Shown here one piece after another: positions 1-64,000 of a stretch of 64,000 bases of DNA; positions within the stretch are counted from its first letter, which is position 1; the number at the start of each line of letters is the position of its first letter. The notes under the pieces were generated by a model. It saw only the letters and a list, made by a program, of their open reading frames with translations, searched no databases and was not told where the DNA came from. The DNA is taken from the NCBI RefSeq assembly GCF_003473485.1, contig NC_053047.1, positions 14,100,001 to 14,164,000 on the forward strand, given 5' to 3'. The DNA is from Medicago truncatula. Its lineage: Eukaryota; Streptophyta; Magnoliopsida; Fabales; Fabaceae. A program made the translations under genes and the position numbers.

Positions 1-979
1 CCACACCAACACGTATAATTACACGAAATTGTATGATTTTATCAAATTATTAGCGGTGTTGATGTATCAGTGTCCATGTCAAGTCTAGTGTCCGTATTCG
101 TACTTCATAATTATCACGGTCACTGTGATCTTATGGTGCTGAGATAGATGCGGCCTCAAATCGTGTAGTTGTCAGAAGACATAATTTTTTTATATAGCGG
201 TCTAGATCGCAGTCATAGACGTATTTTTAACATTGTTTACTTTGTCCACAACATATGATGATATAGAAAATGACACAAATTTGAGAATTAATTTTTTTTT
301 TTGAATCGGCTAAGTTTATTCTCTACAGGTTTGTATAAGGCACAAAATATCCACGGATGGAAAAAACGGAATACAACCGTATATAAGCAGGAGTTGTGTT
401 ATTTGAACATCCATATATGTGACAATTTTTACGACAACTAAAATTTTATAAAGGAAATGAGGTATTGACACAAAAATCAAAGCAATAGAGAAAAAAAGTA
501 AAAAAATAATCTAAGTATGAGAAAGAAAGTTATCATAAAAATTGTCAAAAATTATCAAAAATGGTATCAAAAGATCGCCTCAAAGACACAAACAACACCA
601 AAAAAAACCTACTAAAAACGACAAAGAGCCGGCCAACAAAACAAAACAACAGCCGCCCCACACAAAAGATGAGGCTGAGGTATACATACAATAAGAAAGG
701 GCCTACCTATAACATCGTGTTCTTTTTTTTCTTTTCTTTAACATCATTGAATTCTCACCTTAACTACAACCTTGATTTCATGTTACCTCTTAAAAGCCAA
801 CAACATTTACTCTTAATAGCTAAACATAGGATGAAGCACAAATATAAACATAGACAACTGCATGTATCGGTTCCGTGTCAGAAATTTGAATTTAAGTAGA
901 GGGATGACAGGTGTAATTTTGCCATTAGTGTTCCATAATGTTTGGATAATATATAAATTTAATCTCTGATAGTAACTTA
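1..979. other. Intergenic DNA resembling the spacer of the UGT pair
   Basis: No credible gene is visible. The stretch from about 140 to 900 resembles 5430-5725, the spacer between the two convergent UGT genes, in the same orientation: both carry a segment about a cytosine-rich 'cctcaaatcgtg' stretch, an 'acaagacata' stretch, and a later 'tttcatgtta...cagcaacattta' stretch. The inference is that this is the 3' flank of another UGT copy lying left of the window. An open frame at 561-899 is low-complexity Lys/Asn/Thr and is not believed. Confidence 0.45.
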
Positions 980-981
980 TA

Positions 982-1275
982 CTACCTTCGTCCCTAATTA
1001 TAAGGTTCTTTTAAAAAAATAAGAGGAATTAAGATAATGAATATTTATATTAAATGTGTTTGTAATTACTATTGTTTTTACAATTTTATCTTTTAAGAAA
1101 GAGGGTTGGCTTATGTTTTCATCATTATATTTATTGCTGATTCAAGAAAAAGATGTATAATAAATAGGGGCATGTATGTAAAGAAATAATTAATGTAGTT
1201 GGAAATAGAAAATAAGTCTTATAAAAAGGGACAAATTTTTTTTCAAAAGGATCTTATAATTAGGAACGGAGGTAG
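982..1275. mobile_element. Stowaway-type MITE
   Basis: Terminal inverted repeats starting CTACCTTCGTCCCTAATTAT at the left and its near-complement ending GGAACGGAGGTAG at the right are flanked by TA on both sides (980-981 and 1276-1277). This is the terminus and target duplication expected of Tc1/mariner-derived Stowaway elements. The 294-bp body has no coding capacity. Confidence 0.8.
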
Positions 1276-1669
1276 TAATTGTTTCGTCACAACCACAAAT
1301 AATAATCATTTTAGCACACATATAAGATAAAACTATGTATCATTTAATTATTGTTATAAAAGTATATATTATTTAAATTGTTTCTTTTTATACTTTTCCC
1401 ATTTTACAAGTGTGTGCCTAAAGGTTGTGACCAAATCCAATCACTTGCAGTAGCCGCTTCATACAGTGTTAGACAGTAGTTGATCTCGGTCTTACAAAAG
1501 TGATATTATAGTCTAGCTTTGTTTGACTAGTTTTCATACACTTTCATCTCAGCCACTTCTTTTTGATCGATCGGTGGATAGGAGTTACTCGTGATACAAT
1601 AACTACGAGGGATCTATTTCCATCTTTGGTCTAATGAATTGTGACCATGGAAGATTTACTCTGATGTTT

Positions 1670-1801
1670 GGGTGACATAGAATTTATGACATTAGTCAAT
1701 CACAATGTGACAAGTGGTTTTGTTTTTTCTTTATCTCTCTTATAAGGATTGTGACATTGTGATTAGTCAATGTCGCTAATATCACCAATTCTATGTAACC
1801 C
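1670..1801. repeat. Foldback inverted repeat, MITE-like
   Basis: The ends GGGTGACATAGAATT and AATTCTATGTAACCC are near-perfect inverted repeats, and the complementarity continues inwards for about 40 bp on each side with a small indel. No clear target-site duplication was found, so the transposon class is open. Confidence 0.55.
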
Positions 1802-1856
1802 AATTGCTACCTCAGTCCTTAGTAAGTTTTACTTAGGTATGTATTAGGAAAAAAAA

Positions 1857-2353
1857 GGGTTAAATATATTTTTGATCCTTATAAATATATCAACTTTTCG
1901 TTTTAGTCCCTCTGAAATTTTCCTTCAACTTCTAGTCACTACAAAATTTCAGTCACTACTTTTAGTCTTTATTTTTAAGTTATTTTTTGTATTTTTTAAT
2001 GAAATTGTGCAGAAATGTATAGAATATTGTAAAAAAAATTCACAAAAAAAGTAGGAATTTTTTAAAAAAACACAAATTTAATATGAATTTTTAACCGTAA
2101 CAAATGTAAAAATTCATATTAAATTTATGTTATGTTAAAAAATTCTAGTTTTTTTAGGGAGAGATTCTTATAATATTATAAATTTTTCTGCAAAATTTTA
2201 TTTAAAAGTATGAATTCTACATAAGTTTATTTTAAAAGAGGCACCAAAAGTAGTGATTGAAAATTTTATAGGACTAAAGGTTGAAGGAAAAGTTTAGAGG
2301 AATTAAAATAAAAAGTTGGTATATTTATAGGGATCAAAAAATATATTTAATCC
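1857..2353. mobile_element. Non-autonomous TIR element, Mutator-like
   Basis: About 110 bp at the left (GGGTTAAATATATTTTTGAT...) is repeated inverted at the right (...ATATATTTAATCC). Both arms contain the diagnostic 'tttagtccctc' and 'gatccttataaatat' phrases. The element sits in an A-rich target, so the target duplication cannot be read safely. A related but partial arm is seen near 53290-53400. Confidence 0.65.
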
Positions 2354-2384
2354 AAAAAATAATAAATTAAATATTTGTATAAAG

Positions 2385-2550
2385 TGACTTACCTATGGCT
2401 CGGATTCATAGAATGTACCGGCAAAAACCCAATCTGCTATATCAGTGGTTAAAAATTGATTTCAAAGAATGTCAAAGTATTTTAGATTAGTTTCAAATTT
2501 ATACAAACAAAATGACAAATCCGCAGCTTCAAGCTTAGGAAATCAATTTA
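2385..2550 (-). pseudogene. Decayed exon-1 fragment of a UGT74-like glycosyltransferase
   Basis: Read on the minus strand this matches the last 50 or so codons of exon 1 of the intact UGT at 5815-7997. The conceptual peptide contains PKLEAADL, a YFDIL motif, an ADWV stretch, TFYESEP, and then the GTAAGT donor at the same codon as in the intact genes. In-frame stops and substitutions (for example Leu-Glu-Pro-Glu has become Ser-Glu-Pro-stop) show it is dead. No exon 2 is found downstream, where the 1857-2353 element now sits. It faces the same way as the UGT at 5815-7997, consistent with an old duplication of the convergent pair. Confidence 0.75.
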
Positions 2551-3287
2551 TGATTATGCAGTGAACATAACAGAAACTCAGCAAAACCAAGGTAATGAAT
2601 CTCATTCAGAAATTTTGTAATCCACATTATACATTGAATAATGCATTGTGTCACTATTGTTAGTCATAGCTTTGCTCTAGAAAATTGTAATATTATGAGC
2701 TTACAGTGATTTTTGATAAAACTAATTCAAGTAACTTATAATTTATCATCTTTTATCTATCCGATGTGAGACTTGAGTTTTTCCCAATACACCCCGTCAC
2801 TCCAACACTCATTTTGGGCTTAGTGCGTGGATAGATAAGTGACCCTTGAATTCGACAAGCTCTAATACCATCTTGTAATGGAAATCATCGTTGGTTCTAA
2901 TACAACCACACAAAACTGACTTATGAGGTGATGATTGCCCCACTGATAAACAAATGTTTAGACCATATTGGTTATAATACCAATGTAATATTACTTGAAA
3001 AACTAACTATTAATTAAATATACATTTCTTTATGTCATTTCATATTTATTAACTACTTCAACCACTAATTTTATCAAATACTACAATTCTATCAGCTAAC
3101 TTATCTACTATCAACTATAAATTAACTTATAAGTCATCCGCTATAAACTAACTTATCAATTATCCGCTATTTTTTACTAACCAGAGCCACTGTGTCCAAG
3201 CGCAATTGTTTGTTTTGTGGATGTATATGTATATGTAACTAAAGTACATAGATGTATTTTATTAGGAATAAGAAGAAAATAAGAGAG
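2551..3287. other. UGT upstream region with transposon scraps
   Basis: About 2750-2960 resembles LTR/TRIM-type DNA ('gatgtgagacttgag', 'caatacaccccgtcac', then 'ctctaataccatcttgtaa'). About 2990-3189 ends in ACTAACCAGAGCC, the complement of the PIF/Harbinger-type terminus GGCTCTGTTTGGT seen at 53074, so it is probably the right half of such an element. It ends about 100 bp before the UGT start codon and must form part of the upstream region. No clear TATA box was identified. Confidence 0.4.
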
Positions 3288-5307
3288 ATGGAAAAGGAGA
3301 GGAAAAACCATGTAGCTCACTGTCTGATCTTACCTTATCCAGCACAAGGACATATGAATCCTATGATTCAATTCTCAAAGCGTTTGATAGAGAAAGGAGT
3401 AAAGGTTACATTGATAACTGTTTATTCATATTGGAAGACTATCAAAAACAAAAATCTTTCTTCAAATATTGAAGTTGAGAGCATCTCAGATGGCTACGAT
3501 GACGGAGGGTATGAATCGGCAAAGAGCTTTGACGTTTACATACAGACCTTCTGGAGAGTTGGATCACAAACTCTATGTGAGCTTCTTCATAAGCTTTCTA
3601 GCTCAAAAACCCCACCAAATTGCGTTATCTTTGATGCATTTATGCCTTGGGCTCTTGATGTTGCCAAGAATTTTGGGCTACTTGGTGTTCCATTTTTCAC
3701 TCAATCTTGTTCTGTTAATAGCATATACTTTCATACTCATCAGAAGTTGATTGAATTGCCAATTTCACAATCTGAGTATTTGTTACCTGGATTGCCAAAA
3801 CTTGCTCAAGGGGATTTGCCTTCTTTCTTGTATAAATATGGATCCTATCCAATTATATTTGACGTAGTTGTGAATCAATTTTCCAACATTGGTAAAGCAG
3901 ATTGGATTCTTGCAAACACATTCTATGAACTCGAACCAGAGGTATGTCGCTTAAATAAAATAACTGAAATGTCATTCTATACTTTAATATGTTCAGTTTT
4001 GCTTATCTATTGGAATGTAATTTTGGCAAGGTTTTATTCTGCGATAAGATCTTTAATATTGCGAAGAGTTGCTACTAACATGGCTTCAAATGTAATTGTA
4101 CAGCAGCAACCAACAGAAATATAGTATTAGATGATTGATTAGTGAGTTAATTACAACTCCCTTTGTTAGTGGTTGTTAATAAATAGTTATAAGTTAATCC
4201 TCCATAAGTTCAACTTCCTTAGGTATATATTTTTTTATGGTTGAGAAAAGTTATCCACTTACTATGAAGCATGGACACGATACGACGTGTCGATATGTAT
4301 CGAGGACCATACGGTTTGAAATTTCAAGTATCCGTGCTTCACAGATTACAGGCTTCACAAGTTCTTTATATAGAGTATCATATATTTCTTTTCATAAACT
4401 TTCTCAATCAATTGAATATGTTTCTTTTATACGAAGCGTCATAAGTATCAGCACACTATCTTTCTGGGGAATTTGGTTTGGAACAATGACACTCTTTGAT
4501 TTCTAACCACCGCGGACGGTTTTTAATTTCTTGGTAGTCTTCTATTTTTATTGATTATGAATATAATCTTAAATGAATTTGATTTAGGTGGTGGATTGGT
4601 TGAGTAAGATTTGGCCATTAAAGACAATCGGACCATCAGTGCCATCTTCGCATTTGGATAAAAGAATCAAAGATGACAAAGAATATGGTGTTAGCGTTTC
4701 AGATCCAAATACAGAATCTAGCATCAAATGGCTGAACGAGAAACCAAAACGGTCTGTTGTGTACGTCTCATTTGGGAGCAATGCTCGTCTTAGTGAAGAG
4801 CAAATAGAAGAACTAGCTTTGGGATTAAACGATAGTGAAAAATATTTCTTATGGGTTGTTAGAGAATCTGAACAAGTTAAGCTTCCAAAAGGGTTTGAAG
4901 AAACATCGAAGAATGGTTTAATAGTGACATGGTGTCCACAATTAGAAGTGTTAACACATGAAGCTGTGGCATGTTTTGTGACACACTGTGGTTGGAACTC
5001 GACGTTGGAAGCTTTGAGCATTGGTGTACCATTGATTGCAATGCCGCTTTGGACCGATCAAGCTACGAATGCAAAGTTTATTGCTGATGTGTGGAAAATG
5101 GGAGTTAGAGCTGTTGCTGATGAGAAAGAGATTGTTAGAAGTGAAACAATTAAGAATTGTATAAAGGAAATAATTGAGACTGAAAAAGGAAATGAAATTA
5201 AGAAAAATGCTTTGAAATGGAAGAATTTGGCTAAGAGTTCTGTTGATGAGGGTGGAAGATCTGATAAGAATATAGAAGAATTTGTGGCTGCTTTGACTCA
5301 ATATTGA
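3288..5307 (+). CDS. UDP-glycosyltransferase, UGT74 type (copy 1)
   Basis: Two exons, 3288-3941 and 4588-5307, joined in phase 0 at GAG|GTATGT...TTTAG|GTG, giving 457 aa. The start is the ATG at 3288 rather than the in-frame ATG at 3252, because it aligns with the starts of the other two UGTs and puts the catalytic histidine at residue 22 in all three. Visible: N-terminal sugar-acceptor fold beginning LPYPAQGHMNPM, His22, activating Asp116 (CVIFDAF), the LEPE|VVDW junction, and a 44-residue PSPG donor box at W333-Q376 containing HCGWNS and ending in Gln, which in this family favours UDP-glucose. UGT74 enzymes are cytosolic and add glucose to carboxylic acids or other small aglycones (auxin, salicylate, triterpene acids). 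The acceptor here cannot be read from sequence. Convergent with the UGT at 5815-7997. No lesions seen. Confidence 0.93.
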
Positions 5308-5814
5308 GATGTACTATAAAAGCTACTTCCTAAATAAGCTGATTTAATGCACTATCAGTGTAAAACTGTAACAGATCACAACAATCTATATGTGACTTTT
5401 ATAATAGTTATGATAAAAGGCAATCTGTTTTTTCGCGACCTCAAATCGTGCAGTTTTCACAAGACATACAATTTTTTTTTTACTGTCTAGATCAGACTCA
5501 CAGTCGCAGGCGTTTTACATATTTCATACCATAAAATTATTTCCTTAACTTCAAAATTCAACCTTCGTTTCATGTTAACAGACATAGCCAGCAACATTTA
5601 TTTCTAACAGACATAGATAGTAACTCCTAAACTCAAACATAATACTAACACTAACATGTCGACACCGATAGTAACTTGACAAAATGGAATGACCAAGGGT
5701 AACGACAGGTATATAAGTGTCATGTCAGACATCAGCTGCTCCTTCCATCTAAAGCATCAATGTTATATATGACATAGCATATCATAATTTGAAGAAACAT
5801 GTACACTATCTTTA
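5308..5814. other. Spacer between convergent UGT genes
   Basis: This 507-bp stretch should hold both 3' UTRs and polyadenylation sites. No gene or transposon terminus was seen. Part of it (5430-5725) resembles the left edge of the window. Confidence 0.6.
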
Positions 5815-7997
5815 CTAGAACTTCTTCCTTCTGAGCATCAATTCATTCACAAACTCAACAATATTCTTATCAGAACTTCCACCCTCATCAACTGATTTCT
5901 TCGACACATTCTTCCATTTGATAGCATTATTTTTCAATTCATTTCCCTTTTCTGTCTCCATTATTTCCCTTATACAATCTTCAATACTTTCTCTTCTAAC
6001 CACCCCTTTCTCATCACCAACACCTTTAACAGCAATTTTCCATACATCAACAATAAACTTTGCATTTGTAATTTGATCAGTCCAAATTGGCATCGCAATC
6101 ATCGGAACTCCTAAACTCAAAGCTTCCAATGTTGAATTCCAACCACAATGTGTTACAAAACATCCAACAGCTTCATGTGCAAACACTTCTAGTTGTTGAC
6201 ACCATGTCACTATCAAACCTTTCTCTAATGTTTCCGAAAATCCCTTCGGAATTTTACTTTTTTCAGATTCTCTAACAACCCATATAAAAAATCTGCCACA
6301 GTTTTTCAAACCATAAGCTATTTCCTCAGTTTGGTCTTCACTAAGACTTGACCTGCTTCCGAACGATACATACACAACTGAACCTTTTGGTTTATCATCT
6401 AACCATTTGATGCAAGATTCAGAATTTGGATTAAAGATGTTAATACCATAGTCATTGTCATCTTGGATCCTTCTGTCTAAAAACATGGATGGAACACATG
6501 GTCCTATTGTCTTCAATGACCAAATCTTCTTAAGCCAATCTACAACCTATAAATCAAATCTCATTCACATTTCAATCATCAATATCTAAACAAATACTAA
6601 TAAAAACATTCAACTAAAATTAAGGGCATTTTTTTATAAATGAAAATACTATGTTATCAAAATTTAGAGTTTGACATCAAATATTTTTATGTATCGGGTA
6701 CGGCGATTGGTGCCTCCTTTAATCGCAATTTTAGATGATATCAAAAATTACAGTGTTTTAAAAGCCAGATCGAAAAGGATGGCTCAACTGGCTAAACTGT
6801 GAATCGGAACTGTATGCTTTGATTATTTTAGCATATCAATTCTGGTTTCGCTCCGGTTTAAAGTCATTATATAATGACTTGGTGGTCTAGCCGAATTGAT
6901 GTTCAGTTCGATTTTTAAAACATTGTAAAATTGCGACACATCTGCAATGTATAATCTTGTATAACCAAATGGTTTGACACTATATATTGATTAATGCACT
7001 TAGATTAATACAAGAGTTTAATCCCAGATTATAACCATCTTTCAACAAAAAAAAATTATGTTTCCCATGAGTTTACTCTATTGGAGGTTATCCTATTTGA
7101 GGCATTGTCGGGTACTAAATTTGGACACTTCTACAACCAGGATTCGAACATTAGTTTGCCAAACTGTAGGAGTCTAACCTCTTCCGCTAGACTCAACCGT
7201 CGTTGGTATTATTTACTCAAGTTTTATTTATGTTGCAATCTGCAAGTGAACTCAAAATTAACATAATCTCTTTCTTCTACAATGATCAGTAAACACAAAA
7301 AAAAAATAAAAAATAATAATTAAACATTGTATGAGTGACATACCTCTGGCTCCAATTCATAAAAAGTATTAGCAAGAACCCAATCAACTTGATCAATCAT
7401 TGAAAATTGGTTAGTCAAAATATCAAAGTAACCAGGATGAGTTCCATATTTATACAAAAAAGAAGGCAAATCAGCAGCTTCAAGCTTAGGCAATCCAGGT
7501 AACACAATTTCTTTCTCCAACAAAGGTAAATCCAACCATCCCTTAAAAGCATGAAAATTTATACTATTAACACAACAAGCTTGAGTTAAAAAAACAGCAA
7601 CATATAGTTCAAATTCTTTAGCTACATCAACCACCCAAGGCAAGAAAGCATCATGAATAACACAATCTATAGAGTTGTTTGATTTTGTTAACTTGTGAAG
7701 AAGTTGAGTTAGAGTTTGTGATCCGGTTCGACGAAAGGTTTCTATGTATGTCTCGATGTTTTTTGCGGCGGTTAGACCACCATCGTCGAAACCATCTGAG
7801 ATGGTTTCGAATTCGATGGAAGTGTTTAGGTTTATGGTTTTGAAGGTTTTGGAAGATGATATGGTGTTTACTAGTGTGACTTTTAGTCCTTTTTGGAGTA
7901 AACGTTTTGAGAATTGAAGCATTGGGTTTATGTGACCTTGTGTTGGATATGGAATGATTAAACAGTGAGGTATTTGGTTTTTTATTTCTTTCTCCAT
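5815..7997 (-). CDS. UDP-glycosyltransferase, UGT74 type (copy 2)
   Basis: Exon 1 is 7997-7344 and exon 2 is 6546-5815, joined in phase 0 at GAG|GTATGT...TATAG|GTT, giving 461 aa. His22 lies in PYPTQGHINPM, Asp116 in CVIHDAF, and the 44-residue PSPG box spans W333-Q376 with HCGWNS and terminal Gln. The box reads WCQQ where most members have WCPQ or WCSQ. The protein aligns without gaps to copy 1 over the first 218 residues, so these are recent paralogues. The intron (797 bp) has SINE-like text around 7040-7200 ('aggattcgaac'), not resolved further. A 180-bp MITE-like insert lies 80-260 bp upstream of the start and would be in the promoter. The exact substrate is unknown; the intact frame and splice sites argue for function. 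Confidence 0.92.
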
Positions 7998-8080
7998 TTC
8001 TTAGTCTTTTCTGTGTTGAGTTCTGTTTTCTGTGTTTGCTTTTTAGAGAATTCAATCAAATACACCATCTGTGTTTTGAG

Positions 8081-8255
8081 CTCTTATACATAAACCATCT
8101 TAGATGACATGCACCCTTTTACACCATACACATTTGTGATACGTGGTAAAAACATTGAAAGAAGAGATGAAAACGGGTGATGATATGATATAAAATTACT
8201 AAAATATCTCTAACACATGGGGTGTACATAAGTAATGTATGAAAAATGATCTCTA
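8081..8255. mobile_element. MITE-like insert in the UGT copy 2 promoter
   Basis: The sequence is alignable end to end with 46148-46338 downstream of the first oxidoreductase. Both have 'gtgatacgtgg'/'gacacgtgg' near the left and 'aaaatatc(t/c)ctaa(c/t)acatgg' with 'ggtgtac' near the right. The boundaries are approximate and no target duplication was resolved. Confidence 0.45.
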
Positions 8256-8388
8256 CCTATCTTTTTCCTGTGTTTTTCTCTTCTTTTTATAAAGAGCATC
8301 TGAAATAGTAATAGTAGATTAATGTTAAAGAATTTTTTTAAGGTAACTTTTTAGATACTTTGTAATTTAGTTGGATATGAGTACTATA

Positions 8389-9069
8389 TCTATATTATGT
8401 ACTATATATACCATCCTCTATATCTCTTTTGGGTTGGTTTTTGTTTTCACTTTTTTGGGTTGATTTTTTCTCTTTTTAATAATGTCCTCAATTTTCAATA
8501 CAAATAATATAGGTAACAAATAGATAAGAATAAATTTAAATATTAAAATAAATATGTAACAAAAACAAACTTCTAGTTTTTTTTTTTTTTTTTTATCATT
8601 TAAAAGATGTAACAAACTAGATGAGTGTGTATATACTTACTATTTCATTATTTCAATTATACTTTTAAACAATTTTTTTTTCTATAATAAAGATTGTTAT
8701 TGGTGTCATTAAAAAAATATTTTTTTTTCTTTATTATTTAAAAAATGTAACAAACTAGATGAGTGTATATATACTTACTTTTTCATTATTCCAATTATAC
8801 CCTTAAAAAAAACTTTTTCTATAATAAATATTGTTGTTGGTTTTATTAAAAATAAATAAGAATTTAGACTATATTTTTTTGTTATATTGTTGGTTTCATT
8901 AAAATAGTAAATTATGATTAGTTTGATTTATTATAATCCGAAAGCAATTTTTTTTTAATTTTAATCAAAATTAAAATTTTCATAAAAAAAACATCATTTA
9001 TAATTTTCAAATGTTAGCGCAACAAAAAGAGTGGCAAGACGGGCACGTGAGTGCCCGTCTTTTCCCTAG
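8389..9069 (+). mobile_element. Small Helitron
   Basis: The right end has a perfect 11-bp stem with a 4-nt loop (9036-9061, AAGACGGGCAC / GTGCCCGTCTT), then a short spacer and CTAG at 9066-9069 followed by T. This is the hallmark Helitron 3' end. A matching 5' end TCTATATTATGT begins at 8389 directly after an A, giving the expected A|T insertion site. The interior holds a direct duplication (about 8605-8720 and 8746-8855, 'aacaaactagatgagtgt') and poly-T tracts but no gene. The 3' end is strong; the 5' end is a best guess. Confidence 0.65.
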
Positions 9070-9097
9070 TAAATATTAAAAAAAAAAAAGAATGTTG

Positions 9098-9172
9098 TTC
9101 CTATAAAGTTTAGCTCAATTGATAGAGATATTGCATATTATATGCAGGAACCAGGATTCGAACCCCAGACCC
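9098..9172 (+). mobile_element. tRNA-derived SINE fragment
   Basis: A polymerase III A-box-like stretch (TTTAGCTCAATTGATAGAG) and B box (AGGATTCGAACCCC) are about 35 bp apart with the same middle, 'atattgcatattatatgca', as the SINE at 35825-35967. The 3' tail is missing and the copy abuts LINE-derived DNA. Confidence 0.55.
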
Positions 9173-9720
9173 TCTATTTTGTTTTTAACAAGCCAAAATG
9201 AGATATATTAAAAACAATGAGACCTCATCCCACACAAGGTGTGCAAAGATAAAAGCACCCAAAAAGTTACTGTGTCACTGATGCCAGATAATTGGGGGCA
9301 TCATAAACAAAACAACGAAAATAATTACAAGTGGACACCCATACACACGAGCGGATGTTTCCACCATTCATGAAAACTGTAACTGAATGACACCTGTTTT
9401 GATTTCATCCACAAGAAGGAATTAAGCTTTACCTTATCAATGAGAACTGACGGGTCTGAAGCCATATTTTTAAAAATACTATTATTCATTTCCTTCTAAA
9501 TAAGCCATATAACTTTGAAGAAAATGTGTGAAGAACGCGACATACCCACCATATAAGAAAACTGAATATAGTGATGTCGAAGAATATTAGAAGCAACAAA
9601 ATCTATACCAAGCCAAGTTCGAACATGATACCAGACACTGTCATAAATAGCACAACAAAGGAAGAGATGATGTGCCGTTTCTGAATGTCCGGACACTCTA
9701 CTTAATTATTTTAAAAAGGT
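9173..9720 (-). mobile_element. LINE 3' fragment with reverse-transcriptase zinc-binding domain
   Basis: The minus-strand frame at 9696-9496 reads ETAHHLFLCCAIYDSVWYHV and then an SFF-like/KVIWL stretch, the pattern of the zf-RVT domain at the C-terminus of plant LINE ORF2. The opening text 'caagccaaaatgagatat' at 9190 recurs at 52440 next to another LINE end. It is a 5'-truncated, non-functional copy. Confidence 0.6.
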
Positions 9721-10446
9721 GAATTTCTAACCATTAAACTAATTAACAAATAAATAAATACATAATTATATTAACATTTGAATTTATTATGCAATGAATT
9801 TCTATGAAAATAAGACATGACAATTGGATGATGGATACATATCAAAACAAACTCAATTGGTACCTTTGTTTTCGTCATTATTTATTTGGGTGTATATATT
9901 GTCTCAATTTTATGATCATCGGTGATATTTGGACGACTCAGATCCTCTCTGGTGGCTGAATGGTCCTATGCAATTTAATAGGATTTTCCTCCACATATAC
10001 CTGTTCTTAGATGTTTGTTACATCAGTAATTTACAAAATGAACAAATAATTTTGATTGGTGTTAATTCAGCATTACTAGATTATCCACCTTTTGTTGAAG
10101 GGTAATGTATAGTTGGTATATAAATCTCACTTATAAATTTCACTTCTGCTTTAGCTCTCTAATTCTTACATCAGTAATTCACAAAATAAATGAATGATTT
10201 TGATTTGTGTCAACTCAACATGAGTAGACTACCCACCTTTTGTTGAGGAGTAATGTAGTTGGTATATAAATTTCACTTATGCTTGAGCTCTCCAAATTGC
10301 GGTATAATTTTAATTTTGTCATTTTTTTAAGAAGTTGAAATAGGCCACCTAAATTCTCACCGGAGTGAATCGAATATCATACCTTAAGGATGAGTAAACT
10401 CCTAAGTCCCAAGCCAACACAACCAACCAACCTAAGTCATATGCAT
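9721..10446. repeat. Intergenic DNA with a 145-bp direct duplication
   Basis: About 10017-10165 and 10168-10297 are two adjacent copies of one unit: 'acatcagtaatt(t/c)acaaaat', then 'ccaccttttgttga', then 'gttggtatataaat'. No gene seen. The rest of the interval is featureless AT-rich DNA. Confidence 0.55.
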
Positions 10447-10860
10447 TTGGTGTACTCATAAAGTTCAAAGATCTTGTTAAAAAAGAGTCAAGATGTCAAA
10501 CTCAGTGTCGCATAACTAATAGTGGTGGTGAATTCAGTTATATATTCTTTAATGAATTTTGGAGCTTGCATGGTTTAAAAGAAAACTTAATCTCCATGTT
10601 TGAATGGAATCTCAAAATTAAAGAAGAAAACAATGATGAACATAGTGAGAAGCATGTTCTCTGGTAGAGATGTACCAAAGAGATTCTAGTATGAAGCTAG
10701 TCTGTGGGCCATTCATATATTGAATAAAAGTCTCTATCTATCTGTGAAAGATACGACATCTGAGGAAAGTTGGAGTGATTTGAAGTTTATTGTCTATTAG
10801 TTTAGAGTCTTAGGTTGAATAGCAGATGCATATGTACATTATGATAATAGAGTTCTCGGG
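10447..10860 (+). mobile_element. Ty1/copia integrase relic
   Basis: The conceptual translation contains FKDLVEKES, then an NSGGEFS motif, then FNEFWSLHGLKENL, the signature around the catalytic Asp-Glu region of copia integrase, followed by a decayed 'EA(S)LWAIHILN' stretch. Several stops and frameshifts. The end of this relic (from about 10760) is duplicated at 16679 onwards. Confidence 0.6.
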
Positions 10861-11669
10861 TTTGAGTTTCGCCAGCGTCCTAGAAGAATGATAACTGTAA
10901 AAGTATATTGTATTTTATCTTTGAGATTTATGGTTTTTTTCTTTGTCATGTACCGAGACACCACTCATGGTTCAATATTTTATAGATCGAACTTAAATCT
11001 TTTTTGTTCATTTAATTCACATATTATTCAAGGAATTAATCGACATAGTCTCGCAGAATATATACTTCACATTAGAAAAATTACATAAACGTATATATAA
11101 TCCAACATTTTTTTTTATGAATAATGACACGAAAATAAACTATATACTCAATTTGATACTTAATAAAACCGTAATGAACATAATAAAAAACCGTAAAGTG
11201 AAACCATTATAAAAATATAACAATAAATAAAATCTCTATTTTGTGATCGTTCATAGAAATCAACCACCAAATACCACAACAACTGTTACGGTATGAACAT
11301 AATAAGTTGTCAAAACTCTCACATCCAATCTACCCACCTCATCACTAGCATCATTTGTCGCTTCTTCACGGCACTCCGTTGATAAAAAGACAACTTTTTA
11401 AACACTTCTAATCAATCAACTTAGTCATCAAACTTAAGATAATTAAACTTGATCTCAATGTTTTACATTGATCAAGGTACAGAAAATTAGAGTGTGATAT
11501 CTTCGGTCATGCACATAAATAAGTACATATATTGTATCAAAATTCAAATAACAGAAAATAAAATGAATAATAATATTTTATTCATTTATATAATTCAATT
11601 ATTACATGTGATACAGGTTTTTCGCCAACTCTATATTATTATTGTAACCTATATAAAGATGAAAGAAAT
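10845..11669. repeat. Segmental duplication, left copy (pairs with 17285-18134)
   Basis: From 'agttctcgggtttgag' to the 3' flank of the secreted-peptide gene, this is nearly identical to 17290-18134. Open frames inside (10888-11088 and its twin at 17328-17561) are conserved only because the DNA is recently duplicated, and are not taken as genes. The left copy lacks about 500 bp of copia DNA and a short 'aagaaaaaagtatatctc' stretch present in the right copy. Confidence 0.75.
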
Positions 11670-11855
11670 TTAGGGTACTAAAGAAGGGGGGCAACATTGC
11701 TTGTTAAAAGCGCATAGTATGTAGCAAGAAGGCACAGGTGCGTAGTCATCAACACTTACTCCTTGTCGTGTGGCATATGTGTTTCCCACAAGGCTCAAAG
11801 CAATAGCAACAAAAAAGACAACAAACATCAATGCCAATTTTAAAGAACCTTCCAT
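11670..11855 (-). CDS. Secreted four-cysteine peptide, copy 1
   Basis: Single exon, 61 aa. A hydrophobic N-terminal signal peptide (residues about 5-26, LALMFVVFFVAIALSLVG) is followed by a probable cleavage near Ala28 (TYA|TRQ). The predicted mature part is about 33 aa, acidic at first (VDDYAPVP), then four cysteines C44, C48, C54, C55 in a CX3CX5CC pattern and a Pro-rich end. A TATA-like element TATAAATA lies on the minus strand at 11933-11926, about 70 bp upstream. I do not recognise the family. The cysteine spacing is not the NCR pattern (CX5C...CX4C) and there is no intron, so I do not call it NCR. It differs from copy 2 at one residue (Leu7 against Met7). A secreted signalling, defence or nodule peptide are all possible; function is unknown. 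Confidence 0.7.
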   Translation of the reverse strand: MEGSLKLALMFVVFFVAIALSLVGNTYATRQGVSVDDYAPVPSCYILCAFNKQCCPPSLVP

Positions 11856-11925
11856 TTCAGCTAAACAATTTATTTTTCAAACAAAGAACAAACTCTGCAT
11901 ATAATGTGTTGAAACAAAAAGGGAT

Positions 11926-11933
11926 TATTTATA
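11926..11933 (-). promoter_or_regulatory. TATA box of secreted-peptide copy 1
   Basis: TATAAATA on the minus strand about 70 bp upstream of the start codon. The same element lies at the same distance in copy 2 (18397-18390) and copy 3 (20178-20171), within a 5' flank conserved in all three. Confidence 0.6.
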
Positions 11934-12183
11934 CACAAATGTTGATCATTATCCTAAAAATAAGCATACGTGGACAATGTTGACCATCATATTAAACTAC
12001 AAATATATTATTAATAAATAAATAGCTATATATATTGAATTTATTATAAGTCAAAAGATGATATTAAATGAAATTTTTTTTTTTTTTTTTTTTTTTAGGA
12101 TGAAGTCCATTTTAGGTTAGAAATTTAAAACACTCTAGAAAGAGTTGACTGGACTAGTCAATAAGGTTAACAGTGAACTAGAA

Positions 12184-12210
12184 TATATATATATATATAT
12201 ATATATATAT
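12184..12210. repeat. (AT)n microsatellite
   Basis: A pure AT dinucleotide run that borders the left end of the inverted-repeat element at 12211. The right end of that element is bordered by CT and AT runs. Confidence 0.9.
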
Positions 12211-13862
12211 GGGTGGGGATATTTTGACTCCAAGAGTAAGTGTAATATCTTACTCCAAATTTTGACCTTTAATTTTAATATTGGTTAATGACTTAGATTA
12301 ATTGATATGATATGCTTTAATTTCATTTTCTATTGTAGTTAACACTTATCACTACAAAATAAAAAAACAATAAATGTCTTTTAATTGCATGATTTTTTTC
12401 TTCTTCCATTGTTTTTTTTTGTTTCACGCAAAAATATTTTTTTAGGGTTAAATTAAAATCCTTTCCTTGAAATAAAAATTCAACATGATTAATGCATTTG
12501 TAGGTAAGTGTTCTTACATTTGTACATGTTGTCTTTATTATTTAATTTAAATTAATGATTAAAATAACTAATTTTACTTATGTTCAAATGCAGGTTTATG
12601 ACCATGCTTGGATCCACAACATGGTGATTTACAAAGCATTTGAGTGGCATAATGTGTGCCCAAATATACCCTCTTTACGATGTTGGAATTTTTGCGAATT
12701 TGTTTTTGAATTTTTAGCCCTTGTTATGTTATGTTATGTTATGTTATGTTGGATTCACGTGTTTTTTTTCTTCTTTATGTTATGTTGAATTCTTGAGCTC
12801 TTTCTCAAATAACATCATCCCCTATGTATGTAAGTGACAACAAAAATTAATTACGATGGAGATGATTATTTTAATTTGTCGTTATGTATATAAGAAAATA
12901 CACAAATTTATTTATTTTTTTATGCAATTATTGTAAATGAATTAGATATAAGAAAAGACTAGGGTTACTTCCTCTATCGTCTTTTTTTTCGTGACAGATT
13001 AGTACAAAAATGTGTATTTACGAAAAAACATAAGAAAAGATCAGGACTATAATGAAGAAATAAAAAAAAAAAAGTCGTATAAAAAATAGTAACGGGATAA
13101 CGAATAAATATGGAATTTTTTTAGCGTTAAAAAAGTAAAGGGAGAAGAAAAAAGAAGAAAAAAATTCTTTTAGCGTAAAAAAATATATGCAAATATTTTT
13201 TTCTTATGCAATTTTTTTGAAGGAATAGAATGAGTGAATCTTAAAAATTTTATTTCAAAGAAAGGATTTTAATTTAAGACTCAAAAAATATTTTAGCGTG
13301 AAACAAAAAAAAACAATGGAAGAAGAAGAAAAATCATGCAATGAAAAGGGATGAGAAACAGTAATATTATACTCAACAACAAAATGTTCAGGTGTAGAAA
13401 TAGAATCAACATGATTTGCAATAGCAAACCCTCTAGCAAATCTAAAAACACCAGTTCCACCAACAATAGGCATTTCTCTATTTTGTTCAGAAATAGGATT
13501 CCTTCCCAACATACAGGGCGGATGGTAGTACAAGGGAGGGGTAGCCCTTGCTACCCCAAAAAAAAATATTTTTCTTAGTAAGTAGGTATATTTTTATATT
13601 TAGCTACCCCTAATAATATATATTTAGCTACCTCAAGTTTAATTTTAGATGAAATAATTTTTTTATCACTACGAAATAACAAAACAATAAATGTCTTTTA
13701 ATACTACAATAGAAAATTCCTTCAAAAAAAATACTACAATAGAAAATTGAATTAAAGCCTATCATATCAATTAACCTAAACCATTAACCAATATTAGAAT
13801 TAAAGGTCAAGATTTGGAGTAAGATGTTACACTTACTCTTGGAGTCAAAATATCCCCACCCT
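12211..13862. mobile_element. Long terminal-inverted-repeat element carrying a gene fragment
   Basis: The left arm (12211-12490) opens GGGTGGGGATATTTTGACTC and runs through 'aagagtaagtgtaa', 'ttggttaatgact', 'tgcatgatttttttcttctt', 'gtttcacgc' to 'aaattaaaatcctttc'. All of this reappears inverted at the right, split into 13245-13345 and 13690-13862. The right arm is interrupted at about 13346-13690 by DNA that includes a dirigent gene fragment. (AT)n or (CT)n runs flank both ends, so the target duplication cannot be read. The structure is like a Pack-MULE or a foldback element. No transposase was seen. Confidence 0.7.
13350..13512 (-). pseudogene. Captured C-terminal fragment of a dirigent protein gene
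   Basis: The minus-strand frame reads LGRNPISEQNREMPIVGGTG, then VFRFARGFAIA, and ends with VVEYNITVSH. These are the hallmark C-terminal motifs of dirigent proteins, which steer phenoxy-radical coupling in lignan and lignin synthesis in the apoplast. Only about 54 codons are present against some 190 in a whole protein, and there is no signal peptide, upstream half or promoter. The fragment lies inside the right arm of the inverted-repeat element, so it looks like a transposon-captured piece rather than a gene. Confidence 0.82.
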
Positions 13863-13888
13863 CTCTCTCTCTCTATATATATATATAA

Positions 13889-14419
13889 GCTTAAATGCTC
13901 TTTTGGTCCCTTAACTATTTAATTGGTATCGTTTTGGTCCCTTAACTAAAAAAAAGATAGTTTGAGTATCTTAAGTTTTTTTTTAGTCTCATTTTGGTCC
14001 CTTCTGTTAGGTTTCCGTTAGGGTTTAAAAAGAAAGTTAACTCCTGCACACATGTCACCTTGTCATTGGGTCTGAGTTTTTTTTTTTAGAAAAAAAAATA
14101 TTTTTTAAAAAAAATCCCAAAGCCAATGTCATAGTGACACGTGTCACTTTGTCATTGGTTCTGGGAATTTTTAACAAAAAAATAAAATATATATGTTAAA
14201 TTTATTTATTTTTTTTTGTAAAAAAAAAAATCTTAGAGCCAATGACAACGTGATATGTGTCCACACTTAACGTTTTTTATTAAACCTAACGGAAACCTAA
14301 CAGAAGGGACCAAAACGAGACTAAAAAAAACTTAAAGTACTCAAACAATCTTTGTTTTAGTGAAGGATCCAAAGCGATACCAATTAAATACATAAGGGAC
14401 CAAAACGGCATTTAAGCCT
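13889..14419. mobile_element. Non-autonomous TIR element, Mutator-like
   Basis: The left arm (GCTTAAATGCTCTTTTGGTC) and right arm (GACCAAAACGGCATTTAAGC) are inverted repeats that extend inwards about 140 bp, including 'ctaacggaaacctaacag' against 'ctgttaggtttccgttag'. Both ends abut (TA)n runs, a common target of this class. There are no coding motifs. Confidence 0.7.
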
Positions 14420-15215
14420 ATATATATATATATACATATGCGCACGTGCTCTACTCTTCTTTAATTATAGATATAGATATAGGTATTTTGTACTTTCATA
14501 TTATAATAAACTAGACCTATATTCTTATATGAGACGAATACTATAAAAAATATAATATAAATTTTTTATATTTTTGAATAACATCAACAATGTGGCATTC
14601 TTATAGGAAAATTTGTTTAGTGGTATAATCGGAAGTGAAAAAGGCAACTTAAAACCATATATTCTTTTTGTGCTCCATAGACATATATAATGATGTCATT
14701 ACTATTTCACTCGATGATCAGCAAAGAAGCTTGCATGATAAAGAATGAAGAACAAAATTTGATAAAGAGAAAGATGATGAACCAACTTTGAATATGCCCA
14801 ACTATAGAAAGAGTTACAGGCGTGGAATAGGACTTATTGGTGCTAGAAGACGTGAAGAGTAAAACAGGCAAGTGAACTGGCTGAATGCTACAAACGTGAC
14901 AAACAAGGGTATTATTAGAATGAATGTCCCAATTGGGAAATTGAAAATGCAAATTTTACTGAGTTTGGTGATACAGAAGAAATGTTTCTTCCAGCTCAAG
15001 AAAAGGTGCATACAACAATAAGAAAATAAGTATAGTTCCTTAAGTAAAGATGTAGCTATCACATTATAGGAACTAAAGGTTGGATATTTAATTATCACGA
15101 TGCATTTTTAGAATCAATCGAAGGTGGAGATGATTCCAAGATTCCTGTGATGAGAAGTCTTAAGCAGTTGTACTTAAACAAAAGGGAAGTCTTTAGTTAG
15201 AATCCTAGAGAATAA
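14420..15215. other. Intergenic DNA with possible Helitron and copia scraps
   Basis: About 14480-14580 ('ctttcatattataa', then 'agtataaaaaatataatataaat'-like text) matches the start of the repeat at 18441 and 20530. On the minus strand about 14950-14800 a frame reads HSNNTLVCHVCSIQPVHLPV, faintly like a copia GAG-pre-integrase zinc motif, but the match is weak. No gene is called. Confidence 0.3.
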
Positions 15216-16534
15216 GGGCCTGTTTGGATCAGTTTTTGTTTTTAGTTTTTAAAATATGTTTTATAAATCTGTTTTAGAAAACAGTTTTAAAGAAGAGAGA
15301 AAAAGAAAATTTGTTTGGTGACGTAATTTTTCAAAACTGTTTTAGAGATGAGAAAACAAAAAATTCATTTGGCATTCTAATTTTCAAAAACAGTTTTCGA
15401 GATGTAAAAATAAAAAAATCTACTTGCAATCTAATTTTTTAAAAACAAATTTATAATTTTAAATACTTTTTTTGAGAAAATAATTTTAAATACTTAGGTT
15501 TATATATATTGAATTTTTTTGTTAGATTTGTCACGATTAAAACTTTTAAAATATCAAATTTTATAAATTTTGTTAATAGCTATTTAAAGATATTAAATGT
15601 CAAAATTGTGCATTCACATATGTCAAACCCTCAATTGGATCACTCATTGTGGAACGAATGAAGTATGATAAAAAAGTGACAATATGTGATGAATCGTTAG
15701 AAGTTGAGTATCATAGGATGAACTTGCGATTTGGCCAACATGCATGAAGATATACAATATATAAGTAAGTCAATAAATTTTCAGAATTTGGAGTCACATG
15801 TTCAGATGTTCTCAAATGGAACCCTAAAAAGGTAGACTTAGTAATAAGATACAAATAAAAAATAAATAAAAAAATCAACCCCATAATCTACTGCTATGCA
15901 AATAAAAACACACAATACATTTTTATGGGAGAAAGATGAAAATGATGAAAAACAAATTGTCTATATCTAGAAAAAAAAACATTTTTTAATTTACAAATGA
16001 GTCATGATCCATTTTGATTGGCTCATGAAAAACAAATGTGTCATAATCCTTTTTTTATTGGTTGATATAAAATAAATGTTTCAATTCATTTTGATTGGAT
16101 GATAAGAAAACATTAAATGAGATGAGAAATTTTTATTAATTAATTTGATGAAGAAAAAGAACAAGAATATTTCTTTCAAATTTTTCAAAAAAACAAAGAG
16201 AATATTCTTTCAAAACCTTACACATGCGCGTGCCACACTACCATTTTTTATTTGTTTAGATTTTTATTAATCAAAGTTGCCATTAATAACGATTTTGCCA
16301 TTAATGAAAACTAACCCTTTTCTCCGGGTTTTCAGTTTTCGTTTGGATACTCAAAAAAGTGAAAAGTAAAATGCAAAACATGGATTATCAGTTTTGATTT
16401 TTTGATTTTAAAAACACCAATTTTAAAAATGATTTTTAGAAACAGTATTATAAAACAATTATTCAAACAAGTTTTTAATTCTCTAATTTTTAAAAACAGA
16501 AAAACAGTTTTTAAAAAGGCAATCAAACAGGCCC
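15216..16534. mobile_element. PIF/Harbinger-type non-autonomous element
   Basis: Begins GGGCCTGTTTGGATC and ends AATCAAACAGGCCC, with TAA directly outside on both sides (15213-15215 and 16535-16537), the classic Tourist/Harbinger signature. Long A/T-rich arms of 'gttttagaaaacagttttaa' type are inverted between the ends. At 1.3 kb it is larger than a usual Tourist MITE. No transposase frame is readable. Confidence 0.75.
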
Positions 16535-17284
16535 TAAGTCTTTAGGTAGAGAGTCCTAGAGCATAGAAGTCTCTTGAAATTTTTCTAGACTAATTAGAAG
16601 TCTCTTGCATTTGTGCTTAAGCATAGAGAAATCTCTTGGATGTGTCCTTGATCATTTTGTAAATAGGTGTGATTATAGTGAAACATACGACATCTGAGGA
16701 AACTTGGAGTGATTTGAAGTCTATTGTCTATTAATTTAGAGTCTTTGGTTGAATAGCAGATGCATATGTACCTCATGATAATAGAAAGAAGCTTGATGCA
16801 AAAGGTGTCAAATGTGTTCATTTTGGGATTATAAATTAATATAAAGGTTACAAGGTTCTTGATCGCTCGCAAAATAAAGTAATAATCGACATAGATGTCA
16901 TTTTTGAAGAATTAAAATGATGAAATTGAGATGAAAATCAAAAGGGACTACTAGTGCAAGTTTACAAAAGGGATGTGAAGAACAACAATGATGAAGAACG
17001 AGATTGTGAGATTCACACTAACATCTGTGATTCAAACAGTGAGGAAACTTATAAGAATGCTAAGTTTGGATCTAGCAATGAATAATCTGTTAACGACCCT
17101 TATTTTCTTGTTGCAAGAGACGTCTTATTGAACATGTAATTTCACTCATATACCTAATCCAAATGAGATATACAAATCTTTTATAGAAAAATGCCAAGGA
17201 TGTGAATTCGAGTATGAGTTTGGGTGTGGAACAACGTTTTTTAGTTATGTTCTGAAGAATGGGTATGTAGCAATACTAGAACTC
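16535..17284 (+). mobile_element. Ty1/copia pol relic (integrase to linker)
   Basis: From 16680 the DNA repeats the tail of the relic at 10760. It then continues with a frame readable as KKLDAKGVKCVHFG, YKGYKVLDRSQNKVIIDIDVI and FEELK, matching the region between integrase and reverse transcriptase of copia polyproteins. Stops and indels interrupt it. The left copy at 10845 lacks most of this segment, which marks the difference between the two duplicates. Confidence 0.6.
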
Positions 17285-18134
17285 TTAGAGAGTTCTCGGG
17301 TTTGAGTTTCGCCAGCGTCCTAGAAGAATGACAACTGTAAAAATATATTGTATTTTATCTTTGAGATTTAAGAATTTTTTCTTTGTTATGTACCGAGACA
17401 CCACTCATGGTTCAATATTTTATAGATCGAACTTAAATCTTTTTTGTTCATTTAATTCGCATATTATTCAAGGAATTAATCTACATAGTCTTGCGGAATA
17501 TATTTCACATTGGAAAAATTACATAAACGTATATATAATCCAACATTTTTTTTATGAATAATGACACGAAAATAAACTATATATTCAATTTGATACTTAA
17601 GAAAAAAGTATATCTCTAACTCACTTATTTTCCTAATGTTTAATTAAATAAAAAACCGTAAAGTGAAACCATTATAAAAATATAACAATAAATAAAATCT
17701 CTATTTTGTGATCGTCCATAGAAATCAACCACCAAATACCACCACAACTGTTACGGCAGGAACATAATAAGTTGTCAAAACTCTAACATCCAATCTACCC
17801 ACCTCATCACTATCATCATTTGTCGCTTCTTCACGGCACTCCGTTGGTAAAAAGACAACTTTTTGAACACTTCTAATCAATCAACTTAGTCATCAAACTT
17901 AGGATAATTAAACTTGATCTCATTGTTTTACAATGATCAAGGTACAGAAAATTGGAGTGTGATATCTTCGGTCATGCACATAAATAAGTACATATATTGT
18001 ATCAAAATTCAAATAACAAAAAATAAAATGAATAATAATATTTTATTCATTCATATAATTCAATTATTACATGTGAGACAGGTTTTTCGCCAACTCTATA
18101 TTATTATTGTAACCTATATAAAGATGAAAGAAAT
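17285..18134. repeat. Segmental duplication, right copy (pairs with 10845-11669)
   Basis: Near-identical to the left copy from 'agttctcgggtttgag' onwards, including the 3' flank of the secreted-peptide gene. No separate gene is called. Confidence 0.75.
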
Positions 18135-18320
18135 TTAGGGTACTAAAGAAGGGGGGCAACATTGCTTGTTAAAAGCGCATAATATGTAGCAAGAAGGCAC
18201 AGGTGCGTAGTCATCAACACTTACTCCTTGTCGTGTGGCATATGTGTTTCCCACAAGGCTCAACGCAATAGCAACAAAAAAGACAACAAACATCAATGCC
18301 ATTTTTAAAGAACCTTCCAT
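18135..18320 (-). CDS. Secreted four-cysteine peptide, copy 2
   Basis: 61 aa, single exon. It is identical to copy 1 except Met7 in place of Leu7, and has the same signal peptide, CX3CX5CC mature region (C44, C48, C54, C55) and TATAAATA box (18397-18390). The identity reaches well into both flanks, so the duplication is young. Its upstream flank is cut short at about 18437, where the sequence jumps to the repeat beginning 'tatatatttcctttc'. Copies 1 and 3 keep at least 250 bp more of the ancestral upstream DNA. Whether this shorter promoter is still active is unknown. Confidence 0.7.
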   Translation of the reverse strand: MEGSLKMALMFVVFFVAIALSLVGNTYATRQGVSVDDYAPVPSCYILCAFNKQCCPPSLVP

Positions 18321-18440
18321 TTCAGCTAAACAATTTATTTTTCAAACAAAGAACAAACTCTGCATATAATGTGTTGAAACAAAAAGGATTATTTATACAG
18401 AAATGTTGATCCTTATCCTAAAAATAAGCATACGTGGTAT

Positions 18441-19075
18441 ATATATTTCCTTTCTTTTATTAAGACAATTTTGATTAAAATTATTGTTATATATTTTTTT
18501 TCCTTTCATATTATAACAAATTATACTTATCTTTTAAAATGAGACCAATAGTATAAAAAATATAATATAAATTCTATTCTTCGAATCTTTCGCGTTTTCC
18601 TATTGTCATCATTACTGCGCCTCATTCTTGTCGATCGGTTTCCCTCAAATTTTCTACTTTGCCACTAAGTCCAGAAATCAACCTTTCAATCCCAACACGC
18701 AGCAGTTACTAATCAAGGGAAATGTAGAGTTTGTAGCTTCACTTCTTCCCCAATCTGTTCTTTAAAAAGTGTCCTTGTTCACTCCATTTCTCAACCTACC
18801 TTCCATTGCTAAATTTGCATTTTTGTCGTTTTATGAAAGAAAGAACAATATATTGCAATGATGGAACGTCTCCCAAATAATGCTTTCCTCATCAATTTCA
18901 ATAAGGTCGCAGCATCTAGTATGAGGATCTTTTTTAAATCCAGCGCAACTTATGCTCGTCATCGAAAACTTTCAATCAACAACGAAGTACTTAAGGCTTT
19001 GCCGGGAAGATGTCTATTTTATCTTTCCGATCATCAACCTTGTACGGAGAAACGCGCTTTCATGTAGCAACTTTC
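18441..19075. repeat. Repeat B, first copy (pairs with 20530-21165)
   Basis: About 635 bp almost identical to 20530-21165. It contains an open frame (18858-19067, starting MMERLPNNAFLINFNK) that is broken by a stop in the second copy (GGAAGA against GGATGA). It reads like a captured piece of a gene's 5' end (C-rich leader, ATG, basic N-terminus), but I do not recognise it. The second copy ends in a Helitron 3' terminus, so this repeat is probably Helitron-borne. Confidence 0.6.
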
Positions 19076-19076
19076 T

Positions 19077-19660
19077 TTCAGTGGGCATGCAACGTACACC
19101 GTAGCACTAGCATCTCAATTTTTCCAGCAAATGGTTCCTGACTTGAAGGAAATCAAACGAATTCTGCATGAAGCAACTATTCAAGGATCTAACGGGGATA
19201 AATATTTCATGATGATCATGTTGAATGTGCAAGCTAGAGGCAGGACTTCGACATATGAGTTTTTCTCTGTCTTCAAAGATCTCTTCGAGCGTAGGAAACT
19301 CGCCAATTGTAAGAGGGCCATCATGAACATCGACTGTTGCTTTCGGTTGAGGGCCCTTCATCCTTGCTTGGAATATAGATTCATGTCTACTTCATACAAG
19401 ACCTATAAAGGAGACGGGAGGAAGCCCAATACCTTTTCGCTACCTCCAGGCTCTGATGATTATTACTCCATGACAGACATTTTCCTCTCATGCCGATTCT
19501 ATGCCGAGATTCTTTGGTTCCTCGTACATTTCCGCTTCTCCGAGGGATTTAAGCTTTGGTCGATTATGCTGACGCGGAGCCATATTTTTTTATTTTTTTA
19601 TGTATTGAAATGTGTTTGTTCTTTAACTAGTTATTATTGGATTTATAAATTGCGGTAACA
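19077..19660 (+). pseudogene. Unrecognised gene fragment, faintly PPR-like
   Basis: GC content and codon texture are higher than the surroundings. The frame 19131-19658 opens MVPDLKEIKRILHEA and includes FSVFKDLFERRKLANCKRA. The last part loosely recalls a pentatricopeptide unit (VFDEMPE..NCKRTV), but the match is weak and the C-terminal half reads as noise. An overlapping minus-strand frame (19361-19107) is also open. It occurs in only one of the two repeat-B contexts. Treated as a captured or decayed fragment of unknown origin. Confidence 0.25.
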
Positions 19661-19915
19661 GTATGAGTTATGGTTTAATTGCTATTACATCATGTTTATT
19701 CTGTATCAAAACACTGATATTGAAACCCAGGTTGCGGTTGCAGACCTTAATAAAAAAAAATTGGTCACGATCCATTTTATTGTATAGAAATGCAAACAAG
19801 AAAATAATTGGAATAGTAATATTTTATTTATTCATATCATTCAATTATTACATCTGAGACTGAGTTTTCTCCAACTCAATAGTATTATTGTAAACTAAAT
19901 AAAGATGAAGTAAAT

Positions 19916-20101
19916 TTAGGGTACTCTAGAAGGGGGGCAACATTGCTTGTTAAAAGCGCATAATATGTAGCAAGAAGGCACATGTGCATGATCATCAACA
20001 CGAACTCCGGGCCGTGTGGCATATGCATTTTCCATTAGGCTCATCGCAACAACGACCAAAAAGAAAACAAACTTCATTGTCATTTTCATAGAACCTTCCA
20101 T
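19916..20101 (-). CDS. Secreted four-cysteine peptide, copy 3
   Basis: 61 aa, single exon, the most diverged member. The signal peptide (MEGSMKMTMKFVFFLVVVAM) differs at many sites from copies 1 and 2, and the pro-region reads TRPGVRVDDHAHVP. The C-terminal stretch SCYILCAFNKQCCPPS is unchanged in all three, with C44, C48, C54 and C55. That contrast between a free signal peptide and a fixed cysteine core is what selection on the mature peptide would give. The TATAAATA box is at 20178-20171. The upstream flank matches copy 1 out to about 20473 (against 12183). Confidence 0.72.
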   Translation of the reverse strand: MEGSMKMTMKFVFFLVVVAMSLMENAYATRPGVRVDDHAHVPSCYILCAFNKQCCPPSRVP

Positions 20102-20529
20102 TTCAGCTAAACAATTTATATTTCAAACAAAACACAAACACTGCATACAGTGTATTGAAACACAAGAGATTATTTATACACTGATATCAATCCTTATCCT
20201 AAAAATAAGCATACGTGGACAATGTTGACCATCATATTAAACTATAGAAATATTATTAATAATTTTTATTATCAATAAATAAATAGCTATGTATATATAT
20301 TGACTTTATTAAAAGTTAAAAGAAGTTATTAATCGATGAAAAATTAGAAATGAAAACAATTTTAATATTACAAAATTATTTTACTATGTATGATGTCGTT
20401 TTTAGGTGTGAAATCTAAAACACTATAGAAAGGGAAGACTGGTCTAGCCAATCAGGTTGACGGTGAACCAGAATAATTTTTTTGTGCCTCGTAGTCTGTG
20501 TGTGTGTGTGTGCATATATATATATATAT

Positions 20530-21343
20530 ATATTTCCTTTCTTTTATTAAGACAATTTTGATTAAAATTATTGTTATATATATTTTTTTCCTTTCATATT
20601 ATAACAAATTATACTTATCTTTTAAAATGAGACCAATAGTATAAAAAATATAATATAAATTCTATTCTTCGAATCTTTCGCGTTTTCCTATTGTCATCAT
20701 TACTGCGCCTCATTCTTGTCGATCGGTTTCCCTCGAATTTTCTACTTTGCCACTAAGTCCAGAAATCAACCTTTCAATCCCAACACGCAGCAGTTACTAA
20801 TCAAGGGAAATGTAGAGTTTGTAGCTTCACTTCTTCCCCAATCTGTTCTTTAAAAAGTGTCCTTGTTCACTCCATTTCTCAACCTACCTTCCATTGCTAA
20901 ATTTTCATTTTTGTCGTTTTATGAAAGAAAGAACAATATATTGCAATGATGGAACGTCTCCCAAATAATGCTTTCCTCATCAATTTCAATAAGGTCGCAG
21001 CATCTAGTATGAGGAACTTTTTTAAATCCAGCGCAACTTATGCTCGTCATCGAAAACTTTCAATCAACAACGAAGTACTTAAGGCTTTGCCGGGATGATG
21101 TCTATTTTATCTTTCCGATCATCAACCTTGTACGGAGAAACGCGCTTTCATGTAGCAACTTTTCCAAACAAAATATAATTGTAATATATTATTTTATTTG
21201 TAGGTTCAAGAAAAATATATAAATTACATGCAAACTTGAAACAAAACAAATATTTTCACAAGAAACATAGTCAAGTCTATACACACATTAGCGCAGTAGA
21301 AAAAACGGACAGACGGGCACTCCCGTACCCGTCTGGACGCTAG
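20530..21343 (+). mobile_element. Helitron-like segment with repeat B, second copy
   Basis: Repeat B (20530-21165) is followed by 180 bp ending in a Helitron-type 3' terminus: stem CAGACGGGCAC / GTACCCGTCTG (21310-21335, one mismatch, 4-nt loop), then CTAG at 21340-21343. The text 'ttagcgca' precedes the hairpin here and in the Helitron at 8389-9069, so the two share a terminal family. The 5' end was not found. Confidence 0.6.
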
Positions 21344-22081
21344 TATATATAAGGGCATGAGAGGAATAAACGACAGCCATTAGATTAAAATTAACGGATC
21401 AAATCCTTTTCCACTTTAATCTGAACGCTCATGTGATCCTTCACGACAAGCTCTCCAATTTCCATCCCTCTCTCCCACTATGTTCATCTTCCGTTTTTTG
21501 TTTTGCAAATCATCTTCTCTTTTTGACACTTTGTTATACGAATTGCTATTGTGATAATCCATACCATAAAAAATCCAAGATGAAGAAAAAGAGTTTTTAA
21601 TTGAAATAATAAAAAAGATAATCAATACTATATATATATATTATGTTTGGGTTGGAGCGATGGATTTATGCTTCAATGGCCAAACTCATATACGTTCTAC
21701 GTAATTTTTGTCTAGATAGGCATGCCTGTGAAACTTTTGTATGCATGACAACCAACATAATTCATTGATTTGATTTGAATTCATTTGATATTTGTGCAGA
21801 AAAATCCAAAAAAGAAAACACCTTTTGATAAAAGGTTGAAATCAAGTAATTGAAATACCCTCTCTGATATATGGTTTAAAGAAACGAAACCCTAATTTTT
21901 TTTCCTGGCCGATGGCAGGGGAATGAATGAAAGAGGGGGAAACAATGCTTGAATGAGGGAGAGGGAACATTGGTGCGGTAATACAAATTTATGATTAATT
22001 AAGGCCATTGGATTAAAATAAATTTAAGGGTTAAGATTTAGAGTAACTCTAAAGTGTTTCTCTTGGAGTCAATGGATCCCT

Positions 22082-22130
<49 letters not shown>

Positions 22131-22217
22131 AATTCTACGGTACACCCAACATATTTGAGTGTACCGGTACACTAGATCCTTAAATTTATAGTTAAATGAG
22201 TTATTTTTTGAAGAATA
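21344..22217. other. Intergenic DNA with (AT)n run
   Basis: No gene seen. About 22020-22083 ('aagatttagagtaac', 'cttggagtcaatggatccc') resembles the right end of the 12211-13862 element and, like it, borders an AT microsatellite (22085-22127). It may be one end of a related element whose other end was not located. Confidence 0.4.
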
Positions 22218-22431
22218 AAAACAAATTGAATATTGCTGAATAGGTTTTAACTATAATTAAAAACAACATTTTTATGCAATGTCTATTACATAGGTTAAAG
22301 GGACAAACATGATACATAAATTTAATTTAATTACATTTACTAATAATTATATTTGGTGAGGAATTTTGTGCAACGGAAGAGTTGTTAAAAACTATTTACT
22401 TGATGTAAACATTCGATGAAGTTTTTTACTA

Positions 22432-22437
22432 TATAAA
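22432..22437 (+). promoter_or_regulatory. TATA box of NCR gene 1
   Basis: TATAAA 46 bp upstream of the start codon. The paralogous TATAAA is at 35130-35135 in the second NCR gene. The stretch between ('gatcagacaattcaacat...ttatatgcaaag') is conserved in both. Confidence 0.6.
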
Positions 22438-22482
22438 CTTATCAGACAATTGAACATTTGTTATATGCAAAGTTAAAAAAAA

Positions 22483-22746
22483 ATGGCTGAAATTCTCAAG
22501 TTTGTTTATAATGCGACCCTTTTCTTTTCTTTGTATCTTGTTGTATATAATAGTAAACGTAAGCTCATTTTATTCTTTTTTTATCTTAGACAATACATTT
22601 CTCTCATATTTAGTAATATTTCTTTATCTTTATTTACAATTACAGTATGGTGTGACACTGATGCCGATTGCCAGGAAAAATTTCCTGGCCCTTCAAAATA
22701 CCCTATCAAGTGCATGAAGGGTATTTGTAAGTGCGTGATCAACTAA
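22483..22746 (+). CDS. Nodule-specific cysteine-rich (NCR) peptide 1
   Basis: Two exons, 22483-22558 and 22646-22746, with intron C|GTAAGC...TTACAG|TA, giving 58 aa. Exon 1 encodes the signal peptide, opening MAEILKFVY as in many Medicago NCRs. Exon 2 encodes the mature part with C28-X5-C34 ... C48-X4-C53 plus an extra C55 (WCDTDADC ... CMKGICKC). The CX5C/CX4C frame and the intron just before the mature region are family hallmarks. NCR peptides are delivered by the secretory path to symbiosomes, where they act on rhizobia during bacteroid differentiation. An open frame also reads through the intron to 22746, but the spliced form is preferred because the paralogue's intron has stops. Its odd fifth cysteine is unpaired in the four-cysteine scheme. 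Confidence 0.85.
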   Translation: MAEILKFVYNATLFFSLYLVVYNSKRKLILFFFYLRQYISLIFSNISLSLFTITVWCDTDADCQEKFPGPSKYPIKCMKGICKCVIN

Positions 22747-25526
22747 GGTAAAACATAATTCTCTAATCTTTCATGTAATACTTCGACCTTGCAATTTATT
22801 TAATCGCATTAGAATCATTTAAAATATATTTCAAATTGAAAAAGGAGTACAAGGGGTACTCCAACAACACAATAAAAGACAAAGCCTTGTAAAAGTGGAT
22901 CATTTTAAATAGTTACTAAGACTCTAGAAACATCAAAATAATAGGATGAAAATAAGTACACCACACAAAAAATACACCACACATCCTCGACTCAGTTATA
23001 TTGTACATCATCATTAAATTTCCTTTCAGATCATTCATATGATTTTGATACATGTCAAACTAAGCGTTGACAATTAAACTGGTAAATTATGAAGCCACAA
23101 ATATTCTCACTAACAATGAGAAAACACCATTTTACTTCTAATGGAGTCTAAATGCTTTAAATTTGCCACAGTCCATAACTTGTGCTAGAATAGACCACTA
23201 TTGTGGCATTCAACCATGTTCAAAATAATGATAATATTCTTTCTAAAAGATGGGACCAATAATACACCTTGTGAATGCCCATACACACGCTGATGGAATA
23301 ACATCAATAAAATCTTATGAAATTCTTCATGTATAATCTCTATAAGTCATGGAAACTTGATCCATAAAAATCAATAACTAATCTTTTATGTTTGCACGAC
23401 AAAGTCATGTTTCTATTTATATTCATATATGTATCCATAGTCGATTGCCATACTTGTAATCATTTTCATCATAATCACAGTTTCCCTAATAATATTTTAC
23501 CTTTATCTTACTTATAATCCTCATAATCATAATAATCAATGACACACAAAAACCTACACTATTAAAACATCCTTAAATTAACATATAATAAGGCATCATT
23601 AACAAATACATTTCTAAAATAGACCGAGGACATAACTATGTTATTAAAAATAAAAAATATATCATCTATGACATATCTTACATAAATAAAATATCATATA
23701 TAAAAGATGATCCTAATGCTCTTACGCTCATAAATGTATGCAAACAATTAAAATATCACACATATACTATAGACAATATAGTAACAAATATATCTCTTTA
23801 GATGATACTCATAACAATAACAAAATAAATCATAGCTACCATTATCTTTTTAATCCTTGGTAGATCTTGGTTCACCCTATATATATTAATCGATAAACTA
23901 TTTTACCATATTCGTCCCAAATATGTACTAGATTTTTTATTCACTTGAGAATATTGAAAAAAACTAAACAAATGCTCTGATAACTTTAGTATCTACTCAA
24001 GTACGCCACAACATGTATAATAAGGAAACAACACCAAATTTGTATGTTGAGATTATTACACACACAAGTCGAAGATCGCACCAAACACGTCTACACAATT
24101 CGTAATTTGCAAGATACACGTAAACAATGTTAGATTGAATCTAGGAAAAGGAAAACCAATCTAAGTACCAAAGACATATATATATAAAAAAAATTGTTTC
24201 TATACATGGATTTGTTTCCTAGAATTGTTAATTAGATTTTTTGGTTCATCATTAACAACGAGTCTAAAAACAACAGCGCATAATGAAATATAGACAATCC
24301 AATTATATAAATCCATCCCAAAATAAGAGGTAACTAGGTTGAATAAACATATCAAACTCAAACAATATGTTATAAAAGTTCCAAAGAAGTTGTATTGTAA
24401 TTGAAAATTCTGATTGACAAATATAACCTTAAAACCTTAAAGAAAAATATAAATAGAATGGGTAATTTATATTTTAATGAGTATTATCCTCATAACAAGT
24501 TATGTGTACAAAATGCATATATAGTAGATGTGTAGGAATGATTCATTTGATATATATATCTCTTATAGTATTATGTGTACGCCTCAAATGGTTTGTCGTC
24601 ATAAACATATATTTGTGTGTTTGTTTCTATGCATTACCACTTTACAACTTTAAGTTTCTTTTAACATGTGTATTCATACCGAAAGGCTAACATAGATGTT
24701 AAGTGTCATTTTTTTCTTCGTGTATTCCGTCAATCTCTTAAATTAATCTATAAAGGATCTGAATGAAACAAAAGTTTCATGTCGGTTTTTAAATAGAAAC
24801 GTTCATTTATGAATATCGGCTATAACACTTAGCCATCCAAGCTAACGATGCTGGTTCGATTCCCACTACCCACTTATATCCTATTTCTCTATATATTCTA
24901 CTCAAACCATATTTTCTATTATAAAATCTCACCCCCTATTTTCTACGTGTTTCTTTTCTATTATTTTATGCAGGTTATCCTCGTAACAAGATTGAGGAGT
25001 GATATCGATGTGTTTGTGTATGAGGATAAAGTGGATATCTATTATCTCACCTATATTATATTTTTATTTAAAGTTTGTTTGATTATTGTTTATGTTTCAA
25101 CTGGGTTCTAGTTACTGATATTATATTGTGACATCAGTGCTAAGTTTACTAATTTGATCTTTACTTATTATCTTAGAAACTGAGAAAACATTACATATTT
25201 TATTTTATTTTGAGGATAATTGTAATGCTCTAGGAGGCAAAATGTTTTATTTTGAGTTATGACATTATATTTCTTCTTGTCATGATGTGATATTTTAGGC
25301 TACATGAAAATTTAAACTCCCAAGTTGATATAAGGCTTTAACAATAGAGATTATTTTTAAAATATAGATCTTATTAAACTTGAAATAAATCTTAACAATG
25401 ACATTAATATTTTTTTTAAAAATAGGTGTTAATATATTGACAAGGAATAATTTGACAAATAGATAAAACTTCCTGGTTATAAACCTCTAACATTGACTCG
25501 AAAATGTTATCTATATATGGATCCTG

Positions 25527-26488
25527 ATGAGCATACTTAAATACTCTTCAGAATTTTAATGTTATAAACTACAAAAAGCATCACCACGAATATAGTTAAT
25601 ATAAACTTTGTAACATATAATACAAAATAAACTTAAATGGTCGGTTCCATGGTTGGTGTGTTAAGCATGGTAAAAACCTCACAATCTACCTAAAGGACCA
25701 AATTGGAAAGTGTACCAAATCGTAACAATCAATAAAGTAGTAAGTTTATCGTATCTATAGGGATTGTCGTTCAACTTAGAAATTAGTAATGCTTATTTAA
25801 AGAGTAAATAGAAAAGAGATTAAAAAGGGTTGCAGGGTTTAATTACTCTGGCCATTGCGAGATTAGGTTTGTGATTTTAATATTTAACAGTGTTTATGGA
25901 ATCCTTGAATCCCCCTTTGTATTTGTTGGAATTAACTTGGTAAAACATCATTTTTGTGGTGTCTACTTATAATTTAAGAAACTGGTTTTAGATCTCCTCC
26001 TATTTACCCTAACGACAACATGTGCTGTAAGTTAATCTAGATAAAGTTACGGCGTTCTCGGAAGGAAGAATTAGAAAACATGAGGTTTCATACTTCATGT
26101 CATTAACTAGAATTAAGAAATAAGAAATTTGAATTGCAATGAAGAGAAGAAGAATTTTGGGTTGTTAATCCTACAAATTTGTACGGATCGATTTTCAAGA
26201 TTACTGTTACTGATTTTCAATTGAAAGCGTATTAAGAAAAAGCAAGAACGAATTAATCAGACACAAGAAAATGATAACTTAATAAAAACTTCATTAATAG
26301 AATCCAAAAAATAAGATTGGATTCATCGTAGAACCCAAATCAAATTGATTTAGTTGCACATGACAACAAACATCATAACAAAACAATAGAAAAATATACC
26401 CTACAGAACAGGGGGAGGATGGAGATCCTCTGCCATGGATTCTGATGCTTGACCCTTGCCTTGAACCGTTGGATTTCTTAATGAATAA
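25527..26488. other. Insertion in NCR segment copy 1, LTR-element debris
   Basis: Absent from copy 2 by alignment of flanks. It contains text often seen in plant LTR-element remains ('aaagtgtaccaaatcgtaac', 'cgtatctatagggattg') but no coding motif and no clear termini. Confidence 0.35.
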
Positions 26489-26575
26489 GAATATGGCAGT
26501 TATAATTTAGATAGAATTGTATAGTTACTTTTCTTAGTATAAATATAAGTTTCCATGAGGAAAAAAGTCACAAAT

Positions 26576-27663
26576 CAAATGCATAAATATAACTTTGGAT
26601 TCAATTCAATACAATTCAAGTTCGTTCTCTGTTTTTTATACATTTATTTGTTTTCTACACATTTCGACAACTTCTATTCTTTTGGATTTGAAGATTGTTT
26701 TCTTATTTTATTTAAATAATTTCAAGAAAACCATGAACATTCAAGCATTTATGGGAATGTTAAACACACATATATCCTGAGATTCCTAGTTGATCTTGCA
26801 ATTAAATTTTCTGTTAACAAGCAGTTGTTTACCAGAAATCACTGTAAACAATGGATCTCTATTTATAGCATATGATTAATTAGGGTTTAAGAGAAGAAAA
26901 CTGGGCTTTTCCACTGATCCAACTTGGAGAAAACCAAAGAGTGATTTAATAAAAAATCAAACCCGTTGATTATGTTGGTGAATCCTCTAACAGTAAGAAC
27001 TTCTCACAGTGATAAAATATGAGGTCTCTATAGATTTGACTTTAGGCCCCAAAAATTTCTAGACACAACTATAACAAAATTCATCGATATTAAGTTCACG
27101 TCTCTTCATTTATTGAAAGTCCATGAGTTTAATATTATTCTTCATCATAGTGTCAATTCACGGGCTTATTTTACCACTATGTGACACACAAAGATATTCT
27201 TATCCTAGATGCTTTGCATTATTGTACTATTTTCCACCTAGATGCTTTGCAAAGTTTGGATTATTGTACTGTTTTCCATTTATGTATGTGCAAGTGACAA
27301 AAAAGTACTTCTTTTTCTTCACCAATGATTTACCACCTTATGTTAATTTGACACAGTTGCTTTCTTTTTTACCTCTTAAGCATACTTTGTAGACCATAAT
27401 TTTGCAGCTGAAACGCTGCTTTATTTTATAATACATCAAGATTCGCTGCGGTTGGAATATCCTAAGTTCACTTAGTCAGCAAATCAATGACCGATTGATC
27501 AAGATTTGACAATGCAAATTTTAAGCTCAACAATTTGGATATTCGAAAACAAAATGAAAATCAGCATATTTAGTAAACGGAAGAAACTCAATCTTACGAT
27601 TACCAATGCATTGACTGCGTGAATGCCAAAATATCCATTTAGGGGTGGTGCAAGTTATGTAAC
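26576..27663. other. Intergenic DNA downstream of UGT copy 3
   Basis: No gene recognised. The open frame at 27123-27392 is hydrophobic and low-complexity, with a local duplication ('tagatgctttgca' twice), and is not believed. The last 100 bp should hold the UGT 3' UTR. Confidence 0.4.
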
Positions 27664-29528
27664 TTAGCATAATGTCAATTCATTCACAAACTCAACAATA
27701 TTCTTATGAGAACTTCCATCCTCACCAACAGAAATCCTAGCCAAATTCTTCCATTTCATAGCATTCTTCTTCATTGCATCTCCCTTTTCAATCTCCATTA
27801 TTTCCTTTAAGCAATCCATAATTGTTTCCCTTCTAACTACACCTTTCTCATCAGCATGAGCTTTGACTCCAATTTTCCAAACATCAACAATAAACTTTGC
27901 ATTTGTGATTTGATCTGTCCAAAGTGGCATTGCAATCACCAGAACTCCAACACTCAAAGCTTCCAATGTCGAGTTCCAACCACAATGTGTTACAAAACAA
28001 CCAACAGCTTCATGTGTTAACACTTGTAGTTGTGAACACCAATTGACAATTAAACCTTTCTCTATCGATGACTCCAACATTTCCTTTGGAACTTTACTCT
28101 TTTCTGAATCTCTAACAACCCATAGGAAATACATTCCACAATCTCTTAATCCATAAGCCATTTCCTTTGTTTGGTCTTCACTAAGACCAGCCAAGCTCCC
28201 AAAAGAAACATACACAACTGAGTCTTTTGGTTTATTATCCAGCCATTTGATGCAAGCTTCTGAATTTGGACCAAAAGTGCTTATCCCATAGTCATTGTCA
28301 TCTTCAAGTCTTTTGTCTAAAAACATAGATGGAATGCATGGTCCTATTGTTTTTAATCGCCATTTCTTCGCCATCCAATCCACAACCTAAATAAAATTTT
28401 CATATTAGATTTCAATCATCAAATATCAAAATTACTTGTAAAGGTTTATAAAAAAAAAAAAAAAACGCAATTTTATCGACCACGTTAGCATGTGTTCTGA
28501 TTTCGCGGTGATTGCAAAATTTGTCCGCAATTCTCTATAATATTAAGGATCATGACCAAAGTTATAAATTAAAATGTCTAACTATTTAAAAGTTATTGCG
28601 ATTTAAAACATTGCTTCTGAATATTATCGCAACCGCTTATATAATATCTACAAAAGCCTAATAAATTTGTAGATATTATATAAGTTTAGTATTACAGACT
28701 TTTGATCGAAGGTGTATCTGGTGTCTGACATATATTGATGTCCGACACTCATAAAACATGTGATTACATTCGATCTATTAATTTTATGATATTATTACCG
28801 ATATTAAATTGTAAATGATTGTGTCATATCCGTGTTTGTGTCATTACTTCATAGAATATAAGTAAATCACTTACCTCTGGCTCAAGTTCATAAAACGTGT
28901 TGACAAGAACCCAATCAACTTGATCAATCTTGGAAAATTGGTTTGTAAGAATATCAAAGTAACCAGGATAGGTTCCATATTGATACAAGAAAGAAGGCAA
29001 ATCAGCATCTTGAAGCGTTGGCAATCCAGGTAACACAATTTCACTCTTCGAAATCGGCAACTCAATCCATTTCATAAAAGCATGAAAATTTATGGTATTA
29101 ACAGAACAAGCTTGAGTTAAGAAAACAGCAACAGGGATTTCAAAACTCTTAGAGACATCAAAAGTCCAATTTAAGAAAGCATCATAGACAACACAATCAA
29201 CAGGGTTGTTTGAACTTTGAAGTTTATGAAGAAGCTGAGAAAGTGATTTTGGTCCAACTTTCCAGAAAGTGTCTTTGTAAGATTCCATGTTTTCTGCTGA
29301 TGACATTCCTCCATTGTCATAACCATCTGAAATGCTTTCAGTTTCAATTGAATTGAGATCAATGTTGTTGTTGATTTTGTTCCAAATGGAAATGGTGTTC
29401 ACTAGTGTTATTTTTACTCCTTTTTGGGATAAACGTTTCGAGAATTGAAGCATAGGGTTTATGTGACCTTGTAATGGATATGGAAACACTAAGATGTGTG
29501 GTGCATGTTTTTTGCTTTTATTCTCCAT
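27664..29528 (-). CDS. UDP-glycosyltransferase, UGT74 type (copy 3)
   Basis: Exon 1 is 29528-28875 and exon 2 is 28386-27664, joined in phase 0 at GAG|GTAAGT...TTTAG|GTT, giving 458 aa. Exon 1 is 218 codons, as in the other two copies, with His22 in PYPLQGHINPM and Asp116 in CVVYDAF. The PSPG box is W334-Q377 with HCGWNS and terminal Gln. One oddity: residue 367 is Leu (SVGVLVIAMP) where the other two copies have the usual Pro (GVP), a change of a strongly conserved PSPG position that could affect donor binding. A TATATAAA lies on the minus strand at 29571-29564, close to the start. It stands alone, 20 kb from the pair at the left. Presumed cytosolic; acceptor unknown. Confidence 0.9.
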
Positions 29529-30332
29529 TGATTTTTGTGGTGTCTCTTTTCTTCTGGAATGTGTTTATATATGAAGAAGGGTGTAAAAGTAATAGACATA
29601 ATGATATTCTAATCAATGAATGCATTGAACAAAAAAGATAGCAAAGCATCAAGTGATTGTGACCTTTCCATGTAGGATTTTGACCTTTTCCTAATGTGGT
29701 GTGGCACATAAGATGATGTGAAGGTATAAGAATATTCATCATGTATAAGATTATGAATATAAATCATTTTCCTCTTTTAATATAATATAGACTAATTAAG
29801 TAATACAAATTTTTTATGGTAACCATATAAGCAAAATGGAAACGCAATTGGAAACTTATACTATTGACTATTCAGTATTCATGATTGGTAAAAACTCAAG
29901 GAGAAATCAAACCTTACAACACATGCATCCAAAACGACTCAAGTTCCTCATATTTTCAAAGTGTATGATAAAAAATGACTTAGATTATTATGCATCACCA
30001 ACATCGAGCATTTCAATAGAAGGAAGGACAACAATGCCAACTTGGGGAAACTTTTTTTATATTGTAGCAAAAGATGTTCAATACAAGGAGGATAATTCTC
30101 AAAAATTACGGTGACAAGACCAAGAACAGGTCGCCGTAGCAAGACTATGAGCAAGCGTGTTTGTTTGTTGCCTAATAAACTTCACGTTAAAGCTAATTCA
30201 ATATTAATAGAAGATATAATAGTGTACTTGTCGAAAAAGTACGGTAAAGAGAATTAGGGTTTTCTTTGTATATTAGGGTTTTAGACTGATTATTGGATAC
30301 CTGAGAGTGTTCTCAAGGGTGGTATTTATAGC
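29529..30332 (-). mobile_element. RNase H-like (RVT_3) relic of a LINE, plus unannotated flank
   Basis: Between about 30190 and 29950 the minus strand can be read as NVKFIRQQTNTLAHSLATA followed by CIEHLLL. This is the C-terminus of the RNase H-like domain found at the 3' end of plant LINEs and in RVT_3 proteins. It is broken by frameshifts. The part next to the UGT (29529-29940) should be its promoter; no transposon terminus was seen there. Confidence 0.5.
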
Positions 30333-31190
30333 CAGGGCCGTCCCTGAGAATTCGGAGGCTCGGCTCTGGAAATGAAAAGAGGCCAGTGATAAAATCAAAA
30401 CATAATTTTTTTTAAAAGAGCAATGTTCTATTTATATTTTTTAAAAGATAAATACAAGGTGCCGTATATATGCGGTACACCCAGAGGTGAAAATGACTAC
30501 CGTATACATGAGGAACCCCCACCTAACACCAAAATCAAGAGGAACTAATTCTAATAATCCTAAAAGAGGCTCATCCTTTTGAGGGAATGAAATAATCTTA
30601 GGGGGCCTAAGAGATATTAAGGGGGCCTAAAAAGAAACCACCATTATACTGGTATAAAAAAAAAATGAGGCCCATCTTTGAGGGAGGCCCAGCTCGTTTG
30701 AGCTGTTTGCACCCCCTCAGGGACGCCCCTGTTTATAGCCTTCTATGGACTTGGGTTTCGGTTGCTTAGTCTCTAAGTAATAGGGGTATTTATGTATTTA
30801 GGGGCGGTTTCTAGAAGATTCTAGAGATTATTGAGGCGGCGCCGTGGGTAATGCGCACCCGGGGCCCTAGGGCTTCTTTTAAGGGTGTTAAGGCCTTCTT
30901 GAGGGGTCTAAAAGCCCTTTTGGAGGTCTTTCAGGTCCTTAGGAATATTATGACGGTCCACAGCCCCCAAGCACAAGTCTTGGTACAAGGCGTGGTGCTT
31001 TTAAAGCTTAAGAATTCTTTTTAATACTTTCAGGCAAGTTCTGAAGGTTCAAGAGGGTGACGTCCTTTAGGAGGGCGCGCCTAAACCCAATAACCCTTTT
31101 GGAAAACCTTTTAGGTCCTTACGAAGGGCGTTTAAGACCTTTCCGAGGATTTCTAAGCTTAGAAGAATATTATGACGGTCCATAAACATA
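30222..31190. mobile_element. LTR-like repeat fragment (partial copy at 31572-31680)
   Basis: The text 'aaagtacggtaaagagaatt' to 'gagtgttctcaagg' occurs at 30228-30320 and again at 31580-31673. 'gaatattatgacggtcca' occurs at 30946 and 31169. The middle is unusually GC-rich for this window ('ggcggcgccgtgggtaatgc' near 30840). It looks like LTR DNA of an element I could not assign. It is split by the hAT MITE at 30333-30731. Confidence 0.45.
30333..30731. mobile_element. hAT-type MITE
   Basis: Termini CAGGGCCGTCCCTGAG and CTCAGGGACGCCCCTG are inverted repeats of hAT type, flanked by a perfect 8-bp target duplication TTTATAGC (30325-30332 and 30732-30739). The 399-bp body has no coding potential. 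It is nested in the LTR-like fragment. Confidence 0.9.
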
Positions 31191-31951
31191 CACAAAAAAT
31201 TGGACTAGAAACAAATAGAGCAATATTTTTTTGCTTTTTGATAGAGATTTGCTTATTTTGCTACTGTGCTAAATTCTTGTAGGTTACCATTGTACAACAA
31301 AGGAGAGATTAAGTTTTTTCCGTGGACAATTGAAAATGAAAAAGAACCAAAAGTAATCATATTTAAATTGGAAATGAAATCGGAAATTGCAAAAGTAATA
31401 AAGACATATAATAAAGTTAAAGTTCCTATTTCCTATGCTTTTTAAGAAAAGTAACTGAAAGGTTTAAGACTTAAGGTCTTTTTAAAAAAATGTTTAATTA
31501 ATTTCATCAATATAAAAAGTTTTAAAAAACTCACTATAAAATTATTTAAATATATGAAATTAATTATATATATAATTGTACTTGGCGAAAAAGTACGGTA
31601 AAGAGAATTAGGGTTTTCTCAGTATATTAGGGTTTTAGACTGATTATTGGATTCCTGAGAGTGTTCTCAAGGATGGTATAAAATTATGAAACTCCTTGAT
31701 GAGGGACCTAACAGTGTGTACCAAAGTATGGGAATCTGACTCAAATATCTTGTTGTCCCAACCTTTATCAGCAGCTAAACCAATAGCGGTTTGGGTTTGA
31801 GCGAGTCTAGACTTGGGTAGTTACTGACAAATTTGAAATCAATGTCAAAAATTAAGATTTCCCTTTAAGATTTCAATGCCAAAAATTGTTCTAGATTTTA
31901 AATTATTCTTGAGATTTCAATGCCAAAAATTGTTCTAAATTTTAAATTATA
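31191..31951. other. Intergenic DNA with LTR-like partial repeat
   Basis: 31572-31680 repeats part of 30222-30330. Adjacent to it (31850-31950) 'gatttcaatgccaaaaattgttct' occurs twice in tandem. No gene. Confidence 0.4.
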
Positions 31952-32326
31952 AGGTTAATAGTGCTTTACCTCCCTATAATATATGTCATTTTCGGTTTTC
32001 CATCCTGTAAAATTTTTTGTTTAGTTTTCGTCCTTGTAATTTGAAGATTTTTTGGTTTTAGACCTTCATGGAAAATTCGCCCCTTGTAATTTGAGAAAAT
32101 TTCGGTTTATGCCCCAAAAATTTGAGCAAATTTTGGTTTACCCCCCTGTTAATTTGAGTGAATTTCGGTTTAGCCCCCTGACATATCGTCGATTTTGTAC
32201 TGTCAAAATACATGAAGGTCCAAAACCAAAAATCTTCAAATTACAAGGACGAAAACCAAACAAAATTTTTTACAGGGTGGAAAACCGAATTGTCTATATT
32301 ACAGGGGGGTAAAGCACTATTAACCC
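31952..32326. mobile_element. Mutator-type MITE
   Basis: The arms GGTTAATAGTGCTTTACC and its complement at the right (GGTAAAGCACTATTAACC) extend about 115 bp inwards as inverted repeats. The flanks carry a 9-bp direct repeat TAAATTATA (31943-31951 and 32327-32335), the length made by Mutator-like transposases. An open frame inside (32052-32312) is a by-product of the repeat. The DNA starting at 36306 carries a related terminus. Confidence 0.88.
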
Positions 32327-33664
32327 TAAATTATACTTAAGATTTCATTTTGATTTGGTCATAAAGATTTCATTGTGTAAAACACAGATTTTTGAGCTTT
32401 TTAAATCTAAGCTAATTTCCACCGTGTCATGCATATTCCAATATTTTTAGTTATGAATTTAAAGTTGGACTTGCATGTGTTCCACATATGACTATTACAA
32501 GTGATAGATGGGCGAGTCGTTGTCTTCGGATGTTTAGTTTCTCTGCTCAGCATTTTTAGTTTCCCTCTTCAAAAACGCCTATTTCGCAACACTCTTCACC
32601 ACTTTTTCCCCTCTATCTTTCTATAGCTCTCTCACCTACTTTGAATTCTCTATTACTATGATGGCACCAGAATCATTAATCTACAACTTCGTAGTTTGCG
32701 AAAAAATTGTTGACATCGAATGTACCGTCACCAAATTACCCTGTGAATTTCTCAGAGTCATCACCATATAGATGTCATGACGTCGAAGATTTCATTGGAT
32801 AATCCGATGATGCTGCAGTTGGCGACAACGATTTTGTCGCGAACGACGAAATCATAGACCAATGCTTATGGTGTCATCATTGTAAGCTTCCAAAAGATAT
32901 TTTTAGAAAGATTTAAAATTAGTGTAGACCAATGCTTGTGGTGTCCAAAAGAAGCGTGTTTCTAGAAGCAGATATTAGCGGTTTGTACTTAGTGTGTTCC
33001 GTAAGAATGTTGTTGTAACATTTAAGGAAACATCTGATCTGCTTCAGAATATTTGTGTTGAAATTTCATGATTCAGCTGGATGTCAAGCCCTATTTGTGC
33101 ATCAAGCTCATTATGCATTCAGACTATATAAAGGAAGACTCAAGACCTTATTATTTGTCTTTGAAGCCACAATTTACAAAAGAATCAATTAAGCTTTTAG
33201 TCTGTCTTTGTTTTGTGAGCCCCTCTCATATCTCCTTGATATTAGAGTTTGACTTTGTAGCTGAGTTGTAAATCTCTAAATCTCTCAAAGCTTGTAAGCA
33301 AGAGTTAATTCTTAGTTTAGGAGAGTGTCTCCATTTCTGTTGTTACTTTTAGGACGATCATTGGGATTGTGATTAAGAGAAAGTGAGTAGGGGATCTCAT
33401 ATCTAGGACTAGGAGTGCCTTAGGTAGAAATTAGACGGGTAATGATTAAGTGAGAATCTATTAGACTGGCGGTTTTTATGTATGCTTCGAGTTGATACCA
33501 CTATAGTGAATTTCCTTCCTAGCATGGTAGCCCCCAGACATAAGTGAAGTTTCACCGAATTGGATTAATAAACATCTTGTGTCTTTTTACATCCTGCCTT
33601 ATTTATCATTTGTTATTGGTGTTATCACGAAGTCTTGACATCTTTCTCGACATCATACTTGTCC
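32327..33664 (+). mobile_element. Probable LTR remnant with internal promoter-like box
   Basis: About 33060-33660 has the texture of a copia LTR: a TATA box (CTATATAAAGG near 33122), then a leader-like stretch ending near 'cattggattaataaacatc'. Neither LTR boundary nor coding motif was found. At 32655-32880 a C-rich frame opening near ATGATGGCACCAGAATC is stopped after about 30 codons. No gene called. Confidence 0.3.
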
Positions 33665-34040
33665 TCACATCGTGTATAACATCTTTACTGCGTGCCAAAA
33701 TTTCAAATATCCATCATCATTAGGCTGAAGAACATGCCTTGTGATTAAATTGTCGATTGTAGGTAAACGATTACCAAGCAAATGCCAACCAAAAAGATTG
33801 GACTTCAAGGTGACCTCCTTGTTCCAAATTGCGCTTATGTGATCGACAACCAAGATATTAGCCGACGATAAAATATAATTATAAGCACTTGTAACATTAA
33901 AATTGTTGGAATCCTGTAAATGTCAAAGCCACCTCTCGGAAAGATTTGGTTGCAAAACAATATTAATTAAAATCTCATAACACTCCCGAACCTGCACCTC
34001 CTCCAAAGATAAAAACATACGCCTCCACCTCCACTTGGAT
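33665..34040 (-). mobile_element. LINE ORF2 fragment (zinc-binding region)
   Basis: The minus strand reads WRWRRMFLSLEEVQVRECYE at one end and VVDHISAIWNKEVTLKSNLF, then GNRLPTIDNLITR, at the other, the linker and zf-RVT domain of a plant LINE. It is the same piece as 39905-40230. Frameshifted and stopped. It ends about 270 bp upstream of the broken oxidoreductase. Confidence 0.7.
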
Positions 34041-34304
34041 TTATTCAATGGTGTTGTCTTAAAATCATAGAGTGTCTTCTTCTTCAAGGTATCAAATTCG
34101 ATTATCCTCAATATCAATTTAAATGAGTTAGTTTAGCTTAGTAAAAAAAACAATAAAACCGAGAAAAAGTATAAAGTTGCTCCCCATAAAATGAAGTGTT
34201 AAGATTGAGTCGTCCAAATTTCATCTTTATATAGCCACCCAAGTACCCTTGGTATAACCAAGCAACATTCAAATTCATCTTACACTCTCTCTTCCAGAAA
34301 GAAT

Positions 34305-34759
34305 ATGGATAATGAAGAAACAAAACCAATAAGATTTGGAATCCTTGGTTGTGCAGAAATAACTCGCAAAGTTTCAAGAGCCATAAACCTTTCACCAAAA
34401 GCAACTCTCTACGCAATTGGGAGCCGTTCATTAAAAAAAGCAACAAAATTTGCAGCTTCAAACAACTTCCCTTCTCATGCCAAAGTATACGGCTCATACA
34501 ACGCCGTATTAGACGATCCAGACGTCGACGTTGTCTACATTCCGCTTCCGACTAGCCTGCACCTTCATTGGGCAGTTCTTGCTGCTCAGAAGAAGAAACA
34601 CTTGTTGCTTCATAAGCCAGTTGCTTTAAATGTTGGTGAACTTGATAAAATTCTTCTTGTGAATCTAATGGATTGCAATATATGAATCTACTCTGTCCTA
34701 GGATTGAAAAAATGTTTCAGTTTATATCTGATCCTAATCTTTTTGGTTCCCTTCAATTG
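34305..34759 (+). pseudogene. Truncated Gfo/Idh/MocA oxidoreductase, copy C
   Basis: The first 115 or so codons match exon 1 of the intact copies (ETKPIRFGILGCAEITRKVS; NAD(P)-binding Rossmann loop), starting at ATG 34305 with a conserved leader. After LDKIL a 4-bp loss shifts the frame and a further loss of about 14 bp follows. The shifted frame stops at 34685. The old exon end and donor (CAATTG|GTATGA at 34759) are still there, but no exon 2 follows: the DNA runs into the NCR-bearing duplication. Residue 103 of the EKP motif is His instead of Glu or Asp, a further loss. Not functional. Confidence 0.9.
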
Positions 34760-35129
34760 GTATGATTCATCCATCCTTTCCCATGTTTAAATTTTTGCTA
34801 AAATTCTATATTTTATAACCATAATTTTTGTCTAAAATTCTTCTTGTATGTATATTGTACATGACGTACTAGAAAATAACCTTAAAATTTACAATATATA
34901 TGTATATATATTTTAAAATGCTAGATAAGAAATAAAAATTAATTGAATATTGGTGAATAGATTTTAACTATAATTACAAGCAACATTTTTATGTAATGTC
35001 TATTACATAGGTTAAAGGGACAGACATGATACATTTAATAATAATTATATTTAGTGAGAAATTTTGTGCAACGGAAGAATTGTTAAAAACTATTTACTTG
35101 ATGTAAACATTGGATGAAGCTTTTTACTT

Positions 35130-35135
35130 TATAAA
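35130..35135 (+). promoter_or_regulatory. TATA box of NCR gene 2
   Basis: TATAAA 46 bp upstream of the start codon, at the position seen in NCR gene 1. Confidence 0.55.
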
Positions 35136-35180
35136 GTGATCAGACAATTCAACATCTCTTATATGCAAAGTTAAAAAAAA

Positions 35181-35429
35181 ATGGCTGAAATTCTCAAATT
35201 TGTTTATATTGCGATCCTTTTTGTTTCTTTGTATCTTGTTGATCGTAAGCTCATCCTATTTTTTATTTTTTTTTAACTTAAGACTACATATTATATTTAG
35301 TAATATTTCTTTATCTTCTTTTACATTACAGTAGGGTGTGTCACTGATGCTGATTGCAAGGATAAATTTCCTGGCAATAAATATCCTATAAAGTGCATCA
35401 ACGGTATATGTAAGTCCGTGCCCAACTAA
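35181..35429 (+). CDS. Nodule-specific cysteine-rich (NCR) peptide 2
   Basis: Two exons, 35181-35244 and 35332-35429, with intron C|GTAAGC...TTACAG|TA, 53 aa. It is missed by simple open-frame scans because the intron carries stops. The signal peptide is MAEILKFVYIAILFVSLYLV. The mature region has exactly four cysteines, C24-X5-C30 ... C43-X4-C48 (CVTDADC ... CINGIC), the canonical four-cysteine NCR layout. Compared with NCR 1 it lacks three residues in the signal region, one in the middle, and the final CKC cysteine (CKS here). The paralogues sit in the same duplicated segment, so they arose with it. Expected role: secretion to symbiosomes in nodules. Expression cannot be judged from sequence. 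Confidence 0.85.
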
Positions 35430-35824
35430 GGTAAAACATACTTCTTTGATCTTTCATTTAATTCTTCGACCTTGCAATTTATTTAATCGCTTTAAAATCA
35501 TTTTAAATATATTATTTTAGTGGAATATATTTCAAATTGAAAAAGGAGTACAAGGGGTACTCCAACAACACAATAAAATCCAAAGCCCTGTAAAAGGGGT
35601 CATTTTAAATAGGAACTAAGACTCTAGAAACATCACAATAATGCGATGAAAATAATTACACCACACAAAAAATAGACCACACATCCTCGACTCAAACATA
35701 TTATAGACCATCATTAAATTTCCTTTCAACTCATTCATATGTATTTGATGCATGTCAAACTAACCGTTGATAATTAAATTGGTAGTTTATGATGCCACAA
35801 ATGCTCTTACTAACAATGTGAAAG

Positions 35825-35967
35825 ATCCCCGTGAGCTTAACTCAGTTGGTAGGGATATTGCATATTATATGCAAGGCCGGAGTTCAAACCCCGGACACTC
35901 TACTTCTCCACAATTAAATTGTATGAGCTCTAACCACTAGGCTACTTGACCAAAAAAAAAAAAAAAC
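35825..35967 (+). mobile_element. tRNA-derived SINE with 12-bp target duplication
   Basis: A box (AGCTTAACTCAGTTGG) and B box (GGAGTTCAAACCCC) at Pol III promoter spacing, a poly-A tail (35952-35966), and a perfect direct repeat ACAATGTGAAAG on both sides (35813-35824 and 35968-35979). The paralogous site in copy 1 (near 23105) is empty, so the insertion postdates the duplication. Confidence 0.9.
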
Positions 35968-37389
35968 ACAATGTGAAAGCACTATGTTACTTCTAATGGA
36001 GTCTAAATGCTTTTAAGTTTATCATAGTCCATAATTTGGGCTAGAATAGACCACTATAGTGGCATTTAGCCATGTTCAAATAATGATAATATCTTTTCTA
36101 AAAGATGGGACCAATAAATACATTTATGTTTGCACGACAAATTCATGTTTTTATTTTTATTCATATCCATAACCTTTGTTGATTATCATACTTGTAATCT
36201 ATTTCATTATAATCATAGTTTCCCTAACAATATTTTATCTTTATCTAACTTATATCCTCATGATCATAATAATCAATGATCACACAAAATCCTACAATAT
36301 AAAAACATGGGTCAATAATGCTTTACTCTCCTGAAAAACATGATCATAAGTATTTTTTTCTTTCAAAATACCGCCTAGGATATCTGACAATGTATATTCG
36401 TTGATGTGGCACGTTAAATTACCTTTTTCTAATTACTTGGAGCGTTGACCGTATAATTAATTTTGTTTTTCAATTTTTTATGGGTACAAGTGGCATTTGT
36501 GCCTTTCAATTCATATATTAATTTAGAAATATAAAAAAAAAATCAAAATTTGAAAATTAATTTCCGAAAATTAAAAAAAAAACGAAAAAATTTCATATTT
36601 TTTTCGAAAGTAAGAAGTTTTAATTATAAAAAAAAAATGAAAAATTCTAGAACTTAATATATATCAAAATTTTTTAAAATAGTTAGGAAATATATTTCAA
36701 AAATTAGAAAAACAAATTTGAAATTAAAAAACAGTTAAGATTCTTCTCTTGAAATTAAAAAGTTCATTTTTTTTATACAAAAAAAAAAAAAAATTTGAAA
36801 ATATTCTTCAGTGATGTTCTTATCGATTTTTGACGGCGATCTAGAGAAAACGCAACATGAGAGCGCCACCGTCAAATCTCCAATTGTTGATTCAATCAGT
36901 GGATTTCTTTTGTATGTAAGCTTTCAACTTTTCAATTGTTACTTTCGATTGGTAATAAAGCAATCTAAAATGTTCATCACCGTTCCTAAATCCTAAGATT
37001 CAAAGATTGCGAAACGGTTTGGCCTTCCTGTTATTGTTCTCTGTTGCGAATGTACAGACTTTTGCGCCTGCTGCTTCCTCCAAATACACTGATATTGATT
37101 CTTCAATTAGAGATCGCGCAGCCGCGCTAATGCCCCGGTGCATTACAAAGGCTGAACCACACATGTCTCAAACCTAGAATCGGTTTGGTGAATTGAAGCC
37201 AGGCCACTGATGGCATACACGTGCTCCTGGCCGTGTGTGTCCGACACCGTTCCCGTTTCTACAGTCACAGCAATTATGCAGCAACCATCTTCTTCACCAA
37301 ATGTGCATCATAATTCTTTACCAACTATGACATTTGTAACAGCCCTAGCGGGATAGAGAGTTGTCGACGACAAACCATGCCCTACTCCA

Positions 37390-38145
37390 TATATCAAGGG
37401 TGATGCTTTGAGCATCAAAATATGTCAGGAGGAGTATCATAGAGGACTACAAGACTGCAATAATGAGTTGAGGGCGCGTTTGACCCTTAACAAAAGGATA
37501 CAAACCATATTTTGCACGTCATCTAAGCATCAATATTGGAAAGCTATGGAAAACATCGGCAGGATGGAAAATGGTGACTCTAGGCAAAGACTATTATGAC
37601 TTTCACTTTGACTCGACGGATGACCTTAGAAAAATATGGGCAGCACGCACGGTGAGCCTCGAGCCTGGTTTATTACGGTTTTCACAATGGGCGAAAGACT
37701 TCAAATATCTTGCTCAGAAACAGACTCATGTTTCACTTTGGATTCGATTGGTGGAGGTACCACAGGAATATTGGCGAGAGAGAATTTTGAAGGAAATAGC
37801 AAGTGCGATAAGTACAGCGATTGACATTGATGGACCGACGCGAAATCGTACCTTTGGACATTATGCAAGAATTTTAGTGGACATTGATCTTTCAAAGTTG
37901 AGGTCCAATATGAGCGGAGACCGTTGTTTTGTCATCACTGATCTCTATTGGGCACAATGTCTCCGCTTGTCGTTGGTTAGATCCGCAACCACCAAAGGGC
38001 AAGTATGAACGAGGAAAACAATTTGTTGTAGCCGAGGCAGGCCCTCATAAGCCTACTCGGCAGAGCAGCAACAACAATGATGTGGGTGCTTCAACGTCGG
38101 CTGACAAGTGCCAGAAAGTAGTATTTCAAATGATTATTTACGGCA
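37390..38145 (+). pseudogene. DUF4283-type LINE ORF1 relic
   Basis: The frame 37571-38008 reads VTLGKDYYDFHFDSTDDLRK, then SLEPGLLRFSQWAKDF, SLWIRLVEVPQEYW and ASAISTAIDIDGPTRNRTFG. These are the motifs of the DUF4283 domain, found in plant LINE ORF1 (gag-like, RNA-binding) and in many legume relics. The N-terminal part lies in another frame (37408-37599), and the stretch after YARILVDIDLSK is shifted, so at least two frameshifts are present. Confidence 0.75.
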
Positions 38146-38330
38146 CGTTTGTTACTTGTTTCACAAGTTATTCAGGGAAAAGCCGAGAGAAAAGTGATTA
38201 TTGACCTATTACGCTTTATTCATCTTACTCTACCTATTTGTGTAGGAATTGAGTGCCAAAACATCAAGCAAGGACCAAAAAGAACAAAAGTGGGCAAAAG
38301 CTACTTCGCCTGGCGCGAAGAAATCCTGCC

Positions 38331-38526
38331 AGGCGAAATATTTCGCCAGGCGAGACAATGGCGAGCAGTTATAGAGAGTTGGAAAAACAAGACAAGAACA
38401 CTTCGCCATGGCGAGCAGAAATTCCGCCAGGCGAAATATTTCGCCAGACGAGACAAAAGGCGAGCAGTTACAGAGAGTTGGAAAAACAGGACAAGAACAC
38501 TTCGCCATGGCGAGCAGAAATTTCGC
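38331..38526. repeat. 98-bp tandem repeat rich in palindromes
   Basis: Two units (38331-38428, 38429-38526). Each has the perfect palindrome GCGAAATATTTCGC and the perfect palindrome CGCCATGGCG, with 'agagagttggaaaaaca' between. A partial unit precedes them (from 38312). GC content is far above the surroundings. Confidence 0.8.
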
Positions 38527-38573
38527 CAGGCGAAAAAAGGCGGTTTCATCTGATCAAAGTGACGTGGCAGAAA

Positions 38574-39598
38574 TTACATTACCACTTTTAAGTTTCTTTT
38601 AACATATGTATTCGTACTAAAAGGCTGACATAGATGTTATGTGCCATTTTTTTTTTCTTCATGTATTTCATCTATATATCTCTTAAATTACTCTATAAAG
38701 GATCTGAATGAAACAAATGTTTCACGTTCGGTTTTTAAATAGAAACATTCATATATGAATGTCGACTATAACCCTTAGTCATCCAAGCTAACGATGCAGG
38801 TTCGATTCCCACTACCCGCTTTTATCCTATTTCTCTGTATATTCTACTCAAACATATATTTTTCTATTATAACATCTCACCCCCTATTTTCTACATGTTT
38901 CTTTTCTATTATTATATGCAGGTTATCCTCATAACAAGATTGAGGAGCGATATCAATGTGCTTATGTATGAGAATAAAGTTTATATTTATTATCTCACCT
39001 ATATTATATTTTTATTTAAAGTTTGTTTGATTATTGTTTATGTTTAAATTAGGTTCTAGTCTTTGATATTGTGACATCGGTACCAAGTTTAATAATTTGA
39101 TTTTGACTTATTATCTTGGAAACTAAGAAAACATTACATATTTTATTTTATTTTGAGATAATTGTAAGGCTCTAAGAATGCAAAATATTTTATTTTCAGT
39201 GATGACATTAAATTTCAACTTGTCATGATGTGATATTTTAGGCTACATGAAAATTAAAACTCCCAAGTCCATATAAGGCTTTAACAATAGAGATTAGATC
39301 TTCAAAATATAGATCTTATTAAACTTGTAATAAGTATTAAGAATAATGTGAATAAACTTTAAAAAATAGGTGTTAATACATTGACAAGGAATAATTTGAC
39401 AAATAAATAAAACTTCCTAGTTATAAACCTCTAACTTTGACTCGAAACTCCAATGTTATCTATATATGGATCCTTAGTATATAAATAGTTTCTCTTGTTT
39501 AGAGACATTACTGGCAGTTATAGTTTAGATAGGATTGTACAGTTATTTTCCTTAGTATATAAATAGAAGTTTCCATGAGGAAAAAAGGTTCACAATAT
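38574..39598. repeat. NCR-bearing segmental duplication, copy 2, right block
   Basis: Pairs with 24640-25526 and 26489-26575. Non-coding. 39480-39910 continues as LTR-like DNA ('ctacagtgcagtagttattc', 'ggcagtgccacgaaacgtcg'), which suggests that part of the shared tail is an LTR. Confidence 0.7.
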
Positions 39599-39904
39599 TA
39601 AAGTAGTTTTAGTATTAAAAGAATGTATTAGAGGTGTAAATCTCGAACAGTTTTCTACAGTGCAGTAGTTATTCGCACATTTGTAGATGTGCTTGTTTTA
39701 TCCTGGAGGCAGTGTGGTTGGTAGTCTTCCTTGCACAATTTTAGGCAGTGCCACGAAACGTCGTAAAGAGAGGGACCTGGTGGCGACTCAACCTAGTAAC
39801 AACTTCGGTAAATATTCTTTTTCAAAATAAGAATTTGGAAATCCAAATACAAAGTTTTGGAAATCCAAAAAACAACAATATCCTTCATCATGCCACAACC
39901 ACCA

Positions 39905-41000
39905 ATGAAAAACTAAACATTAGGCTGAAGAATGTGCCTTGTGATGAAATTGTCAGTTGTAGGTAAATGTTTACCAAGCAAACACCAAATAAAAAGATTA
40001 ACCTTCAAGGGGGCCTCTTTATTCCAAATTGCGCTTATGTGATTGACAACCAAGATGTTAACCGACGACAAAACAAGCACTTGTAACATTGAAATTGTTG
40101 GAAGCATGTAAATGTCAAAGCCACTGGTCGAAAAGATTAGGTTGCAAAACAATATTAATTAAAATCTCACAACACTCCTGAACCTGCACCTCCTCCAAAG
40201 CTAATAACATACGCCTCCACCTCCACGTCTCACCATCCTCACTCCACCCAAACGAGTACATTTGGCCATCGTTGCCATTTTATTATCGGCAAGATCAAAA
40301 AGGCATTTAAAACTACTCTTCAAAACCATATTATCTATCCATGGATCATTAAACCACCGATCTACTCCAAGCCTACTTTTAATAATAATCAAATCATTCC
40401 ACAAAACTAAATTAAATGGCCCCCTTCCAATATACTTCCTCCTACCTCCCTGTATCTCACCGATAAATTCTATATCACAAATTCATATTCTCAATCCTCA
40501 TCCCCAAACACCATTTACTAAGTAGCACCAAATTAAATTCCCTTATCCTCCGTACCCCAGGCTGTCATTCTCCTTTATGGAACAAATAATGTTACAATTC
40601 ATCCAAAATATTTTCTTAATTTTCTATCTTTCATTCCAAAAGAAACAATAAAAAATAGATCAATAGGAGAAATGATACATATGTGGGAGCCTTGAAGAAG
40701 GAAAGAAAATAGACTATAAAAGAAAACAAGAGACTTCAGAAGAATCAATCGATACCCAAAGAAATTTTTTTACTCTTCCAACCTGATCATCTAGATTTAA
40801 TGCGCTCAAGCAAAGGTCTCAAAAAAGTTCAACTTACGAGAGTCACCCCCAATATGTGTCCCCAAGTAAAGGAAAAGTAGTCTACCCATTTTACCATTTA
40901 GAACAGAGGCAGCCTTAGTTAATCAAGAATCTTGGATGTTAACACCAACTAGTATACTCTTATGGAAGTGCATCTTTGAGACCAGATGACGTTCCAGAAA
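39905..41000 (-). mobile_element. LINE ORF2 relic (RT tail to zinc-binding domain)
   Basis: On the minus strand, from about 40880 down: HIGGDSRKLNFF-like, then GYRLILLKSL, then WNDLIIIKSRLGVDRWFNDP and WIDNMVLKSSFKCLFDLADN, then HISAIWNKEAPLKVNLFIW and GKHLPTTDNFITR. This is the order found in plant L1-type ORF2 downstream of the catalytic core. Broken by many stops. Its last 330 bp are shared with 33665-34040. Confidence 0.75.
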
Positions 41001-41582
41001 GAAGAAACAAAGCTATTAATTAATCTATTTTAGCTTCTTAGAAAAAGCAATTTGGATCGTTTTTATGAACTGTGAAAACTATTTAGTTCAGTTTTTCCGC
41101 CTAAACCAACCATGAGCACCCCTAATTCTTGTTAATTGACCTTAATGAATTATATTTTATTTTAAAACAAAACAACAACAACAGCATGCAATTTTATGTC
41201 ATTGACTAAATAGAGTACTTACCCAAAAACAAAAAACAAATAAAGTACTTCGTTAGTACTTCATTAAGCATTAAAATGAATGTGATTAACCAACCACTTA
41301 TTTATTATATGTTTTGTTAACCATTAAAAGTACATCAATCGGCCTTCTCTATAATAATAAAAAATATACCATTAGCCAATATTTCATTAACATAGTTATG
41401 AAATGAACGTAGTATAGAAATATCTCATAATTAACAAGTATTTCATTAACAACTAAAATGCAAGACATTGAATATTTAGAATACATCTTTTTAATGGTTA
41501 AGAAAGCACACTAAGTTTCTAAGGACTGTACTTTAGTGGTTATCGAAATACTCTAAGTGGTTAATGATGCTTCTGACATTTA
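41001..41582. other. Featureless intergenic DNA
   Basis: AT-rich DNA with many 'attaacca...ttcattaa' phrases. No gene, terminus or repeat could be supported. Confidence 0.5.
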
Positions 41583-42365
41583 GCGTCTGTTTGGTAGAGC
41601 GTTTTTCGCTCCCAAACCACGTTTCCGTCTCAAAACGCGGTTTTCGTCTTTTCTGTCATGTTTGGGAAAGATTAAAACTGGATCTGAAAAGTACGTTTTC
41701 TTTTCCAAACGCAGGTTGAACTGAAGCTGCAATTTCAAGCTTCTGGCTTTTTAGAATCAATTCTGCATAAGCCCCAAATTCTTTTCCAGTTTTACCCCTG
41801 TTTTTCTGATGCGTTTTCCCTGCTTGGTTCTTGCTACAGTGCCGTTTCTAGAGGTCATGGAAGAAAGATGAATGGGCTTCTCATTGCTTCAGAAAACAGA
41901 ATCCAAATAAGGCCCCTTTTTTGTTTTTTTTTTTTTTTTTTTATAAACCCATTTGAATATCTTACAAACGTTTGTTTTCTTTTGACACCCTTTATTCTTA
42001 TATTATATTAAAAATAATACAATTTATAAAACAAATTAAAAAAAACTCTTATAAACAAATATCTATTTATAATGAATTCATGAATCAACAAAAATGAATT
42101 TATGATATTAGATAAGTTAAAATAATTATCAAAAATGAAAATGATATTAGTTTTAATTACAATTACAAGGATAATTTGGTCATTTTACATTCAAAATTAA
42201 TTTTGATTCAAACTATCCAAACAACATCAACTCATAAGAATCACTTTTAAACAAGTGTATCCAAACATAATCAATTCACCTCAAACTCACTTTTAACCAA
42301 AATCAATTCTCTCAAACTCAATTCTATCAAAATCAATTCTCGCCACCGCCATACCAAACACACAC
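41583..42365. mobile_element. PIF/Harbinger-type element
   Basis: Ends GCGTCTGTTTGGTA and TACCAAACACACAC, with TTA directly outside on both sides (41580-41582 and 42366-42368). The left arm repeats 'aaaccacgtttccgtc'-type text. The middle has a poly-T run. 783 bp, non-coding. Confidence 0.75.
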
Positions 42366-43211
42366 TTAATAAATATTTTAAATATGAAGTTAATTACTAA
42401 TATTTTAATGGTTAATGAAATACTTTTAGGTGGTTTATGCTAAATATATTAAATAAGTGGTAAACAATATATATTTCAGTTTTTTTTTTAACAAATATAT
42501 TTCAGTAGTTCATCGATATCTGTGTTACAAAATTCTTCCTCTAATCATCTAAAAAAAATTAAATTGAATATATTTTAAATCTTATTTTGTTAAAAATACA
42601 GTATACAATACAAATACGCAAATACGTGAAAAATACATCATCACTTGTATAAAAAATTGTGTTTGAATAACACAGGTTGCCAAAACTTTTCGAACACTCG
42701 TGAACAACCTTGCAAGTCGTAACTTTTCCATGTTTATTGGTAGCTTGTGAGGTTTTGGATTTGGCTACATGTCACACATGTGTATGACAATCATTGTAGG
42801 ATCTATCATTTGGGTGAGTGAGTGGTGGTCGATATCTTATCTTTAATTGGTATAGTCCGGTGACAATAAATGATTACAAAGGAAGAGTATGTCACAGGTT
42901 TTGGTTTTTTCCTAGACTTTAATTTTAGACCGTATTCCAACAGGGAAAAGATCCTTGTAGGGTCTATTGAATGATGAGAACGCAAGAATTTGTATGGCTA
43001 AAAGGAAAGAATTGGTTACAATGTAATTTCGTCACCCTCCCCAATTTATTTGTATACTTAATTGTTGGATAAAGAGGTGGACAAAAAACTAGCTTAGACA
43101 CGGTGCTTGGCTTATTTGGCATGCAATTTAATTTAGAAGGTAAGAAATGATTGGATGTTGAATAACCAAGTGTTCGGGGTGGATGTGATATTTAAAAAAA
43201 TTAAAGTGGCA
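42366..43211. other. Featureless intergenic DNA
   Basis: No gene or delimited element seen. Confidence 0.45.
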
Positions 43212-43356
43212 CTCCATCCGTTTCTAAATATAAGCAAAATTGTTTTTTAAGGTTCATTCATTTAATGATGTATGTGGTTCATAATATTTACCACATACAT
43301 CATTAAATGAGTGAATCTGAAAAGTCAATTTTACTATTATTTAAAAATGGGGGGAG
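43212..43356. mobile_element. Stowaway-type MITE, near-perfect hairpin
   Basis: CTCCATCCGTTTCTAAATAT at the left and its complement ending GGGGGGAG at the right. The arms pair over almost the whole 145 bp, meeting at 'gtatgtggttcataatatttaccacatac'. TA follows at the right; the left flank reads CA, a one-base change of the expected TA. Confidence 0.8.
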
Positions 43357-43689
43357 TATGTTGATATTGGAGTATGAGTATATTGAAAATCTTCGTGTTT
43401 GTTTTACGAGTAATGTTGGAATCGAAGAGATTGTTTCACAGGTAATTTGATTTTGGTGGCCAAATATGGAATGTGGTTGTGGGAGGTAATTGGATTTGGG
43501 TGGCCAAATATGGAGTATGGGTATTGTATGGAATGTGGTTTAGCAGGCTTTACTTGGAGTCATATTTGTTTTTGTTTGTAATTTTGCTACATGTTGTTTG
43601 TCTGAGGTGAACTTCTAGGGGCATGTTTTAGTTATGGGGGTATTGTGGAGTGGAGTGTTTTGTATTGTTCTGTGCCACTTCTCTTGAGT
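43357..43689. other. Intergenic DNA with short direct repeat
   Basis: 'gtggccaaatatgga' with its flanks occurs twice (43457 and 43499), about 42 bp apart. No gene. Confidence 0.4.
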
Positions 43690-44025
43690 CATGGTCTGAC
43701 AATGTGTTTATAAGTGGAGACAATCCTCGCCTCATAAGTCGGTTTTGTGAGGTTGTGTTAGGCTCAACCACGATTTCTAATATTATATTAGAGCCTCTGC
43801 AAGATCCATTAGGTCACCATCTATCAGGTTTTCCCTATCGGGCCACCCACAATTTATATCCACAAACCAAGTTCAATATTACTGGTCGTGAGAGGGTGTA
43901 TTAAGAGTTCCACATCGGATATGTGTTGGCCTGACAATTTGTTTATAAGTGGGAGCAATCCTCACTTCACAAGTCGGTTTTGTGGGGTTGTGTTAGGCCC
44001 AACCACAATTTCTAAGAGAGTTTAT
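43690..44025 (+). mobile_element. TRIM-like miniature LTR element
   Basis: Two direct repeats of about 100 bp (43705-43795 and 43923-44020: 'gacaatttgtttataagtg', 'gcaatcctc', 'agtcggttttgtg', 'gttaggcccaaccac') flank about 110 bp. That middle starts with a decayed tRNA-Met primer-binding-like 'attagagcctctgcaaga' and ends with a purine tract GTGAGAGGG directly before TGTATTAAGAGTTCCACATC, the expected start of the 3' LTR. No coding. Confidence 0.65.
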
Positions 44026-44662
44026 CTCAATAATATTGGCTTTTTAAAAAATGAATTTATTTTGTAAAATTGATACAGATTAAAAGTAAGTTGAATGTTA
44101 AATGATTTTTCATTAAACGCATTAATATGTAAAACTATAAAATCAATTCTAAAAGAAAAATTAATTCTATACAAAAGCAAGAAAATATGTTAGAATTAAT
44201 CATATACCTCCAATAAATTTAGGTGTTGCGATACCTAGAGATATGTGTTGTCTGTGCATCTTTCTCCCTTCTTCTCTTTCAATACAAAAAATTAAGTTTT
44301 TTTTTAAACAACTAACAAATATTATTAAACAGATAGATTGAGAAAAGTACAACTGACCAACTAACGAATATTGTTCGATGGTGTTATATTGTGACCATAA
44401 AGTGTATTCTTTTTCAAGATCTTTGATTCAATTATCATCTATGTTAATTTAGATGAGATTGTTTAACTTATTACAAAAAATGAAGAAATAAAAATACAAG
44501 GTTACTCTACATAAAATAAATTTTTAAATAGATCTTAGAAAAGACGTGAGGTGTCCAAAATTCATCTTTCTATATATTACCTTTCCAATAGCAACCCAAG
44601 TACTCTTGGTATAACCAAGCAACACTCACATCCACTCTTACACTCTCTCTTCCAGAAAGAAT

Positions 44663-46061
44663 ATGGCTTTTGAAGAAACAAAACCAATAAGATTTGGAAT
44701 ACTTGGTTGTGCAGAAATAGCTAGAAAAGTTTCAAGAGCTATAAACCTTTCACCAAATGCAACTCTCTACGCAATTGGAAGTCGTTCACTAGAAAAAGCA
44801 ACAAAATTTGCAGCTTCAAACAACTTCCCTTCTCATGCCAAAGTATATGGCTCATACGACGCGGTTTTAGACGATCCAGACGTCGACGTTGTCTACATTC
44901 CGCTTCCGACTAGCTTGCACCTTCACTGGGCAGTTCTTGCTGCTCAAAAGAAGAAACACTTGTTGCTTGATAAACCAGTTGCTTTAAATGTTGGAGAACT
45001 TGATAAGATTTTGGAAGCTTGTGAATCTAATGGACTGCAGTATATGGATGCTACTATGTGGATGCATCATCCTAGGACTGAAAAAATGTTTCAGTTTATA
45101 TCTGATCCTAATCTCTTTGGTTCCCTTCAATTGGTATGATTCATCCATCCCTTCTCACTTTTATATTTTTGCTAAAATTCTTTATTTTTTTTTTTGTCAA
45201 GCAACATAGTGGCTATGAATTCACTTTTATAAATTGAATAAGTGGGTGTCCGGGGTTCCAACCGGCCCGTGCATATATTATGTAATGTCTTTATTAACTG
45301 AGTTAAGCTGACGGAACGTCTTTACCAACTTAGTTAAGTTGACGGACATTTTTGTCTAATTATTGTTTAACTTTGGCTCAATTAAAAAAAAGTACTAATT
45401 GTTTTGTGTTGTTACTTATGCCCAAAATATATAATTATAGGTACATGCTGCATTTACATTCGGGGCAAGTCCACATTTCCTAGCAAACGACATTCGTGTA
45501 AAACCAGATCTTGATGCCCTAGGAGCACTTGGTGATGCTGGTTGGTACTGCATTAGGGCAATCTTATGGGCTGCAAATTACGAATTACCCAAAACAGCAA
45601 AAGTCTTACACAAACCAAAATACAATGAAGCAGGGGTACTTCTGTCATGTGAAGCTTCTTTGACATGGGAAGATAACAAAGTAGCAACTTTCTTTTGTTC
45701 CTTTTTAGCAGACATGTCTATGGATATAACAGCTATAGGGGCAAAAGGGTCATTGCGTGTTCATGATTTTATTATACCTAATCAAGAGAATGAGGCTTTG
45801 TTTAGAATAAGTTCAAATTCTTATTTTGTTGAACTTTCTACTGGTTGGAATCCTAAACCTAGTGAGATTATAGTAAAAAATGATGTTCCACAAGAAGTAC
45901 TTATGGTTAAGGAATTTGCTCATATGGTTGGTGGGATTAAGTATGGGAATTCTAAAGTTGAGAATAAGTGGGCAATTATTAGTAGGAAAACTCAAGTGGT
46001 TATTGATGCTGTGAAAGCTTCAATTGATAATGATCTTGAGCCTGTTTCTATTCAGTATTAA
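44663..46061 (+). CDS. Gfo/Idh/MocA-family oxidoreductase, copy A
   Basis: Exons 44663-45133 and 45441-46061, joined in phase 0 at TTG|GTATGA...TATAG|GTA, 363 aa, the usual length of the plant group typified by Arabidopsis At4g09670. The N-terminal Rossmann fold opens IRFGILGCAEIARKVS (dinucleotide loop at residues 11-18). The EKP motif of this family is DKP at 103-105, with Lys104 as expected. The C-terminal sheet domain includes GDAGWYCIRAIL and CEASLTWEDNKVATFFCSF. The group is related to dihydrodiol dehydrogenase and is expected to be cytosolic and NAD(P)-dependent, but the plant substrate is unknown. Glu103 to Asp is conservative. The 307-bp intron holds a SINE in reverse. A TATATATT at 44571 lies in a promoter conserved with copies B and C. 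Confidence 0.92.
45184..45355 (-). mobile_element. SINE inside the intron of copy A
   Basis: On the minus strand the A box reads AGCTTAACTCAGTTAATAAAG, the B box GGTTGGAACCCCGGA, and a poly-A (poly-T on plus at 45184-45195) follows. The 5' part, 'aacttaacta(a)gttggtaaagac', repeats the A-box region in tandem. The intron of copy B lacks it. Confidence 0.75.
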
Positions 46062-46147
46062 GTAATTTATGTTTCTAGTTGTATTTTGTTTTGTAGTTTT
46101 GATGTTCCAAATAAGGAAGTATCTTATGGCATAGATGCTTTAATAAG

Positions 46148-46338
46148 TGGTGATACATGTACCACCCTATGTGGCAATATATCCTTTACACCCACACAAG
46201 ATTCTGACACGTGGCAACCTGGACCCCACACAAATAGAAGATAAAGTGTGGTTGTGAGATGAACTTACCAAAATATCCCTAATACATGGGGTGTACAATT
46301 GGATGTATGAATAAAAGGTGTTCATGTAACATTTTCCA
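46148..46338. mobile_element. MITE-like insert downstream of copy A
   Basis: It matches 8081-8255 end to end. The 3' flank of copy B (near 59145) runs straight through without it, so it is an insertion. The terminus 'gatacatgtac' / 'gttcatgtaac' resembles the ends of 59567-60341. Boundaries are approximate. Confidence 0.6.
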
Positions 46339-47440
46339 TTGTAATATCTAGGAATGTTCACTGTTTTCTTTTTGAATAAGGAATGTTCACTATTTGTTCT
46401 TAACTTTCAATCAAGGTTTAATTAAATCTAAGAATTTGAATCCCGACTTTTACATATCGTAATATCTTTATCCCGACTTTTATATTTTTTTTTTTGGCGA
46501 CCCGACTTTTATATTTATTTAAATAGTTTGTTAGCTAGAAAACAACTCCTTAGATAAATAGATGAAAATTTCAGAATTTGAATCCCGATTTTTACATATC
46601 GTAATATCTTTATCAACTGAACTATACTCGTAAGATTGGTTCGGTTTATTCTTATTAGTTGGAAAATTAATAAATTGAGGTTTATGAAAAATTAATACGA
46701 GGTCTTTTTAAATCCATAGTAAATTTTATTTTTTAGCCGTTTCAGAATATAAAATTATTACTGTATTAATGTAATAAATTTCAAATAATATTACTTTTTT
46801 TAAGTATTTGGTACAAAGAGTACCACTTAATTCATTAAAAAGAATAAATGAGCACAAAAAAAAAAGAAAATGAGGATTAGACCAAAACCTCTTCAAAAGG
46901 TAATAAATCTATAATTAGGAAGACCTGATCTATTTTTTTTTTTTTACAGAATCTATTCTAATCTTATCTGGGATACCATCCCACCAAGTGAAAGTGAATG
47001 AAGAAAGCAATATGGCGGTTAGGGTATCAACATAAGAGTTACATTATATATGAGTTATGTTGAACTAAAATGAGTTTGAACAATACCTATGAAAGAACAA
47101 TTGGATATGTTTGTGTGTGTTCAAGTGCGCAGGACCATAGACAGTTTGTCGTCTTCTGAAACAATGTCACTATCAGAAAGTGAGTAGTACAGTTTGTCGC
47201 CTTTTGACCACGTGCAGAAAAAAACAAGAAAATTCAATGACAAAGAGAATGTAACAAATCATTCTATTAGAGGAGAAAGATTTTCGAATGACTACACAAC
47301 GATATTATCCATTTGAGGCAACATTTCAGCTTCTCTGAGCAAGCTTCTCAAGGATTTATTTCATGTGCTGTCACTTCTTCATCAACAGTTGAAGAAAAAA
47401 CAAGAAGACTTCTGTTATTTTTACTAGTGCCCTTATAATC
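46339..47440. other. Intergenic DNA with a short duplication
   Basis: 'gaatttgaatcccga(c/t)tttt' followed by 'acatatcgtaatatcttta' occurs at about 46434 and 46573. The first 70 bp match the 3' flank of copy B. No gene. Confidence 0.4.
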
Positions 47441-48239
47441 TGCAACGCCCTATTTATTCATTTAAATATTTTGGTTGATTTTGGTTGATTTAAAGTCTTT
47501 TATATGACCTATATGAATTATGTTGATTTTGTGGTGTGTTGTATTTTATTAAATGTTATATTTTTATTATTTATTAGAATATGTGGGAATTAGAAATAAT
47601 TGGAGTTTAGGGGCTGAATTAGAAATAAGGAGAGTTGTGTGGGGTTAATTAAAATAAATGGGCGTTAAGTTAAGGAGTTAAGAAATTGAGAAGTCAGAAA
47701 AACATTTCACGTGAAAACAAGTCTTTGGGGAGAAAAAGGGAGAAGAGCCAAGTGAAGAACCGGAGAGATCGTAGAGCTTCGTTCGTCAGAATTAAGGTAA
47801 GGCTGAGGCTAACTCTCAATAATCATAGTGTATGTAAATTCTGAAATTGATTTAACATGTACTTGTTTATGAATTTGGGAATTAGGGTTAGAATATAGAA
47901 TTGAATCGTTGGAAGAAGTAGGTAATCTGATGGATTAGGGTGATAAAGGATGTTTAGATTGTAGATTAATCACAGACTAAGTTTCTAATCAATTTTGGGG
48001 TTTGGGTCGATGGAAATTGGGATTTTCACTTGAAAAGTCGGTGTCTAAACGTTTTTGCAAATAAGAGATTATGTGAGGTTTGGAAATCGATTTTTGGGTG
48101 GTTGAAACTTGAATCTTTCTGTAGATTATGATAGGGCTAAGTGTCAGGAGCATGTAGGTGAAAAGGCATCGAAAACAGATTAACAGTTTGATTTTTATGC
48201 GCGAAAACGTGAAGGTTGAAAATCTGATGCTTTCTGTCA

Positions 48240-48350
48240 AACTATGATCGTGCCACGATTCGGGACCAACGTGCCACGATTTTGATCTGTATTTTAGTTC
48301 GTCTGACACTGGAAAAATCGTGCCACGATGGGAGACCAACATGCCACGAT
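48240..48350. repeat. GTGCCACGAT short repeat cassette in the LTR
   Basis: Four copies of (G/A)TGCCACGAT at 48252, 48272, 48322 and 48342, arranged as two pairs, each separated by 'gggaccaac' text. In the solo LTR the equivalent position (62585-62640) has a different cassette built on GCGAG/CTCGC. Confidence 0.7.
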
Positions 48351-48844
48351 GCTGTCATCCAAGAAACCTTAAAAATGCAATTTTCTTCACTCCAAATGCT
48401 TCCAGACTTCTTCCTAAGTGTAGGGACTTTATCCTAACAATCTAGAGATGTTTTTAGGAAGGAAATAACCTTGTCTAAAGGGTCTAATGAGTTCATGAGT
48501 TGGTCTTAGGGGTAGGAATGGAAGTTGTTTATAAAGGTATAGCCTTTCAGTTAATCTAAACTAATATAATTGATGTTGTTGGTTAATTTAAGCTATATAT
48601 ATTATGTGGAAAATGTATGATATAGAAAATATCGTTGTTTATTTCATTCAAGTTGTTATTATTAATATTGCTATGTTGCAAGTTGCTTATGTTGTTGTCT
48701 CTGCTGTTGTTGATTATTAATATCATTAAGTTGACCAAGTTGTGGAGTAAGTCATAATTATTTATGCACAGTTGTTGTTGTCGTTCATGTTGTTGAGTTG
48801 TATGTTGATATACACAGAGTTGAGTCCATTGCATACTCAAAAAC

Positions 48845-49010
48845 CGTTGAGGGCTTATGCCCTGTGAATGCCTTGTCATTCAAAATTGTTGAGGGCTTAT
48901 GCCCTGTGAATGCTTAATTATTCAAATTGTTGAGGGCTCATGCCCTGTGAATACTAGTTCATTCAAATTGTTGAGGGCTTATGCCCTGTGAATGCTCGTT
49001 CATTCAAACG
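48845..49010. repeat. Hairpin minisatellite, four units
   Basis: Four units of about 40 bp, each with AGGGC(TTAT or TCAT)GCCCT preceded by 'gttg' and followed by 'gtgaat'. The inverse orientation of the same unit forms the 14-unit array at 61480-62010. Confidence 0.85.
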
Positions 49011-49371
49011 CGTTAAAATGGTACCACATGCATGTGCATTGTCGCATTTGTCGTTGTGTCGTTGCATAGTCGTTGTTGTTGGTTGAGTTGTTGTCGTTGT
49101 TGTTGGTTGAGTTTGTAGGTGTTGTTAATGTTGATGAAATATGAAACATGACTGTTGAAATATCCGTTGTTTATTAGATTGTTAAATACAGTTGATGATT
49201 TATATACCTATTATTATTGATTGTGAGTCTCACCCCTTCTGCTTGGAAATGTTGCCCGTGATCTAGAATAGTTGATGTTAGTCGCTGTCATGAGTGGACC
49301 TTCCCTCACATGTGTCTTTGGTGCTCTGATACGTAACGGGATGAGAATTTGTTATTACTTTTAGTGTCTGA

Positions 49372-49454
49372 GTTAGCAGAGTTGAAGAAACAGTTGGAAG
49401 ATTTACTTGATAAGAAGTTTGTAAGACCGAGTGTTTCACCTTGGGGAGCGCCGG
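49372..49454 (+). pseudogene. Ty3/gypsy reverse-transcriptase fragment
   Basis: The frame reads [20 protein letters not shown] followed by [10 protein letters not shown], the conserved start of gypsy reverse transcriptase just before the first catalytic motif. After GAPV the sequence changes abruptly to leucine-rich-repeat gene DNA. Confidence 0.8.
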
Positions 49455-49469
49455 TAAAGCCTTCGAAGA

Positions 49470-50283
49470 AATGATGCTGACTGGACTAGGGAAATTGTCA
49501 TCATTGCAATCATTATCAAGCTTTTATGCGGTGGATGATCGGAAGAAGAAATCTGGGAAACTGAATGAATTACAGAACTTAAATAGTCTAAGAGGCAATT
49601 TAGAGATTAATAGACTTGATCAGGTAAAAGATGTGATGCTGGAAACACAACATGTGAATTTGAAAGACAAGAAACTCCTTGAGTCCTTGGATTTAAATTG
49701 GGAAAATCAGGACAATAAAGAGAACAAACTTTCAACTACTAGAAAACCTTTGTCCCCAGTACCAAAATCTAAAAAGACTGCATGTGCGGTGGTATCCAGG
49801 TGATAAGTTTTCGAGTTGGCTTTCTTCTATAAACCATCTTTCTTACATCTCTCTCTCTTTGGCTTTGATAATTGCAAATCTCTCCCACCATTAGAGCATC
49901 TCCCATACCTCATGTCTCTTGAGATAAGTTCTATGAAAGTATTGGAGTACATACACATTGAAGAGGTGTTTCACACTGCAGCAACATTCTTCCCGTCATT
50001 GGAGCGGCTAAAGTTTAGTGGTTGTAAGAATTTCAAGGGATGGCAGAGAATGGAAGGTCAGGTCAGTGTAGATATACTCTCGCGGCCGCCATTGGGTCCT
50101 CTCTCTCAACTAATAATCAACAAATGCCCAAAGTTGACTGACTTGCCTACTTTTCCAAATGTTGAAGAATTGCAGTTGTGTGAATCTATGGTGAAGCCAT
50201 TGAAAGAAACACCGGATATAGCATCATCCTCGTCCTCCACTCCTCAAATAGTCATTGAAAAGCTAGTCTTAATGTGTCACTAG
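49470..50283 (+). pseudogene. Leucine-rich-repeat fragment of a CNL disease-resistance gene
   Basis: The first frame (to 49800) includes GLGKLSSLQSLSSF, SGKLNELQNLNSLRGNLEI and HVNLKDKKLLESLDLNWEN, the middle of the LRR domain of R13L1/CNL-type resistance proteins. After a frameshift around 49745-49830 the second frame (49816-50283) continues with CKSLPPLEHLPYLMSLEI, FFPSLERLKFSGCKNFKGW, PLSQLIINKCPKLTDLP, the usual following repeats. There is no coiled-coil or NB-ARC part: upstream is retrotransposon DNA. The frame ends at 50283 before the expected C-terminal repeats. Intracellular immune receptors of this class sense pathogen effectors; this piece cannot. Confidence 0.88.
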
Positions 50284-50748
50284 TTGGTTTAATTTAAAAT
50301 GTGCACTAGTTGTTCAAATTGAGGCCATGTCTTTATTTAAACATGTTAAGCTTTATGGTGTTTTTGCAAAAACATCAGATTTTCATTATTTAGGATAATT
50401 TATCATGAAATCCAGTTGAAAAAAATGTATGTTTATCAATCAAAATACATTCAACCTTTTGTAGGAATTACAGTGGACAGGAAATGATTAATATTTTTTT
50501 AAACCTCGCGTGAACATAATAATTATGATAATTTTTTAATGATGGTATATTTATTTGAAGGTTTTATTGAAGGACGAAGGAAGAAGTGACTCTAGCTTGG
50601 TTGTGGGAGCTTTCAAGAATAATATGGACACTTTCCTGGAAGCTTAATTTGTCTTCTCGTATGCGTTTCTACTGCTCTCCTATTTTCAAGGATTGTATTG
50701 TTTATGTTGTGTTGCTTTCTTTATGAATTTAACTGTTGTTTCTTTGCA
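50284..50748. other. Intergenic DNA after the LRR fragment
   Basis: It may hold the decayed 3' end of the resistance gene (50560-50640 reads 'gggagctttcaagaat'). No frame or terminus supported. Confidence 0.35.
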
Positions 50749-50921
50749 ACCCATTTGGGGTTGGCCTAGTGGTTGGCTTTGGATCTTGGAGTTTGCTCCT
50801 CCAGAGGTCTCAGGTTCAATTCTCTCTGGTGCCAATTTCGGTGGGCTAAATCCATACAGATCCTCTCGAATTAGTCGATTCTTGAATTGGATACCGAGTT
50901 TTCAAAAAAAAAAAAAAAAAA
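50749..50921 (+). mobile_element. tRNA-derived SINE with 18-bp target duplication
   Basis: A box (GGTTGGCCTAGTGGTTGGC) and B box (AGGTCTCAGGTTCAATTC), a poly-A tail (50903-50921), and the perfect direct repeat AACTGTTGTTTCTTTGCA on both sides (50731-50748 and 50922-50939). A different SINE family from the one at 35825. Confidence 0.92.
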
Positions 50922-50939
50922 AACTGTTGTTTCTTTGCA

Positions 50940-52124
50940 CTACATTCTTTTTTCCTATACCATACTTTTATGGCAAGGTTTTTAATGAGGTAGTTGTTGT
51001 TATTGCACAATCTTGTTACTTTGGGTATTGACTTAGTCCCCTAAGCTCCATTTTTTCCATCGTAATTTTAATCTATTTTTTAGGTTGCTGCGAATCATGA
51101 GGCTATCGATTTGGGGTGTCAACCTAGTTTCTATCGAAATTCTAATTATATGGTGCCCTTTATTATCAATGAAAATATTTATTAGAAAGTTAATATCTAT
51201 CAATACATAAAGATTTTACTTACAAATGATTAGCGTGCTAGTCTGTCTCTTCTTAGTTTGCAGTGGTAAAAAATGGAAGTTACAATTTGTATAAAAAAAT
51301 TGTGGAAGAAACTAAAACAATCGGTTATTTGTATAGGCAAAAGACTGAAAAATTTGAAAGAAAAATGACTGCATACTTTGTATCATATTGATAAATACTT
51401 GATGTTTAAGTGGTATGACAATATGAATATGAAGAATGAAGCTAGTTCAAAATGTCTACTAAGGTGTGCCTACTTAGTAAGAATATATTTTTTCTTAATC
51501 CAATGAGACATCCACTTTCTCCCAATACCTAAAATTTATTTGAGGATTTTTTGTATGGAGAAGAAGATGACGACGAAGAAGGGATGAATATTGACGAGTT
51601 TAAGGTTTGGAAAAAAAAGTTTAGCTTGATTAATTTTGAACTTTATTTTGGATAAACCTTGATGAAATTTTTAGGAAAGAAAGGAACTCAAACGTTTTTA
51701 CTGCAATCAAATCTCACTATCAAATTGATTCTTGCACAAGATGAGGTGTACAAACACAACATCGTTTAACATTGTAGGTCAACATACTAATGTTTGGACT
51801 TACGGAAAGAAGGGACTCATTTGATAGACGTGAAACAAATTGAAGGGTGATTTGGCTATTTTGAAAAAACTAAGAGACGAAGTTAACTGATGATTACATA
51901 CCATGACTCACCACCTCATGGATTAAATTCATATTAGGAAGGCAGTATACTTACATTAAAGGATCCACATCTAAAATTTTGTACCTTTGCATGAAACAAT
52001 GATTTCTTTTTGGAGAACAAGTTAAGATGATGATATAAATTTTGTCAAAAAAGAAGAAGAAAAGGATGATAAATCTATAGTTGAAATACACTTATGTGAT
52101 AGTTCGGTAAACAAAAAAGTCAAA
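50940..52124. other. Intergenic DNA, no gene recognised
   Basis: Short open frames only. No repeat termini noted. Confidence 0.4.
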
Positions 52125-52405
52125 ATACATTTTTTTGTCCTTTAAGTTTGATAAAAATATTGGATTAGTCCTTTAAATTTTTTAAGTTTTCAATAGGTCT
52201 TTATTACTTTCAAGGACCTATTTAAAACTTAACTTAAAAAACTTTAAATAGGTGCATTAAATTAACAAAATAAATGACTTATTTAAAACATAAAAAACTT
52301 AATAAGGACCTATTTTAATCAAAAAAAACTTGAAGAACCTATTTAAAACTTAAAATTTTTATAAGACTATCCCGATATTTATAACAAATTAAAAATAACA
52401 GAGGT
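52125..52405. mobile_element. Imperfect TIR element, MITE-like
   Basis: 'gataaaaatattggattagtc' and 'attttttaagttttcaatagg' on the left reappear inverted on the right ('cctatttaaaacttaaaatt', 'gactatcccgatatttat'). The boundaries and target duplication are unclear. Confidence 0.45.
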
Positions 52406-52431
52406 ATTTTGCCAAAAAAAAATTTTTTTTT

Positions 52432-53060
52432 TTTTTTTGGAACAAGCCAAAATAGAATTATATACGAAATAGGGTAGTCCCAAACGCACAAGATATGCCT
52501 TAGAGACTACCTCAGAAACCAAGAGTTACAACGGTTACAAACAAAACACAACAGAAAACATTAGCCAATACCCAAACAAACAAGAGGGTTTGACCACCAC
52601 TGCTGAGTCCCAAAAACAAAGGTAGCTTTTTTAGCTTTCAACCAACCTAGAGACAGCAGTTTAATCTTATCTAGTAAACAATGGATGGGGGTAACAACCT
52701 GATTAAACATACGGTTGTTACGCTCATTCCACACAACCCAGACACATAGAAGTCATATTAGTTGCATAAAAGAACGTCTAGCAGCACCACCACCTGTCAA
52801 ATGAGTGAACTGTAAAAAATGATCTGATATATTATCTGTGTCCACCCTACAGCAACCAATCCAAACTCGCACCAAATGCTTCACGCCAAAAAAAAAAATT
52901 ACATTGTAACTTTATACAAGATTCAAATCTCTTAAGAGATTGTAGTAATCCGATCATTAGTGAAAATAGATACTCTAAATTTTTTTCTCTTAGACCATCT
53001 ACAACATAGCATCCATTATTGGTACTTAAGTGGGTCTCCCATGTCCACATCACCAATCTT
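52432..53060 (-). mobile_element. LINE 3' end fragment
   Basis: On the minus strand: WIGCCRVDTDNISDHFLQFT, then GGGAARRSFMQLI, CVWVVWNERNNRMFN and LLDKIKLLSLGWLKAK. This is the end of plant LINE ORF2 past the zinc-binding domain. It ends in an A tract (poly-T on plus at 52428). The 5' part (53056-52880) is poorly conserved. Confidence 0.75.
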
Positions 53061-53073
53061 ACGGTAATACTTA

Positions 53074-53577
53074 GGCTCTGTTTGGTAAAAATAAGCTATA
53101 AGCTAGCTGATAGCTGAAAAGCTAGCTGATAACTTATAGCTGAAAAGTTTGCTTATTAAAAATAATGTGTTTGGTAAAATTAGATGTTGAAGTGGCTGAT
53201 AAGTATAAAATGACATGATTTTTTTTTTTTTAATATACATATAGACACACACATTTTTTTGTAATGTATTTATTTTTTTAATATTTTTAATTATAGTTAA
53301 ATATGTTTTTGGTCCTTATAAATATTCAAACTTTAGGTCTTAGTTTCCATAAAAAAATTCTTCGACCTTGAATCCTAAAAAAAAATTCACCGACAATTTT
53401 GATCTCTGCTTTATGAATTCCAAAAATAAGAGAAAGGTGGAAACAAAATGTGAGCTAGAATATATAAAATTTTACAACGTACAATAGACTAGTTATTTTT
53501 TCCTTTAAAAAAAAAATAGGCTAGTTATTTTTTGTGTGGGGTACGACAGCTTAGTTATAGAAAAATATAAAGCATTT

Positions 53578-53630
<53 letters not shown>

Positions 53631-53933
53631 GCTCCTTAAAAAAAAACAACGTGACATTTTTTTTTAAGGGAAAAAATGGGGCGGTTATAAAGATGAATAT
53701 GGATAGTTGTTTAATTAAAAAAATAATTAACTTAAATTAATAGGGTTAAAGTTGAAAGAAAATATAAAAAGCTACCAACTATAAGCTAAAATCCTACTTG
53801 AAATAGCTTTTCAAAAAACACTATAAGCTCATGAAAAAAGCTTGTTACCAAACACGCCACGTTTTCATCTAACGAGCTTATAAGCTAATCCAACAAGCTA
53901 TAAACTAGCTTTTTCGTGTTACCAAACACAGCC
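53074..53933. mobile_element. PIF/Harbinger-type element
   Basis: Ends GGCTCTGTTTGGTAAAAATA and GTTACCAAACACAGCC, with TTA outside on both sides (53071-53073, 53934-53936). The arms are rich in 'ataagcta(t/g)' words. The interior holds a second, nested repeat arm ('aaatatgtttttggtcctt' at 53300) and a long (TA)n run (53581-53626). Confidence 0.8.
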
Positions 53934-53936
53934 TTA

Positions 53937-54720
53937 ATAAACACAAATTTTCTTCAATCTAACACCTCAAAAGAAATTATTAAATATACCTTATAAATAA
54001 CTTTATATGATTATATTTTTAACAAGATTTATTCATTTTACTAAGATTTATTAAATGAGACTCCATGAAAAATGAAGAGATAGAGGGTGCTTCTATAACC
54101 ATCATCCTCTATAAACACTCATATGTTATACTCCACAATAAAGATACATATTTAATGTAGTATTAAATAGATGAAGCATCCATCAAATATGAATAGTTTT
54201 AACTCTTTCGATTGTCACCATCAATCTTATTCTTACTATTAAAGTTTTTTAATCTCAATTTTTCTCATCTCACCTTTTTCCGGTCAACGACTCGAAAAAC
54301 AAGAGAGCAAACATTGCGGGGATCCATATCTGGTCATTAGCATCAAATTAATTAATTACAGTACTAGTAAAAATTTCCCCTTCCCAATCTTTTAGTTTTT
54401 GTGAAAACTATATTGTTGAGATTCACACCATGGGGAAATTGCTTAGAAATTTCCTTGATTCCTCTCAAACTAAACGACACCTTTTTTAAATTATACCTCC
54501 AGCATTGGGTATATAAATTACTACCTTATCCATTAATTAATAATTGGAGTAGGTTTGTATGATAACAATTAATACTATTTAAAGATTCAATTAAAATAAT
54601 ATAATTTCAATTAACTTCGTTTTTAGTTGACTTAAAGTATGTTCGGCAAGAGTAACTAATAAGCAACCTTATATATTTTTTTTAAGAAATAACTCAACGC
54701 ATTTCATTAGTTAAATGATA
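53937..54720. other. Featureless intergenic DNA
   Basis: No gene or delimited element seen. Confidence 0.45.
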
Positions 54721-54993
54721 CTCTCTCCGTTTCAAAATACATGTCCATTTTGGAGAAATTACACTAACCAAGAAACCAAATAAATTTTGTTATTTTTGAT
54801 GAAAATATGTGTGTGTTTTCTATAATACCCTTAATCAATTATTATTTCATTTTATTTTTTCTCTCTCTACAATAAATATGCAAGGGTATTATTGACAAGA
54901 CAATAATTAATGTTGCATTGAAACTTGAAAGTGACAAGTATTGTGAAACAAAATTATTCTCTAAAATGGACAAGTATTATGAAACGGATGGAG
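54721..54993. mobile_element. Stowaway-type MITE
   Basis: CTCTCTCCGTTTCAAAATAC at the left and GAAACGGATGGAG at the right, with TA on both sides (54719-54720, 54994-54995). The inner arms 'tccattttggagaa' / 'ttctctaaaatgga' continue the inverted repeat. 273 bp. Confidence 0.85.
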
Positions 54994-55029
54994 TATCAAA
55001 TACATGACGGTATATCATCATAAAAATTG

Positions 55030-56850
55030 GAGCTAGGATTATATGGAGCTATCCTAGCTAATTCGTGAGCGACCTCATTAGTTTGCTTCTTATTAAACTC
55101 AACATGAGAGTTTTGAAACCTATCCTAAAACAACTGTTACAGGCAGTAAAAATACTACCAAGCTCACTATCATCATCTACCCCTGTGTGAAAAGAATCCA
55201 CGACCTGCTGTGAATCTAAAACAACGTCTACATTATCAAATTGAAGGCCTGAAACCGATTACAATGTCTTGTGTAAGCAAATTGCTTCCCTTATTGTGAC
55301 ATCACATAGAGGATAAAATCAATCGGTTCTTACACGCACAAAGATACTTGTATTATCCTGGATATACATTCCCAGACCGACCCAGTTAGGAGAGGAGGAA
55401 AAGGAGACATCTATATTACATTTGTACCTACCTCTTGCTGGTTTTTTCCACCGGATCACTTCTTGTCGGCTTGGTTCCTGGTGATTTGTGGTTGAAGTAT
55501 TACCGACGACGTTACTAATAATTTGAGCTGACTTCCTCTCTTCAAGAAGTGTTGTTTCCCTAGTCAACACTTAAGCGTTTGTCTCAATTTTCTGCTGCCA
55601 TAACTTTAAGTTCCTTCTTTTCTAAATGCTCCACATCACGGTAGCAAAGAGAGCACATTGAGCTGGACTAAGTGTAGATAACATATTAAATATCACCACA
55701 TTCATATTGTAATTTTGCCTAAGAGCTCTGTTAATCTTGTCCCAAAGGTTAACCTCGCGCAAAATGTGCATAACACTAGGATATTCTAACAAAACATAGA
55801 TACTATCTTCATAATGGCTACCACAAAGCACACAATCAATGCAGCACCGTTCATAGCGTTTTACAGGTCGTAGGCATAATATGAGAAAAATGCCCCTTAC
55901 ATAATACATCATAATTTTTTTTAGCTCATTGTTGTGTTTTTATTAACTCTTCATTTTGTTTTTTTATTTCGCTTTTTACTCCCGAATATAAGTTTTTTCA
56001 AACAACATATGAAAATAAATCAAATACTCTATAGACACCAAAACAGAATAAAATACCGTAGAAGTAGAGAACAATAGCACATGTGAAGTAGACTAAAATT
56101 TTAGCACTCCAAAACATCATATGTCAAATGCAGCCATTGATAAAACGAACAACAAAATAAAAAAGATAATGTGTCTCACATCGATTTTTTTCCCGTAGTG
56201 ATCTCACATTGGTTTCATAATGATGAATGTGTTTCGCATGATCTAATTTATTTTTTTTGAAATATTTGAAAGACAAGATTAAGATTAATTTCTATAGTAG
56301 GCTCATTTTCAACTTAAAATAGTTTTTTTTTTTTTTAAATTATCCCAATTTTTTGAATTATAAATATCGTCGATATTTTAAATATTAGTGGGGCACATAA
56401 TTATGAACAAAGGACCCAAAAAAATATCACCAATTTCTTCGATAATAAATTTTTGAGCATATTATTAAGAACAACCATTTTTTTATTAGAGGGTGTATAT
56501 AGAAATTTTTGTGCTACATGGGGTATAAATAGGAATTTGCGTCAAAAGGGCAAAAAAAAAACCGATTTCAGCTCAGCATTTCATCATATTAATGTTTTGG
56601 GCCTTTTTAGAGAAATTTTCTATATATACTCCCCAAAAAACTTTAACTTCCTTAATAGCTGCCATCGACTTGGTACATGTAAATGAGAATTATCTGCAAT
56701 TTTTGTAACACAAATTCTATAGGCACTGCACACCGAGTACATACCATTCTTTTCTGCTTTCCAAATTAATTTATCTTGGAGATCAATCCAACAAGGAATG
56801 ACACATTGGAAGGAAATTTTATTGGGAAAATATGGCAATAATATTAACAT
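55030..56850 (-). mobile_element. LINE-type ORF2 3' relic, interrupted
   Basis: Minus-strand order: 56850-56625 reads KLIWKAEKNGMYSVCSAYRI (linker before the zinc domain); 55912-55622 reads CCIDCVLCGSHYEDSIYVLL, EYPSVMHILREVNLWDKINR (zf-RVT) up to FATVMWSI; 55570-55319 reads VIRWKKPARGRYKCNIDVSF, the start of the RNase H-like (RVT_3) domain. The 700 bp at 55916-56620 split the linker from the zinc domain and hold an insert of unknown type, A/T-rich, with no terminus recognised. The element is dead. Confidence 0.75.
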
Positions 56851-57503
56851 ATTGTTGGACGGATGTCGGGAGGTTATATCATATTATGGAAGGATTTATT
56901 GGATTTGGAGAAGGACGTGGAAGGGAATTGATTTCACAGAGAGTTGATTTGAGTGGTGGGTAACAGATAAAATACTAGAGTTGCATGATATAGAATAAAA
57001 TTGAATTACAACGATTCGAGTGAAAACAATTCAATATGTTCCTCAAACCATTGACAACTCCTCTAACTCTCATCTTATTTATCTTCAAATACAAATAAAA
57101 AGTATTAAAAACACAATCAAAAGATCATATGATTCTCCGTCATTATGTATGGAGGTTGAGAGAGAAAGAGATAAAAGAGTGATACAATAAAATGAGGATG
57201 CCATAAACAAAAAGAAATAGTCAAAAAAATAAGTGTTTTTAGCAACTAAATAAATATTATTAAATAGAATGGGAAAGGTACAATTGACCCTACAACCCAA
57301 AAATACTACAAGGTTACTCTACCTAAAATAAAGGGTAAAATGAATGTTAGAAAAATCGAGGCGTCCAAATTTAGTTGTTATATATTTTACCTTTCTCATT
57401 CTCAAAACAAAGTATTTCTTTGCTGCCTCAAATAGCCACCCAATCCTTATTATAACTAAGCCACACTCAAGTTCACTCTTCCACTCTCTCTTCCAAAAAG
57501 AAT
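56851..57503. other. Upstream region of oxidoreductase copy B
   Basis: From about 57245 the DNA matches the upstream regions of copies A and C ('gttactctac(c/a)taaaataaa', 'gtccaaat', TATATATT at 57379, 'ccactctctcttcca'). The left part is featureless. Confidence 0.5.
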
Positions 57504-59073
57504 ATGGCTCATGAAGAAACAAAACCAATAAGATTTGGAATCCTTGGTTGTGCAGAGATAGCAAGAAAAGTTTCAAGAGCCATAACCCTCTCACCAAACT
57601 CAACCCTCTACGCAATTGGAAGCCGTTCATTAGAGAAAGCAACAAAATATGCAGCTTCCAATAATTTCCCTTCCCATACAAAAATATACGGTTCATACGA
57701 CGCCGTTTTAGACGATCCAGACGTTGACGCGGTCTATGTGCCGCTTCCGACTAGCTTGCACCTTCATTGGGCAGTTCTTGCTGCTCAAAAGAAGAAACAC
57801 TTGTTGCTTGAGAAACCAGTTGCTTTAAATGTTGGGGAACTTGATAAGATTTTGGAAGCTTGTGAATCTAATGGATTGCAGTATATGGATGCTACTATGT
57901 GGATGCATCATCCTAGAACTGAAAAAATGTTTCAGTTTATATCTGATCCTAATCTCTTTGGTTCCCTTCAATCGGTATGATTCATCCATCCTTTCTCATG
58001 TTTCAATTTTTGTTAAATTTTTTTTTTTTTTGAGGGAAAAAACTACGAATATTATTCTTTTATCGTTGGAGAAACAAAAAAATTTAGACTAATTATCTAA
58101 AATTTATTTTATTAATTGAATTAAAGATAACTTTGTCAATAAATATGTAAAATATTTTATCTTAGACGGGGCGGGGGGATTGTATTGTAGTTTATATATG
58201 CAAATATTATACCAACTTTTGACATCATTCCTCAAAACTAAAATTAAAAGGGAACTTTTAATTTTAACCGTACATAGATATAATTATGTTATACGGATAC
58301 CCTTTTTCTCCACATTTAATTGTGCGTGCTCAGAGTATATCATTGGTTTAACACAAACAACAAAAAATAATTGGTCTATGTCAAGATTGTCAAATTAGAT
58401 CTAAGTTCGTCAATGATGGTTTGTGTCGTTAAGTATATATATTTAATTGCAGGTACATGCTACATTTTCATACCCGACGAGTCCATATTTCCTAGCAAAC
58501 GACATTCGTGTAAAACCAGATCTTGATTCACTAGGAACACTAGGTGATACTGGTTGGTACTGCATTAGAGCAATCTTATGGGCTGCAAACTACGAATTAC
58601 CCAAAACAGCAAAAGCATTACACAAACCAAAATACAATGAAGCAGGGGTACTTCTGTCATGTGAAGCTTCTTTGACATGGGAAGATAACAAAGTAGCAAC
58701 TTTCTTTTGTTCCTTTTTAGCAGACATGTCTATGGATATAACAGCAATAGGGGCAAAAGGGTCATTGCGTGTTCATGATTATGTTATACCTAATGAAGAG
58801 AATGAGGCTTTGTTTAGAACAAGTTCAAATTCTTATTTTCTTGAACTTTCTGCTGGTTGGAATCCTAAACCAAGTGAGGTTGTAGTTAAAAATGATATTC
58901 CACAAGAAGCACTTATGGTTAAGGAATTTGCTCATTTGGTTGGTGGGATTAAGTATGGGAATTCTAAAGTTGAGAATAAGTGGGCAATTATTAGTAGGAA
59001 AACTCAAGTGGTTATTGATGCTGTGAAAGCTTCAATTGATAATGGTCTTCAGCCTGTTCCTATTGAGTATTAA
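57504..59073 (+). CDS. Gfo/Idh/MocA-family oxidoreductase, copy B
   Basis: Exons 57504-57974 and 58453-59073, joined in phase 0 at TCG|GTATGA...TGCAG|GTA, 363 aa, colinear with copy A without gaps. The Rossmann opening is IRFGILGCAEIARKVS, the EKP motif is intact as E103-K104-P105, and the C-terminal domain has GDTGWYCIRAIL and SCEASLTWEDNKVATFF. The intron is 478 bp and lacks the SINE found in copy A. It is likely cytosolic and uses NAD(P); the physiological substrate of this plant group is not known. The conserved promoter (TATATATT near 57379, leader ending 'ctctcttccaaaaagaat') suggests regulation shared with copy A. No lesion found. Confidence 0.93.
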
Positions 59074-59566
59074 GTATCTTTTGTTGTCCTTTGTTTTTTA
59101 GTTTGATGTTCCAAATAAGAAACTATCTTATGGCAGAGATGCTTTCATGATTGTAATACCTTGGAATGTTCACTTTTTGTGGTTAACTTTCAATCAAGGT
59201 TTAAATCTAATTGTATTCTCTTTTGATTTTTTTATGTCAAATAATGTGATGGTAAGAAAATTTCTCATTAGATAAATAAGCAAAGAATCTAGGGTTTGAA
59301 TTTCAATCTCTGCATATATCTCAATGTGTCTAACAAGTGAACACTGCTTTGGTTTATTGTTATTAGTTGGAAACTTAATATATGGAGATATATGAAAAAT
59401 TAATATGAGGTGTTTTCAAATTAATAGTAAGTTTTAATTTTTAGTGGTTTTGGATTCTAAAATCATTTACTCATTTAATGTATTCGATTTCATTGGTTTT
59501 ACGAACATGGTGCTTCATCATTGGTCGGCTCCCACTCAAGCGGGTTGGATGACCTATCGATCAAGG
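59074..59566. other. 3' flank of copy B
   Basis: The first 130 bp align with the 3' flank of copy A minus its MITE. The rest has no gene. Confidence 0.5.
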
Positions 59567-60341
59567 AAAATGATAAATAAACATCCTTTTTTTCTCTACC
59601 ACTTTATACACCTCTTACATGGCATTTTAATTTAATTTTTTGTCACTCTCTCTCTCTCCTGAAATCTTATCTCATCTTTCTCTCTCCCTAATTTGATTTT
59701 TTCGTTCTCTCTTCCTGCCAATCTCCTCACATCTCTCTATTCTGATTTTTTTTCTCTCCTTCTCCTCAAATCGTTATCTCTATTTCTCTCTTCTCCCTCA
59801 CTTCTTTCTCTCTGCCACTTGTTTCCTCAAATCCAGACGTCGTCGCGTCTCTTGTTTTGGTTTGTTTAAAATTGTTGTGGTTGTGTTTTTGAGAAGAATT
59901 TGAGGACGGTGGTGGTGGAGGCGTCGAGATGAGAGTTTAGAGATGATGATATGTGTGTTTAGATCTGAAAACGATGGTGGTTGTGGTGGCGGCGGTGGTG
60001 GTGAGATCTAAGCTTTAGGACGAGGGCGACGGTTGTGAGATCTAGCATTTGGACGGTGGCTATGGTGGTGGTAGTGGTGATATTCGAGGTTTGAGAACGG
60101 AGGACAACAGTGGCAGGTGGGGTTGGTAGTGGTTGCCGGTGGGGGTTGGTGGTGGCCGGTGAAGGAGAAGAAAGAGAGAAAGGAGAGGGTGTGAAAGTTG
60201 TTGTGAGTGTATTGGACAAAATTGCCCCTCATTTTGTTTTTAATGACAAATTGCCCCATTATAACTAATTAAAAAATGCCACATGGAAGGGTTTAGATGG
60301 TGGTATGCCACATAGGATGTTCATGTATCATTTCCCATCGG
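59567..60341. mobile_element. TIR element with low-complexity cargo
   Basis: The left end GGAAAATGATAAATAAACAT and right end (complement) GGGAAATGATACATGAACAT are inverted repeats, and the inner 'acatggcattttaatt' / 'aattaaaaaatgccacatgg' continue the arms for about 70 bp. The interior has a (TC)n-rich stretch (59645-59815) and a GGT/GTG-rich stretch (59905-60175), which give the spurious Pro/Ser/His-rich frames on the minus strand. No transposase. Confidence 0.65.
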
Positions 60342-60457
60342 TCAAAGGCAAAGTTAGAGTCTTAAGGTTGTCCTAAAGGGGTGGATTAAGGAGACTTAGA
60401 AATATGGACTTTAGACTAGGGGAGTTGAGAGATAATATCAAGGATCTGGATGGGTAG
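60342..60457 (+). pseudogene. LINE ORF2 relic, left piece
   Basis: Reads VKGKVRVLRLS, then RGGLRRLRNMDFRLGELRDN and IKDLDG, resembling the coiled linker between endonuclease and reverse transcriptase in plant LINE ORF2. It is split from 63254-64000 by the solo LTR. Confidence 0.5.
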
Positions 60458-61169
60458 TGTTACACCCATTTTCCCAACTTGAAATTTTTTAGCATAAATT
60501 AGAGTAAAACACCTTAAACGAAATGGTACACTTCTTTCAAACGTAAATATAGTAAAATTACTATTTATTTCAATCATTTCATAATATCAAAATTAAATCT
60601 CAATGCAGTGAAAAATATCTTGGTAAAACATCATGTTGGCACAACGGCCTCAACTTAAACAACTTAATAAAAATCCAGTCTAAACAGTCTTCAACATAAA
60701 AGTCATAATAAATCACGTAACATATGGAAAACAATAAAGATCCCCATCCTGTTACGTATCAGAGCACCTAAGACTCATGTGAACAACAACTAACAGCTAC
60801 TACTCTGCATCACCTGCAAGTTACCCATACGAAGGGCAACATTTCCAAGCAGAAGGGGTGAGATTCACAAACAATAATATTAAGCATATAATTCATCAAT
60901 TACATTTAACAACTTAAACTTCATCAATTTATAATAATAATTATTCGTATAGTACTTCATTAAATCATCAATCAACTTCTAGTCAACATTAATATCATAT
61001 TCATCACATCATATACATTCATCATATAACAACATAATCATCACATCAAAAACATCATTGTATAACAACATAATTCATCATATCATCAACATCTTCTCAT
61101 AATAATATAGACAACACAATATATTCAACAATAATGTTCTTACTTCTTTAACTTTAGCAACACTTACTA

Positions 61170-61440
61170 ATTTAACCAACAACGACGACAACAACAAGAT
61201 TCAACAACAACGACAACAACTCACTCAACAACAATTAACTCAACAACGACGACAACAACTCACTCAACGACAACAACAACAACAACTCACTCAACAACAA
61301 AAACAACAACTTAATCAACAACAACGACAACAACTCTCTCAACAACAACGACAATGACAACAACTCACTCAACAACAACAACAACGACGACAATAACTCA
61401 CTCAACAATAACAACAACTCACTCAACAACGACAACTACA
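61170..61440. repeat. (CAA)n-rich low-complexity tract
   Basis: Imperfect runs of CAACAACAA and CGACAACAA separated by 'ctcactcaa'. The counterpart in the partial LTR is the GTT-rich stretch at 48650-49110. Confidence 0.9.
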
Positions 61441-61479
61441 ATATGCATGGGGCACCATTTTCAACGTGTTGAATGACTA

Positions 61480-62010
61480 AGCATTCCGGGGCATAAGCCC
61501 CCAACAATTTGAATGATAAACATTCCAGGGCATAAGCCCTCAACAATTGAATGATAAAAATTCCACGGCATGAGCCCTCAACAGTTTGAATGACAAAGCA
61601 TACCAGGGCATAAGCCATCAACAATTGAATGATAAACAATCCAGGGCATGAGCCCTCAACAGTTTGAATGACAAATCATTCCAGGGCATAAGCCCTCAAC
61701 AATTGAATGATAAACATTCCAGAGCATGAGCCCTCGGCAGTTTGAACGACCAGGCATTCCAGGGCATAAGCCCTCAACAGTTGAATGATAAACATTCCAG
61801 GGCATGAGCCCTCAACAGTTTGAATGACAAAGCATTCCAGGGCATAAGCCATCAACAATTGAATGATAAACATTCCAGGGCATGAGCCCTCAACAGTTTG
61901 AATGACAAATCATTCTAGGGCATAAGCCCTCAACAATTGAATGATAAACATTCCAGAGAATGAGCCCTCAGCAGTTTAAATGACCAGGCATTACAGGGCA
62001 TAAGCCCTCA
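61480..62010. repeat. Hairpin minisatellite, 14 units of about 39 bp
   Basis: Each unit contains AGGGCAT(A/G)AGCCCT followed by 'caaca(a/g)ttt(g)aatga'. Two unit types alternate, loop ATAA with 'aattg' and loop ATGA with 'agttt'. A 6-unit, 234-bp higher-order period is visible: the variant 'aagccatcaac' recurs at 61612 and 61846, and the 'gacca/ggcatt' variant recurs 6 units apart. Confidence 0.9.
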
Positions 62011-63253
62011 ACGGTTTTATGAGTATGCAATGGACTTAACTTAACTCAACAACATCAACGACAACGTAGACAACAGCAGGGACAACAACATAAGCAACTA
62101 GCAACATAGCAATATTAATAATAACAACTTGAATGATATAAACAACGATATTTTCTATATCACACATTTCCCTCATAATATAAATAACTTAAACTAACTA
62201 ACAATCATTAGTCATCTTAATTTCAGACTCTTTGAACAACATTAATATTATAAACAACTTCATTTCTACCCTAAGGACCAACTCACAACATAGGTTAAAT
62301 ACTCTAAAACACCTTAATTTAACTCATAGTACTTCTAGTTTTGAGGTTTGGAATTATTCCATAAGTTTTGGATTAACTTAGAAACAGTTATGCTGAATTT
62401 TCATAATATTTCATTAAGACCTCCTTGGAGTATTTTCATCATAACTCAAAAGTCATTTTCAAGTCAAACCAAAGCCATTGGAAAGCTAACAAAATTATCT
62501 AAAACTTTCATGTTTACACCAAAGGCCAATTCAAAACAGAAACATGTGAAAAAGACGCAAGAACGCGAAACATGGTATGCTGTGACTAGGCAGCTCGTGA
62601 GGCGAGTGAGTTTACTCGCTGTGGCGAGTTGCGACAGAAAACTCTATGGGAACAGACCAGTTTCCAGCCAAAAACCTAATTTTTCATCCACCCAAACCCC
62701 AAATTTGATAGGAAACTTAACCTATGATTATTCTACAACCTGAACATCAATTCTTAACACAATTTCGATGGTTTCTACACTTTTCAATTCAAAAATCAAT
62801 AATCAAAACCTAATCCCAACTATCCAACCTAAGAACAACAACATGTTAAATCACAAATTCAGAATTTATACACTATGATTACTGAATGTTAGTCTCACTC
62901 TTACCTTAGATCGATGAACAAAGCTCTACATAATCTGATTCTCCCCACTTGGCTCTTCTCTTGATTTTTCTCCCAAAACTCTGTTGTACGTGAAAACTAC
63001 TTCTGACTTCTATTTTCTAATTTTCTTAATAAATATAACCTCCCAATATTTAATTAACTCCCACTTAATTCACTTATTTATCATTTAACCCCAAAACTCC
63101 AATTAAATCTTAATTCTCACTTATTCTATTAAATGATGAAAATAGTCATTTAATAAAATACACCACACCACAAAATCAACATAAATCATTTAAAATCATA
63201 TAAAAACTTTAAAGCGACTAAAAATAATTAAATAACAATTATAGGGCGTTACA

Positions 63254-64000
63254 TGTAGGCTAAGGGGAGGGATCTTGTTTTTGTGGAGGTAGCTGATAAG
63301 AACCAGTGTTTGGCCTATTTGTAAACTGTTTTGACGATCCAAGACTCGCAGATGTTCCAATGGTCAAGAGCAAAGTGGTTGAGAGAGAGAAGGACATAAT
63401 ACAACTTATTTCCTCGCCTGTGTGAAGAATAGAGGTATGAGGAATTCCATCTCGGCTCCTAGGGTGGAAAGGTGGATGGATGATGTTGCAAAGAACAAAC
63501 AAGCGATTGTGAATTTCTTTACGCATCATTTCTCAGACCCATAGACCTATAGACCGACCATGGGCGATATTGATTTCTTTCATATTTCTAATTTGGATAA
63601 TGTTCTGTTGTCAGCTCAATTCTTGGTTTCAAAAATGGAATTGGTGGTTTCTAGTCTGGATGGTAACGAGAGCCCTAGGCCGGACGGATTTAATCTCAAC
63701 TTCTTTATACGGTTGCGAAATATGTTGAAAGCTGACATCGAGATTATGTTTGAGCAATTTTATACTCCAGCAAATCTGCTTAAGATCTTCTCCTAATACT
63801 TTCTTACCTTGATCTCTAAGGTTGAATATCCCATACTTTTAGGGGATTTTAGCCTGATGTCGTTTTTAGGTTCCCTGTAAAAGTTGATGGCTAAGGTCCT
63901 TGCTTTGCGTTTAGCTCATATCATGGAGAAGATTATTTTCGTAAACCAATCGACCTTCGTTAGAGGGAGACAACATGTAGATGGGGTTGTGGCTATAAAT
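63254..64000 (+). pseudogene. LINE ORF2 relic, right piece (reverse transcriptase start)
   Basis: From about 63380: LREGEGHNTTYFLACVKNRG, MRNSISAPRVERWMDD, QAIVNFFTHHFSDP, then RPTMGDIDFFHISNLDN and DGNESPRPDGFNLNFF, in which the usual SPGPDG of the reverse-transcriptase start is SPRPDG. It continues with VEYPILLGDF and FVNQSTFVRGRQHVDGVVA to the window edge. Stops and frameshifts occur. It continues the piece at 60342-60457 and runs out of the window. Confidence 0.82.

Follow-up and report, generated by a model that had tools for sequence, protein, structure and literature searches.

Three short open reading frames lie near one another on the minus strand of a 64,000-nucleotide stretch of Medicago truncatula DNA, hereafter the window. 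They raise the question of whether they form a local peptide family with a constrained cysteine core, or belong to a larger family in which other parts of the gene are kept.

Three peptide genes and their flanks

A sequence-only reading had described three 61-codon single-exon genes with a signal-peptide-like start, a CX3CX5CC arrangement and a Pro-rich tail, and each of these features was found again. The genes c1, c2 and c3 are intact ORFs for which no intron is required (Table 1), with cysteines at positions 44, 48, 54 and 55, and the segment from Ser43 to Ser58 (the core) is indeed identical in the three proteins. Trp is absent from all of them. The proteins of c1 and c2 are 98% identical and their DNA 97.3% identical over 792 bp, and c3 shares 70% and 72% of its residues with c1 and c2, respectively, at a DNA identity of about 85%. 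A hydrophobic stretch of 15 residues near positions 9 to 26, with a mean Kyte-Doolittle value of 2.4-3.1, was present in each of the four proteins examined (length 60-66 aa), all of which are predicted on this basis to be short precursors with an N-terminal hydrophobic signal peptide. The putative cleavage site of c1 was placed by the −3/−1 rule (T-Y-A|T).

The TATA box and the 5' flank had both been described as kept. This holds for the TATA box, which precedes all three genes; farther out, the flank is kept only between c1 and c3 (to 12017 and 20262, respectively), and the c2 match stops at 18437, where a repeat starts. A second TATAAAT occurs at c3, 19 nt before the ATG. An AATAAA downstream of c1 may be a poly(A) signal. 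Additional duplicated pieces were seen near the c1 block, at 10744-11168. Of the repeat pair flanking c3, one junction lies within (TA)n. A location of c3 inside an LTR element was considered and rejected: the flanking repeats of 637-638 bp have no LTR-like ends, so that plain segmental duplication fits.

Table 1. Positions of the peptide genes, flanking signals and duplicated blocks in the window
Feature	Position	Strand	Remark
Peptide gene c1, including stop	11670..11855	-	61 codons + stop, intact ORF
c1 signal peptide	~11772-11855	-	
c1 mature part	11673-11771	-	
c1 core, Ser43-Ser58	11682-11729	-	
Peptide gene c2	18135..18320	-	signal peptide ~18237-18320; core 18147-18194
Peptide gene c3	19916..20101	-	signal peptide ~20018-20101; core 19928-19975
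TATA box (TATAAAT) of c1	11927..11933	-	78 nt before ATG
TATA box of c2	18391..18397	-	77 nt before ATG
TATA box of c3	20172..20178	-	77 nt before ATG
AATAAA, 3' flank of c1	11577..11582	-	block common to c1, c2, c3, L007
Duplicated block with c1	11182..11973		97.3% identical to 17647-18437
Duplicated block with c2	17647..18437		
Older duplicated block with c3	19778..20262		84.8% identical to 11530-12017
Repeat copy 1, adjoining c2	18438..19074		99.2% identical to 20525-21162
Repeat copy 2, upstream of c3	20525..21162		

A probable wider family in the genome

The view that the family consists of three local copies was not supported by a search of the genome (430 Mb, 42 contigs). Counting those of the window, 19 intact ORFs were found; they are spread over C1, C2, C5, C6 and C7, with ATG and stop confirmed and the frame uninterrupted from one to the other in all 19. 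Further copies are broken by insertion, frameshift or stop. Four or six cysteines are found in the mature part of 18 of the 19 intact members; the remaining one, h, has five. The 4-Cys type, two spaced cysteines followed by CC, has 12 members, ten of them with CX3-6CX5CC, and the 6-Cys type has seven, with CCX5-6CX4CX4CC. The mature part is Pro-rich and 29-44 residues long (61 in one member), net charges range from −1 to +5, and the residues between the cysteines differ from cluster to cluster. The signal peptides roughly follow the pattern M-x3-LK-x2-LKFVV-x-L-x-A-I-x3-LVG-x-V-Q-G.

TATAAAT was present in 14 of 14 aligned upstream regions, 72-111 nt before the start; in two further sets TATAAA was missing at 2 of 9 and 1 of 18 places, counts that refer to AT-rich DNA and carry no chance control. 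Exact matches to TATAAATAAGTACACA number ten genome-wide, eight of which precede family copies (four intact, four broken), the other two being a family-promoter relic and an unrelated site. Since seven of the eight family matches were already known, the fair test is confined to the three new matches, two of which belong to the family. None of the window copies carries the AGTACACA extension, and the promoter signature, as read from these matches, holds for part of the family.

The window copies were linked to the other members by an HMM built from 13 members, with the window and 10.22-Mb copies left out. Against 359 ORFs, a background not picked as secreted proteins, it gave E values of 2.8e-10, 1.3e-9 and 5.1e-9 for c2, c1 and c3, respectively, and 3e-11 to 1.2e-10 for the three 10.22-Mb copies, the best non-family ORF reaching 0.73. 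The HMM is not independent of the window protein, because its members were gathered by a search chain begun with that protein. When the halves were scored separately, the signal peptides of six of six tested sequences exceeded all 500 of their own shuffles; none of the six mature halves did so, and their scores were shuffle-like. By this measure the match to the window copies is carried by the signal peptide only. In the reverse direction nine of 13 signal peptides exceeded all shuffles, the other four being equalled by 1-4 of 500. Pairwise links of the window-like copies to the wider family are weak at genome scale: the best joined a 10.22-Mb copy to C6:2.73 (E 0.013), followed by the C6:4.35 copy to c1-c3 (0.46-0.93), the C5 copy to c2 and c1 (1.8 and 4.4) and the C6:2.83 copy to 10.22-Mb copies (2.2 and 4.3). 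The likeness of the signal peptides may be due to convergence, or may be common to other secreted families.

With moderate confidence, we regard c1-c3 as a local tandem cluster of a dispersed birth-and-death family of short secreted disulphide peptides.

Core variation, selection and rival explanations

Within the window the core stands out. All of its 48 bases agree between c2 and c3, and c1 departs from them at a single silent position. Between c2 and c3, 0 of 48 bases differ in the core and 25 of 126 in the signal peptide and pro-region (Fisher p = 0.0002), a cold core beyond chance. On rounded counts, non-synonymous changes amount to 0/37 in the core versus 17/97 in the signal peptide and pro-region (p = 0.003), and synonymous changes to 0/11 versus 8/29 (p = 0.08). 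Between c2 and c3 the core is likewise without silent changes, and equal rarity of such changes had been named in the sequence-only reading as evidence against selection.

This pattern could reflect a peptide hormone, in which the C-terminal SCYILCAFNKQCCPPS core would be the ligand freed from the precursor and fixed by its receptor while the signal peptide and pro-region drift. The protein identity of the core in c1-c3 agrees with this, as does its identity among the three intact C6:10.22-Mb copies, and core counts pooled over c1-c3 and d1-d2 gave N 0/75 and S 2/21 (Fisher p 0.046, the pooling being our own choice). However, as the c2/c3 core is also without silent change, recent gene conversion explains the fixed core equally well. 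Between the window cluster and its C6:10.22-Mb relatives, moreover, the core has diverged to the same extent as the remaining sequence, with a dN of 0.27 and a dS of 0.44, and this dN is no lower than that of the signal peptide (0.20 for c2-d1, 0.17 for c3-d1). Tyrosine sulphation was rejected, the sulphatable DDY being lost in c3. We consider a hormone unlikely. On these comparisons the fixed core is local to the cluster. Across six groups comprising 12 sequences, none of the 6-Cys type, signal-peptide identity exceeded mature identity in 15 of 15 pairs; within the window cluster the pattern is reversed, the mature parts being 90% alike and the signal peptides 69%. The proposal of a constrained core beside a free signal peptide is not supported by the group pairs or by the between-cluster core dN.

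A small protease inhibitor, in which an inter-cysteine loop would occupy the protease and changes in the loop would shift the target, is harder still to credit. The short loops with Pro beside CC and the fast change between cysteines are suggestive only, and against it stand the scan of 14 proteins, in which no Pfam family passed its cut-off, the absence of an inhibitor among the PDB matches and the divergence of the inter-cysteine residues between clusters.

Least probable of all is that the ORFs are chance or decaying ones, multiplied together with the DNA around them and devoid of peptide function: the copies do lie in duplicated blocks, several are broken and none of four pairwise whole-CDS N versus S tests was significant singly, but six of seven copies of the two closest clusters (C6:14.11, C6:10.22) keep the frame despite about 25% DNA difference, the TATA box is kept in every aligned upstream region, and omega was about 0.5 for the CDS of six sequences, with omega = 1 rejected (2dlnL 6.8, p 0.009). 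Weak purifying selection on the CDS is what these estimates indicate; in this respect the description as a constrained peptide family is supported, and it is not supported as regards the core as the constrained part.

Relation to described families and possible role

The family had been called unrecognised, and for Pfam and the PDB this was upheld: in addition to the Pfam result, no PDB match was convincing. Sub-cut-off Pfam matches (DUF6520, Yos1, DUF6791 and, twice, Pilin_N with a best E of 0.0089) were rejected as chance. Weak PDB matches (E 0.12-3.9 with a profile, 1.8 single) were also rejected; they fell on the signal peptide and pro-region. NCBIfam gave no match to the three window proteins, a result of little weight for a prokaryote library. 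Of 15 pattern-matching stretches in prokaryote genome contigs and 37 in viral contigs, tblastn confirmed none as relatives. The motif and peptide strings of the window family were not found in the literature searched, and the other candidate families met there all differ from it.

NCR (nodule-specific cysteine-rich) peptides have 4 or 6 cysteines with the spacing CX5C ... C X4-9 C, and PF07127 is the Late nodulin profile of these Medicago peptides. The present family resembles them in being small, predicted secreted, with 4 or 6 Cys and many genes. The 14 proteins gave no match to PF07127 at E up to 10, a search in which HMMER filters drop most matches above 0.1. The spacing is unlike that of NCRs, as the sequence-only reading had stated, in the window copies (CX3CX5CC). 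CC also occurs in the remaining 16 members, among them four (f1, f2, f3 and g) that open with the NCR-like CX5C. NCR genes are usually split by an intron after the signal peptide, unlike this family, which is single-exon in 19 of 19. The SPADA paper describes a common signal peptide and cysteine configuration as typical within a CRP sub-class, and the signal-peptide exon as usually set apart by an intron (PMC3924332).

A report on LEED..PEED (LPs) describes Medicago-specific short secreted peptides, lineage restriction being shown, in a tandem cluster with a distant copy, with acidic motifs followed by tryptophan and without cysteine-rich regions (PMC4199706). A tandem cluster with distant copies and short predicted-secreted peptides are common to both families; C..C..CC with Pro, and the lack of Trp in the window proteins, set the present one apart from LPs as described there.

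Leguminosin group485, group567 and proline-rich group669 are annotation names for secreted legume peptides. Group485 genes are reported in Medicago (PMC6836625), and a barley group485-annotated gene has a PELPK1-like protein as its best match (PMC11646724); since that protein is of a different kind, group485 was rejected. The literature searched gave no plant paper on group567 or group669. One Leguminosin group might hold this family. Tomato CRP_6C I, an unclassified secreted CRP family defined from sequence alone (PMC10515272), starts with C x3 C x5 C like the window family; unlike it, it has six Cys (C x3 C x5 C x5 C x2 C xn C) and no CC.

The dispersed birth-and-death family builds on the observed gene form, TATA box, signal-peptide similarity, broken copies and weak purifying selection. 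Local and distant duplication would add members to such a family, and insertions, frameshifts and stop codons would remove them; its signal peptide and TATA box would remain similar, and each cluster would come to have a mature sequence of its own. The peptide would enter the secretory pathway, be cut near residue 28, close small loops by disulphides and act outside the cell. Judged from the evolutionary pattern only, the most likely role would be in defence or symbiosis, as a secreted peptide of variable sequence acting at the interface with other organisms, and not that of one fixed hormone. With net charges in the range given above, a membrane-active antimicrobial is not the favoured reading for most members. 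More tentatively, this may be an undescribed single-exon legume family parallel to the NCRs, whose heritable unit would be the TATA promoter plus signal peptide, the mature cargo (4-Cys or 6-Cys with CC) being rewritten cluster by cluster.

A single tandem cluster can mislead: the local view gave a fixed core, the genome view a kept signal peptide. The genes, their clusters and, for part of the family, the promoter signature are handles for asking where the family is used. Should it be expressed, it would bring to the model legume a family of cysteine peptides that no Pfam model covers, with at least 19 intact genes; expression in nodules or at infection sites would make it a second Medicago disulphide-peptide arsenal.

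The three window genes and their surroundings

The sequence-only reading had described three peptide genes (c1, c2 and c3), and their positions, strand, 61 codons, CX3CX5CC spacing and identical core from Ser43 to Ser58 were all reproduced exactly. With 97.3% identity across 792 bp, c1 and c2 are young duplicates, and c3, at ~85% to both, is an older copy; flanking DNA travelled with the duplications. Two repeats of 637-638 bp and 99.2% identity bracket c3; LTRs were rejected for these, and they have the look of an ordinary segmental duplication. Between c1 and c2 lie two MITE-like inverted-repeat pairs.

The cluster is flanked on both sides by UDP-glycosyltransferase-like ORFs with an HCGWNS box, which we take to be UGT74-type; Pfam returned only a chance match for the one piece at 28824-29528. 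Three similar oxidoreductase ORFs are also present, the first of them possibly shortened; the first one scanned matched GFO_IDH_MocA (PF01408, Pfam). The DUF4283 ORF is of a sort met in plant retroelement debris.

Coordinates of features in the window
Feature	Position	Strand	Remarks
c1 ORF	11670-11855	minus	61 codons, CX3CX5CC
c2 ORF	18135-18320	minus	61 codons, CX3CX5CC
c3 ORF	19916-20101	minus	61 codons, CX3CX5CC
Inverted-repeat pair	12211-12339 / 13733-13861		MITE-like, 93%
Inverted-repeat pair	13874-13983 / 14323-14432		MITE-like, 88%
UDP-glycosyltransferase-like ORFs	3252-5307, 5815-7997, 27664-29528
Oxidoreductase ORFs	34305-34685, 44663-46061, 57504-59073
DUF4283 ORF	37571-38008
Resistance-type gene fragment	49441-49803		R13L1/DRL21, leucine-rich repeat
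tRNA-Ala call	50761-50850		90 nt; ARAGORN, bacterial settings; possibly spurious

Genome-wide extent, decay and promoter

Members served in turn as queries against the genome that holds the window (430 Mb in 42 contigs), and matches turned up on contigs C1 to C8. The family is thus not limited to three local copies, as had been supposed: at least 19 ORFs on C1, C2, C5, C6 and C7 are intact, running from ATG to stop with a signal peptide and four or more cysteines in the mature part, and these counts are lower bounds. Three lie in the window and three at C6:10.22 (contig and position in Mb); the other 13 are spread over C1 (one), C2 (two), C5 (three), C6 (six) and C7 (one). Kept outside the 19 were C4:1.05, C4:3.40 and C1:37.86, matched mainly via the signal peptide, and C8:33.16 and C6:35.56, without an in-line ATG.

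The nearest relatives, at C6:10.219-10.227 Mb, comprise three intact genes and one split by a ~1.3 kb insert inside its signal peptide (positions 1-1700 of fetched stretch L007, C6:10.219-10.221 Mb). An insertion likewise separates signal peptide from mature part at C6:2.738-2.739. Among the other broken or partial copies, C6:4.350 and C2:37.532 carry frameshifts, C5:36.043 and C5:26.554 are interrupted by in-frame stops, and the mature part is gone at C5:14.62 and C1:17.2.

The kept TATA box of the sequence-only reading was borne out, TATAAAT being present 72-111 nt ahead of the start in all 14 aligned upstream regions. TATAAA also occurred upstream of 7/9 and 17/18 later members, two lists with three places in common and counted without a chance control. 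Several members carry the box within the 16-mer TATAAATAAGTACACA, which occurs 10 times genome-wide vs 3 for the reversed control. Eight of the 10 occurrences precede family copies (four intact, four broken), although seven of these eight places were known before the 16-mer search. The three new matches were the broken copy at C2:37.532, a promoter relic without peptide ORF at C3:37.99 (stretch L046, C3:37.993 Mb), which matches the DNA ahead of a C6:2.83 copy at 86% identity across 235 nt, and C5:42.0, where no relation to the family was seen beyond the 16-mer. The signature excludes the window copies because they bear TATAAATAATCC or a close variant in its place.

Signal peptide, mature part and selection

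Genome-scale pairwise comparison of window-like copies with other members gave weak E-values (0.013 to 4.4), and therefore a profile was built on the 13 members left after the window and 10.22-Mb clusters were set aside; these came from a chain of searches started with the window protein and are not independent of it. The profile was run on 359 ORFs of 40 aa or more, drawn from the window and from nine further genome stretches; this background includes six profile members and is not a secreted-protein set. E-values were 1.3e-9, 2.8e-10 and 5.1e-9 for c1, c2 and c3, 3e-11 to 1.2e-10 for the copies at 10.22 Mb, and 1e-6 and 6e-5 for two broken copies; the top remaining ORF reached only 0.73. The match is carried by the signal-peptide half, whose real score lay above all 500 own shuffles in six of six sequences; for the mature half, 107 to 420 of 500 shuffles scored at least as high as the real sequence in all six. 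A reverse model of window and 10.22-Mb copies placed 9 of the 13 other signal peptides above all shuffles, the other four being reached by between 1 and 4 of their 500. Among the mature parts, f1 was reached by 3, e by 30, h by 56 and the rest by >340 of 500 shuffles. Between groups, signal-peptide identity exceeded mature identity in 15/15 pairs (six groups, 12 sequences). The window cluster shows the opposite trend (signal peptide 69% vs mature 90%); the values are 93% vs 95% in the 10.22-Mb cluster and 62% vs 54% in the f group.

Between c2 and c3, differences number 0/48 in the core vs 25/126 in signal peptide and pro-region (p = 0.0002), and at silent sites 0/11 vs 8/29 (p = 0.08). Purifying selection on so short a core would yield this pattern; local gene conversion would equally leave the core unchanged. 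The 10.22-Mb copies retain CX3CX5CC-PPS, and one of them, d1, differs from c2 or c3 by 8.5 non-synonymous changes over 37.5 core sites (dN 0.27, dS 0.44). Since this core dN is no lower than that of the signal peptide (0.17-0.20), the fixed core is a trait within the cluster, not of the family. The constrained core of the sequence-only reading thus holds within c1-c3, where silent sites are unchanged too, but not between clusters.

Over six intact sequences the fitted omega was 0.46-0.49, and a grid with kappa at three values gave lnL -555.18 at omega 0.5 vs -558.59 at 1 (2dlnL 6.8, p 0.009). For the separate dN/dS that had been suggested for each part, the best grid omega was 0.5 for the mature part (2dlnL 4.2, p 0.04) and a non-significant 0.6 for the signal peptide (2dlnL 1.95, p 0.16). 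None of four pairwise whole-CDS tests, taken singly, was significant.

Known families and proposed role

The placement outside known families stood: Pfam gave chance matches only, with no family above cut-off for 14 proteins, NCBIfam (a prokaryote library) nothing for the c1-c3 proteins, and PDB no convincing match. The peptides do not fit the definitions of NCR (nodule-specific cysteine-rich) or LEED..PEED (Medicago-specific secreted) peptides. Strings of the core and of the relatives were absent from 5.39 million open papers, which says little, supplements and databases such as MtSSPdb being outside that scope. In the SPADA paper (PMC3924332), 1170 Medicago cysteine-rich peptides (CRPs) are predicted, so some of the family's genes may already carry a CRP number. 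According to the LEED..PEED paper (PMC4199706), families that have expanded in a particular lineage generally function in stress or pathogen responses.

Beyond the gene form, similarity, selection and decay observed here, the peptide would be secreted, with cleavage probably near residue 28; it would carry two disulphides, with a third in the 6-Cys branch, and would act extracellularly. Gene clusters, many broken copies and a mature part that changes fast while its signal peptide stays recognisable are reminiscent of plant peptides of the biotic interface, and by this analogy we favour a role in defence or symbiosis over that of a fixed hormone.
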